64,000 bases of DNA from Hexactinellida sp. DTS-2022 (Eukaryota > Porifera > Hexactinellida). Below the pieces are notes generated by a model. The model was given only the letters and a program-made list of their open reading frames with translations. It was not told the DNA's origin and ran no database searches. The stretch is from contig JAPNXP010000006.1 of assembly GCA_028753945.1 (NCBI GenBank), positions 868,001 to 932,000 on the forward strand, read 5' to 3'. Position 1 is the first letter of the stretch; each line of letters starts with the position of its first letter. Below, one piece after another: positions 1 through 64,000 of the stretch. The position numbers and the translations under genes were made by a program.

Positions 1-884
1 ATATTAATATTTAAATTAAATTATAAAATCACAAGACAATGCCCAATAATGAAAGTAATGTTCTAAATACAAGACTAATTAAATATTGCTAAATTAGGAG
101 TACTTTACACAAGTTTATAGTTAATATCTGTACGATTATGTTCATAAAATAAGAATAAAATAGATCCGGACGGGGGGTAAATATAGGGACGGACGGGGAT
201 GATAAACAAGTTATTTATTTTATATGGCCTAATAGATTAATTATACATACACGTATATTTATGTCTGCATTTGTATATAATTAGTTCCACTGTCAATTCA
301 GTAGTAATTTAGATAATTCTTGAAACAGAAAATTTTGTAAACAGAAAATTACCTAAAGTTGTATAGTTGACATTAATCATATTCTAATCTAAAAGTTTCG
401 ATGTCTATTAGCGAAATAGCAAACAATGCAATAGGATTTATAGAAACAGTCAAACAGATGATTCTATTTAAGAAATTCCTTTCAAAATGATTGTTTCAGC
501 GGTAAGTACATAGTAGGGTAAGTTTCTATATAACAGCTCTACAAAAAGTGTATTATGATTTGGAATAATTATCATGTAGAAAGTTTACTTACCTAAAAGT
601 ACAGATTTAAAATAAAATAACCTAAATTAAACGTACACACATTAATAACGATAGTAAGTAAATTTAAAAAGTAGATTTCTAAGTAGATTGATTCTTCTCC
701 AGGACACATACCATCTCTAGTAAATTCATAATACGTGTATGTGAAAAATAGCAATAATTTTAAATCTGTATTTTAGCAAGATCTCGGTGGCATACCTTTT
801 TGAATTTTTTTAAATCGGTTAAAAACTTTTGAAGATTTCAATTTAAGAATACCGGAACATTAATTATCGAAATAATAGCGAAGT

Positions 885-1055
885 GTGTATGGCCTCGCAT
901 TCCAAACTTATCCCCGAGCAAAAGATTTGTACAAGTTTGGTTCGGATTATCGGAGTCTCATTTTGTAGATGCCTATAGAAAATGTATTACTTCTCTAATC
1001 CGAACGAATTAACTAATGGGGGAACACCTCTGTTCGGATTAGCGAGGGTGTACTG
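885..1055. repeat. degenerate pogo/Tigger-like MITE
   Basis: The right end reads as an inverted terminal repeat (TTCGGATTAGCGAGGGTGTACTG followed by TA, with mismatches to other copies), matching the terminus of the cleaner copy at 13210-13520. The left end near 885-916 is a worn version of the same repeat. The rest of 1-1494 is AT-rich DNA in which I see no gene. Confidence 0.45.
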
Positions 1056-1494
1056 TACTTATATGAAAGTATCTCTCGATTTTCGCGCGCCTAGAAAAAT
1101 TCGTTTCAAAATTACGCGGTTGGATGAAACCCTGCTTGTTAGTGCCTGAAATTACTTATAAATATAAAGGTATGGGCCATATAATTAATGCCTTTTATCT
1201 TTTGTATGGAAAAGCTAAATCTTACTAAACTTACTAAATCTGAAGAGTTAATTATCAGTAATACTAATTTATATTATAAATTCTTAATAATCAATTTGTA
1301 AAGTTCCCACTTTATTTTCGAAAATTACCACGTAATATCAGACCAATTAAATCCTGGTGAACTGGGGATTTTTCACGTATGTTTAATGATATTCATAATG
1401 AGACTGTGCCAGAGATATATGTATGTATAAATAAGGAAAATAAAATCCTTCAGTATAAGACAGGACACCAAATCACAGCTATAAAAGAGAGACT

Positions 1495-1947
1495 ATGCAT
1501 AGTGATAAAAGAATTATTTATGATGTTGATAAGAAAGAAAGCCAATACGAAAAGAACCGTTGCTTTTTAGTATTAAATGTGAAGAATAGCCTTCCTCTGG
1601 GTAAAATACAAGTCACAGAATTATACAAACACAAATCAAATGCGATTATAATTTGCTCAAAGAACGGAGTGAGGAAGAATACTAAAAGTATCTGGGGGAA
1701 TTATGAAGTGATTAGTATCAAGAAAAAGATCCCATGCGATTTTATAAAACAATCGATGGATGAAGCATCTCTTTATAAATGTACGGCTGAAAGCGATGAA
1801 GTAGCACATTTGAATGCAGTGAAACAAACATTGATCGAGGAGAAACAAAAACTAATTAAAGAAATAAATAACTATGGTGAAGAACTGAGGAGAGGAATCT
1901 ACAATCCCTATGAAAATTATATGAAGTCACTAGTGACTATTTTCTAA
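1495..1947 (+). CDS. array gene 1: divergent member of an unrecognised tandem family
   Basis: This 150-residue intronless protein is the first and most divergent of five tandem paralogues. It keeps the hallmark block at residues 57-84: an NGVR segment, then an S-I-W-G-N turn, an ISIKKKIP strand and DFIK. The upstream LCIG strand of its relatives is degraded to FLVLNVKN. The C-terminal third (residues 101-132: DEVAHLNAV through EINNYGEEL) is a charged leucine/isoleucine heptad segment predicted to form a coiled coil, as in genes 2, 4 and 5. The chosen Met lines up with the starts of the paralogues. An overlapping frame (1379-1570) has no family similarity. Function is unknown. A weak resemblance to the SAND fold (a strand, then K-x-W-x-x-SIR) is only a hypothesis. 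Confidence 0.65.
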   Translation: MHSDKRIIYDVDKKESQYEKNRCFLVLNVKNSLPLGKIQVTELYKHKSNAIIICSKNGVRKNTKSIWGNYEVISIKKKIPCDFIKQSMDEASLYKCTAESDEVAHLNAVKQTLIEEKQKLIKEINNYGEELRRGIYNPYENYMKSLVTIF

Positions 1948-3633
1948 GTAAACTTGAATGAACTGATTCTTGGATCCGGCCTATACTGAACACAAGAATA
2001 CAAACAGCTTTTGGTCTCGGAGCACATTAGAAAGTATTATTTGTTTATTCTTCAACAAATTCGTGAACAAAAATTGTTAGAAAATTTATAAAACAGTTTT
2101 AATCTTGATTAATACATTTTTCTAGCTCTAACATTACTAATTATTGTATTGAAATAGTACGTATAGATAAATTCTCCATTTTCAACTAAGAACAGCTTGC
2201 ATAATCGTATTTTTTATTGTATTTAAAATAAATTAATAATATAATATAATACTGATTAATGTGAATATTACTACACCGTAGTTAAACCTTTGAAATGACC
2301 AAAACAATGTAGGTATTTAATTAAGCAGTCTTTCATAATATTGTGTTTGTACAAACGAGAGTCTAGTTATTTAAGTATGTGCATTACAAACTTTTAATTT
2401 CAAAATTATATGTAAACCAATCTGATACTTGAACATTTTATTATTAGAATTGACAACAATAATAATAGCCACAAACAAAAAACTGCTTGAAATCAGCTAA
2501 TTTTAGAACACAAAAATGTTTATAATAGACTTGAATGCAATGTAACCCAGCAGAAGTCTTAATGACGCAATAATATCTCTAATCATGCCCTACTATATTA
2601 ATATTATAGTAGGCCATGCTCTAATAAACAAGTATAATATGACAAAACAATTTGGATATACAAATTTGTCTTGCACCGATATACTCAGACGCTTGACAAA
2701 AGTTAATTAAAATTATTTTCCTTTTATATATTTTATTGCCACATTAGAATCATCATCTATCCATTAGTAATCGATCCTATAAAAGAACTTGAACAACAAA
2801 CTATGACCAAGTAATTCATACACGTGCTTGTCTACAAAAGTCTATGAAATTATTAGATTTATATTTTCATGTGGGGTCTATGAGATATAGACTAAACATA
2901 AATGTCACATACTGGTGCATTACGTTTCTACAGGAAAGCAATATTTAAATTAACAGCCCTCAATTAGAATAACTTTTGTTCATTTAGCAAAATAAACTAC
3001 GTACGTATTAGCTTTTAATATCTTGCACCCTGAAAATTTGAGCTAATAATCAATTGTGGATTCACATCTATCTGCTAGTAGTATACTAACAAGAATTTAC
3101 ATGATTTTAGCTCAATTAATTAACTTTATCTACCGGCTATTGTAAATTATAAATTTTAAGGCATATTTGGGGTAAAACATTATCATATTGTATTATAAAT
3201 GGTCAAAACATACCATGTGGGTGGGTGTATAGTTTTCGGAAATTTTAGTTGCGTAAGTTGGAATTTCTCCTTGAAAGAATATTAGATCATTAAAATTATT
3301 AATAAAAAGTATAAATAATACAACCCCTTCAAATGTGCAAATAACTGAGCCTAAATATACAAACACATTAATTTCTTTTGAGGTATTATTTTGGAATTAT
3401 TCGTAAATTATGACATTGTATTAAGCCATATTATAATTATGTAAATCCAAGGTTTTTACTATGCTACAATGCAAGTAGAAAGTGAGTAGTCTGGTACAAG
3501 GCGAAAGAAAAGTGATGGTTTTTCTAATAGACTATATAAAATAATAGATAAAATAATTAAATTTATTTTCCAATATAATCTTATCTAACAAGTCTAGCAC
3601 GACTAGGTATATTTGAAACTAAATTATGTAAAA
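1948..3633. other. intergenic, no gene seen
   Basis: AT-rich spacer between array gene 1 and a SINE-like repeat. I see no sustained coding signal on either strand. A small palindrome (CTACTATATTAATATTATAG) lies near 2589-2608. Confidence 0.5.
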
Positions 3634-4061
3634 CGATCTTTTCGGTCTCGGTCGCTTTGCGACGGATCGGTGCTACGCTCCTAAGTTAACAGCCGTATGC
3701 AGCTTACTTCTCACCCTTTCTACCATTTTCCATATTTTTAACCTATTTACCTATAATTATAATATAGCTAACTTCTAGGTTGATTTTGAAGTTTCATTAA
3801 TTGTTTACCTATTCTACAAATATTCATATTAGAAATTTCTAAATGCGAAATTCGAAATCAGCATACTACTTGTTTACCTATAATAACATTTGGATATTGG
3901 TTTCTTTCTCAAATATAATTGTGGTTTCTATTCCCCGATCACTTTCATACAATCTGGACAAACAAACAAACAAACAAACAAACAAACAAACAAACAAACA
4001 AACAAACACACACACACACACAACACACAAACAAACAACAATCGAGTTTTTATAATATTAA
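3634..4061 (+). repeat. SINE-like repeat with AAAC tail
   Basis: The head carries TTCGGTCTCGGTCGCTTTGC, with a short hairpin (GTCGCTTTGCGAC) and a second weak stem around AACAGCCGTATGCAGC. The body contains CTTCTAGGTTGATTTTGA and GCGAAATTCGAAATCAGCAT. The 3' end reads ATACAATCTGGAC(AAAC)n, then CA-rich sequence and CAATCGAGTTTT. The same order recurs near 10385 (head only), 21285, 21737 and 34999, and in reverse at 6718. Directional ends and a simple-sequence tail suggest a retroposed SINE, but no RNA polymerase III boxes were confirmed. Confidence 0.6.
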
Positions 4062-4726
4062 TATTAGTATCTATTTGACTCCACCATTTTTCATAAAATA
4101 ATTAGGGCTGAAATATTATCGGGTTCCCCAATTTCATCAAAATTTCGTATTACTTATGTTCGTATTAACGAAGTTGCACTGTATATATATTCGCAGAAGG
4201 GTAAAGTAGTTTATTTTATTCTGCTTATATCGAAGTAAACGTAGAACTCTTTTGATAGTATGTCAAAAATGAATATTAAGCAGTAGATTCAATGCTATTG
4301 TGTAGAATGAAGCAGTGTATAATTTTCATTTTCTAGAATTTAATAACAAAAATTAACTTTAATAGTATAGCCATATATCTTAATTCGATTTACAACAAAA
4401 AAATACAGAAGATTTTGGTACATTAATTGATAGAAGAATTAATTAAAAGTCAATCTTTAATTGCTTAGTGATTAGATTATATGATTGAAAGTACATAATT
4501 CAATTCAGCTATTAGTTTTACTTTCTATTTAATTTAATGTATAAGCTGCAAAAATATTAAGTCGAATTACAGTAATTTACCTTAGAAAAGTTCATTGTAC
4601 CAAGTTCAAAGTCAGAGTAAATAATAAGTTTGGCAACGAGTCAAAGTAGTTAAAAGATCACATACTATAATTCCAACCAACTATTTAAGAAAAAATTGCA
4701 TATAAAGTTAGTATAAAGAAAACTAA

Positions 4727-5317
4727 ATGTCTTATTCTAAAAAGTATTACATAAATCTTTACTTTTTGAAAGAAGTTAAAGAACAAAAGAAATACCGCAA
4801 TTTCTTATGCATCGGAACGATAAACTCTATTTCTCTCGATGTAATTAAAGACCAGAATAGCGTAACAATACACACGCATACAACAGATAGGAATGTTCAT
4901 ATTGTAACATTCAGCAATGCAGTTAGAATTGAGAACAAGAAGCTGTGGGGAAATCAACTTTTAGTGTTTAGTATTAGGAAAAGGTTTTCACCGAAAGCAT
5001 TTAGAGAAGTTGAGTTAAGAGATATATTTCACAATACAACTCAAGATATTCCCAACATCCAAGCGTTAAATTTCGCAAACAGTGAATCCTCTGATGAGAT
5101 AGCATATCCACAATATTTCCAAGAAGACCACAATCTATATTGCAGCTATGAATATGATTGCACTAAATTAAGTGTAAGTAACCAAATGGCTTTCGGAAAT
5201 AATGAAATAGCGGAACTTGAATGTCTGAAACAAGAGATGTTAGCAGAAAAATTATTGCTAGAGAACGAAATTGAGTTCTACAAAGGGCAAGGAGCTCAGT
5301 TAGGAAATGTTCATTAA
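4727..5317 (+). CDS. array gene 2: tandem-family protein, conserved domain plus coiled coil
   Basis: A 196-residue intronless protein. Residues 21-96 form the conserved family domain: KKYRNFLCIG, a VTIHTH strand, a VHIVTFSNAVR strand-turn, then KKLWGN and FSIRKR. A polar linker follows (about 97-157). A leucine-rich heptad segment (about 160-187, EIAELECL through NEIEFYKG) should form a coiled coil. The closest relative by eye is gene 5; both start near a YYIN motif and share KKYRNFLCIG and NAVRIENK. There is no signal peptide or membrane segment, so an intracellular, probably oligomeric protein is likely. The biochemical role is unknown. The start is supported by alignment of the first 25 residues with genes 4 and 5 and by a TATA-like TATTTAAG at 4682-4689. 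Confidence 0.72.
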   Translation: MSYSKKYYINLYFLKEVKEQKKYRNFLCIGTINSISLDVIKDQNSVTIHTHTTDRNVHIVTFSNAVRIENKKLWGNQLLVFSIRKRFSPKAFREVELRDIFHNTTQDIPNIQALNFANSESSDEIAYPQYFQEDHNLYCSYEYDCTKLSVSNQMAFGNNEIAELECLKQEMLAEKLLLENEIEFYKGQGAQLGNVH

Positions 5318-6717
5318 ATCCTAGGTGGCCCAGGGAAGTGAAAGTGAAAGTGAAGTTAAATTCAGTTCAATTGAAAGTGAAAATTGGATATTTCTATTTA
5401 TACCTTAGACCCCAAGTCATCCTCAGGATTATATAATTATGGATTAATTAAGCGCTAATGGCTATAATATAATATGATATATACTTGCATAGTATAGTTG
5501 CTATATTTATTAATTTATTGTATATTAATTACTAATAAGCATTGCAGTTAAAAAAGTTAAAAATAATTATTTAATGTGTAATCATATTTCATTAACCAAA
5601 GTTTCATTATGAACTGGGGATTGATCGTGCATAAATTATTAGCTTAGGAATATGATTTAAAATTAGCATATAATTATATTAATCAAGTGTAAGCACAATA
5701 ATAGTAATTGTTCTAATAGCAAGTTACTGTTAGCACCTCAAGCGAGAATTTAATGTTAATTATGTAGATTTAATGGCAAATTCGTCTATTTGAAGTATAA
5801 ATATTTAAAAAACACAGTTTCATATTCAATTTCAATTTCAATTGAATTACTTTTAAGTTCAGTATTCACATTCCCGGCCAGTTTGGGATAATTATACAAT
5901 TATATAAATATTAACAGGAAAATTTCGTGCAAAATTCGATTACACAAACCCCAATGTATGTCAATACAAACATAACAGCAATCATACAATTATATCAGAC
6001 TTTTCATTAATCTAATATTATTCAGTGAAAATATTTTGGGGTTGAATACCAAAGTAAAGTTATGCTATATAAGATTGTACCTACACATTGCTTGGAGCAA
6101 TTTAACCAGAATTGGATAAAATGATTTGTTATTACTATTACTATTACTAATGTCTCAATTTAGAGGAACAGTCTGAAGGAAATATGCATAAAATCGGAAA
6201 TAAACTTTTAAGAACAATTTTAAAGTATATTCCCCGGAAGTTTTTAAATATTTTGCAATTTGTAATTAATTTGATACCAAGAGAAAACCATGACTTGCTT
6301 ACAAGATATATCCGGAAGTTAATCAGTTGAGCATGATACATTTATAATTAGAAAATTATTTTGTTTAATAATTGGTGTGTAACAGTTAGGGATATTCTGG
6401 AATTAAATGATGTAAATATTACATACACGTATCACATACTCCTTATTAGTTTCAGATAAGATCAAGGGGTATAATTACATAACGTTGAAGGAGTAGTAAT
6501 ATATTTTGTGGTCTGTAATTACGTAAAGTAGGAAAAAAAGATGTGCATATGTATTCTAGACTTCACGAATGCAACAGTCTCATTGTTAGTATTAAGAAAA
6601 CCCTCCAAGTTTCATACAGAATAAAAAGACTCGACAAAAGATGGACTATCGCAGCCCATTCTTATAAGCACTAGAAAGGAACGGAAACTGATTGACATCT
6701 ACATTTGAAAGTCGATT
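5318..6717. other. intergenic, no gene seen
   Basis: AT-rich spacer after array gene 2. It contains purine-rich GTGAAAGTGAAAGTGAA just after the stop (5338-5354). I see no coding region; the open frame on the - strand at 6147-6341 looks random. Confidence 0.5.
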
Positions 6718-7195
6718 GTTGTGTGTTTGTGTGTTTTTTTGTTTGTTTGTTTGTTTGTTTGTTTGTTTGTTTGTTTGTTTGTTTGTTTGTTTGTTTGTTT
6801 GTTTGTTTGTTTGGTTGGTTGTTTGGGTGATTGTTTAATTGATTGGTTGATTGGTTGGTTGGTTAGTTGGTTAGTTGGTTAGTTGGTTGGTTGTTTAGTT
6901 GTTGTTTGTTTGTTTGTTTGGTTGTTTGTTTGTTTGTTTGTTTGTTTGTTTGTTTGTTTGTTTGTTTGTTTGTTTGTTTGTTTGTTTGTTTGTTTGGTTG
7001 TTTGGTTGTTTGGTTGATTGGTTGGTTGGTTGGTTAGTTGGTTAGTTGGTTGTTTGTTTGGTTGTTTGTTTGTTTGTTTGTTTGTTTGTTTGTTTTGTCT
7101 ATTAAAATTCAAAATTAACCTTGTTATATAGGATAAACAAGATGCTGAACACGAGTTCAATATTTTCAAACTTTTAATGTAAATATGTATAGTCA
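6718..7195 (-). repeat. SINE-like repeat, reverse orientation, with long TTTG array
   Basis: Read on the - strand this is the tail half of the SINE-like family: body pieces near 7090-7180 (GTGTTCAGCAT, then GGTTAATTTTGAATTTTA), then an AAAC array expanded to about 360 bp with TTGG/TTAG variants (6732-7095), then the CACACAACAATCGA terminus at 6715-6730. The open frame across it is only a translated tetranucleotide repeat. Confidence 0.6.
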
Positions 7196-7722
7196 AGATT
7201 GTGTCGTGGTTGAGTTATCCGTAAAGAAGCGACCGAAAACGAAGGGCTCGTCTATTGTAAGTGCGTTGGATAAACTAAATTATAAATGTAAACATCATAA
7301 TTATTCAAATCCAAATCCTGTCTCCTATTTTCATGGAAAGGTCGCCAAAAATTTAACAGGTGGAATTAATATGGACTTTTGTGCCAACCTATGAATTCAT
7401 TAAATGCGTTGTAGAATTATTTTATTCATATTACTTTTACAAATAATATATAATTAGAAAATATATTTAATTCTATAAATAATCTTATTTACTACAAAAT
7501 CTAGTTTTCCATATAATTAAATACCACAATCACCAATAATATCTAATGATTTTGCATAGGATAGTACTATACCAGTATAGTACAATTTTAGCTTGCTACT
7601 GTTACACAAGGAAATTCTGTTATTCAGAATAGAATTGCTGTTAAACTTGTTTAAATTAAATACTTAGAAATGTTCTAAATGTGATACGCACTCATTAGTA
7701 ATTCTAAGTATTTTAGTAACTA

Positions 7723-7893
7723 CATGAGAACCGAGTTAGTATGAACACGGTTAATACGAAATTCCGGTCAATACGAACACTATTACAGTCTCCTTCAAAG
7801 CCTTTCAATATAAATGACACTGTTTAATACGAATTACGGATAAGGCGAACGCATTTTGACGCTACCAGTGTTCGTACTACCGAAGTTCTTCTG
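7723..7893. repeat. pogo-like MITE (TA-flanked)
   Basis: A 171-bp element with terminal inverted repeats: CATGAGAACCGAGTTAGTAT on the left, a matching TACCGAAGTTCTTCTG on the right, and TA on both sides. Inside are GTTAATACGAAATTCCGG and GGATAAGGCGAACGCATTTT, shared with copies at 18560, 45260 and 55076. It has no coding capacity. Confidence 0.65.
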
Positions 7894-8196
7894 TACGTAC
7901 AATTAAAAAGTTAAGAATATTTATTAATGTTATTGATTACGAAAAAGTTAATAGAAATTATAATTAATCTAGAGGCTAGCTAAGTAATTAATTGCTGATT
8001 TTGAATATCACACATTTATCTTCATTGTTGTCTTTGGTAACAAAATAGGAAACAAAGTTCGTATAATAATATTCTAGATAAAATTATAGGTAAATTTACT
8101 TCTTGCACATAAGGTTGTTTGTTGTTGTTAAGTTCAAATTAATAAATAATTGAATTTTAATGAACAAAGTTACAATGAAGAGCTCGTTATAAATTC

Positions 8197-8400
8197 CAGT
8201 AGAACCTCGTCATTACGAATGCCAGGGGACCGTCAATATGTGTTCGCCTTAGCCGAAATTAGTTTTTAACAAAAATCATTTGTATGCATTACGTAATCAA
8301 GGATTTGAAAATATGTCAATATAACAAAAACTGTTCTTATTGCGTGATTAAAAAATTCCAGGTCAATGTAAATGAGCCACTTCAATGTTTCAATATACGG
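8197..8400. repeat. partial pogo-like MITE
   Basis: The left terminus CAGTAGAACCTCGTCATTAC is followed by CCAGGGGACCGTCAA and TTCGCCTTAGCCG, the internal signature of the pogo-like family. I cannot find a clear right end, so the element looks truncated. It ends about 150 bp upstream of array gene 3. Confidence 0.5.
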
Positions 8401-8554
8401 ATATGTATAAATCATTGTTTAATTTATCGTTATACATAAGTACTTTTGAGTATAAAAAGAATAAATTGTAATAAACCTAAATTTTATGACACAATTTAAA
8501 GAGTATATAAGTTCTGAGAGTTCTTGAAAATTACATATTTAAATCAGTAGAATA

Positions 8555-9376
8555 ATGGCAGGATGCGATCTAACGAATTATCTTAAGACTTTTAACCTAG
8601 AAAAGGCTACTTATCAAGAAAAATATAGGAACTATTTTTGCCTTGGGAAATCCGATTCACTTAGTTTTGCGGAAATAGATGAGCCGTTGAATATATGTAT
8701 TTACCAACACAAAACAGACAAAAACATTCATCTTCTCTTTTTCAAGAACGCAGTCAGAATAAGCAATAGAATGCTATGGGGCAACACCGACAGGATTAGC
8801 ATAAAGAAAAGAATTCCCTTAAACTTCATAAAAGTCAAATTAAGCCAACAATCCCAAAAAGATTCTCAAAATGCACAAGATGTGATGCCAGCACATAATA
8901 ACATTTATTCCAGCTATTCTCCACAAGCCCCTGTAGAACCCGCATACCAAAGTATGGACAATCAAACAGAACGGTTCATAAACAGTGGAGAGAATTTCAA
9001 TGGATTCCCTCAATACGAACAAAACTGTACAACGCACCAACTCTGGGACAATTCCGCTATGAATGATACCAACATACAAAGTATGACTCATTGTTTGTCT
9101 GGGGACAATATAGGGGCTGTTGGCACCTATACCGGTTTCACTGGAACATTTGAGGATGAAACGCATGTCCGGGAGAGAACATATACGACACAAAATATGC
9201 TTGAGAGGACCGATTATAGAACCAGTAATTACGGGGAAGACAATTTATTCCACCAAAATAGATTCTATCCGAATGAAAATGAAAAAGATTTTACTCTCTA
9301 CGGAAGTTACGATAATGAGTCGTATATTGAATTCGGGGACTCAACTCAGTCGCAGAGTATCTTTGGTAACAATTGA
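8555..9376 (+). CDS. array gene 3: long tandem-family protein with low-complexity tail
   Basis: A 273-residue intronless protein, the longest of the five. The family domain is at about 23-96: KYRNYFCLGK, an ICIYQH strand, HLLFFKNAVR, MLWGN, ISIKKRIPLNFIKVKL. Residues 97-273 are polar and rich in Asn, Gln, Ser, Tyr and Asp/Glu, with no obvious fold and without the C-terminal coiled coil of genes 1, 2, 4 and 5. Such a tail may be disordered or act as an activation or phase-separating segment; that is inference. A TATA-like TATATAAG lies at 8504-8511, 51 bp before the ATG, and the start context (AATAATGGC) is favourable. No function can be assigned. Confidence 0.7.
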   Translation: MAGCDLTNYLKTFNLEKATYQEKYRNYFCLGKSDSLSFAEIDEPLNICIYQHKTDKNIHLLFFKNAVRISNRMLWGNTDRISIKKRIPLNFIKVKLSQQSQKDSQNAQDVMPAHNNIYSSYSPQAPVEPAYQSMDNQTERFINSGENFNGFPQYEQNCTTHQLWDNSAMNDTNIQSMTHCLSGDNIGAVGTYTGFTGTFEDETHVRERTYTTQNMLERTDYRTSNYGEDNLFHQNRFYPNENEKDFTLYGSYDNESYIEFGDSTQSQSIFGNN

Positions 9377-11249
9377 TAAATTTAGATATCAGTTTAGCGG
9401 CATACTAGCAGCAGCATGACAGCATGTGTGAAAATTGTACATAAAAATTGTAATGTGTTGTCGGGGCCACTTCAGTTCAGTGCTCAGTATTGGATTGTAG
9501 ATATTATACTGTAGGTATATATATTAAGTGAGGTATGAAGATTATGCGCTAATAAAGTGACAATTAACTTGCCAAGTTGATCGATGTTTGAACTGAGTGT
9601 GTTTAAAGTACTTGATAGATAACTTATTTAGTACATAGCATAAAATGAAAATATTATGTATTGTCTATGGGGAGTGTTTGGAAATTCAAGAATCTTATGC
9701 ATCATTTCTTAAATATTTACAGTTGGTATATCCGGTATGTTCATATAACCGGTGTTCTTATATCCGGCATCTACTGTAATATATAAAATTATACAATATA
9801 AATTATTAGTTTTCTAATTTTACTATTTTTTAAAGATTGCAAAAATGATACATGTTAAACATAATTAAATTCAGCAAACGTAGGGCAAATCATAACCAAA
9901 TTATGGTGAAACCAAAAATTTGGGTAAGAACGCAGATTCGCCCATGCAAAAAAGCATGCAACCCCAATCATCTCATCTCGGGAAATAATAAAGTAAATAA
10001 ATATATAAATACAGAGCGCTTACAAGTCAGAATAATATTAACCAATTGTCTTATTAGACTAAAGATTAGGTTTCATTATTATAGTATTGCAAGTATAGAT
10101 GGTTGCTGAGCACATTAATTAAAACAATCTAAATTTAAAATATGAATAATTAACTCATATGAAAATGAAATAGAAGTACGTACAAGCTACCTAATTAATA
10201 TAAGTACGATGTCATCAAGAGAAAGATTTAAATAAATAATTCCTACAAGATTGACATAATAAGATTACAAGATTGACATAAGAAGATAACAACCTCATTA
10301 CTATAGAATATTTGTTTGTCCAGTAAACAAAAATTTGATATTTTGAACACTTCTCTCATCTATAATAGTGAAGTCATTTTAATTAAGAGTCATTCGGCAT
10401 CAGTCGCTTTGCGACGGTTCGGCGCTTCGCGGCCTTACTACGCCATGAGGCTAATTATTGAGAATTATATATCCCTGTGGTGTATTAAATTTATTCCTCA
10501 TAATTTTCCCTTAATAAGAATGTTACACTATGTAATTGTTTGGCAAATTTAAATTATCATATTAATAGTTCAATAAATTTCAGCTGCATCATCAGTAACA
10601 GGCAGTTTATACTATGATTTGATTGGTATTAATTATGTGTTAGGAGCAGTTTAACTCTCCAATCCTATCGTATAGCAAACCGAAGCTAACTTTGCTTATT
10701 TAGTCGGAATTGGGTCAGCTCAGTCAGGAGTCTCGTTAGCTCGCTCCCAACGCTTGTGTGTCAATCAAATTTCAGCAAATCAAAAGTAGAATAAAATTCG
10801 TAAATGTGCGCGAAACAGAATAAAGAAAAGTATAGTCTAGTTGCAGGGAAAAGTTGGTCGGGCCAAATTTAACGCATCATCGTAGCTAGCTACGGCATGG
10901 CGCTACGCGTCGCTTCGTTGTATTCTCGATTCCTAAGACTTGACCTGACAACACTATTTCTAGAGAGTCTTTATTAGCGACGCAGATATTTCCACATTCT
11001 TTGCTGAGTAGAATCAATCAATCAATGGTTAGTGGCGAGATCTCACGCCGAAGTTTAAAGTTCGCAGTTGGGGATAACGCGAGCTAATTAAAGTAGCTCG
11101 CAGGCAGAGAACGAGGACTGACAAGGCCGAATTTTTTTGGTCGGGTCATGGCCCGACCAACCCAATCGGTTCCGGCGGCTCTGAGTTAAAACAAGAATTT
11201 ATATGAACACTTATGATAGACTAAGAGTATCACCGACTATTTCAAGATA
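9377..11249. other. intergenic with repeat scraps, no gene supported
   Basis: Spacer after array gene 3. At 10385-10445 there is a head fragment of the SINE-like family (CAGTCGCTTTGCGACGGTTC, then GGCGCTTCGCGGCC). From about 10650 to 11180 the DNA is richer in GC, with inverted pieces TTGGTCGGGCC and GGCCCGACCAA near 10855 and 11155 that suggest another old element. The open frames at 9852-10109 and 10316-10552 show no recognisable domain. Confidence 0.45.
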
Positions 11250-11424
11250 CAGTGGAGTTTGCATATTAGCAACTCCCCTATTAGCAATATTGCTTTATTA
11301 GCAACCGCTTTTCGGGTCCCAAGAGTGATAATATACTGTTAATTTAATTCCCCTAATAGCAACTTCGCCTATTAGCAACCAGATTTAGTGGCAAACACGG
11401 GTTGCTAATAAGCGAACTCCACTG
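11250..11424. repeat. TA-flanked MITE (CAGTGGAGT family)
   Basis: A 175-bp element. The left end CAGTGGAGTTTGCATATTAG and the right end AAGCGAACTCCACTG are inverted copies, with TA directly outside both. Four internal blocks resemble ATTAGCAAC(TC/CG), so the arms are built of short repeated modules. Non-coding. Confidence 0.65.
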
Positions 11425-12150
11425 TATGTGATTACCGCCCAATATCTACATTATAATCGAATTCCCCAACAAGATTCCAAGTTACAACACACATTTACCT
11501 AGAGATAAATAATCTCATTCAATAAGGTATTCTCATCTGATTAACAATGCCACTTGTATTTTCTAAAGTTATCTTAAACTGGTGAAAGCATGTGGGATTT
11601 GCATTTGATATTGAGCTAAATATCAAAGGAAAGTAACAATAAAATGAATATTTCTATAGAAATAAGTTAACCAACTTTTGGTTAATAAAGTATACTAGAG
11701 TAAATTATAATTATCACAATTTACCACGAAGACATAATATTACCTGTAACATTTTGTAGATTAATTTAATTCTTTGTAATAGTAACGAGGACAAATCATA
11801 TCATAGGTAATCAAGATGTAAACAGTAATTCCGTAGTCTGAAATAGATATTTTATATGTTACTGAAATATATTAAAAATACGATCTAAAAACCATAAACA
11901 CTTTTGTTTGTTAACAAAAAGATGAAAACAAACAAACAAACAAACGAAACAAACTCCTTTAAATAATAAAACGATGATAACTGACACGACTGTGCCTGCA
12001 TCTTAACCTGCAGATAAATCTATATAAACAGGACGTTAGTTAATAATTCAATGATTTATGCAATGGCTCATTTCTAGTTGAAACTATCTAAGCGAAAAAA
12101 TGGTATAAATACTATAATGTTAAAATTTGAAGGACAGAGCTTAAAAAGAG

Positions 12151-12750
12151 ATGGCTGCATGGAAGAAACAATACATTGATCTATGCGGAGTAACAGAAGC
12201 AACAAAGCGGCCTAAAGGTCGTAATTTCCTTTGCATTGGGAAATTAGGATGTGTATCATTTTCTGCAATAAAAAATACTAAGAAAGTAACAGTCTACGCA
12301 CACCCAACATTTAAGGATATCCATATACTGACGTTCAGTAACGGAGTACGAGAGAATAATACAAAATTATGGGGAGACAATCGTATTATTAGTATTAGGA
12401 AAATAATTCCACCAAATTTTGTGCAAGTTCAGCTACCATTTCAGAACACAGATGAGCATATACAATATACAATGGAACAAAACAACTCAATTCCAAATGT
12501 CACCAGCTGTAACTGTGTAGAGTTCACAAATACTTTTTCATACCAAAATAGCACTTCTTCACTTGAAATGAACAGCTCTGCAAATAATTGCAATGCACCC
12601 ACTATGTACGATCCAAACTGCTCCCATCAATTGAACAATAATTATATAGAAGAAATGGAAATACAGAAACAGATGCTAGAAAATGAGAAGCAATGGCTAT
12701 TATTGGAAATAGATGAATATCGAAATAGGTTGGAATACCAAAATATTTAG
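12151..12750 (+). CDS. array gene 4: tandem-family protein, conserved domain plus coiled coil
   Basis: A 199-residue intronless protein. The family domain spans about 22-95: KGRNFLCIGK, a VTVYAH strand, IHILTFSNGVR, TKLWGD, IISIRKIIPPNF and VQVQL. A Ser/Asn-rich linker follows (about 97-163). The final 35 residues (IEEMEIQKQMLENEKQWLL and on) form a predicted coiled coil. The domain-linker-coiled-coil order matches gene 2, and the short gene 5 lacks the linker. A TATA-like TATAAAT lies at 12104-12110, 47 bp upstream. No catalytic or secretion motif is visible; a DNA- or protein-binding role is conceivable but unproven. Confidence 0.72.
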   Translation: MAAWKKQYIDLCGVTEATKRPKGRNFLCIGKLGCVSFSAIKNTKKVTVYAHPTFKDIHILTFSNGVRENNTKLWGDNRIISIRKIIPPNFVQVQLPFQNTDEHIQYTMEQNNSIPNVTSCNCVEFTNTFSYQNSTSSLEMNSSANNCNAPTMYDPNCSHQLNNNYIEEMEIQKQMLENEKQWLLLEIDEYRNRLEYQNI

Positions 12751-13209
12751 ATATAACGAACCCGAAAGATTCTAGCTATTAGCTCTCTTTCTTATTTTAC
12801 AAAATATTGTCTTAGCACACCTCTACAATAATGCAACAATTTGATGCTTTCATGTTACACAAGCACGCTTCGCTGCTTCGCTGCGCGGATTTTAAACACA
12901 GTTTTAGCTTTGATCTCATTTAGCCTCTGCCTTCTGTTATATGAGTTCTAAATGTTAAGATATTGTACTACTGTATTGATAATAGTAAATATATACTAAC
13001 AAATGTGACAATTTTTATGTAAAATATATATGTTGAAGAATTGAGCATAATTTCCATATACAAACTGAAATCCCTCTTATCGCTGAACTATTATTGTTTT
13101 ATACATTAATATTATGTGAATAAATTATTTACACACACTATTATCTACACTTGTGGCAACAAGTGATGAAGTAATTGTTCATCACTCGTTGACACAGTGT
13201 GACATAATA

Positions 13210-13520
13210 CAGTACAACCTCGCTAATCCGAACGGGAGATCCAAAAATATACTTGTAATACAAGTGGGAAATAATCTTAAATATAGGTACCGTATATTAC
13301 AATGGAAGTATAAAAATAAGTATCAGACAAGTATTATAAGTAGTATATTACTAGAGGTTTTGTTTGATTACAAAGGTTTTAGGTTTTGATAAGTTCGGTT
13401 CGGATTATAGAGGTTCTCATCATATACATAGATACATATAGAAATGTAGTATTAATTCATTAATTGGAACGGAAATTTTTGAATCAAACACCGCAGTTCG
13501 GATTAGCGAGGGGTCTACTG
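13210..13520. repeat. pogo/Tigger-like MITE with TA target duplication
   Basis: The left end CAGTACAACCTCGCTAATCC and the right end GGATTAGCGAGGGGTCTACTG (minor mismatches) are inverted repeats. TA lies on both sides (13208-13209 and 13521-13522). The 311-bp interior has subterminal GGTTCGGATTATAGAGG repeats. An open frame at 13153-13389 runs into it and is not a gene. Confidence 0.7.
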
Positions 13521-15386
13521 TAGTGTTAATACAGTTAGACTGGATTCTGAATGACTTAGCACTATTTATACTAAATAGTATAGCATGTATTGTATTCCAT
13601 GGTAAAATCCTGGAATTGATTGGCAAATTTAAAAGTGCTAATGTTGAGATGAAAACGTTAAAGGATAATTTTTAAAACAAAAATCCATCCATAAAATTTG
13701 CAATATTCTAAGCATCAAAATAGCGTCTTGAATATAAAAATTGTAAAGCGACCCAATAATATTACTCTAATTTCATGGAAGATCCAGGGCAGTGGCGTGC
13801 TGGGCAGACGATTAAAATTGTATTTGAAGACTCACACAAATATGCCACTATAAAGTTTGAGTTAAAGGGCTGAAATTTTTGTAGCGGAAAAAGAGTGTGC
13901 GTGCGAGATATCGAATGTTCCGATAAATGGCATTCGATATAGCGAACATTATATAATCGAGTAAAAATGAAAATTCATTCGAGATAGCTGGCATTCGAAA
14001 GCAGATGTTAATTGTATATACGGTAATTTGATCCAGGGATACAAAAATCTCAGTATATATTTTTGGCGTTAAATCTAGCTAGGGGTATTTTGGAGCTGAC
14101 ATTATATTGGATAATTTTCGTCGTTATTTCCTTAAAAATTTCCTCTGCTGCGGGATAAATTTTAAATAAAGCTTTGATAAAAAAATATTATTCATAATAT
14201 TATGCAATTATTACTAAAATAACAGGTAATTTTGAGGAAACTCCAGTAACTAAATACAAATGTTGACACCTAATTAAATTATAGGTCATTATTAGACAAG
14301 AGGGTTATGCATATGTAGGGAAGCAAAAATTTAATGACACCTTCAATTACAGCTTTGTAATTGAATGATTCCTACAATTTGACTCAAGCTAGTAAAAGTA
14401 CTTTGTATAATTATGATATCTAGTACATGCACAATAATTATCATTTAGCAATTTAATGACACAATAAATATTATAGCAATAATCTAAAATAGGTTTCAAA
14501 TACAATTATTTTGATAGTCTGACCAAATATATTTGCGTATAGTGTACGTATTAAGTAGTTTACGATATCAAATTCTTGTAACACTTTCATGAACTTTAAA
14601 AATGGCAACAAAAGTCTAAAATATTGTTAGTCCATTTGAATTTATTCCCATAAATGTTGTAATGTCTGGATACGCCCCTGTCTAGAGATCAGAATCAAGG
14701 CCAGGTTTATGCAAGGGTTTTAGCTAATTAGTAATTAGATAATCAATTATTGTATAAATCGGCTTAAATATCGATTTCTATTACGTTTATGCCGTCTTTC
14801 AAATTTAGCGCATAAGAATACTGTTCTTATTAACTGGAATTTCGCATTAACCGTGTTCGTACTAACGAAGTTCTACATATCTTGTTGCTATTCGTTGTTA
14901 GGACCAATGTTAAGATAAATTTACTTACTAGCAAAGGTTAATTTTCTTACCAAAGACTTAACAAGTCTGTGATCTCAAATTTCATCCATTTATAAAAACC
15001 ACCTATATCATAAGGTCTTATCATAGAATACATATCATATCGATAATAATTTCAGTAATAACTACGTAATAGAAGCGTGGGATCCGATTTAAATAATTAA
15101 ATTTCAATGATAAATCTTCGGCGTGGAACAAGAAAAATTCATAAATTGAAGTGTATCCTATATCTATTCTTGTGCTACCTATATTTAGAGACTTTTTAAA
15201 TTGAAAATAAAGTGAATACACTATTACAGTTAATTTCACTTTGGACGCATCAACAGAACACTACCTACAAATTAAAGGATTATTTGCTCAATCTATTTCT
15301 ATTTTGGCTCATACAGTTTTCTTAAAAGAGAATATGGACTAGATTATCTATAAATAAGGTTTACAAAGTATTTTTTATCACAAAAC
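13521..15386. other. intergenic with possible large MITE and pogo scraps
   Basis: CAGTGGCGTGCTGGGCAG at 13790 and a distant inverted partner CTGGATACGCCCCTG ending at 14680 resemble the CAGGGGCGTAG termini of the elements at 25885 and 62008. They may mark an old, internally interrupted element of about 890 bp, although no target duplication is visible. A short inverted pair around 13915-14000 contains CATTCGATATAGC and CATTCGAGATAGC. A pogo-like end (GTTCGTACTAACGAAGTTCTAC) lies near 14855-14876. No gene is supported. Confidence 0.4.
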
Positions 15387-15800
15387 ATGTATAATAAATT
15401 ATATTATATTAACAGCTGCAGGGTTACTGAAGTGAATGGACAGAAAAAGTATCGCAATTTCCTATGCATAGGGCCAATAGAATCACTCTCTCTCGCAGCA
15501 ATAAAATACCAGAATAGTGTAAGCATCTACGCTCACAAAATAAAAAGAAATATTCATATTATTTCGTTCAGGAATGCTGTAAGAATCGAAAACAAGCAAT
15601 TATGGGGCAACAATCTCGTTATTAGCATCCGGAAACAAATTCCTTCAGACTTTATACAAGTACAGCTAGAAGTTAATGTGGCTCAAGAAGAGATAGAAAT
15701 AGTCGAATTATTAAAAATGAAAAAGAAATACTTAACGGAGGTTCTTCAACTAGAGATAGAAATTCAGAGTTTAAAGACAAATATTACTTTAATGATTTAA
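15387..15800 (+). CDS. array gene 5: minimal tandem-family protein
   Basis: At 137 residues this is the shortest and cleanest member. The domain is at about 20-94 (KKYRNFLCIG, SIYAH, NIHIISFRNAVRIENK, QLWGNN, ISIRKQIPSDF, IQVQL). It runs almost directly into a coiled coil at 99-132 (EEIEIVELLKMKKKYL through EIEIQSL). Because the variable linker of genes 2 and 4 is missing, gene 5 defines the family core. It is intronless. A TATA-like TATAAATA lies at 15349-15356, 38 bp before the ATG. The charged heptads predict a dimer or higher oligomer. Function is unknown. Confidence 0.72.
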   Translation: MYNKLYYINSCRVTEVNGQKKYRNFLCIGPIESLSLAAIKYQNSVSIYAHKIKRNIHIISFRNAVRIENKQLWGNNLVISIRKQIPSDFIQVQLEVNVAQEEIEIVELLKMKKKYLTEVLQLEIEIQSLKTNITLMI

Positions 15801-16082
15801 TTAAGCTCTTCTTCATAACTAACAAGCTGCTGCGTTCGCTCAAGAATATAACTTCAATAAAGTATAAATTATATTTATAGAATTGCCTGACATATTATAT
15901 TCTGCGGAATTGAGAATCTCAATCTAGCTTATAAACTTGCATATATAATCATTCATGCTAAATAATTTATCTATAAGCTTATATCAAAACTAATTAAATA
16001 TACTAGGATCATACTTTGAAATCAGTTAATTTGTTAGTTGATGTTCTGTATCAACAAAAAGTATCAAAAAATTATATATATA

Positions 16083-16245
16083 CAGTCAGGTTTTTGTATT
16101 ATGAACATTAAAGGGACCAAAATTGTGTTCTAATAGAGAGACTTCATAATAAGCGACTTAAGATAAACCCAAAGTTGTTAATTTGGGACCATAGGAACCA
16201 TAAGGCTATAAAAAGTTCTTCATATTAAGCAGACGAAAAATTTAT
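16083..16245. repeat. MITE of the CAGTCAGGTT family, partial
   Basis: CAGTCAGGTTTTTGTATTAT after a TA starts the element. Internal GAACATTAAAGGGACCAAAA and TTCATATTAAGCAGACG match the copy at 18910-19078, but the right terminus is not clear. The rest of 15801-17651 is AT-rich, and I see no gene in it. Confidence 0.5.
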
Positions 16246-17651
16246 GATCTTAAAATTAGAATAGAAAATAATCTAAAAATGCTCAAATAAAAATAGACGG
16301 AATATTTTAACAGAACAGTAAGTTAAATTTAGTTTGCATTTAAGAACAATTTTGTCTCTGGAAAAGTTCCGATTCAATTCAACACGTTATATCGAACAAA
16401 AGTTATGGTGTAGTTTACAGTATATTCTAATAAATGATTAGATGACCCATTGATCAGTTGACCAATCTGTTCCTATAGGGATTTCGTGGACACTACGAAT
16501 AGCATTAAAATAATAATAATTCTAAGTTGCTGTTATTGACTATTTTAACAAGGTTAAAAAAACAGAGAGAAATTGATTTATTCAAAAATAATACTGAATA
16601 AACTAATTATGATAATTTCTGATCCAAACTTCTAACAAGTAGTTGTTAATTTAAACCTTAACAAATTAGTGATTAATTAAATTTTGTAGAATATTAGTAA
16701 GTGATTAACAATCACTTTGTAATATTTACTAAATTAATTAGTATTAATTATGTTAATTTCTGTATAACATCTACCAGAGAATAAACTGAATAAAAACATG
16801 TTATAATTTCAGGTGAAATTTTTTGGTGTCAATGACAAAGGAGTTTAGAACGTTAGTAGAAAAAGGTCAAAAAATAAAAAATTCTACAACCTAATCAATT
16901 TGACCTAGTCTACCATTTCCAATTAAACATTAATGTCTAGTATGTATCACTAAAACTCATACAAATAGTTATTGCACCTACACAAATCTACTTAGTGGTT
17001 TTAGAAACAACTACAATATGTTCTCTCTAATAGTCTACCTCTGGACAAAAGGACCCAGGTGGAAAATTAGAGAGCATGGACTATTAGAGAATTCAGCCTT
17101 TAGTAACATTAAAGGTATATATTAATAGTTCATAGTATAATAGATAAAGTAATAGTACAAGCAATTATAATCGCGGTTTTATAGCAAACTATTAGGAGTA
17201 CGAACTCTGCGTCAGTAATAAGGATATCTACCTGTAGTCATAGGGTCCCCATGTGGACGTTAATAACTTAATATTGAAACAATCTCGCGTATACAATATC
17301 TAAATTAATAGAAACACGATAAGCAATCCAGGTGATTTATGTGAGTAGAATCCTATCAAAAGATTGATGGCAATTAAGTAGACTCTGAATTAAAAATTGT
17401 AAGGGTTTTCTCGCCATTATTACAATGAAAAACGTACATAATAATCTACACATAAATCATGTGAGTCTTCTGATTTGCAAAGGACAAATCATAAATTAGA
17501 TTTCCGATCGATGATAAGAGCAATTAGAATACGAATCCTTTAGTAATCAACAGCCCAAACAATATAACATACTCCTAGTTTATACAAATAGACAAATAGA
17601 TATACTTACTAAAGGAAAATAAAAGCACAGTTCAAAAGAAGTAAAAGCGAG

Positions 17652-18293
17652 TTAGACAATATGAAGTGCAGCCATCTTTTCAAAATCTCTATGATTAATT
17701 TTTGGTCTTTCTACTTTCAACTCCTTATCTTTTTCATCCCATTTTTCATCATAGAAAAACCTTCTCCTTTCTCTATCCAATGACTTGGCTTCCTTATCCC
17801 AAACCCTAACTTTATCTTCATCATTTTTATTCATTTGAGAGTCAGTAACTTTGAATGGAATTTCCCAATTATCCCCCAAAGTTGGTACGAATGGTTTTGT
17901 AATTTTCACATGCATATACATATCATCTGCTTGATGTAACTTAACATAGTAAGCCATTTCCTCACTGACGTATTGACAAAAGCGGAGGCCTTCAAAATGG
18001 TCCCTTTCAATGCCGGTTTTGTCGGTAATCTGGTCTCTCACTGAGTCGATTACTCGCTGCACATATGAATCGAATGGACGTTCTGCGAATTGGGGATCAG
18101 GATTAGGTACTTTTTCTGGCTCCTTATTCTTGCGAAAGTCAGTGGATAATATCATGGGCTCCGGTTTCCTTTCTTTCGGTACGTATTTATTTCTGTCCTT
18201 ACTCGGGTCTGCTATGAACGTAGTTACCTCGGCTTGTTTCCGCTCTGGCTTCGTTTCATCCTTTTTCGCCTTTTTCGGTTCATTAGTCGCCAT
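17652..18293 (-). CDS. stefin/cystatin-like domain protein with charged tails
   Basis: The protein is 213 residues from the preferred Met at 18293 (context CAAATGGCG); an in-frame Met at 18329 would add 12 residues. The first 70 residues are Lys/Glu/Pro-rich and look disordered. Residues 71-161 resemble a type-1 cystatin (stefin): a helix (DSYVQRVIDSVRDQI), a strand containing CQYVSEEM where stefins carry QxVxG, then AYYVKLH, MYMHVKI and a KPFVP turn. The inhibitory glycine is replaced (QYVSE), so protease inhibition is doubtful. Residues 162-213 are again highly charged. There is no signal peptide, which suits an intracellular stefin. The assignment rests on fold-level similarity read by eye. 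The gene lies opposite to and between the array and the channel cluster. Confidence 0.55.
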   Translation of the reverse strand: MATNEPKKAKKDETKPERKQAEVTTFIADPSKDRNKYVPKERKPEPMILSTDFRKNKEPEKVPNPDPQFAERPFDSYVQRVIDSVRDQITDKTGIERDHFEGLRFCQYVSEEMAYYVKLHQADDMYMHVKITKPFVPTLGDNWEIPFKVTDSQMNKNDEDKVRVWDKEAKSLDRERRRFFYDEKWDEKDKELKVERPKINHRDFEKMAALHIV

Positions 18294-18392
18294 TTGGTCT
18301 GAACTACAACTAGTTAACCAACTTAACAATATGAATTGATTTTAGATAAAAAGAATAAACAGGTCTTCAAAAGACATACTACAGTAACAGCA

Positions 18393-18625
18393 TGCTCTCA
18401 TTAATACAAACACTAGGGGACCGTCGAAATTTGATCTTATTATCCGGAATTCGACTTGCATGCATTGGAATAGGCTAGGGGAATCAAACTTTGTACTCCT
18501 TAACAGATATTTGTGTTTATATTTACGAAAGTCTACAGTTTGAAAATGCAAATACAGTATTCGCTCGTTAGAACGAACACGGTTAATACGGAATTCCGGT
18601 TAATACGTACTCTTTCAGTCCGCTT
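18393..18625. repeat. pogo-like MITE remnants
   Basis: TCATTAATACAAACACTAGG, GGGACCGTCGAAATTTGA, CATGCATTGGAATAGGCTAG and then CGTTAGAACGAACACGG with GGAATTCCGGTTAATACG are signature blocks of the pogo-like family, rearranged or duplicated just upstream of the stefin-like gene. Confidence 0.5.
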
Positions 18626-18909
18626 CAAAGCCTTTTCCTGAAAATATAGGAACTTAAGATGCAATTTTTAAATTTCAGAGTAATCATTTAGTTCCAGAGG
18701 TTAAAAAACTATGCATATATCAACTGTACAACAGATGCAGATAATTTTATCCTTAGCCTATTGAATAATGCTATAGAAGATTAGAATATCATGTACACTT
18801 AAATAATTATAGTTATTACACCACCAATATTACTGTTTACCAAACTATTCTCAATTTCAATGTAATATTATATTACAATGGACAGATTGAGTTCACCAAT
18901 ATTTTATAT

Positions 18910-19078
18910 AGTCAGGTTCTTTTATCATGAACATTCAAGGGAGCAAAATTGTGTTCATAATAAGCGAACTCAACTTAATACAAACGCTATGTAAGTTGTT
19001 AAATTGGGACCATAGGGCTTGTTCATAATAAAAAATCTTCATATTAAGCAGACGATAAGTTGTTCGCAGACCTGACTG
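18910..19078. repeat. MITE of the CAGTCAGGTT family
   Basis: The left AGTCAGGTTCTTTTATCATG and the right CGCAGACCTGACTG, followed by TA, are inverted ends. The interior has GTTCATAATAAGCGAACT and its approximate inverse. About 169 bp, non-coding. Confidence 0.55.
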
Positions 19079-19669
19079 TACTGTTCAGCTCGATGAATGA
19101 CATAAGGGTAATTGTTCAAGGCAGGCTTTAGTTAACGGATACATATTTTATTGACTACTAGGCTAATTATTGCATAAAATATTCTAAAAATATCTGCATT
19201 TTCGCTGGGAATTAATTTTTCGTCTAAGTTACATAAAATACGAAATGTACTTATGTGTTGACTGTAATTAATGGGCTACGTTTTAAAACTGAGTATATTG
19301 TTTAATAAATATTGAGAGAAAAAAACAAATTGAGCAGCTTCTACTGTGGTGAGAAAATCAGATCGTTAACCAACATCACCTTCGATATACTATATAAAAG
19401 TATTCAAGACGAGCAATTGTACAAGATACAAATTCGCGACTGAGGTTGATTATTCTAGTACAAGTTGATAGAGATGAATAATTTGCTAAAGGAAATACTC
19501 AGAGAAGCAGTCATTACTCATTAAGTAAACTCCGGATTAAAATTTTAAATGACATATGTAATGTTATAACCGTCCGGCATACAACCACTTTTTTCACAAA
19601 AATCTTTATACGTATCATTACGACATTTGAAGGCTCAGCCTAAGGAAACATACTAATGGTGCCATGAAA

Positions 19670-20165
19670 GAGTGGTCCTTTTTAGTTGGCGAAATAAGTT
19701 TATTCAAGATTGTACGCTATCGACTAACAGAACACTTAAAGCACTACTTGACAGAATGATCCTCTTGATTCCACACATGGGATTGTGCTGGGATTGTTTT
19801 CGCACCGAGTATTTAGATGTTAATACAGACAAAAAAACTCCTAATGACAGTGAATACCAAAAAAACAAAACCTTTTGCTTCAACGAATCGCTAGTTTAGG
19901 TGACCATCGAACAAATGTCTGCTTGTTGACGAAAAATGAAAAAATTAGGGCGTAGCATTCTAAGTATCAAGATATTCTTTAATGTCCTTTTCCTCTTGTC
20001 ACTTGCATACTCATTTGATACTTGCAGCTTATGAGCCAATTCTTAACGTGTATACGAAAGATCCACTGAATATTCTCAGAATTTACTGAATTGTTTGTAA
20101 CGAGTTACTTTAGTTTTAACGTTGTAACTGAAGGAGTGGAATTTTGCAGAGAATAATATAAAATA
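19670..20165 (+). pseudogene. decayed fragment of ankyrin/TRP-like channel
   Basis: The DNA aligns by eye with the pre-S1 to S2 part of the intact channels. It encodes IVRYRLTETLKALLDKM-like and TEYLDVNTDKKTPND-like segments (19672-19899 open), then, after frameshifts and stops, pieces equivalent to S1 (LLSLAYS-like at about 20005-20025) and the S2 end (EGVEF-like at about 20130). The ankyrin region, the pore and S6 are missing. It is an old relic, more diverged than copies 1-3, and shows that the cluster once extended further left. Confidence 0.7.
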
Positions 20166-20313
20166 AGAAAAAATACGTGATGCTACGATAGAAAATGGAT
20201 ATCAGACAGATAATTGAGGAGCATCAAGGAGGCCAAGGGAGTAATTTGCATATCCATTGTAAAACTGTGCAGGAAATATAGCAGTAGTAAATATAACTGT
20301 GCTGGAATTAAGG

Positions 20314-20385
20314 TCATGGAAATTAACGCGATTTGAGCAATTCGCGTTAATTTCATTGAGCGTCTATTTCCTATAAGAAGGTATA
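20314..20385. repeat. small copy of the AAATTAACGCG inverted element
   Basis: GGTCATGGAAATTAACGCG and, inverted, CGCGTTAATTTC plus TATTTCCTATAAGAAGGTA match the termini of the 400-bp element at 51401-51800. It appears to be a shortened copy. Confidence 0.5.
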
Positions 20386-20885
20386 GAATTATTTATATTT
20401 GCGAAAACATAGCATTATTGTGATGTTTTCGCAGATAAAATAAATGAATATATATATAGTGGTTTAGACCATTACAATGTTGCATATTTCAGGTATATGG
20501 AGTATAAGTGGTAATTACAGTAGCTTATTTAATGTGTCTGATACATTATATGGCATGATTATATTTGTTATACTTCTAACAAAGGATGTTCGACCTTTAA
20601 TCACGCGAATTCCTTGTAACCTTATAGCATACGAAACTAATTAGTAATTTTAGAGATTGAGTACGGGAATCCTAAATTAGTTTAGTTTAAATATACCTGC
20701 AAGACTAGGTGCCTATAAGAGACAAGGCATAAGTATTTAAGAGATTTTGATTAGGTAGAAATAGTGTATTCTTAACTGTTTCCATTATTTGAATCAAGCT
20801 TTTACAGTAGGTATGGAGTACAATTTATTATAAACGTACATATAAATTGCACATGCAGTTCGTTCTCACATATTCATGTGTTGAC

Positions 20886-21072
20886 TCCGTTTAATAGTGT
20901 CAGTTTTGTTCCAGGGTAGTTTGACCCAATTAAGCGAAGAAATCTATTAACCGGAAATATTTCGAGTCAAACTGTAATTCCGTCTTATAGATCCTTGTGA
21001 AATTTTGACATCAATAAGCGGAGAAAGCTACAGTATTAACCGGTGGCTCTATTAAGCGGAGTATACTATAAT
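20886..21072. repeat. MITE with CCGCTTAATAG termini
   Basis: The left ACTCCGTTTAATAGTGTCAG and the right GGCTCTATTAAGCGGAGTAT are inverted, with GTATTAACCGG and CTATTAACCGG inside. A lone matching end lies at about 49366-49395. Non-coding. Confidence 0.5.
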
Positions 21073-21284
21073 ATACGTATACATATATTACAGTGTATTA
21101 GAAAACTTTGTGTACACGAACACATAATATTTATTGTTTTCTAATACACTATAGCAATAGCTAATAGGTACTATATTATTGTCAGTCAGTAATTTCTGTA
21201 TAACAACATAATAATCCTATTTATTAGTAGACAATTATATATATATATTGCATATATTGAATTATATTCAACATATGCACTTAC

Positions 21285-21736
21285 CGATTACGAGCCCTTC
21301 GGTCTCGTCACTTTGTGACAGATCGGTGCTACGCACACAAGTTAACGGCCGCTGTGCGGCCTAACTTCCCACCCTTTTTACCATGGAAAATGGTAGAAAG
21401 GGACGTTATATACATCCCTTTATAAACTTTCCATAGTTTTGACTTGTTTTTCATATTCTAAATTTAGAAATGCGAAATTCGTGTTCAGCATACTCGTCTG
21501 CCTATAATACCCGTTGAAAGAAAACTTCTAGGTTGATTTTGAATTTTATTAATTTTTTACCTATTTGTGTAAACAACAACAACAAATATTAATATCAGAC
21601 ATTTGAAATCAGCATACTTGTTTACCTATTATAACATTTGAAAGTTAGTTTCTATCTAATATATAAATGCGGTTTATATTCCCCCATCACTTTAATACAA
21701 TCCGGACAAACACACAACAATCGAGTTTTAATAATA
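21285..21736 (+). repeat. SINE-like repeat, nearly complete
   Basis: Same order as the copy at 3634: head ACGAGCCCTTCGGTCTCGTC, hairpin AACGGCCGCTGTGCGGCC, body pieces, AATACAATCCGGACAAACAC and the CAATCGAGTTTTAATAAT end. The AAAC tail is very short here, in contrast with 6718-7195. Confidence 0.6.
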
Positions 21737-21855
21737 CGAGCCCTTCGGTCTCGGTCGCTTCGCGACTTTTGTTCGTTCGTGTTAGACACTACGCAACACA
21801 ATTAATTAACGGCCGCTTCGCGGCCTTTAATTAATTGTGTTCAGTATGCTGCTAT
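21737..21855 (+). repeat. head fragment of SINE-like repeat
   Basis: A second head (CGAGCCCTTCGGTCTCGGTC, then AACGGCCGCTTCGCGGCC) starts directly at the end of the previous copy. It is flanked by inverted AATTAATTAACGG and TTAATTAATT. The body is absent. Confidence 0.5.
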
Positions 21856-22229
21856 TTGGGACCCAAGTATGTCACCTAATTAATTAATTAATTCATGTTA
21901 TTTACTAACCCAGGATTTACTGCATAGGAAAATTGTTTGGTAAATAGTTGAATTACTTTGATAGTAATATTATGTATGCTTATGTGATTGACGTAAGCTA
22001 CATCACGAATAGAAATAAACTGATGGAAGTCAAACTGAATTAATCAAGTATGCAATTTCGGAAATATTGTAGGTGAAGATTAAATCATCAAACCTCAATA
22101 TGTGCATTGATGCAGCAATTGGAGTTACATTTTTGTTATGCCTGGCGCAGATTAAGTGCGAAAATTATAAAAATTTCTAGAGACATGCAACACATTCTGT
22201 TTTATAATGTGACAAAATAGTTTGACGAT

Positions 22230-22545
22230 CGAATAAATTTGTAAGAGCTGAATCCAAATTAGTTCCTACGTGACGTCACAATCCCATAAATCGGTATACG
22301 TGTCTCATTGTATGTTGTGTTATCATCTAAAATTGTGGGCGAATCGAATAAAAACTGAGAGTTATTTCCAAATATGTGCGTTATGACGTCATAATCCCGT
22401 TATTTCGCTTAGAAAACCAATAGATCGTTGTCGCAGTACAAAATTACCCCTGCATGCCAATTTTCAGCTTTCTAGGACTCGTAGTCTTTCCTATTAATTC
22501 TGGAACAAACACACAAACACACCCACACACACAACAATTCCTCAT
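22230..22545. repeat. retroposon-like 3' tail with CRE palindromes
   Basis: This stretch has two TGACGTCA palindromes (about 22270 and 22384), CATGCCAATTTTCAGCTTTC, a GGACTCGTAGTC segment, then a CA-rich tail (ACACACAAACACACC). This resembles the 3' end of a LINE or SINE rather than a promoter. It ends about 100 bp before the start codon of channel copy 1, so the palindromes could still affect that gene. Confidence 0.4.
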
Positions 22546-22650
22546 TTAATATATAGATATATATGTAGATAAAATAGGACAATTAGTTTCTTTCAATAAT
22601 GAATACCCTCAAACACCTCAAATTTCCATTTAATTAATAGCAACTATTAA

Positions 22651-25334
22651 ATGGCTCAATATGAAGTAATACAATTAGTTCAGGTACAGAAAGAGAATAG
22701 AGTGCCAGTGAAAGCAGTCAACTCATCTTTAGAAAGAGAAAATAGTATAATTGTATGGTATGGAACCGAAGAAGACTACGCTGAATTTAATAAAGTAATC
22801 AAAGAATACAGTATGGACAAGATGAAGAGAATGTTATTAGGTGGAGCGCCCTATTTGCACAAAGTGGATGATAGCAATTTTCCAATGATTCCCATTGCAT
22901 TCTACTCCCGTACTGATATTATGGAAATTATATTAGAGAGACACAAGAAAGAAGGAACCCCTGATGAAACAGAGCTTCGCAATCAGACACGGAAAGGACT
23001 GACCGTTGTTTGCGAAAACAATTGTGGAGATATAGCGCGAATACTTCTTCAATTTAATGATTCACCTGCTAGACAAGTTATACCTAACATACATTTGAAC
23101 CAGGCAGCTGAACATGGCAGTACAGCAGTGCTGAATGAGATTATTACATCCATTCCAGACATAGAAATAAATACAATGGACAGAGAAGGGAATACACCGC
23201 TACATAAAGCTGTTGAGAGGAAACACATGCACACCGTCCAATATCTACTCAACCACAGTGCCAATCCAAATCTTGCAAACTATTTGGGATACAATTCAGT
23301 TCACATGGCATGTCAATATGCTGATGAAAACATTCTCTATCTTCTCACTACGAGAGGTGGTGATGTTAATGCTAGAGAGCGTAAAGGGAAAACTCCAGTG
23401 ATGATCGCAGCAGAGAATGGGAAAGACGGTTGCATCCACATTCTAGCAGCAGCAGGAGCTAGCTTAGACCAAAGGGACAAACGAGGAAATGCGCCATTGA
23501 TCGTAGCAGCAAGTCAGGGACACACTAATACGGTTAGAGAATTGATTCTCAATGGTGCTTCATTCGATGTGACAGATAACGATCGATACAACGCACTCGA
23601 AAGGGCAATCACAAACAAAAAGGATGGAGCAGCTGCCATCATCATCCGTTTGTCACCACAAGATGAATTCTTTAAATATTATCTAGACCGAGTCGAAATA
23701 AACTGGATGAAGATTGTACGCTATCGTCTAACTAAAACACTAAAAGCACTTCTGGATAAAATGGTAGTACAAAATGATCCGCCTTATTTCACTCAGGCAA
23801 TTGTACACACAAAATACCTAGAAATAGATATTGGCGGGAAAACTCCAGGAAGAGAAGGATACGAAAAGAATAAAAATTATTTGCTTCAACGTATCACAAG
23901 ATTAGATGATGAAGATATTGCCTACCATGGAACGATTCGTTTATTAGTTGATAAGAAAATGGATAGATTTGGCAATGGGATCCTAAGTATCAAAATATCA
24001 TTTCATGTCATTTTTCTCTTGTCTCTAGCATACTCATTGTCGCTCGCAGCATATGAACCAATTCAACTGAAGATATATACCAAAGATGCACTGAATAATA
24101 TCAGGATTCTTACGGATTTATTCGTATTGGGGTACTTTATCATTGACTTTGTATCCGAATTGGTAGAAATTATCAGAGTGGGTAAACTCACGTACACCTA
24201 TCTGGACGATAAGAAAAAGTGGAAAGAAAACGACAAAAATCGTGATAAAGCATCAAAACCTGGAACAAATAATGATAATAAGAAACGGTCAGTAAATAGC
24301 ATAGTGAACAATAAGAAACCTACCCGTGTACTCACTGATTATTTGAGTGATAAATTCAACTACCTGGATGTACTCGGTTTACTAACACTCTTCATTCTGA
24401 TAATCCTTCGTGTCACTACTCAACCAACCCAATGGATTTTCGCAACATTAACATTCTTAATCCACTGTCTAAGGTCATTCAAGTTAATAGCACTTCTACC
24501 TCGTATCGGTCCATACGCTAATATTATCTATAAAATCCTTGTTAACGATGTGCCTCTGTTTCTAACGCTTTTTTCCTCACACTTCTCATCTTTACTGGCG
24601 GCTTTTTTATCTCCCTAAGAACTCCCTACACCATTCCAGGATTCGTTAACGCTTCACTCAATCAAGATACTGAACGCATAAGTGGTGTAGACAATGAAGT
24701 ACAGTGGGTGTTCCTATCTGGTCTAAGAGTACTGTTGGAGGGAAACGTGTACGAAGGACAATACTTGTTTCGACAACTCAACTGGCTGGCTGCTTCCCTC
24801 TACTTAGGATTCCTATTCCTAACCATTGTTGTGTACCTGAACGTGTTCATTGCTCAGCTATCAGATACCTACGGTATTGTTAGGAAGAACGCAGAACGCA
24901 CCTATGCATGGCAGAGACTTAACTTCATTGTACAAGTAGAGACTACTTCTTTGATGTCATTAGGCATTGATTACAGAAAAGATTACTTCATTAAAAAGAT
25001 AACTATCGATAAAGAGACTCTCTACAAATACTATGGTGTACACAATATAAAGTGGTTGAACATAAACAGTTTCACAAATGAAGTTGCTGCAAAGAGCGCA
25101 CTTGCATCTATCCAAAGTGAACAGAAGGTAATGCGAAGAGAAATAGTTAATATAAACAAGGCTGAAGAATCTACAAATACAATACAACGGAAACAAACTC
25201 AAGAAATAAAGGAATTGAAAGATCGAATAGATAAACTAGTGACCGACATGAGTATTGTGATGGAAGATAGATTGGAGAAGTCAACCCAAACAATACTGAG
25301 GATGATTGAAGAGAAGTTCAAAGAATTGAAATAA
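22651..25334 (+). CDS. ankyrin-repeat TRP-like channel, copy 1, with one frameshift
   Basis: Two consecutive frames (22651-24618 and 24708-25334) together equal the intact paralogues. Order: N-terminal region, about five ankyrin repeats (residues 150-345), S1 and S2, a short basic linker, S3 and S4, then the break at the start of S5. Intact copies read CTTTTCGTCCTC here; this copy has CTTTTTTCCTC (T run at 24569-24574), one base shorter. The following pore, S6 (LNVFIAQLSDTY) and C-terminal coiled coil remain open in the shifted frame. The C-terminus lacks the Pro/Gln-rich stretch of copies 2 and 3. The family would form tetrameric cation channels in a membrane. The break is either a real recent mutation or a homopolymer sequencing error, since the rest is well preserved. 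Confidence 0.8.
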
Positions 25335-25790
25335 CGTATTTTTTGCAAGAACCTTCTTATTTTCAATTATCTGTATATGACTTGTAATTAGGCCTTGGAT
25401 TTACAAACTCTCCTAATACTGTATCTAGGTTGTCATTGAGTATAGTAGTCTGAGGATTTTTTTTTCAGTAAAAAGATAGCCGTATTATTAAAAGTTTAAT
25501 CTGAACCCATTTTCACGAATGTACTACTTATTTTAATCCATAAAACCGGAGCCACAGTATATTATTTAGCATATTTTTACCATTAGTTGCAGAACTTAAA
25601 AATATTGATCCGATTCCTATACTCATTCACTGTAGTTATAGCTCGTAACTATCATGATTGGTAGGAGACAAATTAAGATACTGTATCCTTAAATTAGGTA
25701 ACAGATGGGGCATTTATTTTGAACTAAATACGTATATGATAGATAACAAGTATAAACTAAACAATCCAAACTAATGAATTATGAAAAGTA
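25335..25790. other. intergenic, no gene seen
   Basis: AT-rich spacer between convergent genes, channel copy 1 (+) and the DJ-1-like gene (-). No repeat or coding signal recognised. Confidence 0.5.
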
Positions 25791-26502
25791 CTAACACAGC
25801 ATAGCCTTACCAATTTTATCAGAGAGTTCCTTATCAAACAACAACTCAACCAATCTCAAAGAAAATTCAATAGCAGTAGCTGGTCAGGGGCGTAGGCAGG
25901 GGGGGTTTCCCGTTGCCCGGAAACCCCCCTAAACCTCTTAGATATACGTAACAGTAGTCTAAGTGTACAGAGTCGACTGTACTAGTAAGCTGTTTGGAAA
26001 CCCCCCTAGTGACCACCCTGGCTACGCCCCTGGCTGGTCCCAGTGAAGTAACACAGTTTTGATCAACGACTACCCTTTCTTCAATGGACGCAAGCTGACC
26101 TGAAGGAATCTTCTCCCTGAAAGCTGGATAACAACATGCCTTCCTACCCTCTAACAATCCATGTGGTTGCAAGACAACCGCGGGACTAGCACAAATAGCT
26201 GCGTACAACTTACCTTTCTTATTTTGGTTCTTTAGCAATTCAATTAGAATTATGTTTTCAGAGAGATTTGTTGCTCCAGGCATTCCTCCAGGCAACGCAA
26301 TCAAATCCCATTCTTTGTCTTTGCAGTCACAAATATTCACATCTGCGATTATCTTAGTACCTCTCGCAGCTTGTATCAACAGATCCCCTCCAACGCTGGC
26401 TACTGTAACATTGGCCTGAGCTCTGCGGAGTACATCTATCAGTGTTACAGTTTCTATATCTTCTGAACCATTGGCAATTGGGATTAGTACCTCTTTCGCC
26501 AT
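25791..26502 (-). CDS. DJ-1/PARK7-like protein interrupted by a MITE near its 3' end
   Basis: From Met at 26502 the frame encodes a DJ-1/PfpI-type protein: AKEVLIPIANGSEDIETV (acidic active-site Glu14), LPGGMPGATNLSEN, and the nucleophile elbow AAICASPA (Cys104). It then reads VVVDQNCVTSLGPA and enters a 148-bp transposon (25885-26032), which adds about 50 foreign residues and a stop at 25867. The normal C-terminus, AIEFSLRLVELLF through DKIGKAML, is present just past the insertion in another frame, ending at 25791. With the insertion disregarded the coding region matches the usual length of about 190 residues. DJ-1 proteins are cytosolic redox/glyoxal-handling proteins, and their C-terminal helices pack at the dimer interface. 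An upstream in-frame Met at 26523 is possible but adds a non-conserved leader. Confidence 0.85.
25885..26032. mobile_element. 148-bp MITE with CAGGGGCGTAG termini inside the DJ-1-like gene
   Basis: The ends CAGGGGCGTAGGCAGG and CCTGGCTACGCCCCTG are inverted repeats, flanked by the repeated GCTGGT (6 bp, or 7-8 bp depending on where the ends are placed). The interior has inverted GGGGGGTTTCC blocks. Termini of this type are typical of hAT-like non-autonomous elements. A related 299-bp element is at 62008-62306. Confidence 0.75.
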
Positions 26503-29407
26503 ACAGACTAAAACAAGACACAAATTACAAATTACAGGACAAACCTCAAAAATTCCTATGGATTCTCAACTATTCATATAGTGTAGGAGTTCAAATAATA
26601 TTATATGGGCTAATATAAACTAATATTGAACAGCAATTTGTAATGGAGAATTTAATTATGTAAATAATAATTTACAGTAATGTTAAATTACCATAACTTC
26701 ATCTACAATATTTAAATATATTATATTTTATGAGCAATTCTTAGCCAGCCTGTAAACGCATTGATTTTAGAAAGAAGCTATATAATAGTGTTTTTTCGAT
26801 GACAAATTAGTTCTACACAGGCTGTATAGATAAATCGTTGAAGGAATTGAGGAACAAGACCTCTTTCTAATGTCTGATGATTCCCTTGATCCTTCTTGAG
26901 TAAATACATTAATGATACCGACATATGATTTCCCCAACCTGTGACAAATTGTCAATCACTGCAATTTTCTTATAAATATAGTATTTACACCTTGATGCCA
27001 TACTAGTAATAATATTATATAATATTATATTATATTATTTAATATTATATTATTATATTATATATATAACTGTTATTAACAGAATCCTATTCACAGGCCG
27101 GCAATACGAACTGTTAACCAGACAGGAGGAGGAAGTCGTGCACCAAGTGGTCGAGGGTTACCTCAGCTCTACAATGGAACGAAACCTCACACATAACATC
27201 TCGATGATCTATGATATTAAAACAATGTAGCATGATATAATTATATACGTATGATAAAGTATTAAACTCCAGGGAATTTGAATATTTCCTTGTTAACCGG
27301 AATTTCGAATTAACCGGAGTCAATTAGCATGCACTTGAATAGGCTTGGTGAATAAAACATTCTATATTACCTAACCCAATTGTCTTATCCGAGTTCTATA
27401 AACGAGAGTCTGCTATACTAGTAAGTATAATTATCATTAATTGATAATTCATAATATGACAGGAATCGAGAAATTGTTACAAATTAATTAATTAATTGCT
27501 AAAAACAACCAATTATTCTCATAAGACATCGCTAATACCCCCAATCATATAATTCATTATATGTTTAATTTCTCAAATAATTTCTTAAAAATGAGAACCT
27601 ACAAAAATAATGATATCTCCACTTCGATGGAATAATTAATCAAAATGACCGAGTTGCAGAACATTGTAAAGGATTCTTTGAAGAAATTACAAATATTTAA
27701 TTAACAAGATAATGATATAATAATACAAATTGCATTGAGTCCGTACAATGAAAACTAAATAAATTCCTTTGAATCAGATATTATGCCGAGAATAAAGATA
27801 ATCAGTGCAATGATAAGATTAATAGCAAATAATTTCTGAGATTCAATTATTATACCAAATAGGCTAGCGAGAGGCCTATATAAGATTAGCAGCGATTATT
27901 AATTAATAAGACCGAATTATTGTATAAATTGTGTAGATATTATATTAGGGGAAAGAAATGTTGTGAATTTTGATCAATGAGGTAAGATTAGTTTTGTATT
28001 GATATGTATATGAGGTACTTATACTCAAGGAAAGAAACAGCAAAGAGAAATGAGGAAATTATACCAGTAAATTAAGCGCTAGTAGAAATATTATTTCTTT
28101 TACTACGTCATATTTATATTTATTAAAACTAGAATCAACATTCCCCCTTGCGAAAACATGCATAAATTATCTAAAATTCTTCTTCTGAGGGCTTTTTATA
28201 AAAATTATATCTGTAATAGGAAGCGAAACAACTTTTAACAGACAAGTTTGGTGTGTTGCAGTATGTATAGTGATAAATAACAGCCAAATATGCGGTTAAC
28301 AAAAAAATCAAATATATCTAGACAATAGTTTAATTATTACGTATTATTTTCGTCAAAACTTTTTTGACATTTTGTCAGTTGCAAAATGAACCATGCCAGA
28401 GGAAATTCCAGTTAATTATAATAGCAATATTTCAGTCCCTTCAAAACCTTTTCAATACAAATGACAGTGGTCAATACGTTAAGGCGAACGTATTTTGACG
28501 GTCCCCTGGTGTTCCTACTAACGAGGTTCTACTGTAATTGGGAATATAGACGTGGCTGTCAGGCAGGTTCGACAGCTTAACGACCTTTGCTTCTCAAGGA
28601 ATACTACTACTTACATTGAGGTCAATTGTGGCAAATTTAACTATTAACGCTCTCTAAAATAGGAATAATATATGTATACTTAACTTAGATTATAATAAAC
28701 TTATAATTAATAATATATTTCTAACCAAAATGCAAATAATAATTAAATTTTCAAAGTTTCACTACTTTTCGTGTTTGCGCACAACAAATCAATTGGTTTA
28801 TATACTAAATGCTACATACTACGTTGCCTATTTCAGGTATAGTTTACAAGTCAAACGCGACATTTCAGTAGAATAATGAGTCTGATACATGATATGGCAT
28901 AATAGTGTGGAAGTTAAAAATAGTATTATTGCTAATTCCATGTAACCTTATAGCATACGAAACTAATCAGTAATTTATAGATTGAGTACATTAAAGCTAA
29001 AATTAGCCTCGCAAGACCAGGTGCATAGAATAAACAGTAATAAGTATTTAAGAGACATTGATAGGTAGAAATACTGTATTATTGTATGTTCTCTTTCCAT
29101 TTTTAAAGAAGAAGCTATTAAGAGTAAGTATTAATAATAAATTAACAATAAAGTAATATAAGGCCCGTCCGTCCCAATTTTAACCACTCCATCCGGATAT
29201 ATTTTATTATTATCCAGACATATATTTACTAATCAAAACTAAAGATTTGTTTAAAGAATACGCTTCTAATTTGAATTTTATTAGGTCTTGTATTTACAGC
29301 ACCAATTGAGAGGTCTCGTTAGTAGTACCTTGTAATTCCCTTATTTCATAGAATAGCTACCTTTTATTGTTTGACTTAAGATAATGATTATTAAGTATGA
29401 GAATCCT
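26503..29407. other. long intergenic stretch with pogo-like scraps
   Basis: AT-rich, with a TAATATTATAT-type tract at about 27006-27070. Pogo-like remnants lie at about 27100-27420 (GTTAACCGGAATTTCG) and 28385-28534 (ending ACTAACGAGGTTCTACTG plus TA). No exon-like region is recognised, though short exons cannot be excluded. Confidence 0.45.
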
Positions 29408-29571
29408 TATATAGAGCTGAGCTTTGTAGAGTTCAGATTTTTTCCCATACTAAAAGCCCAGGCTTACTTTCAAAGGTCAATTTCAAACTCTGGAAAAAAA
29501 CTGACCTTTCTCAGTGCCTGAATACACATAGTGGAAAACTGAATTCTACTAGAGCTGAGCTCTATATAAGT
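29408..29571. repeat. MITE with CTTATATAGAGCTGAGCT termini
   Basis: The left CTTATATAGAGCTGAGCT and the right AGAGCTGAGCTCTATATAAG are inverted. A relative with GGAGCTGAGTTACTGGTAAC arms is at 34530-34676. Non-coding. Confidence 0.5.
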
Positions 29572-29780
29572 AATTTCATTAAGTATATCATTAAATTAAT
29601 TAAAATATTATTCATGACGTCCGTATTTTGTAAAAAACATGGGTATACTTACAAGTACATAGTAATTTGTTTTCAAAAGCCTAAGGACGCTTGAATTTTT
29701 ATATCTATCTACTTATCTATGAGTATGAAATACACATAGAAATACACATACACATACACATTGTGATACAGAAATACACA

Positions 29781-30533
29781 TACGGCCGTGATGTCACCGA
29801 GAAGGCCAGTTTCTTAATTCATTTTAGAATAAACTATGCCTCCTATTGTTATTATTTGGGTTGTATATGGGGTAATCAACCATTGCGAGTCCAATGGAAC
29901 CACTTTTGAGAATCTGAGACTTGTGGTTAAGCTGTTTAGGCGCCATTTAACGATTACATCACAAATATACAAAATATACAATTCGAGTCTAAAGAACAAC
30001 GAGAAAATGAAGATATTTTGTTACTATACATTTCCGAATATATAATGAGAATGAATATATATAAACCAACAATTATATATGTTTTATGGATGAAAATACA
30101 TAGTAAGTTGTAACTCGGATACTAGTTGTATTTCAGCATGTGGTTGCTTTATAATTTTTTGAATTTTTGAATTTTTAGAATGTCGCCATTTTATGATTTA
30201 GTAGCCTTTGGAATGTGAAATAAATCCCTATTTTAGTATTCCTGTTATAAAATTATTATAAAGTAGGAAGAAAATGAAAATTATGATATTTGAATTTTTT
30301 TTTCATTTACCATAAATTGTTACCGCCATCATGAAATGGCGCCTAAACAGCTTAACCACAAATCTGAGATTCTCAAAAGTGGTCCCATTGCCTCGCAATG
30401 GTTGATTACCCCATATACAACACAAATTATAACAATAGGAGGTATAGTTTATCCTATAATTAAATTTATAAACTGGCCTTCTATTTTTTGGCCTTCACGG
30501 TGACATACACGGCCGTATATTAAGTAGACCATG
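29781..30533. mobile_element. foldback element, copy A, upstream of channel copy 2
   Basis: Two arms of about 200 bp face each other. The left arm runs from ACGGCCGTGATGTCACCG through GCCTCCTATTGTTATTATTT to TTTAGGCGCCATTTAACG. The right arm is the reverse, ending GGCCGTATATTAAGTAGACC plus ATG. The central spacer, about 350 bp, is AT-rich. The outermost left bases are missing. It ends 274 bp before the channel start codon. Confidence 0.75.
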
Positions 30534-30806
30534 TATGACAGTAAACTGTATGGTATGTTCTTGGTCCTCGGGTAAGGATAATAACTACGTGTCATCTGAT
30601 AGTACATACTAACAGAATTAAACATATATTGAAATACCGTAGGTACATTTTGCATTATATAGTTTTGGAAAGAACTAAGATTCAACAGTAGATCGTAATG
30701 CGCTATTTGGGTTAATTAGGTTTTGTCTAATTCCTGTGAACTTTCCAAAAAGGTATGCAGAGATTCTTGATTTAACAAATAAATAAATAATAATAGCTAA
30801 CATCAT

Positions 30807-33605
30807 ATGGCAGTTGCAGTTAACCCAGAATATCCGCTACTAAGAATGGATGGGAATGAAGAATCAGGGTTTGTGCCACAGCCATACCTCACGAAATTCA
30901 TCAAAAAAATGTCTGTAGTGACGGATATTAAAAAATGGAACGATAGCGAAGAAGACTACGCTGAATACAATGAAGTAATACGTCATTTCAGTATGGACAA
31001 GATGAAGAGAATGTTATTAGGTGGAGCACCCTATTTGTACAAGGCAGATGACTGTAACTATCCAATTACGCATACTGCATTCTATTCCCGTACAGATATC
31101 ATGGAGATAATCCTAGAGAGACATAAGAACGAAGGGACCCCTGATGATGATGCTGAATTTCGCCAACAAACATGTGAAGCACTCTACACTGTTTGCACAA
31201 ACAACTGTGGAGATATAGCACGAATACTCCTTCAAGTTGATACGCCAGTTATACCGAGAGCACACTTGAACCAGGCAGCAGAGAATGGCAGTACAGCAGT
31301 GCTGGATGAGATAATAACATTCATTCCAGACATAGCAATAAATACAATGGACAGAGAAGGGAATACGCCGCTACATAAAGCTGTTGAGAGGAAACATATG
31401 CATACCGTCCAATATCTACTCAACCACAGTGCCAATCCAAATCTTGCAAACTCTTTGGGATACAATTCAGTTCACATGGCATGTCAATACGCTGATGAAA
31501 ACATTCTCTATCTTCTCACTACGAGAGATGGTGATGTTAATGCCAGAGAGCGTAAAGGGAAAACTCCAGTGATGATCGCAGCAGAGAATGGGAAAGACGG
31601 TTGCATCCACATTCTAGCAGCAGCCGGAGCTAGCTTAGACCAAAGGGACAAACGAGGAAATGCGCCATTGATCGTAGCAGCAAGTCAGGGACACATTAAT
31701 ACGGTTAGAGAATTGATTCTCAATGGTGCATCATCCGATGTGACAGATAACGAGCGATATAACGCACTCGAAAGGGCAATCACAAACAAAAAGGATGGAG
31801 CAGCTGCCATCATCATCCGTTTATCACCAGAGAAAGATTACGTCGGCAATTATTTATTAACAGTGGAAATAAGTTTGTTGAAGATTGTACGCTACCGACT
31901 AACTGAAACACTGAAAGCACTGTTGGACAAAATGGTAGTACAAGACGATCCTCTCGATTCCTCAAAGGGAATAGTGCGCACCGTGTACTTAGATGTTGAT
32001 ACTGATGGAAAAACTCCAAATGATAGACAATATCAAAAAAACAAAACCTTTTTTCTCCAACGCATCGCAGGTCTAGATGATGAAGAAATTGCATACCATG
32101 GCACAATTCGTCTGCTTGTTGATCAGAAAATGAGAGTATTCGGAAATCGAATTTTGGGTATCAAAATAATTTTCTATACAATTTTCCTCTCATCTCTGGC
32201 TTACTCCCTTATTGCAGCAGCAAATAGGCCAATTGAACTTAGTTCCTATACCAGTGATGCATTTGGGTTCGTTCGTATTTTCACTGACCTAATCGTGTTG
32301 GCTTATTTTCTCTTCAACCTGGTAACTGAGGGGGTAGAATTCTTCAGGGTTACTAGACTCACATTTCGATATATCCAAGATAAGAAAATGGATAGAAAAA
32401 AAGAAAAAGAGCGTCAAAAAACGGTAGAAACACAATTTGATACGGATGACCATGATTGCGAAGACGACGACAGAGATGAGTATGCATTCGAGCCTGCGGA
32501 GGATAAGAAAGAAACACCTAAACGGGCAAGGACCAGTAGGTTGAACGACATCATTTTAATACGTATATTCACTGATTATTTCAGTGATAAATCCAACTAT
32601 CTGGATGTACTCGGTCTACTAACACTCTTCATTCTGATAATCCTTCGTTTCACCACTCAACCAACTCAGTGGGTATTCGCAACCTTAACATTCCTAATAA
32701 ACGGACTTAGAATGTTCAAGTTAGTAGCACTTCTACCTCGTATCGGGCCATACACTAATGTTATCTATAAAATCCTTGTCAACGATGTGCCTCTGTTTTC
32801 CACGCTTTTCGTCCTCACACTTCTCATCTTTACTGGCGGTTACTTTATCTCCCTAAGAACTCCCTACACCATTCCAGGATTCGTTAACGCTTCACTCAAT
32901 CAAGATAATGAACGCATAAGTGGTGTAGACAATGAAGTACAGTGGGTGTTCCTATCTGGTCTAAGAGTACTGTTGGAGGGAAACGTGTACGAAGGACAAT
33001 ACTTGTTTCGACAACTCAACTGGCTGGCTGCTTCCCTCTACTTAGGATTCCTATTCCTAACCATTGTTGTGTACCTGAACGTGTTCATTGCTCAGCTATC
33101 AGATACCTACGGTATTGTTAGGAAGAACGCAGAACGCACCTATGCATGGCACAGAATGAACTTCATCGTACAAGTTCAGAGGACCTCGTTAATGTCAATT
33201 TTCATTGACCACAGGAAGAAATACTTTGTCAACGAGATATCAATCGATAAGGAAAGTCTATTCAAATACTATGGGGTACACAGTATTAAGGGGTTGAACA
33301 CGAAAAATTTCACTGAAGATGTTGACGTGAAAGGAATGCTCGCTTCCATTCAGAATCAACAGATCGTGGCTCGTCAGACTCACGAAATATCCCAGTCAAC
33401 CAACACAGCCGGGCCTCCAGCCCAGCTGCCTCCGCCCCCTCAACAGGAAGAGTCCCAGTCCCAACAGATACAGGAGCTGAGTGGGAGGATAGACCAGCTG
33501 CTGGCAGAGATGAGACAGAAGGACGCTCTGCTTGAGGAGCGCTTGGAGAAGTCCAATCAAGCCTTGTTAGGGATGATTGAAGAAAAATTTAGAGAACTGA
33601 AATAA
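30807..33605 (+). CDS. ankyrin-repeat TRP-like cation channel, copy 2 (intact)
   Basis: A 932-residue intronless protein. Ankyrin repeats occupy about 150-345 (GNTPLHKAVERKHMHTV, GKTPVMIAAENGKDG, GNAPLIVAASQGH). After a pre-S1 linker come six hydrophobic segments: S1 (about 450-475), S2 (about 490-517), a long charged Asp/Glu-rich linker of about 60 residues, S3 (NYLDVLGLLTLFILII), S4 ending in LLPRIGPY, S5 (STLFVLTLLIFTGGYF), the pore (VFLSGLRVLLEGN) and S6 (FLTIVVYLNVFIAQLSDTY). The C-terminus has a Pro/Gln-rich patch and a coiled coil ending KFRELK. This is TRPA/TRPV-style architecture, so a tetrameric plasma-membrane cation channel is likely; the subfamily and stimulus cannot be told. It is nearly identical to copy 3 in the ankyrin and pore-to-end regions. 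Confidence 0.88.
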   Translation: MAVAVNPEYPLLRMDGNEESGFVPQPYLTKFIKKMSVVTDIKKWNDSEEDYAEYNEVIRHFSMDKMKRMLLGGAPYLYKADDCNYPITHTAFYSRTDIMEIILERHKNEGTPDDDAEFRQQTCEALYTVCTNNCGDIARILLQVDTPVIPRAHLNQAAENGSTAVLDEIITFIPDIAINTMDREGNTPLHKAVERKHMHTVQYLLNHSANPNLANSLGYNSVHMACQYADENILYLLTTRDGDVNARERKGKTPVMIAAENGKDGCIHILAAAGASLDQRDKRGNAPLIVAASQGHINTVRELILNGASSDVTDNERYNALERAITNKKDGAAAIIIRLSPEKDYVGNYLLTVEISLLKIVRYRLTETLKALLDKMVVQDDPLDSSKGIVRTVYLDVDTDGKTPNDRQYQKNKTFFLQRIAGLDDEEIAYHGTIRLLVDQKMRVFGNRILGIKIIFYTIFLSSLAYSLIAAANRPIELSSYTSDAFGFVRIFTDLIVLAYFLFNLVTEGVEFFRVTRLTFRYIQDKKMDRKKEKERQKTVETQFDTDDHDCEDDDRDEYAFEPAEDKKETPKRARTSRLNDIILIRIFTDYFSDKSNYLDVLGLLTLFILIILRFTTQPTQWVFATLTFLINGLRMFKLVALLPRIGPYTNVIYKILVNDVPLFSTLFVLTLLIFTGGYFISLRTPYTIPGFVNASLNQDNERISGVDNEVQWVFLSGLRVLLEGNVYEGQYLFRQLNWLAASLYLGFLFLTIVVYLNVFIAQLSDTYGIVRKNAERTYAWHRMNFIVQVQRTSLMSIFIDHRKKYFVNEISIDKESLFKYYGVHSIKGLNTKNFTEDVDVKGMLASIQNQQIVARQTHEISQSTNTAGPPAQLPPPPQQEESQSQQIQELSGRIDQLLAEMRQKDALLEERLEKSNQALLGMIEEKFRELK

Positions 33606-34998
33606 CTATATATCTCGTTTTGGCCCCTTGCATGAAAAAATTTCAGTTCTCAAATGTTAAATATAATTTTTATATGCTTACATTTGGTAAGTACTATCTA
33701 TTTTTCCATCTATAAGCTTATACTTTGTATATTGTGTGAAAGCTTATATACAAGCTGTATATTTGAGGTTATCGTTTTGTACATGTTATACTTAAAATGA
33801 TTTATTAATGTTGTACCATATTATTTAGTATGTAATATGTTTTAGTGATTATGTACAAGGACAGAACTGTACAAATAATCTAAGTATTCTAATTGTTACA
33901 CAACAAGAAGTTTTTGTTTTTTTCACGCATACTAATTGGCTACTATATAAACAAGACGTTGATTTGTCCCATGATCCTTCCAGTTTTTTTGTGACTATCA
34001 TAAAATTCAAAATGTAACATTTAAAATTACATAGATGTTTCCCCAAATTATCACTCACTCATATGGAATAATCTGCAACTGCAAAGGCAAAGTGGTGGAA
34101 GGTGCTGATTGTTATCATTAGATAACTAATTTATTTATGATTTACAGAAGTATGGTTTATCTATCTATTTTCAAAAAGAAACCAAACGTGTTTCAAGGAT
34201 CATGTTATACAGGCAGAGCAGTTGAAATACAGATTCCTTATATATTTGAATGAAGCCCTAAGGAGATGCCTACTATCATAATGTTGAACGGAATCAGTAA
34301 GTACATTTAATAAATCGAAGTGCCTTTTGGATATTATCTATTCTTTAAATTAGGACTAAAATAATTGACGAATATTATATACTAGTCTGAATAGGTGACA
34401 TGCATAGAAGGCAAAAATTTTGAATGATAATTATTTTTAATACTGGATACATTCTATACTATAGATATACATTTAGTAAATCTACTAAACAAATACTTTT
34501 GAGTAAATTATAGATAATTTAAAGATTTTACTTATATGATAATGGAGCTGAGTTACTGGTAACTGAAGTGGTTTTTATTTATGTCGAAATTTCATTTCGG
34601 AGGTTATGGGTTTTTTAGAATTCAAAAACTTCCTTATATGGCAGTTCAGTACCAGTAACTGAGCTCCATATAAGTAATCCGTAATTTAAATAGGTTGGAA
34701 TCTCCAGAATTAACACACGCGACAGACTTGTTTTGTATACACATGCAATACCACTTGATTCTATTTTAGTACATACATATGAAGCTAGAACCTCACATTA
34801 TTCCGACGCGAGAAATATATCATTCTCATGGGCCATGGCAACCTGTTATATACAGTGTATAAAGTTTCTATCACGATGTCTAGATGCAAACATTCCAACG
34901 GACAGGTAACTGGTGTAAAAAACAAGCTTTCTCCAGCTTGTAACTCAAAATTATAGAAGTTGAATAATTGTTTATTACATAATACATACCAATATACA
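33606..34998. other. intergenic with one small MITE
   Basis: AT-rich spacer after channel copy 2. At 34530-34676 an inverted-repeat element (ACTTATATG, then GGAGCTGAGTTACTGGTAAC, and its inverse ending CCATATAAGTA) matches the family at 29408. No gene is supported. Confidence 0.5.
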
Positions 34999-35144
34999 GA
35001 GCCCTTCGGTCTCGGTAGTTTTCGACGGATCGGTGCTAGGGAGCTCAAGTTGACGGCCGCTATGCGGCCCTAGTGACCGCCCTACTCCTCACTAAACCAA
35101 TGTAATTATATACATCCTTTTCCACCATTTTCCATACTTTTAAC

Positions 35145-35519
35145 TAGGGCTGAAACGAATATACCGAATATTCGAATATTCATTCGAAATGATTGAACGA
35201 ATATTCGTTCGTTTGGACGAATATTAGATTGAAACGGATATTCGTTAACTAATTTTGGACAACAATAAGACTTTTGTATAGCTTAGAGATATCGTAAATA
35301 TAAATTCCCACTTAAACTAGCTGATTATTAGTTAACTTGTGTATAATACACTTTGTAACTATTTATACCATTCTAACATTATCAAAAACCTATTTTCCAA
35401 TGTATTTTGTCTCTAGAAATTGATTTAATGCTTAGTCATCCAAACGAACGAATATTCGAATATTCGTTCGTTTAGAAAAAGTTTCGTTCGTTACATTTCG
35501 AATATTCGTTTCAGCCCTA
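35145..35519. mobile_element. hAT-type MITE with perfect 8-bp target duplication
   Basis: The 375-bp element starts TAGGGCTGAAACGAATAT and ends CGTTTCAGCCCTA. It is flanked by CTTTTAAC at 35137-35144 and 35520-35527. The subterminal arms are rich in GAATATTCG palindromes. It is non-coding, and its removal rejoins the host SINE-like repeat. Confidence 0.8.
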
Positions 35520-35814
35520 CTTTTAACTTGTTCACCTCTAATACCCATTGGAACTTGGAAGCTGCCTTCTGGGTTCATTAAGAATTGTTGATGTTTTGTT
35601 TACCGATTAGTGTAAAAAAAAAAATTCTTTTAGAAATATATAAAGCGAAATTCGAAATGAGCATACTTGTTTACCTATAATACCCGTTGAAAGCTAGCTT
35701 CGAGGTTGATTTGAAATTTCATCAACTTGTTTACCTATTTTTGTAAACAATAAATATTCATATTATAAATATATAAATGCGAAATTCGAAATCAGCAGAC
35801 TTGTTTACCTACTA

Positions 35815-36001
35815 CAGTAGAGCCTCTGAACAACGGACACCTTGGGACCGGAACCGTTGTCCGTTATTTAGAGGTTGTCCGCTATTTAGAGGTTGCTTTT
35901 CTATTAGACATATGCTAAATAAATAAATCCGTGCCACGAGGGTTGCCCGTTATTTAGAGGTTGTCCGTTATTTGGAGTGTCCGTTATGGGAGGCTCCACT
36001 G
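35815..36001. repeat. TA-flanked MITE (CAGTRGAGCCTC family)
   Basis: The left CAGTAGAGCCTCTGAACAAC and the right GTTATGGGAGGCTCCACTG are inverted, with TA on each side (35813-35814 and 36002-36003). The interior repeats CCGTTATTTAGAGGTTG several times. It is nested in the SINE-like repeat. Confidence 0.7.
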
Positions 36002-36060
36002 TATAACATTTGGAAGTTAGTCTTTATTTCAATCCGAAATGCGATTTCTGTTCCCCCACC

Positions 36061-36860
36061 CATGGCCTACTTAATATACGGCCGGGTGTCACCGAGAAGG
36101 CCAAAAAAATGGAAGGCCAGTTTATAAATTTCATTCTAGGATAAACTATACCTCCTATTGTTGTTATTTGGGTTGTATATGGGTAATCAACCATTGCGAG
36201 TCCATTAGAACCACTTTTGAGAATCTCAGATTTGTGGTTAAGCTATTTAGGCGCCATTTAATGATGACACCACAAATATACAAAAATATACAATTCGAGT
36301 CTAAAGAACTACAAGAAAATGAATATAATTGCTAATATACTTAGAATACATTTTCCGAATATAGAATAAGAATGAAATTCAATGAATATATATAAACCAG
36401 CAATTATATACGTTTTATGGACGGAAATAGTAAGTTGTAAGCCGGATAATACTTGTATTCTAGCATGTGGTTGCTTTTTAATTTTTTAAAATTTTAGAAT
36501 GTCGCCATTTTGTGATTTAGTAGCCTTTGGGGTATGAAATATATCCCTATTTTAGTATTCCTATTATAAAATTATTAGAAAGTAGGAAGTAACTGAAAAT
36601 TATGATATTTGTAATTTATTTCATTTTACCAAAATTGTTACCGTCATCATTCAATGGCGCCTAAATAGCTTAACACAAATCTGAGATTCTCATAAGTGGT
36701 TCTAATGGACTCGCAATGGTTGATTACCCATATACAACCCAAATAATAACAATAGGAGGCATAGTTTATCCTATAATGAAATTAGAAACTGGCCTCTTTG
36801 TTTTATGGCCTTCTCGGCGACATATATAGCCGTATATTAAGTAGGCCATGGTAGGCCATG
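36061..36860. mobile_element. foldback element, copy B, upstream of channel copy 3
   Basis: The arms begin CATGGCCTACTTAATATACG and end with its inverse GTAGGCCATG; the last ten bases occur twice at the right end (36841-36860). CCCCACCC flanks both sides (36054-36061 and 36861-36868), consistent with an 8-bp target duplication if the element begins at 36062. The right end is 97 bp before the channel start codon. Confidence 0.8.
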
Positions 36861-36956
36861 CCCCACCCTTTTAATAAAATCCGGACAAACAAACTCACAA
36901 ACAAACACACAACAATCGAGTTTTAATTTTATTGATTTAATTAGCTCTGGTAATAA

Positions 36957-39728
36957 ATGGCAAATCAAGGAGAATATAAACCAATACAAGCAAATGAGGA
37001 TAATACAAACAAAGTTGAAATGTTTGAATCAAGACCCTACCTTAAGAAATTCATCAAAAGAACGTCCCTCAGTGCTGAAATAATTAAATGGAATGAAACG
37101 GTTGAAGAATATGCTGAATATAATCTAGTCATACAGAATTTCAGTATGGACAAGATGAAGAGAATGTTATTAGGTGGAGCGCCCTATTTGTACAAGGTAG
37201 ATGACTGTAACTATCCAATGACGCATACTGCATTCTATTCCCGTACAGATATCATGGAGATAATCCTAGAGAGACATAAGAACGAAGGGACTCCTGATGA
37301 TGATGCTGAATTTCGCCAACAAACATGTGAAGCACTCTACACTGTTTGCACAAACAACTGTGGAGATTTAGCGCGAATACTCCTTCAAGTTGATACGCCA
37401 GTTATACCGAACGCACACTTGAACCAAGCTGCAGAGAATGGCAGTACAGCAGTGCTGGATGAGATAATAACATTCATTCCAGACATAGCAATAAATACAA
37501 TGGACAGAGAAGGGAATACGCCGCTACATAAAGCTGTTGAGAGGAAACACATGCACACCGTCCAATATCTACTCAATCACAGTGCCAATCCAAATCTTGC
37601 AAACTCTTTGGGATACAATTCAGTTCACATGGCATGTCAATACGCTGATGAAAACATTCTCTATCTTCTCACTACGAGAGGTGGTGATGTTAATGCCAGA
37701 GAGCGTAAAGGGAAAACTCCAGTGATGATCGCAGCAGAGAATGGGAAAGACGGTTGCATCCACATTCTAGCAGCAGCCGGAGCTAGCTTAGACCAAAGGG
37801 ACAAACGAGGAAATGCGCCATTGATCGTAGCAGCAAGTCAGGGACACACTAATACGGTTAGAGAATTGATTCTCAATGGTGCTTCATTCGATGTGACAGA
37901 TAACGAGCGATACAACGCACTCGAAAGGGCAATCACAAACAAAAAGGATGGAGCAGCTGCCATCATCATCCGTTTATCACCAGAGAAAGATTACGTCAGC
38001 TATTATTTATTGACAGTGGAAATAAGTTTGTTGAAGATTGTACGCTACCGACTAACTGAAACACTGAAAGCACTGTTGGACAAAATGGTAGTACAAGACG
38101 ATCCTCTCGATTCCTCAAAGGGAATAGTGCGTACTAAATATCTAGATCTAGACACAGACAAGCAAACACCTGAAGATGAAAACTACCAATGCAACAAAAC
38201 ATATCTTCTCCAACGAATAGCAGGGTTAGACAATGAAGACATCGCTTATCATGGAACAATCCGTCTGTATGTTGATGAGAAGATGAATCAGTTCGGAAAT
38301 CGTATAATCGCTATAAAATTACTCTTCTTCACGCTATTCCTTTTTGCGCTGGCTTACTCCCTGATAGTAGCAGCCTATGTCCCTATAGAACTTAACGTGT
38401 ACAAGAGAGACGTGCTGAATCTGATTAGAATACCCACTGACCTGTTTGTGTTGTGCTACTTCCTATTCAATATTCTAACCGAGTCAGTGGAGTTTTTAAG
38501 GGTAACAAGACTAACATTTCGCTATACCCGAGATAAGTCGAAGGATAGAAAGAGAGAGAAAGAACGCCAGGCAACCATAGATTCTGACGATAACAGTGAT
38601 GATCAAGACATTAATCCATCTATACTTAAAACTAATCCAGCCAAACGCTCGATTACCAGTAGGTTGAACGATAACATATTTGTACGTGTCTTCACTGATT
38701 ATTTCAGTGACAAAACCAACTATCTGGATGTACTCGGTCTACTAACACTCTTCATTTTGATAATCCTTCGTCTCACCACTCAACCAACTCAGTGGGTATT
38801 CGCAACCTTAACATTCCTAATAAACGGAGTTAGAATATTCAAGTTAGTAGCACTTCTACCTCGTATCGGTCCATACACTAATGTTATCTACAAAATCCTT
38901 GTCAACGATGTGCCTCTGTTTTCCACGCTTTTCGTCCTCACACTTCTCATCTTTACTGGCGGCTTTTTTATCTCCCTAAGAACTCCCTACACCATTCCAG
39001 GATTCGTTAACGCTTCACTCAATCAAGATAATGAACGCATAAGTGGTGTAGACAATGAAGTGCAGTGGGTGTTCCTATCTGGTCTAAGAGTACTGTTGGA
39101 GGGAAACATATACGAAGGACAATACTTGTTTCGACAACTCAACTGGCTGGCTGCTTCCCTCTACTTAGGATTCCTATTCCTAACCATTGTTGTGTACCTA
39201 AATGTGTTCATTGCTCAGCTATCAGATACCTACGGTATTGTTAGGAAGAACGCAGAACGCACCTATGCGTGGCACAGAATGAACTTCATCGCACAAGTTC
39301 AGAGGACCTCGTTAATGTCAATTTTCATTGACCACAGGAAGAAATACTTTGTCAAAGAGATATCAATCGATAAGGAAAGTCTATTCAAATACTATGGGGT
39401 ACACAGTATTATGGGGTTGAACACGAAAAATTTCACTGAAGATATTGACGTCAAAGGAATGCTCGCTTCCATTCAGAATCAACAGATCGTGGCTCGTCAG
39501 ACTCACGAAATATCCCAGTCAACCAACACAGCCGGACCTCCAGCCCAGCTGCCTCCGCCCCCTCAACAGGAAGAGTCCCAGTCCCAACAGATACAGGAGC
39601 TGAGTGGGAGGATAGACCAGCTGCTGGCAGAGATGAGACAGAAGGACGCTCTGCTTGAGGAACGCTTGGAGAAGTCCAATCAAGCCTTGTTAGGGATGAT
39701 TGAAGAAAAATTTAGAGAACTGAAATAA
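36957..39728 (+). CDS. ankyrin-repeat TRP-like cation channel, copy 3 (intact)
   Basis: A 923-residue intronless protein with the same plan as copy 2. Ankyrin repeats are at 150-345, S1 447-473, S2 487-515, a charged linker 520-570, S3 585-606, S4 612-634, S5 652-675, pore 703-718, S6 729-758, Pro/Gln-rich patch 858-875 and coiled coil 876-923. Differences from copy 2 concentrate in the first 60 residues, the S1-S2 region and the S2-S3 linker; the ankyrin and pore-to-end blocks are almost unchanged even at silent sites. The upstream 1.9 kb is entirely repeat DNA, so the promoter lies within or very close to it. The ATG context (AATAAATGGC) supports the start. Confidence 0.88.
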   Translation: MANQGEYKPIQANEDNTNKVEMFESRPYLKKFIKRTSLSAEIIKWNETVEEYAEYNLVIQNFSMDKMKRMLLGGAPYLYKVDDCNYPMTHTAFYSRTDIMEIILERHKNEGTPDDDAEFRQQTCEALYTVCTNNCGDLARILLQVDTPVIPNAHLNQAAENGSTAVLDEIITFIPDIAINTMDREGNTPLHKAVERKHMHTVQYLLNHSANPNLANSLGYNSVHMACQYADENILYLLTTRGGDVNARERKGKTPVMIAAENGKDGCIHILAAAGASLDQRDKRGNAPLIVAASQGHTNTVRELILNGASFDVTDNERYNALERAITNKKDGAAAIIIRLSPEKDYVSYYLLTVEISLLKIVRYRLTETLKALLDKMVVQDDPLDSSKGIVRTKYLDLDTDKQTPEDENYQCNKTYLLQRIAGLDNEDIAYHGTIRLYVDEKMNQFGNRIIAIKLLFFTLFLFALAYSLIVAAYVPIELNVYKRDVLNLIRIPTDLFVLCYFLFNILTESVEFLRVTRLTFRYTRDKSKDRKREKERQATIDSDDNSDDQDINPSILKTNPAKRSITSRLNDNIFVRVFTDYFSDKTNYLDVLGLLTLFILIILRLTTQPTQWVFATLTFLINGVRIFKLVALLPRIGPYTNVIYKILVNDVPLFSTLFVLTLLIFTGGFFISLRTPYTIPGFVNASLNQDNERISGVDNEVQWVFLSGLRVLLEGNIYEGQYLFRQLNWLAASLYLGFLFLTIVVYLNVFIAQLSDTYGIVRKNAERTYAWHRMNFIAQVQRTSLMSIFIDHRKKYFVKEISIDKESLFKYYGVHSIMGLNTKNFTEDIDVKGMLASIQNQQIVARQTHEISQSTNTAGPPAQLPPPPQQEESQSQQIQELSGRIDQLLAEMRQKDALLEERLEKSNQALLGMIEEKFRELK

Positions 39729-40298
39729 CTATGTCCCATGAATGTATCTATGGAACAAAGCACTTCCTTCTCACGAATTATTATTTATTTTGCAATCTTA
39801 ACTCACTTACATTAACTAGAATCTCTATTTAACCATGCATTTATTTATTCATTTATTTTCTCATTCCATATTACAATTCTCTTTCTTCTATGGCGTTCAA
39901 AGGTTACTAAATACTTCCAAAGGGTGTGGCTAACCTGTATATTATACAGCCAATTGTCGCGCTCCTGGATAATTCCTTGTGAAAACCAATGTGTAACAAC
40001 CCCTATGCACAGTAACACGAATACATTGATAATTTATTTCTCACAGTCAAAGTACAATCACTATGGTCCAGGCGTATGCGACGCGCCTCCAGGCGCGTAA
40101 TTTCAAAATAGAACTTTTCTAGGCGCGCGAAAATCGAGAAATGCTCCCATAGACGCAATACAAATTGAGCATTTTGGGCGCGTGTGAGCGAGCTCAATCT
40201 TAATCTAGGCGCGCGGGAAATTTTTCCTGGATGAAAGCCTGGTCTGAGGGTAGTTAGTCCCAATTAAAGCGGAAACAACTATTTATTATAGTTGTTTT
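39729..40298. other. intergenic with a MULE-type MITE copy
   Basis: AT-rich spacer followed at about 40063-40240 by a copy of the GGTTTCATCCAGG family (right end CCTGGATGAAAGCCT; interior GGCGCGTAATTTCAAAAT and GCGCGAAAATCGAGAAATG), related to the element at 46406. The open frame on the - strand at 40003-40263 is this repeat, not a gene. Confidence 0.5.
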
Positions 40299-41024
40299 CG
40301 AAAAAATAGAAGGCCAGTTTATAAATTTCATTCTAGGATAAACTATGCCTCCTATTGTTATTAATGTGTTGTATATGGGGTAATCAATCATTGCGAGTAC
40401 AATGGAACCACTTTTGAGAATCTGAGATTTGTGGTTAAGCTTTTAGGCGCCATTTAATGATGACACCACAAATATACTATATATACAATTCGAGTCTAAA
40501 AGAACTACGAAAAATGAAGATATTTTGCAATATGCTTAGAATTCATTATGAGAATGAATATATATAAAGTATTATAAACTGGCAAATATATACGTTTTAT
40601 GGACGAAAATATTAAGTTGTAACTCGGATCCACTTGTATTTTAGCATGTGGTTGCTTTATAATTTGTATAATTTTTTAGAATGTCGCCATTTTGTGATTT
40701 AGTAGCCTTTGGTGTGTGAAATAAATCCCTATTTTAGTATTCCTGTTATACAATTATTATAAGTAGGAAGAAAATGAAATTTATGATATTTGAAAAAAAT
40801 TCATTTTACCATAAAAGTTACTGTCACCATGAAAAGGCGCCTAAACAGTTCAACCACAAATCTGAGATTCTCAAAAGTAGTTCCATTGGACTCGCAATGG
40901 TTGATTACCCCATATGCAACCAAAATAATAACAATAGGAGGCATAGTTTATCCTAGAACAAAATTTATAAACTGGCCTTCTATTTTTTGGCCTTTTCGGT
41001 GACACACACGGCCGTATAGGCCAT
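40299..41024. mobile_element. foldback element, copy C, truncated ends
   Basis: Same arms as the other foldbacks: AATAGAAGGCCAGTTTATAA on the left, then GGCGCC and the inverse, ending CACACGGCCGTATAGGCCAT. The outer left end is missing and the right end is shortened. It lies between channel copy 3 and the 3' end of the opposite-strand copy 4. A pogo-like scrap follows at about 41026-41178. Confidence 0.7.
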
Positions 41025-41356
41025 TTCTTGATTCAACAACGGATAAGGCGAAATATCAGTTAAGGAGTACAAAGTTTAATTCCTTAGCCTATAAATGCAT
41101 GCAGCGACTACGGTTAATAGGAATTTCTGGATAATACGTACAGATTTCGACGGTTCCCTGGTGTTTATTAACGAGCTACAATTCGTAATGTATAAAATAA
41201 TATATTTACTAGATATATTAATAAATAAATAAAGAGATATAAAATAATAGTTAGAATATTCGAAATCTACGGAAAAGTATAAATTATATAGAAAAGTGAT
41301 CTACTGATATGCTGGCCTAAGAAAATACAAAACAAGAGTTATTTTAAGATTAAATA

Positions 41357-44122
41357 TTAAATCGGACGTTTAGTTATTTTAGAGAGTTTCTCATCAAGAA
41401 TCCGAGATATTTTCTGTTCCAAACGCGTGTCTCTTTCTCGCAACAATTGCAATATTTGAGAAACGCGGGCATTCAATTCACTTATATTTTGTGAATCCTC
41501 CTTTACGGGATCAGTTGATTGTTTAGCAGCACTAGACTTGAGGGAAAAAGCTCTAGCTACTTCCTGTGTCTTCCTAGTAACTGTTTGGTGAGATTGTATT
41601 GTAGTTAGCATTGTCTTAACATCAACATCATCAGTGAAATTCTTAATATTCAAATCACTGATGTGAAATACTGAATAGTAGTGGAACAATTCATATTTAT
41701 TAATACGCACTTCGCTAATGAAAAACCTTTTCCTAAAATCAATAAAAAGCGACAAAAGTGATGTTCTCTGTACTTGAACGATGAAATTAAGTCTTTGCCA
41801 AGCGTACGTTCTCTCAGCATTAAGTTTGACCCGTCCATACGTATCAGACAACTGGGCAATAAACACATTTAACAAGACAACCACAGTCATGAATAGGAAT
41901 GCTAAATATATCACAGCTGCTAGCCAGTTAAGCTGGTTATATAAATACTCATCTTGATATACATTACCTTCTAGGAGTACTCTCAAGCCTGAAAGCAATA
42001 CCCAGTATATGTTATTATCAACCCCGAGTGTACGCTGTGTATCTTGAATGAGAGAGGCATTACGAAACCCTTCTAATGTATAGGGAGTTCGTAAAGATAC
42101 AAAGTAACTCCCTGTGAATATCATCAGTGTTAATAGGAAGAGACTTGAGAAAAGTGGAACATCTTTGACAAGTATTTTATAAATTGTAGTTGCATACGGT
42201 CCGAGATGAGGTATCAGTACTATGAACTTGAATATGCGAAGTGCGTTTATGAAGAATGTTATTGTAGCGAATACCCATTGAACTGGTTGAGCCGTAGCAC
42301 GCAATACGATGAGAATAACAAGTGTTAATAGCCCGAGTAAATCTAGGATGTTAAATTTATCCGTGAAATAATCTGTAATAACGCGAATAATAAAGAAGTC
42401 ATTGAGACGGCTAGAAAATTTACGCATTTGTTTTTCGTTTTCTGACAAATTTGACACTTCATAGTAATCGTCTTCATTCACAAAATCTGACAGATTTTCC
42501 ACTGTTAAGTCTCGTTGCCGTGCTTTCTTCTGTTCCTTCCTCTTGTCGCGTAAATAGTTATAAGTCAGTAGCAAGATACGAAAGAACTCCACGGATTCAG
42601 TGAACAGATTGGCTAATAGGAAAATAACAACATACGCATCTGTAACTATTCTCGCGAGATTAACTCCACCAATAAGGTAGCTACTTAGTACTGGGGTTCG
42701 CACGAATGATGCCTGTATAAGCGAATAGGCCAGAGCCAATAGAAACATAATGTACATAAATAACCTCACACCTATCAACAGATTACCGAATTTCGCCATT
42801 TTCTTATCAACAAGCAGTCGGATAGTGCCATGATAAGCCAACTCTTCATTCTCCATTTCAGACAAGCGTTGAAGGAAGAAAGTCCTATTAGAAGCATAGT
42901 TGTCATCTTCAGGAGTACAATTTTCAGTGTCGATATCCAAATACTTTGTCAGCACTACTCCTCTGTTGGTATGAGACTTATCGTCTTGTATCACCATTCG
43001 ATCCAATAGAGCCTGTAGCGTTTCAGTTAAACGGAGACTAATCGAACGGAAGATATGTATTTCTATAGTTTGGAGGTAAACAGATAGAAAGTCAAAACTC
43101 GGTTCTAACCGTATGTACATAGCAGCTGATAAATCCTTCCTATTCTGAATTGCTCGCTCGAGACAGTTGTACCTATCTCGGTCTGTCACTTCATGAGACG
43201 CGCCATTAAGCATCAGTTCTTTAAGAGTAGACGCGTGCCCGTTTTTAGCAGCGGATATAAGAGCCACGTTTCCATGATTATCTCTCCAATCGAGGTCAGC
43301 ACCTGCGCCTGCTAAAATATGAATAACGCCCGCCTTTCCGTGTTCTCCGGCTATTAGGGTTGGGGTTTTCCCGTGTTTATCTCTCGCATTAACGTCCGCA
43401 CCTCTCAGCGTAAGCAGATACACTGCGTCCTCATCTGCATGCTCACAGGCCAAATGCAATGCAGTGGAACCGCTGTGATTTGGCTTGTTCGGATCAGCCT
43501 TCTTGTCTAGCAGATATTTAATGGTGTGAGTGAAACCTCTTTCAGTTGCATAGTGCAGTGGCGTGTTGCCGCGTATATCATCCGTGTTAAGGTCGATTGA
43601 CGGCATTATTGATAATATCTCCTCTAGAACCACCCAGCTGCCATTTTTCGCGGCTTCATGCGGATGCTTAGTCACTGACACTTGTGTACCGCTTTGTAGC
43701 AACATTTTCGCTATTTCTGCGGAATTTGACTGGCAAACCTGTTCTAATGCGAGAGAAGTTTGTAAATTAAACTCGAGCTCATCTTCTGGTGTTTTCTCAT
43801 GCTTGTGTCTTTCTAGAATAATCTCCATTATATCGCTACGGCTGTAGAATGCACAATGGGCTATGGCGTACTTGTATTCATCCAGTTTGTACAAATAAGG
43901 TGCTCCTCCTAAAATCATCTGCTTCAACTTATCAATGTTACAATTCTCCAACACATTATCCAGTTCCAGATAATCTGCCTTAGAGCCAGTCCATTGTATG
44001 CTCTTTTTAGCGAATTTCTTATCCAAAAACCGGGAAAGATACGGTTTAATAGGAGTCTTCTCTTTGGGAAAATCTGCTAACATTTCGTTAACAAAAACAT
44101 CTCCTTTCTCTGGTGACGTCAT
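41357..44122 (-). CDS. ankyrin-repeat TRP-like cation channel, copy 4, divergent and inverted
   Basis: A 921-residue intact intronless protein with the same domain order as copies 1-3 but clear divergence throughout. Ankyrin: GNTPLHYATERGFTHTI, GSTALHLACEHADED, GKTPTLIAGEHGKAG. S3: NILDLLGLLTLVILIVL. Pore: VLLSGLRVLLEGN. S6: LLNVFIAQLSDTYG. A coiled-coil end stretches from QNISELNARVSQILQLL to DEKLSKITK, with no Pro/Gln patch. Conservation of the pore helix, S6 and the RTYAWQRLNFIVQVQRTSL segment after S6 marks the functional core. It lies tail-to-tail with copy 3. It is the older duplicate and shows no sign of sequence exchange with the others. Confidence 0.88.
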   Translation of the reverse strand: MTSPEKGDVFVNEMLADFPKEKTPIKPYLSRFLDKKFAKKSIQWTGSKADYLELDNVLENCNIDKLKQMILGGAPYLYKLDEYKYAIAHCAFYSRSDIMEIILERHKHEKTPEDELEFNLQTSLALEQVCQSNSAEIAKMLLQSGTQVSVTKHPHEAAKNGSWVVLEEILSIMPSIDLNTDDIRGNTPLHYATERGFTHTIKYLLDKKADPNKPNHSGSTALHLACEHADEDAVYLLTLRGADVNARDKHGKTPTLIAGEHGKAGVIHILAGAGADLDWRDNHGNVALISAAKNGHASTLKELMLNGASHEVTDRDRYNCLERAIQNRKDLSAAMYIRLEPSFDFLSVYLQTIEIHIFRSISLRLTETLQALLDRMVIQDDKSHTNRGVVLTKYLDIDTENCTPEDDNYASNRTFFLQRLSEMENEELAYHGTIRLLVDKKMAKFGNLLIGVRLFMYIMFLLALAYSLIQASFVRTPVLSSYLIGGVNLARIVTDAYVVIFLLANLFTESVEFFRILLLTYNYLRDKRKEQKKARQRDLTVENLSDFVNEDDYYEVSNLSENEKQMRKFSSRLNDFFIIRVITDYFTDKFNILDLLGLLTLVILIVLRATAQPVQWVFATITFFINALRIFKFIVLIPHLGPYATTIYKILVKDVPLFSSLFLLTLMIFTGSYFVSLRTPYTLEGFRNASLIQDTQRTLGVDNNIYWVLLSGLRVLLEGNVYQDEYLYNQLNWLAAVIYLAFLFMTVVVLLNVFIAQLSDTYGRVKLNAERTYAWQRLNFIVQVQRTSLLSLFIDFRKRFFISEVRINKYELFHYYSVFHISDLNIKNFTDDVDVKTMLTTIQSHQTVTRKTQEVARAFSLKSSAAKQSTDPVKEDSQNISELNARVSQILQLLRERDTRLEQKISRILDEKLSKITKRPI

Positions 44123-44240
44123 CTTAGAGAATCGCTAATTACCATTAAATTATCATAATAGAGTTAAAATGTTATAGTCAATTATTCATATATTAGCAGT
44201 GAGTGGTTTTTCACCAATTAATTAATGCCTCCTTAAAAAG

Positions 44241-45180
44241 CCGTCAAACGTTACGTAACGCTTCCAAAGGGGTGGTTCATGGCCTACTTAATATACGGCC
44301 GTGTATGTCACCGAGAAGGCCAAAAAAATAGAAGGCCAGTTTATAAATTTAATTATAGGATAAACTATGCCTCCTATTGTTATTATTTGGGTTGTATGTG
44401 GGGTAATCAACCATTGCGAGTCCAATGGAACCACTTTTGAGAATCTCAGATTTGTGGTTATGCTGTTTAGGCGCCATTTCATGGTGACGGTAACAATTTA
44501 TGGTAAAATTAAAAAAAATTCAAATATCTTAAATTTCATTTTCTTCCTACTTTCTAATAATTATATAATAGGAATACTCCATAGGGATATATTTCATACC
44601 CCAAAGGCTACTAAATCACAAAATGGCGACATACTAAAAATTTAAAAAAATTATAAAGCAACCACATGCTAAATTACAACTAACATCCGAGTTACAACTT
44701 ACTATTTTCGTCCATAAAACGTATATAATTGCTGGTTTATACATATTCATACACATTATATATTCGGAAAATGTAAACTAAGTATATTAGCAAATTATCT
44801 TAATTTTATCGTAGTTCTTTAGACTCTAATTGTAAATTTTGTATATTTGTGGTGTCATCATTAAATGGCGCCTAAACAGCTTAACCACAAATCTGAAATT
44901 CTCAAAAGTGGTTCCATTGGACTCGCAATGGTTGATTACCCCATATACAACCCAAATAATAACAATAGGAGGCATAGTTTATCCTATAATTAAATTTATA
45001 AACTGGCCTTCTATTTTTTTGGCCTTCTCGGTGACATACACGGCCGTATATTAAGTAGGCCATGGGTCAGGTTAACCAATGTATAACAAACCAAAATTTC
45101 TATATTACAAAATGGATAAACAGCGTGACAAAGGAGGGGATATCTAACTTTCTGGAATTTTGCGTTACGTACCGTTTGAC
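44241..45180. repeat. outer inverted-repeat element carrying a foldback
   Basis: GTCAAACGTTACGTAACGC at 44243-44261 has an inverted partner GCGTTACGTACCGTTTGAC at 45162-45180. Nearly everything between is the foldback at 44279-45063, so a small TIR element (about 155 bp without it) was probably hit by the foldback. Confidence 0.5.
44279..45063. mobile_element. foldback element, copy D, upstream of channel copy 4
   Basis: The most complete copy: arms of about 210 bp beginning ATGGCCTACTTAATATACGG and ending with the inverse GTATATTAAGTAGGCCAT, both containing GAGAAGGCC, CTCCTATTGTTATTATTTGG and TTTAGGCGCCATTT. A central AT-rich spacer of about 360 bp holds no ORF of note. It starts 157 bp upstream of the copy 4 start codon (that gene reads leftwards). 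Confidence 0.78.
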
Positions 45181-45259
45181 TCCTTTGCCAAAAATAAATG
45201 AATAGAAACTGTTCAGCACTCCTCTGTTAAGAAAAATCCATAGTACTTTTAGTTAGTTA

Positions 45260-45429
45260 CAGTAAAACCTCGTTAATTATACTTGTACCAACACGGTTAA
45301 TACGGAATTCCGGGTAATACGAACACTATTCAGTCCCCTACAAAGCAAATAACACCGAACAATACGAATTTTGGATATGGCGAACACATTTGACGGTCCC
45401 CTGGTGTACTTATTAGCGAAGTTATACTG
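45260..45429. repeat. pogo-like MITE (TA-flanked)
   Basis: CAGTAAAACCTCGTTAATTA on the left and ATTAGCGAAGTTATACTG on the right, with TA outside both. The interior has GGTTAATACGGAATTCCGG and GACGGTCCCCTGG as in other family members. 170 bp. Confidence 0.65.
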
Positions 45430-45620
45430 TATTTGGGGAAGCTGTATTTGTCCGAATTATTGAGTTGTTGTTTGTCTGAATACTCAGTTAGGACAAATGC
45501 ATCACCCTTAGAAAAACAATATAGCAACAAAATAATTTAATGATAAACTCAAAAGAAAATAAGATTGCCAATAATTAAATAGATCTATTAAATGAAAAAA
45601 TAACATTTTAAGTGACAAGT

Positions 45621-46862
45621 TTACCATTCGTCTTCGTACAACACATTATCATGTCCGAATCTCTTAATACACTGATCAGCTGTTTGTAATAAAATCCTAG
45701 CCATTTGGTCGACAATTTTCAAAGAGAAATTATTTTGTTTGGAGTGTGAAAATGCAATGTTAAGTGGATCGGCATTGAGAGCTCTGTAGAGAATTGAAGC
45801 TATAGTACACTCAGGTTTTTCTTTCAGCTTAACTAGAATCTCAATAACGTGTTTAGGGAATTGACAGTTATTGAAATATAAGAATATGTCGTTTGGTACT
45901 ACAGTGAATGCAGCATCATTGTCTATGTGGATATTGTAGCCTTGTTGTACCTGGACAGCGTTTTGAGGCCTGAAAATAAAGAATAATAACCTAGTTAATA
46001 GCATAGCTACAATGAGAACCTTATAGTACATTAGTATCCATAGTACATCAAAGTAGAGTATTGATGTGCTTGTTAAATGTATCGATCAACTATACTATGG
46101 ATTAACAAACAATACGAGAGAACATACAAACAAGCAAAGTAAGTACTGTTATTTATTACTTCAGTTTGAAATTAAATGAGTATCCAAAAGTTTTTCGGAA
46201 TTTCACCTTTGAGATGCCGGGTTTTATATTAATAGGTGTTAGTCGCTATATAAGTAAGCTCGATATTTAAAATGTCCTTCATACTTATCAATAAACTATA
46301 TGTACAGTATAACTCGGATAATACGTACCGCTCAGGAATAGAAAAATAAGTACATATTATCCGAGTATACGTACTAACCCAGTTACGTTATACCCGAGTT
46401 ATACTAAGGCTTTCATCCAGGCAAAATTTTAGATTTAGTTTGAGCTAGCTCACACGCACCTAAAATTACTCACTTTATATTACGTCTATGAGAGCATTTC
46501 TCGATTCTCGCGACTGGACATGTTTCCTTTCAAAATTACGCGCTTAGAGGTGTGTCGCACAAACCTGGATGAAACCCTAGTTATACTGTATTACTATCCT
46601 TACTTGAAAGGCATGAGTCCCAGCCAGTTAGCGAGCAGGAACGCTAGCTGGTTCTTCTGACTGGGACTGAAGCTGGATATGGCCCAGGCCACCTCTCTCT
46701 GAGGGGTCAGGGTCCATCTCTGTCCCGCGATGCCCTGCACCGAGGTGGCCCAGGCGGAGAGGGTGCACTTAAAGGAGGAGTCTTCGTCTGGAGAGATCTG
46801 CATCTTGCTTAGAGCGATGGTGATATCCGAGTCAGTTATCTCATTCACTAACAGTCTACGAC
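45621..46862 (-). CDS. unidentified spliced gene, two 3' exons
   Basis: Two coding blocks join cleanly. The upstream exon (about 46862-46604) ends at a donor CAA|GTAAGG; the last exon (45969-45621) follows an acceptor TTATTTTCAG|GCC. Joining them gives an uninterrupted MPFKPQNAVQV across the junction and a stop after LYEDEW. The upstream exon has a GC-rich, well-formed reading frame (SAWATSVQGIAGQRWTL, then PSQKNQLAFLLANWLGL). The last exon is helical in character (PKHVIEILVKLKEKPE, then LKIVDQMARILLQTADQC). The 5' end is uncertain: a possible first exon with ATGAG|GTAGAT at 47227-47223 would join an acceptor at 46856 in frame. I recognise no family. The intron holds a nested pair of MITEs. 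Confidence 0.6.
46305..46588. repeat. pogo-like MITE in an intron, itself interrupted
   Basis: CAGTATAACTCGGATAATAC on the left and CGAGTTATACT|AGTTATACTG on the right are its inverted ends, with TA outside both (46303-46304 and 46589-46590). The right end is split by the element at 46406-46578. Confidence 0.6.
46406..46578. mobile_element. MULE-type MITE with perfect 9-bp target duplication
   Basis: The ends AAGGCTTTCATCCAGG and CCTGGATGAAACCCT are inverted. AGTTATACT flanks both sides (46397-46405 and 46579-46587). A 9-bp duplication is the usual mark of Mutator-like transposition. Related sequences lie at about 40063-40240 and about 1080-1125. Confidence 0.7.
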
Positions 46863-47963
46863 CTATTTAATAAGAATAACTTAAGGTTATGTAAATAGAT
46901 AACTAACTAACTATCTAACTAATTAGCTAGCTAACTAACTAACTAACTAAATAAATAATTAATAACTGATTAAAATAATATCGTAATATTTAAATAAGTA
47001 ATACGTATTGACAAATAATAATGAATTAATCAAATACTTCAAATGCCCATCAATTTGGCTAATTTTGGCTATCTAATTGAATCTAATTAATTGTCTAATT
47101 AATTAGACTTAGACATCAACATGCATTATTTAGACTTTGTCTCAATAAAGCAACTTTCGAAGTCAATGATATTAGTGACTACGTAATACTACAGTGCTGT
47201 GTGTAGGTTGCATAAAATCTACCTCATGAAGAATAATACGAACTTCCTCTAATTATACAAGTATATAACGTTATTTCTTGGATCATTAAATTGCTAATGA
47301 ATACATCTTAAAAAAATTCTCGCTATATTGTGTAATAGTAACTACATGTAACTAGAAAGGAAATTCTAGATCATGCTTTCACTAAATTAAAATTAAAACG
47401 TCAATAATCTTGTAAAAATAGATTTATATAATTTTGTATTACATAGATGAGCTTTATATTAAATAGATACGTAATTGTAAATATTAATTAATTAAACATT
47501 AATTATAAAATTACAGTCTAGTGATGGATTTATATGAACAAACTTTTGCTAACGTGTAGTAGAATAGATTACTGGATGACAGTATTACAATAAATAAGTG
47601 AGAACGTGTTTCAACAACACAACATGCTTTATGGCACATGACTTAGTAAGCAGGCGTTGAGAAGCGCATACATTGAGAGCACCCCCATAGACATTATATG
47701 AAAAATAATTTAGGTGCGTGAAATCCAAACCAAAGTTAATGGTATTCGTTTTGAAAATATAATTAATTCCGAATAACCAAAGTAGGGAGATTGTGCATAT
47801 TTTTGGGTAATTAATGAAAACATATAATTCAAATTAAAAAGAATTCGAATAGATACTTAATTAACAATCATTTTGAATATAATACAAGACCACATATGAA
47901 CCAGATAGAAATAATGGTAGTATTGTATTACAATGTAACTCATGCAAACTAGTTCGCATTAGA
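46863..47963. other. intergenic or 5' intron, with AACT microsatellite
   Basis: A degenerate AACT/AGCT tetranucleotide tract lies at about 46900-46952. The rest is AT-rich. A possible short first exon of the neighbouring - strand gene may lie near 47223-47227 (see that entry). No other coding signal. Confidence 0.45.
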
Positions 47964-48968
47964 ATGGCTGTATCAAACAAGGATATCAAACTGCCAGATA
48001 TCCCAGCGCGTAAAACACTGCTATTAGATTTACATGCAAAATCATTGGAAGCTTATGGGAAAGATAAAAATGATTTCGATTACGTCATGTCTGACTATTT
48101 CCATATGAGTGGAGTCTACTGGGTTTTGACAGCACTAAAGTTAATCGGAAGAGAACATTTATTGAACAAACCCGAGTTGTTAGAAATCGTGTTATCGTGC
48201 CAGCATGATGACGGAGGGTTCGGTGGCAATGTTAAGAACGATTCGCATTTGTTGTACACACTGAGTGCAGTGCAGGTTCTAGCTACATTCGAGAGTTTGG
48301 ATAGAATAGACGCAGACAAGGTGGCTAGCTTCATAGCAAGCCAGCAGTTGGAAGACGGCTCATTCGTCGGAGACAAATGGGGAGAGGTAGACACCAGATT
48401 CTCGTTCTGCGCTGTCGCCACACTCCTGTTGATAAACAGACTGAATATAATCAATGTTGATAAAGCGGTGGATTTCGTGGTGAGCTGTATGAACTTCGAC
48501 GGAGGGTTTGGCTGTGTTCCAGGCTCCGAGTCTCACTCAGGGCAGATATACTGTTGTCTCGGGACCCTAGCCATCACCAATCGTCTGTACAAAGTCAATG
48601 AAGATGTATTGGGTGCTTGGTTGTGCGAGCGACAGCTGGAATCTGGCGGGTTAAACGGGCGACCGGAAAAACTCCCTGACGTATGCTACTCTTGGTGGGT
48701 GCTCGCTTCGCTAAAGATAATCGGAAGAATCAAATGGATTGACGCGGACAAAATACAAGCATTCATACTGGCCTGTCAGGACGAGGAGAGCGGTGGGATA
48801 GCCGACAGACCGGGAGATGTAACAGACCCATTTCACACACTGTTCGGTATAACGGGTCTCTCACTGCTGGGACGTATGAAGGACAGTATTAAACCAGTCA
48901 ATCCTGTGCTCTGTATGCCGGAAGAAACACTGGAGAAACTGGGAATAAAGATTTACCTGCTGCGATGA
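47964..48968 (+). CDS. RABGGTB: Rab geranylgeranyltransferase (GGTase-II) beta subunit
   Basis: A 334-residue intronless protein that matches RABGGTB along its whole length (human about 331). It carries the prenyltransferase alpha-alpha barrel repeats ([63 protein letters not shown]). The zinc ligands are visible as Asp239 and Cys241 in LPDVCYSWW and His291 in DPFHTLFG. With the alpha subunit and Rab escort protein it transfers geranylgeranyl groups to C-terminal cysteines of Rab GTPases in the cytosol, enabling their membrane attachment. All key residues are intact, so it is very probably functional. The start context is AGAATGGCT. Absence of introns is unusual for this gene in animals. Confidence 0.97.
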
Positions 48969-49999
48969 AACTCTGACATATAAAAGTACATTTATATAGA
49001 ATATGTATTCTGTTTATTAGATAATAGTTAGACTGAATGGAAATTGATAGTGTTTGTTGGTGGATCCATTTATTCAACTGCTATTGGCAATTATTAAGGT
49101 AAACATATAAACATAAACTATTGAGAATATGGCTGATTTGCTTATTTTTTGCTTCCAAAAGTATAAAGTTATAAACACATGGTTTATAATCAAGCTTAGT
49201 AAAAGTTCCATAATTGTTAACTCCGGTCAGGTCTTTTAAAAATTGGTTCGGTCATGACCTGAACTTTTTACAAGCCTGTGGTTTAAAGTAAAATTATATT
49301 ACGTATAACTAGAAATTGACTACCAAGTATATCTGATTTTATTATATTCACGTAAATATATACAGTATACTCCGCTTAATAGAACCACAGGTTAATAGAC
49401 AAACATAATGCAAAACACAAACATAATGCAAAGTATCGGTTAAGGAGTATAAGGTTTAATTCCCCTAGCCTATACTAATGCATGTAAGTGAATCTAGTTA
49501 ATACAAAATTTCGAAAATACGAATAATCTGTATATGTAATTTAGGACAGCCCCAGGAAATAAATGGTAATTACAACATTCAACTTTTCGTAAAATACTTT
49601 TTAATTAATTGACAATTTACTGACTACTAGCTAATAGCTATACTCACAATTTGTTAATTGTATAAACAAATATAATTCCTTCTAAGAAAAAACATATGAT
49701 AGAAACAACTGAGACGCGATAAAATAAAGGCTAATTAATCAATTAATAAGAATATGCTAACAGCCAGAATTTAGAAAGAACATTGTTTATTAATCAAAAT
49801 ATTCAATCATTCGCATAATCTATTTTGACAAACTTAAAATAATAGTAATAGCTTATGAAATCAAAAGTCTACTCAATATTTGTATTGTTAAGCACCTCCA
49901 CGGCAAATTATCGATATTTAACTAATGCATATGATTATTCGTAGTAAACTAAATAATTTTAAAGAATCAACTATTTTTACGGAAAAGAAAATGTAAATA

Positions 50000-50084
50000 C
50001 AGTCAACATCCGGTAACTCGAACCCTCAGGGGAATGAAAAATCCGTTCGAGATAACGGGCATTCAAGTTACCGGATGTTGACTG
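50000..50084. repeat. 85-bp hairpin MITE
   Basis: CAGTCAACATCCGGTAACTC and its inverse AAGTTACCGGATGTTGACTG form almost the whole element, with a short centre containing CATTCAAG/CGTTCGAGAT. TA lies on both sides (49998-49999 and 50085-50086). Confidence 0.75.
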
Positions 50085-51400
50085 TATATAAATATTTGAA
50101 CACTCAGAATTTTGCGAGTCTGAGCTTATTAATAATTATCATGGATGCCGAAAACAAATCGAGATTGGATACTTTTTATTATAAATAATGTCTTTGTTCG
50201 CCTGGAAAATAGAGCCAAACGTGTTGGCTTATGCCAAATGCGTTTTGATTTTTAGATAATTACCATGGGCGTTCATTATGAGTCATTAAATCTAATCTTT
50301 ATTTATACCTGGGATTTCATAATATTAAATGTTACAGTAAATGAATTAAGCCGATTAAGGTTGACTTAGGTTGAGTGGCGTATTAACTAACGTATTAGAA
50401 GTGATTAGAGTATAAACACACAATTATCCAAATTGTTATCAATAGCTTATTTTAAAAATCCCATTATAATTAGATATAAATGAAGATGAGATTGACCCAG
50501 GCCATGCGCGTTTCGCTTCAAAAGGTATTCAGCCCACACCTACAAAATATAAACACACTCAGTTAGTACATATACCAGCTTAGCATATTTACTTTTCAAT
50601 TCTAGCTTGCAAAATTATAATATATAACTAAGTATATATATATATATAAATATATTGTATGTATTTATTAAGTATTGATTTTCACTTTAATTGTACAACA
50701 AACCCACAAGCAATCCGTCAGCAATTACACGTAGTAAGATTACACAAATGTTTAATGACTACTCTACCAGTGTGATAAACATGGAAATAAACTGATAATT
50801 CACATATTGGAACAATTATTTAGAATCTTAAGCTATTAAGTTGAAATATACCCACACAATATAATCCAATATAAATGTTTCCCAATATATTGCTTGATAG
50901 TATAATAATCATAATTCTAATTAGTTGTGTCCATTGGTTGCGAGAATAAGGAGGAACTTACGCCGAAATTTGTGTCATCAAAAGAATTAATGTAATTAAC
51001 GTGATATTATGCATAATTTTAAAGGTTTAATCTACACTATAATGTATGAATCATGCATGCAAGAATCTACCAAATGTGAATTTCATGGAAAATAAGTTAA
51101 TGACAAACAACATACAGTATTCTTATCCATAAAATAATTCTATGAAGAAGAAATATAGTGATTAAATAGTAATTTAGTATTCTAAGAAATACAAGGGCTA
51201 TTGGGATTGATAATAAAATATATTCTTGCTAATACAAACACGGATAAGGCGAAATATTGTTCAAGGAGTACAAAGTATAATTCCCTAGCCGATACAAATG
51301 CATGGAAGTGGCTGGGTTAATACGAATTTCAGAATAATACGAACAGATGCAGATTTCGACGTCCCCTAGTGTTGGTATTGACCATGAGTATACTGTAGTA

Positions 51401-51800
51401 TACCTTATTATAGGAAATTAACGCGCCATGATATTAACGCGAAGGAAATTAACGCTCCATGAAATTAACGCGAATTGGAGCTGAACATTTTCAAATACAT
51501 GAATTAACGCGATAAATTTTATAAAAAAATTTAGAATTATTCAATCTCCTGATTGAACACAATTATTTGCCCAAATAGGCTTCCAATCTATTTGATAGAC
51601 ATGGTATATGCTCTCAAACTAGTTGCACATCTGAAAATATGTAGCTCGGAAGTTTGTCCATCCATTGTATAATTTTGCTAAATAGCAGGAAATTAAGGTC
51701 ATGGAAATTAACGCTCCATGAAATTAACGCGAAGGAAATTAACGCGATTTGGAGAAATTCGCGTTAATTTCATGGCGCGTTAATTTCCTATAATAAGGTA
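51401..51800. repeat. 400-bp inverted element built of AAATTAACGCG modules
   Basis: It starts TACCTTATTATAGGAAATTA and ends with the exact inverse. Both ends carry repeated blocks of AAATTAACGC(G) followed by CCATG or AAGG. The centre is AT-rich with no modules. The short copy at 20314 shares its ends. Non-coding. Confidence 0.65.
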
Positions 51801-52838
51801 GTTGGTTGTATAAAGTGAATATTTTAACAATGAACTATCAATTGGTAGGATACAAAAGATTGAGTGGAATAAAATTGTAGCATATAACTGCAGAGATGGA
51901 GATCACCACAGAGCAAACCTCAAAGCATAAATAAAATCTCATTTCTTAGTAATATTATGAAACATACACCAATCATAACTTAGCAGTAATTACAGTAGCA
52001 ATAATATGTCTGTGGGATAGGTCGTGGAGGGTTTGCCTAGCACATAATAGTACAAACTGCAGATGTTATAGCAGCAAAGCCAACTGAGAGTGAATAGTCA
52101 AACCACATGTATTATAATAAAGATGAAAAGAGCTTTTGAATCTTAAAGCAATTTTCTTGTTTCCAAATAAAGAGATTCCCCAAAGAACATAAATCAATTC
52201 AAATTGAGACAAGTTTGGTTAATTCATTATAATACAGCTGTTTGGCTTATTCTTAATGTAGTTGTTAGACAGATTCAGTTATAATGTGGAACAAAGGCTT
52301 GCTTGTTATAATTCCCGCAACAAACCATTACTCTATTGCAGTGAATTAGTATTCTGTATAAAAGAAGTGCTATATATATATATATATATATTCGTACAAA
52401 AATTTCGCAATCATTTAAGGATGTTGTTTCTATTATTCTCTGGGAATTATTTAATACAGACGCGAAAATTTGATTTTTAAGGGTTCAATTTTTTTGTAGG
52501 CGCAATCATATTTAAATAATAGGATCAAATAAAAAATTTATAATTTAATCAGGAAGATACCTCTGTGTATTAAATCAGTAGTTAAGCAGTAAGTTACCAA
52601 TTTTCCATTAAATTCCCTAATTAAATCTAATGGATTAGATAAGCAGTATTGGGTTACTCAATACTATGCGTTTCACCGAAAATAAGATTTGTGAATACGT
52701 TATGAAATTGACTGGGTTCAAGAAATAATAATAACAATAATTGCTAGCCAATTACAATCAGTAGCCAGGGCCGAGTATAAATAGTAGATGATTAGTATAA
52801 AAAAGCAACAAATAAATTCAAATAAACAACAATCAATA

Positions 52839-54119
52839 ATGGCAACAATCAATATTGAAGATTACCCACTCGTTTTGCAAGATATATACGCTGCCAAACA
52901 GAGAGTAGTAGATGAATTCTATGTTTTAACAGAGAAGATTGAAGAGAGAAAGGAAGTGCTTCTCAACAAACTGCAAGAGTTGGAAGATGAAATTATATGT
53001 GCAGTCGAGAAAAAACTCACAAAAATCAAGGAATTCGAGAGAACAAAATACATAGCACTCGACAGCGAAACTATAGAGAATCACCGCACAATTAAAGCTA
53101 GTCTCCTAAAAACGCTAGAAGATAAAATAAGAGATTTACAAAGCATGAATACAGCCAAGTATACTGATGTTAAATTCAGCTACGATAGGACTTTGACAGA
53201 CCAAATCGATAATTTCGGTAAAATAGTTTTAACCCCACGAAATGTCACACCTTATCGTGTGATTAATAGCGATCCGCAAACGATCGGAAAACTGGAACCA
53301 CATGCGCTAGCAACAGACCCAAAAGACGGGCATATCTACCTCCTAAACCTTGTACAGGGAAAAGAAATTAAAGTATTCGACTCTCTATTCAAATTACAGA
53401 AAACCTTTTCCATTCACAAATCTGGTTCATTGTCCCTGGGTGGCATAACATTAGACCCGCTGTACTTGTACGTGTCTATCTGCAACAAACATGTCGTATA
53501 CAAGTTCAACAAAGAAACTGGGATCCTAGCAGAACAGATCGGTAAGAGGGGACCTGGCACATTGGAATTCGAGTATCCATCTGGGATAAAATGCCATGAA
53601 AAGTACCTATTAGTCTGTGACTCAGGCAACAACCGTGTACAAGTGCTGAAGAAAAACGTGCCAGTTACTTTCTCACATTATATCGGCTATGCAGATAACA
53701 GCCCAGGCCCGCTACGAAAGCCCAGGAGCATTGACACCAACACAAGCGGACAGGTTGTAGTACTACACACAGGAACTCCCTGTATTAACGTGTACACCGT
53801 AATGGGAGAGCTGCTGTACCTAACTGGGATTCAAAACGACCCGAATGAATTACTCGGCGGATTCGGTATAACTATCAATGAAGAGGGCGTTATAATGGTA
53901 ACGGACTATGCTAGGAATAGCATTATGATCTACGACAGACCTGATAGCTCGATCTGTCTTAGTTTCGGCGGAGAAGGAAATGCGCCCGGAAAGCTCAACA
54001 AAGTACACGGCATCCACGCGTCGGAAAAGTTCCTATTCGTCTGCGATAAAGACAACGAGAGAGTGCAATGCTACATGATGAACAAGATTAACGCACTGCT
54101 GGACTTCGGTGTTAACTAA
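52839..54119 (+). CDS. coiled-coil/NHL-repeat protein, TRIM-like without RING
   Basis: 426 residues from the Met at 52839 (context AATAATGGC; an in-frame Met at 52788 would add 17 low-complexity residues). An N-terminal helical coiled coil (about residues 8-115: VLQDIYAAKQRVVDEF, then LQELEDEI) is followed by a beta-propeller-type NHL region (about 145-420). The latter has repeats such as LEPHALATDPKDGHIYLL, YPSGIKCHEKYLLVCDSGN, FGITINEEGVIMVTDYARN and VHGIHASEKFLFVCDKDNE. No RING or B-box is present. TRIM-NHL proteins usually bind proteins or RNA through the propeller. Here the lack of a RING argues against direct E3 ligase activity unless a partner supplies it. It is intronless and lies upstream of, and on the same strand as, the TBC1D32-like gene. 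Confidence 0.8.
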   Translation: MATINIEDYPLVLQDIYAAKQRVVDEFYVLTEKIEERKEVLLNKLQELEDEIICAVEKKLTKIKEFERTKYIALDSETIENHRTIKASLLKTLEDKIRDLQSMNTAKYTDVKFSYDRTLTDQIDNFGKIVLTPRNVTPYRVINSDPQTIGKLEPHALATDPKDGHIYLLNLVQGKEIKVFDSLFKLQKTFSIHKSGSLSLGGITLDPLYLYVSICNKHVVYKFNKETGILAEQIGKRGPGTLEFEYPSGIKCHEKYLLVCDSGNNRVQVLKKNVPVTFSHYIGYADNSPGPLRKPRSIDTNTSGQVVVLHTGTPCINVYTVMGELLYLTGIQNDPNELLGGFGITINEEGVIMVTDYARNSIMIYDRPDSSICLSFGGEGNAPGKLNKVHGIHASEKFLFVCDKDNERVQCYMMNKINALLDFGVN

Positions 54120-54289
54120 TTGAATAAATGGATTCAAGAATATACTACGATCTAATTAAAGTTCTTTTGATAGGAAATATCGTATATTGATAAGTTATTA
54201 TACTTGTATTTTTCTGAAAATAATTAAACTTACGAATAATGTTAAATGTATTACTTGGCAATAAAATTCAAAATCTAATTACAATGAAT

Positions 54290-54455
54290 TCGCGTTAATA
54301 AGAATAATGATATGCGAAATATATATCGGTTAAATAATACAAGGTTTAATTCCCCTAGCCTTACTAGTGCATGGAAATGACTTTGGTTAATAAGAATTCT
54401 GGATAATACGAACAAATTTCGACGGTCTGGTGTTCGTATCATTGAGAACCTACTG
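54290..54455. repeat. pogo-like MITE, worn
   Basis: It contains CCCCTAGCCTTACTAGTGCATGG, GGTTAATAAGAATTCTGG and a right end ATTGAGAACCTACTG plus TA. The left end is unclear. The rest of 54120-55075 shows no gene. Confidence 0.5.
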
Positions 54456-55075
54456 TATAATTAGACCAAGATTTAAAATTGTATAAACCAACTTTTCACC
54501 AATGGCATTCTATAGTGAAGAAATAACATTTATAAGATTTACTATCTTCTTTATAAATTATAATTAGCACAAATACAAACTTTCACCACTATTCCATTAC
54601 TTCTATATTGCATTGAAAACAAGTACACCACTACTTGTATGTAAAAATGTGTCCCAAATAACCAGTTGGCTATATTGTTCCTGATCAGTTGGTGCATAAT
54701 AGTTTAGCCGTATATAGATTGAAAGAATAGCACAATTGCAATATAATTATTGTAAGAAGTTGGATATTTAACCACAGTCTACTGTAATAAGATTATTACA
54801 TGTGTGATTATGAGATTCCAGTGACGGTAAGAATACACTTATGCCGTTGCTAGAAAGAGAGATAACCTCAAACACGGTAGTTTAAACAAATGTAGGGTTA
54901 ATTGGAATTCTAATCCAAATTCAGCCCATCTATAACGGATTTATAAACCCAATTTATTTAATAAATCCATAAGCATAACTGATCTACCATTTCTCTGGCT
55001 GAATCACATATCCTGCAAATTAAAAAATATCCATCTGTAATTTTGGTATATTATAACACCAATAAATGACATATA

Positions 55076-55216
55076 CAGTAGAACCTCGTTAGTATGAACA
55101 CAAGGGGACCGTCAAACGTGTTTGCCTTATCCAGAAATATAATTTACCAATATTATTTGTATTGAAATGGCTTTGAAGGGGACATAAATAGTGTTCGTAC
55201 TAACGAGGTTCTACTG
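55076..55216. mobile_element. complete pogo-like MITE, best-preserved copy
   Basis: A 141-bp element. The left CAGTAGAACCTCGTTAGTAT and the right TACTAACGAGGTTCTACTG are near-perfect inverted repeats, with TA at 55074-55075 and 55217-55218. The interior holds CAAGGGGACCGTCAAACG. It lies about 300 bp upstream of the TBC1D32-like gene. It sets the consensus for the copies at 7723, 8197, 18393, 28385, 45260 and elsewhere. Confidence 0.78.
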
Positions 55217-55510
55217 TACATTCATAGAATATTCCAATTTAATCCAAAATCTATCTGCACCTAGGAACCTTATTAAGTCATTGGAATGTTGGCGAGTAAT
55301 CTCAGTATACTTCGAAATGTACCTTACATTAATTATAAAGTAAAATAATAGCAACAATAGAATACGTCGCATATAATGGTTCAATTCAATGTATAATAGG
55401 AAAGACAATTAAGGTGTAAAAAGGCAACATTTTATAATGTTAAGTACCCATAAGAAATATATACAAAACCATTCGACAATTGAGAATATACTCAACTACC
55501 CTTCTTACAA

Positions 55511-58500
55511 ATGTCTAATTTCAATTCAACTGACAGCTCTTCTAATGACAGTAACAAGCTTATCCCTGGTCTATACAAGCTAGTGTCTGGACTGAATAAA
55601 GTGAATGAGACAAGCAACGTCCCTTCTAAGGATTTGCTTCTTCAATTGGATTCTAACGATACAAACGAGCTAACTACAAAACTGAAAGAAAGGCTTACCA
55701 AATCCCTTGGGCCTCTCATTGAGAAGGAAATAGAGAAACATAATCAAGCCTTGGTTTCCAACACAAACCCAGGGGCTATTGTCAATAGTATAAGTGAATC
55801 TGTGCTAGAAAGCACGAGTTATAAAGAAGTGTACAGTACAATTAGCGACAGCCTAAAAGAAGCTACATTCAGTGTAATAGAAGAAATGGAGATCCATTCC
55901 CGTGAGGGCTCACTAAATAACTATCTCCCTGTTGACACGCAAACATCTGAAAGTATTTCATTGAATCTGCAGTATGCATACATGCCTTACATTTCTTCTA
56001 ACTACCTCAAAGAACTGGTCATCAAATTTGATCCGAACAACAGTGCAGATGTTAGACGAGAAGCACTGCAAGCTATTATACAATTCTCGCCATCTGAGAT
56101 ATTATCCTGTCCTGATTGGCCCACGCTACATGTGTTGGTAACAAGATCCCTCGCAGATCTGGACCAGTTCATTTCTAACAACAGTTTCGGAATTCTGCTA
56201 CGTCTCTTCTCGACGTCAAATCTCACAGCCATCAAGGAAGCGTATCTAATCCTAGTCGAACATTTGATTGAAAGCAGTTCAAACGCCACACTCTGTGTGA
56301 AACAAGGCGTTGATGTGAGTAAACCGGATATCGGTTGTGTAATGCAAAGGTTCCATTTACTAACAGTGTTTATTCACCGGCTCCCTAATTACTGGTTTAG
56401 GTTCAATAACGCATTTATGAGTGAAATCATTGATATAACAATAGATTTATTGATGCTAGAAATCGATCGCGAGTCACTCACTTCCTTCTCGAAATCCCAC
56501 TCAGTATCGCCTATACATATTCTCGGAATAATAGAGCATAAGGCCAACTGGTTTCAGACGTTACTGCACTCAGAATATTCAAGACAGTTTATAGTCAATA
56601 AACTCGAAAAACATCCCAATTTCCTATCAACCATTGCAGAATACGTTCTAATATTCGCGCGACAAATCGAACCAAATTTATCTCATTTTTCAACAGAGGT
56701 AATTGACGCACCAAATGACTATTATTACAATGAAGATTGTCTCAATTATTTATTTTTTATCGCCGCCCTCAAAATAATGCAGAATGTTATAATATTCGAG
56801 TGTAGGCAATTGATATTCCCAAATTCATTCGACGGAGAATATTTCAAGCTCAAGAACGATGCTGTGATACACTTCATCACTACACTGCTAGATAATCTGT
56901 TCTCCCATAACAACAACTCTGTTGAAAAGGAATTCGATCCCTCTTATATTATACAAGATACTCTAATGAAAGCCTTGAAAAGAGGTAGGATCAGTGATGC
57001 ATTATTCTCCAACGGGAAAATAGTTGCTAGTTTGATACGATCAGTTAATAGGAGGGAAGAAACTACCGATTTTTTCCGCGAAGTCAATTCGCATCTCTAC
57101 TATGTATACGAAGTGTTAGGTTGTATCACAGAATGCGATATGGGGAAAAAGTTGTTTATTAGTCACGGTACTGGAAATACAAACTTCATTGATTTGTTTA
57201 CACAAACAAAAGCTTTATTGGAAACAATTCCTACTTCACCTCTTCCCAATACAATAACTACAGTCCTATTCCCCATAGTAAACTTATTAGCCACACCAGA
57301 AGGTTCCGTATTAGAAGCTACATACACAATAACACAGTTCCTATCGAATCTATTGCAAACGCCTACGTTTTCACAGAATAGCAATAATAGAGACGAGCTA
57401 ATAGATATGCTTTCTAATCTCATTACAACACCAAAGGGTGTGCTGTGTCTCAAGCAACACAACCTATTAGATGAATGCGTTGAATTTCTCTTCCTAAAGA
57501 ACGATGTGAATCTCCATTCGTATAAGAAAGGGTCGGCTCGTTATGGGTGCTTACTGAGCCAAATTTGCAACTTTCCTTGCAGTATAATTACGTTAGAACG
57601 CACTGGGATATTTGAATATTTAACTGATGTATTGGTTAAGTTGCTGAAGCGAACAAACGAACATTTGCTGTACCAACAAGCTAGCTTGATTGCCCCATTA
57701 ACAAGAGATGTGCATAAAGCAATCTACAATATAGCAACTGTATTTGTTAATTATGCAACTCTAACAGAGATTCTAGGTGGCCAGAGCATTACGCTAATTA
57801 AAGAGCCTAGCTCTATAGTGCCACCTATTATTCAGCTTATATTGGATTACGTATTGGTTTCACCATCAGAGCAAATTAATAATATTTCCAACTTTGAGGA
57901 AATTCATATAATCTGTCTCTCTCTGTTAAACTTGATACTAACTTCCCTCGATAACTTCTTGTTACTGGAAGAAAGTGTTGGCTTAACAAACGTGTTAATC
58001 TCGTTACAGAACTATACGGCGACTAAAAACGATATACAAATGTTAGATCAACTTTGGTATGAACGAAATCGAGCCTTGCTGAAAATTGGAATAATTGGGG
58101 GACCGAGTGAAAAGTTACACCCAGCGAATTCTCTATATTGTTATGAGGAAATTGAAAGAAATAAGTTTCCTTCTTATAAAGATTTTCCTCTACCGTTAGC
58201 TTATTCTAATTTCAAACAGCGAATACCATGGATACAAGAAGGTACAAAAGAATTCCCAACAACCCAATTTGAATTACAAATTTGGTTTTCCAAACATCTC
58301 TCTTCAGGTCAAAATAAAGCGATCCTCAAAAGCACACAGTCTCTATTGCAACACACAATGTCTCAGACATCTGATAATACATTTCCAAAGAACTTGACTG
58401 CATACGATAGCAATATTAAAGGCAAGCTACTAGCTAGCGAGCAAACTGCTACCAGATTAATAGTACAGTACGGAGTTAACCATGGATTACTGAGAGATAA

Positions 58501-59197
58501 AGAGTCGAATGAGAAACAGCTACTCTCGCTGATATTAAATACAAAGGCGTTTCTAGTTTCCCAACAAGTTAATATTGATAAAAATAACACAGAGTTAAAG
58601 TCTCTTCAATCAGACACGTACTGCTATGATTGGTTTGTTAGTTTAATATTTATTCTAATGCAAGGAGACGCTCAGCTTTCTTACACACTTTTAGCTTCAT
58701 TCTCAACACAGATTTGTTCAGGTTACATATGGGTTAACCGGCTACACAAGTCAAAGTTATTAGCGCAGAATCAAGCCATGATGGGATGTCATTATGCTAT
58801 GACCAATCTAATGCAGTGGTTAGAGTTAATTGTGAAATCAGAACTACCGAATATTTACTCTGCATTTCAAATCAGTGGATTGTGTCTCAGTACAGTTTGC
58901 AGTATATGGGTGAGACAATGCTTTTTGAACTTTCTAGATTTTGAAGAGATTTGCAACTACTTTCTAACTGTGCTAATAATGGGTGTTAAATACCAAATGT
59001 ACTTTATTGTATCTATTCTGAAACACCTGGAACAAGACATACTGAGGTCAACGCAAGAAAATAACTTGATGTACAGTCTACTGGAGAACCCAATAAGAGG
59101 ATTTGAAACCTCTGAGTGGATAGATTATATGAGAGAACTCGAAGATAAATGGAAGGGAATAGTTAAAGAGGGATTTCTTACGTTATCTGATAAATAA
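55511..59197 (+). CDS. broad-minded (TBC1D32)-like ciliary protein
   Basis: A 1228-residue intronless protein, close to the usual size of TBC1D32 (about 1250). The N-terminal half is helical and armadillo-like. It has a characteristic stretch at about 155-260: SSNYLKELVIKFDP, then SCPDWPTLHVLVTRSLADLD. A long helical middle follows. The C-terminal part (about 1020-1228) looks like the degenerate TBC region: YDWFVSLIFILMQGD, then SGLCLSTVCSIWVRQCFLNF, and it ends FETSEWIDYMRELEDKW. Typical TBC catalytic Arg/Gln fingers are not obvious, as in known broad-minded proteins. In vertebrates this protein acts with the kinase CCRK at cilia and in Hedgehog signalling. The identity was judged by pattern and length, not by search; a different large helical protein is the alternative. 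Confidence 0.6.
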   Translation: MSNFNSTDSSSNDSNKLIPGLYKLVSGLNKVNETSNVPSKDLLLQLDSNDTNELTTKLKERLTKSLGPLIEKEIEKHNQALVSNTNPGAIVNSISESVLESTSYKEVYSTISDSLKEATFSVIEEMEIHSREGSLNNYLPVDTQTSESISLNLQYAYMPYISSNYLKELVIKFDPNNSADVRREALQAIIQFSPSEILSCPDWPTLHVLVTRSLADLDQFISNNSFGILLRLFSTSNLTAIKEAYLILVEHLIESSSNATLCVKQGVDVSKPDIGCVMQRFHLLTVFIHRLPNYWFRFNNAFMSEIIDITIDLLMLEIDRESLTSFSKSHSVSPIHILGIIEHKANWFQTLLHSEYSRQFIVNKLEKHPNFLSTIAEYVLIFARQIEPNLSHFSTEVIDAPNDYYYNEDCLNYLFFIAALKIMQNVIIFECRQLIFPNSFDGEYFKLKNDAVIHFITTLLDNLFSHNNNSVEKEFDPSYIIQDTLMKALKRGRISDALFSNGKIVASLIRSVNRREETTDFFREVNSHLYYVYEVLGCITECDMGKKLFISHGTGNTNFIDLFTQTKALLETIPTSPLPNTITTVLFPIVNLLATPEGSVLEATYTITQFLSNLLQTPTFSQNSNNRDELIDMLSNLITTPKGVLCLKQHNLLDECVEFLFLKNDVNLHSYKKGSARYGCLLSQICNFPCSIITLERTGIFEYLTDVLVKLLKRTNEHLLYQQASLIAPLTRDVHKAIYNIATVFVNYATLTEILGGQSITLIKEPSSIVPPIIQLILDYVLVSPSEQINNISNFEEIHIICLSLLNLILTSLDNFLLLEESVGLTNVLISLQNYTATKNDIQMLDQLWYERNRALLKIGIIGGPSEKLHPANSLYCYEEIERNKFPSYKDFPLPLAYSNFKQRIPWIQEGTKEFPTTQFELQIWFSKHLSSGQNKAILKSTQSLLQHTMSQTSDNTFPKNLTAYDSNIKGKLLASEQTATRLIVQYGVNHGLLRDKESNEKQLLSLILNTKAFLVSQQVNIDKNNTELKSLQSDTYCYDWFVSLIFILMQGDAQLSYTLLASFSTQICSGYIWVNRLHKSKLLAQNQAMMGCHYAMTNLMQWLELIVKSELPNIYSAFQISGLCLSTVCSIWVRQCFLNFLDFEEICNYFLTVLIMGVKYQMYFIVSILKHLEQDILRSTQENNLMYSLLENPIRGFETSEWIDYMRELEDKWKGIVKEGFLTLSDK

Positions 59198-59737
59198 CTG
59201 TATTTATTAGTTATGAATAGATAATTCATTATATTCGAAAGGCTGTGTTCTGTAAAAATAATACAATAGCAACAAATTACAGATAACTTTGTAGAAAAAT
59301 TGTATTGCTATCAGTCAATAAATTATCAAAGAATTTAGAAATGTACGACAAGCCAAGGGGCCTTAGACACAAATAATTATTAACTTTTTCTTAACTCTTT
59401 AAGTCTGTATTCTTGAATTACAAGTTGATTACTACCCTAAACGTTCGAAATAACTAAATACCTTGGACAATAAATTTTGTTAAATTCCTCAGAATTTTTC
59501 AGAATTATGCCACCATTTAGGCTAACTGGACTTAATTTTAATTTTAATTTATATTTATTGTCTGGAGTACTATTATGAGCAGTATTCGTTATTTGTATCC
59601 TACTTCGTTACAATTTGCCATTGCCTGAAAATTACATAACAAGTGTTGGCCGATATACGTGTATAATAATTCCTTAATACATAATTGCATTAGTTAGTAT
59701 AAGAATGAAATTGAATACATATATATACGTATCATTA
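59198..59737. other. intergenic between convergent genes, nothing seen
   Basis: AT-rich DNA between the 3' ends of the TBC1D32-like gene (+) and the second NHL gene (-). No repeat family recognised. Confidence 0.5.
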
Positions 59738-60982
59738 TTAGATACATGAGAAGATTTGAAGACAATAGCTATCTTTCCTAGCTACAACTACTAAACTCAA
59801 ATTATGATTTAGAGTTAATCCTCGAAGAAATTCAAACATTCGTATTCCATCTCCTCTGCCTCCGATGGTGCAAATGGGATTTCCTTCTTTAGAGAATACT
59901 TTTATGTTGTCAGCACCGAAATCGCTAATAACGATATTCTCCTGTGCGTCCAAACAGAAGAACCAAGCGTAATTAACCTGTAGTTGGTCCCCTCGTGTTA
60001 TGAGAGAGCGTAGCATGTCTCCTGTGTGGGAGAACACACGGATACAGGGAGAATCAGCACATAGTATATATACTGATTCAGCTGTTAGCTTGATGTCAAG
60101 AGGGTATTGAATTGAGTGTTCAGCTAGTTTCCTTATGTAGTGTAGTGTGCTATCTAGGATCTGTACTCTGTTGTTCTTATAATCTGCTACATAAACATCT
60201 CCGTTATTAGAGACAGCAAGGTTAGTAGGCCAATCGAACTCTCCGTTCCCAGTTCCCCTTGTTCCAAACTTAGCTACTAATCGTAAGTCGGATTCTATCT
60301 TTAATTGAAACACTGCATCTACGAGTGTATCTGTAACATACAAGTTGTCTGTGTGTATGGCTATACCGTGTAGACACTTCATGTGCTCCTGAGTGTAACT
60401 GTTTAGGAACTCGCCTCCATCTGAGAATATGGAGATACGCGGGAAGTTAGCTAACATATCCCCCTCTGTAACATAAATATGGTTCGTATTTCTATCAATC
60501 GCTACAGCATTAGGATACCATAGCTCTCCAGGCGCTTTGCCTTTCTTCCCAACAGCTATGGTCTGTCTCATGGCTTCGTATCTGGGCACAGCTGTTACTT
60601 CCTCCTCCCGTATCTCTCCCACAGTTGCTATCAGCTGTTCCAGGTGTCCGTACTCTCCTCGGAACTCCACGCGTGTCTCCGGCAGAGGCGTGCTCACCTC
60701 TTCCAGCTTTCGCTCCACTTCTCTCAGAAGCAGCTGATGGGTCTCCTGGAGAATATTCTCCTTCAGAATTCTCTCTATTTCTCCCTTCGTCGCTTCCAAC
60801 TGCTGGCGTGCCTCGACGCGCCGTCTCAGTCGCTCGATTTTCGCGTTCCTTATCTCCTGAACGGTTGCTAGGAGCGTCATTCGCCTTGCGTTCACACACG
60901 TGATTATTCTATCGCAGAATTTATTGATTTCTGTCTCGATTGAGTCAATGGGAGGTATCGGGTCAGGATATCTAGCGGCCAT
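59738..60982 (-). CDS. coiled-coil/NHL-repeat protein 2, TRIM-like without RING
   Basis: 414 residues, intronless. Residues 12-125 are a long helical coiled coil (SIETEINKFCDRIITCVN, then ATVQEIRNAKIERLRRRV). Residues 140-410 are NHL propeller blades: GKAPGELWYPNAVAIDR with HIYVTEGD, CLHGIAIHTDNLYVTD, GEFDWPTNLAVSNNGDVYVAD, YPLDIKLTAESVYIL, and SDFGADNIKVFSKEGN with TIGGRGDG. There is no RING or B-box. The 5' third of the coding region is clearly more GC-rich than the rest of the window. It differs too much from the NHL gene at 52839 for recent tandem duplication. It is probably cytosolic; its partner is unknown. Confidence 0.85.
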   Translation of the reverse strand: MAARYPDPIPPIDSIETEINKFCDRIITCVNARRMTLLATVQEIRNAKIERLRRRVEARQQLEATKGEIERILKENILQETHQLLLREVERKLEEVSTPLPETRVEFRGEYGHLEQLIATVGEIREEEVTAVPRYEAMRQTIAVGKKGKAPGELWYPNAVAIDRNTNHIYVTEGDMLANFPRISIFSDGGEFLNSYTQEHMKCLHGIAIHTDNLYVTDTLVDAVFQLKIESDLRLVAKFGTRGTGNGEFDWPTNLAVSNNGDVYVADYKNNRVQILDSTLHYIRKLAEHSIQYPLDIKLTAESVYILCADSPCIRVFSHTGDMLRSLITRGDQLQVNYAWFFCLDAQENIVISDFGADNIKVFSKEGNPICTIGGRGDGIRMFEFLRGLTLNHNLSLVVVARKDSYCLQIFSCI

Positions 60983-61807
60983 TTGAATTATCTAACAAAA
61001 CTCTTAGAATGTCAAGATTGTCAACTACCAGGAAATTGTGTGCCTACAAATGCTGTTTTGAGCTCTAAACCAAATATATAACAAAAACTATGCCTAAATG
61101 AAACCCTTGGAATGTGTGAAATGCGATGCTAAATAACATTCCTTTCGATAGATACGGTTGTAATAGCTAGCAAAGTATTTTCACACAGAACTAATTGTAA
61201 TCAAATATTTGAATTATTCAAAGAAAGTTCGCCATTGAATGAAATAGGTTGGGAATCACTCCTCAAGAATTAATTTGCATACAACCACGTTTTCATTTTT
61301 CAAACGTTTCAAAATATATATAGAAGGATAATTTGTATAAAACAAGACCTGTTATAGGTGAACCCCCCACTGTATAAATACTGTTTGTTTCCTGAATGAA
61401 TTTAATAACTAACTATGTCCAGAAAGTAGAATGGATATAGTAATTCTAGATACACTTTAAATTTTGTATATTTTCCGAATTATAATTTTTATTTACATTT
61501 ATACGAAATTGCCCCTTGGCAGTCAGATTTATCAAAATTTTGGTTGAATACTAATCTAACCCAAATTCCCAATCTTCTTGAATTTCTAATTATTTGTCCT
61601 AGAATTGATTTAAATTAGAGTAAAGAAAAAAAAATTAGTGAATAAAGCCCATACTAAGGCTTACAAGGTGGAGTAATCGATAAAGAAGCTCACTAATAAT
61701 ATATTTTAATCTGTAAGTAATAGAAAAATAAATAATGTATTAGTAGACTGTCTACATATTTCTCGACCAGGTTTATTAACTTAAATAGTATTATAATCGG
61801 AGAAGCG
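60983..61807. other. intergenic, no gene seen
   Basis: AT-rich spacer upstream of the second NHL gene. A short poly-A run lies near 61627. No repeats or coding regions recognised. Confidence 0.5.
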
Positions 61808-61997
61808 TCAATTCATCGACTTTCCAAAGTTTTGCAATTCATCGACTTTCCTAGGTTTGCAATTCATCGACTTTCCTAGGTTTGCAATTCATTGACTTTC
61901 CTAGGTTTGCAATTCATTGACTTTCCAAGGTTTGCAATTCATCGACTTTCCAAGGTTTGCAATTTATTGACTTTCCTATGGTTAGCAAATTATCGAC
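61808..61997 (+). repeat. 25-bp minisatellite, about 7 copies
   Basis: The unit GCAATTCATCGACTTTCCTA plus GGTTT repeats head to tail with small changes (CATTGAC, CCAAGG, TTATTGAC). There are no spacers, so this is a minisatellite and not a CRISPR array. Part is translated in a spurious frame at 61892-62128. Confidence 0.8.
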
Positions 61998-62007
61998 TTT
62001 ACTGTGA

Positions 62008-62306
62008 CAGTGGCGTAGGGAGGGTGGTCCTAGGTGACATACCATCCCCCAATCCTGTCAGAATGAAGTATTTTATTAGGAACGGAGGACTACTTCCGCT
62101 TCAAAAGCATTGTACTAGTCACGAGTGAAGCGGGAAATGTTTTAAGTTATATTTAAAAGTGTTTCATTGTTAGTGGATAAAGGCTATGTACTGCAAAGGA
62201 TTTCCATATACAAAATCTGTCGTTTGTTACAGTAATTTTAAACATTTCGCTGGGGGCTATGACTCCAGAAGCCTCCCCTTCAACCCAAATCCTGGCTACG
62301 CCCCTG
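62008..62306. mobile_element. MITE with CAGTGGCGTAGG termini
   Basis: The left CAGTGGCGTAGGGAGGGTGG and the right CCTGGCTACGCCCCTG are inverted ends of the same type as the element in the DJ-1-like gene. 299 bp, with no long ORF. A clear target duplication is not visible. Confidence 0.6.
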
Positions 62307-62427
62307 TAGTATGGTTAGTACTTAATCAAAGAACTTTAATACCGAGTAAACAATCAGAGTTGTTTATGAATAAATGAATAAATAAAAGTAACTAAATGAG
62401 AAAAACAATAGAGTAATATAAAATTAT

Positions 62428-64000
62428 TCAAGTATATATTTGGAATCGTTCTTCGATGGTAGACCTGCACATTGGGTATTGTTCTAGGTGTACGCTGCAA
62501 TTCTCGCAACATTTAGCATGCCTGCAGAGAAGAAATACTACGGTTGTTTCTCTACGTAATAGGCACACACAGCAAGCAGCAATTTGTTGAGGAGTTTCAC
62601 GCTGATCATCTTCATCGATTGAAGAATTGCTTTGAAGATCTCCATGTATCATATCAATCGAATTGTTTTCTGGTTGAATCGAGTTGGCAATTGATTTCAC
62701 ATATTGGACTAGATCATATTCACCTGACACAAGCTTTTCTCTGCAGTTACTAAGGAATGAATCTTTCTGGATATCTTTCAATTTTCGTGTGCGAGTGATA
62801 TCAATGCCTCTGCTTAGACGCTCAATATCCAGATCAGTATCCTGGATTGTGTTATTTAAGACTTCTACAAAGAACCAAATGCGTGGATGTGCGACTACGA
62901 TGTCCTTTTTCAATCTACCATGGTAGTTTTCCGCTCCATTGCTCGTTCTGAATTGACAGTTAAAAACAGAGAGTTCGTTGCTAGGAATGCCATCAATCCA
63001 TTGCTTTCTGAATTCTGATATAATTTTAAAAAATGGTAAAGTTATCCATATTCTCAGCAGTAAGAATGACATCTTCCAAATTTAAGTGATTATATTATAT
63101 ATTGGTCGAATATGATCTTCGGGAAGAAATGGAAGAGCCATAAAACACCTAACTGCTGTTTTAAATTCCAATTCGAGTGATATGCATTGGAAAGGCCTAA
63201 CCTTTGAATCTTACGCCAGACACTTTGAGAATAGTGAAAATGACATCCTCTAAGAAGAATACCTGGAAATCGTGTTTTTACAGCGTTTCTAGCACCCCTT
63301 TCCCAATCGGACATCCCATTAATAGGTGTTAGTTGCGGAGGAAGTTCATGAATTCTGCTAGAACAGCAGTATAGATTTCTTCCTGTTTGCCTGTAAGCAG
63401 ACAACTAATCGTAGGGAGTACGTGACGCCCAAATCGTGCAAAAACTGTCCACAGTTGATATAATTGGGAAGGGACGGTGTAAAATGTTCCATCTAAATAA
63501 ATGTCTTCTGCTTCTGATAGTGTAGCAGTCATCTTATCTGAGAAAAAAATTACTCCGATATCATTTCCCACATGTACCTCACCTTTGTAATGGACACCAA
63601 ATTGTGATGACGGAATCATTTGACAAAATTCAGCAGGACTTCCAGGAATAGGTGGCACAATTTCTCTACGTGCGCGATACATTGTTGATTCTAAATTTTA
63701 TATGATAAAGTAGTCGCAGCAGGATCATCACGGACCACTTGTTTAAACACCTTAGATAGTCTGTCACGTGAGGTTCTCGCCGCGATTAAGCACTTTGATT
63801 TTAAGAGGTAAAGTTCGGCCCTATAATCTGAAAGCGGGTGATTGTGTGCTTTTAAGGGTGTAATGGTATCGGAGTGAGAATCCAACTTTGCGGATCCTCT
63901 ACATGCTTTTTGTGTCAGATATAAAACACATCGTAAATTTGTCATACCATGTTTGGCTTTATAGCGATTATATTTGAAACCATCTGATGTAGTAATGATC
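62428..64000 (-). pseudogene. decayed FLYWCH-MULE transposase with C-terminal RING-like module
   Basis: Reading leftwards from the window edge (5' end cut off). First comes a FLYWCH-type finger (GFKYNRYKAKHG, then LRCVLYLTQKACRG and KAHNHPL). Next is a MULE-type transposase with IYLDGTFYTVP, LTGKQEEIY and CHFHYSQSVWRKIQRLGL, then ALPFLPEDHI in a shifted frame. A C-terminal part follows with FRTSNGAENYHGRLKKD. Last is a RING-like end (CCVCLLRRET, CRHAKCCENC, YPMCRS) in the same frame, where the usual CPxC has become YPMC. The reading frame shifts near 63690, 63340 and 63165, and a stop lies at 63082-63084. It is therefore a dead copy, or the sequence has indel errors. No terminal inverted repeat was identified. 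Confidence 0.78.

Follow-up and report, generated by a model that had tools for sequence, protein, structure and literature searches.

A tandem array of diverged paralogues with a conserved domain absent from the catalogues searched in a hexactinellid sponge genome

A conserved tandem gene family

Five genes in the window (the whole 64,000-nucleotide stretch of DNA analysed here) form, as judged from their sequences, a conserved tandem paralogue family that is absent from the catalogues we tried and ordinary in kind. All are on the + strand. Gene 1 (1495..1947; 150 aa), the most divergent among the five, encodes the shared domain and then a coil-like segment. The same two parts are separated by a linker of ~60 residues in gene 2 (4727..5317; 196 aa) and by a polar linker of ~65 residues in gene 4 (12151..12750; 199 aa). 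Gene 3 (8555..9376; 273 aa) encodes the domain and a 175-residue tail rich in N, Q, S and T, without a coil-like segment. In gene 5 (15387..15800; 137 aa) a long predicted helix follows the domain with almost no linker.

Each gene is one continuous ATG-to-stop frame (137-273 aa). The start-to-start distances are 3232, 3828, 3596 and 3236 nt, in agreement with an earlier note on this DNA, which had described five + strand genes spaced about 3-4 kb apart and whose coordinates are correct. That note also called the genes intronless. This holds for the coding frames, the part to which the observation applies, and is unremarkable here because the large genes nearby likewise consist of single frames. 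Used as a query against the genome, gene 5 retrieves the other four genes at E values of 4.8e-29 to 4.3e-8.

Probable upstream members and the single locus

The count of five paralogues was confirmed, and the array appears to be longer. Two + strand frames upstream of the window are probably divergent members, for a total of seven. One (C15:865426-865905; 159 aa) starts 2.6 kb before the window and has the motifs K-H-R-R-F-F ... V-Y-E-H ... N-N-W ... S-I. The other (C15:857567-858175) is its sole relative. A profile of the five genes gives these frames 15.4 and 11.0 bits, respectively, scores matched by 0 of 2000 shuffles in each case (best shuffles 11.4 and 9.3 bits). Single-protein searches with the five miss both frames, and queries with the upstream frames miss the five; thus, the kinship rests on the profile test, the common strand and the position. 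Unlike genes 1-5, the upstream pair is not basic, and it differs from the five in the first-helix region. In a tree of the seven domains, one of the four inner branches is well supported, and it separates the upstream pair from the five. The order among the five is unsure, and gene 1 and one upstream member are on long branches.

The seven members lie within one 26-kb stretch. A seven-member profile run against the six frames of contig positions 828001-932000 gave no row above noise apart from the seven themselves, which it finds by construction (next row E 0.21). Eight protein searches identified no further credible member elsewhere in the 112-Mb, 18-contig genome. Because the gene 2 and gene 1 queries each missed one of the five genome-wide, a very divergent member elsewhere could escape detection, and the single-locus statement covers this genome, not other species. 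Two weak genome matches were dropped: C4:5803571 (E 1.06, gene 5 query), a frame that reads by eye as a sulfotransferase, and C16:5176368 (E 0.11), which covers just residues 151-186 of gene 2, in the coil region.

Genomic surroundings

Genes for ankyrin-repeat TRP-like channels flank the array on both sides (22651-25334, 30801-33605 and 36957-39728, +; 41357-44134, -; L007:2121-4838, +), the last of these between the two upstream members. The naming as TRP-like was by eye from sequence, with profile support just from a weak PKD_channel row. Four of the five copies are single-frame. The copy from 22651 has two overlapping frames at ~24546-24618, a frame break that is absent from its continuous neighbours and is either a pseudogene or an assembly error. 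Frames at 62428-63697 (-) look like a MULE/FAR1-type transposase when read by eye, without a profile match, and one of them carries a RING finger (zf-C3HC4_3, E 2.1e-6).

The element TTCGTAYTAACGAA occurs 568 nt before gene 2 (4159) and 531 nt before gene 5 (14856); a copy with a single mismatch lies 684 nt upstream of gene 3 (7871). The element was not found before genes 1 and 4 or before either upstream member. We rejected it as an array-specific upstream element because the genome holds 275 exact copies, versus 2 for the reversed control; it is a dispersed element. The 1.2-kb upstream regions have further similarities to one another, of which the strongest are an inverted match of 58 bases that includes TTCGTAYTAACGAA (genes 3 and 5) and simple-repeat matches involving genes 2 and 4. 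No common promoter was demonstrated from these 1.2-kb regions. (ACAA)n and (TTGT)n arrays flank gene 2 in opposite orientation (3958-4038 and 6719-7095). A 38-nt element with an inner inverted core (GTCGC-TTT-GCGAC) is present in two copies that are 84% alike (3641-3678 and 10393-10430).

Conservation and selection

In a five-sequence alignment the proteins can be aligned from the N-terminal start through a shared domain of ~77 residues, close to the roughly 75 residues first noticed. Sixteen columns are invariant, the initial Met and one tail column included. Most of the conserved anchors listed at that time are correct, and gene 1 deviates at several (N-R-C-F-L-V-L-N, C-S-K-N-G-V-R). Pairwise identity of the domain is 32-65% over 72-77 codons (10 pairs).

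Among the five genes, pS is 0.60-0.88 and dN is 0.22-0.80. Jukes-Cantor dS is 1.2-3.0 in five of the 10 pairs and not computable (saturated) in the other five. The five computable dN/dS ratios are 0.15, 0.16, 0.30, 0.32 and 0.41, values that are rough at saturation and, as pairwise averages, may mask a few fast sites. Neutral decay of the domain is unlikely because dN is limited while synonymous change is saturated. On average, purifying selection has preserved the domain, and the linkers and tails have diverged. This supports, for the domain on average, the earlier proposal of selection.

It is very improbable that the genes are decaying pseudogenes or chance frames. Codon usage, which is only weakly typical (null windows are equally good in 0-57 of 500 for genes 1-5, and in gene 5 frame +1 is slightly above the true frame), would fit such an origin. 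However, a first-order Markov model of the region (200 runs) predicts a mean of 0.015 ATG-ORFs of at least 130 aa per 16 kb, versus the five observed. Also contrary to decay, genes 2 and 5 encode 28 of their 49 identical residues (M and W excluded) with different codons, and the protein is conserved despite the saturated synonymous change.

C-terminal segments

Genes 1, 2 and 4 have in common a 33-residue C-terminal segment (residues 101-133, 1795..1893; residues 159-191, 5201..5299; and residues 164-196, 12640..12738, respectively; all +), with 11-12 identities per pair. In leave-one-out profile tests with 1000 shuffles each, the scores of these segments were equalled by 0, 0 and 1 shuffles. 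The structure model of gene 5 predicts a 39-residue helix (residues 98-136). The part of it at residues 101-133 (15687..15785, +) was equalled by 610 of 1000 shuffles in the same test, so that no sequence kinship with the other coil segments was detected. Of the coiled coils claimed for four of the five proteins, those of genes 1, 2 and 4 are supported by sequence and that of gene 5 just by the model; gene 3 has no such segment. Its tail has an N+Q+S+T content of 39%; that of gene 4 is as polar (42%), yet retains the coil-like segment.

With a crude heptad score no single protein is significant, even genes 1, 2, 4 and 5, in which 89-235 of 500 shuffles score as high. In these four genes the best heptad window is in the C-terminal segment; gene 3 and the upstream pair have theirs at other places. 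The putative dimerisation via the C-terminal helix is supported by its form.

Searches for known families and folds

No accepted relative of the domain was identified in Pfam (hmmscan, E up to 10) or among PDB sequences. This agrees with the remark that no named family was known, as Pfam gave no strong profile match and the PDB sequences none. For the seven proteins, the weak rows from Pfam and PHROG (E 0.005-0.25; the Pfam rows all under the cut-off) were judged to be chance, including a Mei5 row on the gene 1 coil (E 0.005). The same judgement applies to the rows 6pfp (E 2.9, on the coil) and RPL24 (E 0.084) among PDB sequences. No relative was confirmed in PHROGs (best E 0.0058, a family of unknown function). 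Short peptide patterns, which have little reach, gave 37 matches in viral contigs (two patterns) and 52 in prokaryote genome contigs (one or two patterns), with 0 confirmed in either. In the literature on tandem families of sponges or of single lineages, and on eukaryotic folds of the origin-binding type, the titles and opening abstract lines surveyed contain nothing on this domain.

The domain model is fairly confident (pLDDT 82) and has five strands and short helical turns. In the fold search the nearest solved structures are mostly nucleic-acid-binding, with scores no better than background. For both models, viral origin-binding domains lead the structural rows and Rep domains come further down, again at background level. 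One such neighbour is the origin-binding domain of polyomavirus large T antigen (2itl, 4nbp, 3qfq; 8-11% identity, background-level score). That domain has a sheet of five strands flanked on either side by two helices. In contrast to it, the array domain has only turns for the inner helices in the model, lacks a helicase region and is followed by a coil, and the polyomavirus-type origin-binding family has no row for the five (hmmscan, E up to 10). RRM domains (e.g., ABH8, PTB, hnRNP L), with a beta-alpha-beta-beta-alpha-beta fold whose two helices are full-length, appear to differ in that the two inner helices of the array domain are much too short in the model. RRM (PF00076) was rejected by sequence, with no hmmscan row for the five, and a genome-wide search with the RRM_1 profile scored 150 places of 167 candidates, the array not among them.

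These structural rows would fit an initiator-type domain of a DNA virus or rolling-circle element that was domesticated and tandemly duplicated after capture. The single frames and the single locus fit such a history, as do the helicase, E1 and Rep proteins listed from a viral model library, although all are weak (best E 0.074). We nevertheless consider it improbable, given the background-level scores, the absence of the helicase part, the viral contig and PHROG results and the deviating first-helix region of the upstream pair. We also give little credence to the broader proposal that one lineage captured or evolved a nucleic-acid-binding domain new to animals, with an origin-binding/Rep-like fold, and expanded it into seven paralogues of which most would be tail-dimerised.

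The earlier note had raised a distant SAND-like fold. GMEB proteins have a SAND domain with a coiled coil after it, and the array domain resembles the SAND domains of GMEB and Sp100 in its size, a strand, a conserved tryptophan, S-I-R/K and the coil-like segment after the domain. The idea fails, however, on motif spacing, predicted secondary structure and profile comparison, and a distant SAND-type DNA-binding family is extremely unlikely. The proposed K-x-W-x-x-SIR is absent, and K-x-W occurs just in genes 2 and 4. The distance from W to the S of S-I-R/K is 7 residues in the array domain (e.g., W73 and S80 in gene 5) and 8 in gene 2, versus three in Sp100 (K-N-W-K-L-S-I-R). Both models place S-I-R/K in or at a strand (strand 77-81 in gene 5), whereas the charged DNA-contact patch of SAND lies in an alpha-helix at KDWK (PMC5021326). 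Comparison of the seven domains with four SAND sequences by hhalign gave a probability of 0.1% over 8 columns. Pfam SAND (PF01342) has no row for the five (hmmscan, E up to 10), and no SAND is among the best 50 rows of each of the four fold search listings. A genome-wide SAND search recovered 0 of 14 controls and is hence uninformative.

Proposed function

Adaptor and immune-type effector families typically have tandem arrays, strongly diverged members, variable linkers and coil loss in one member. It is possible, though less likely than not, that the array is such a family, in which the domain would bind a protein partner, the coil would oligomerise and the array would diversify as partners change. 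The array does have diverged members, variable linkers and a member without the coil, the upstream pair is not basic, and the surrounding tandem TRP-like channel genes point to a region favouring local duplication. However, dN/dS is well under 1 in all computable pairs (though a few fast sites could exist), and the strong basic charge of genes 1-5 is left unexplained.

Our best guess, a tentative one, is a lineage-restricted tandem family whose genes encode small, basic proteins that are dimerised through the coil and bind nucleic acid. The domain would have a small alpha/beta fold of five strands, and nucleic acid would bind to its basic surface. Homo- or heterodimers may form via the C-terminal helix, and paralogues with different linkers may enter different complexes. 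The array may encode oligomeric regulators, as the earlier note suggested. Gene 3, in which the polar tail replaces the coil, could act as a monomer or as a competitor for the same target. The array would have grown by local duplication. The array resembles a general kind, the tandem families of small oligomeric proteins confined to one lineage, in its one locus and one strand, local duplication, and conserved core with variable linkers, and differs in that its domain is unmatched in Pfam and PDB sequences.

At present the array is best described as an orphan family with good support. Should the domain prove to bind DNA or RNA, an uncatalogued family would join the regulators of a possibly early-branching animal, and it would illustrate how an array can originate via local duplication and tail change.
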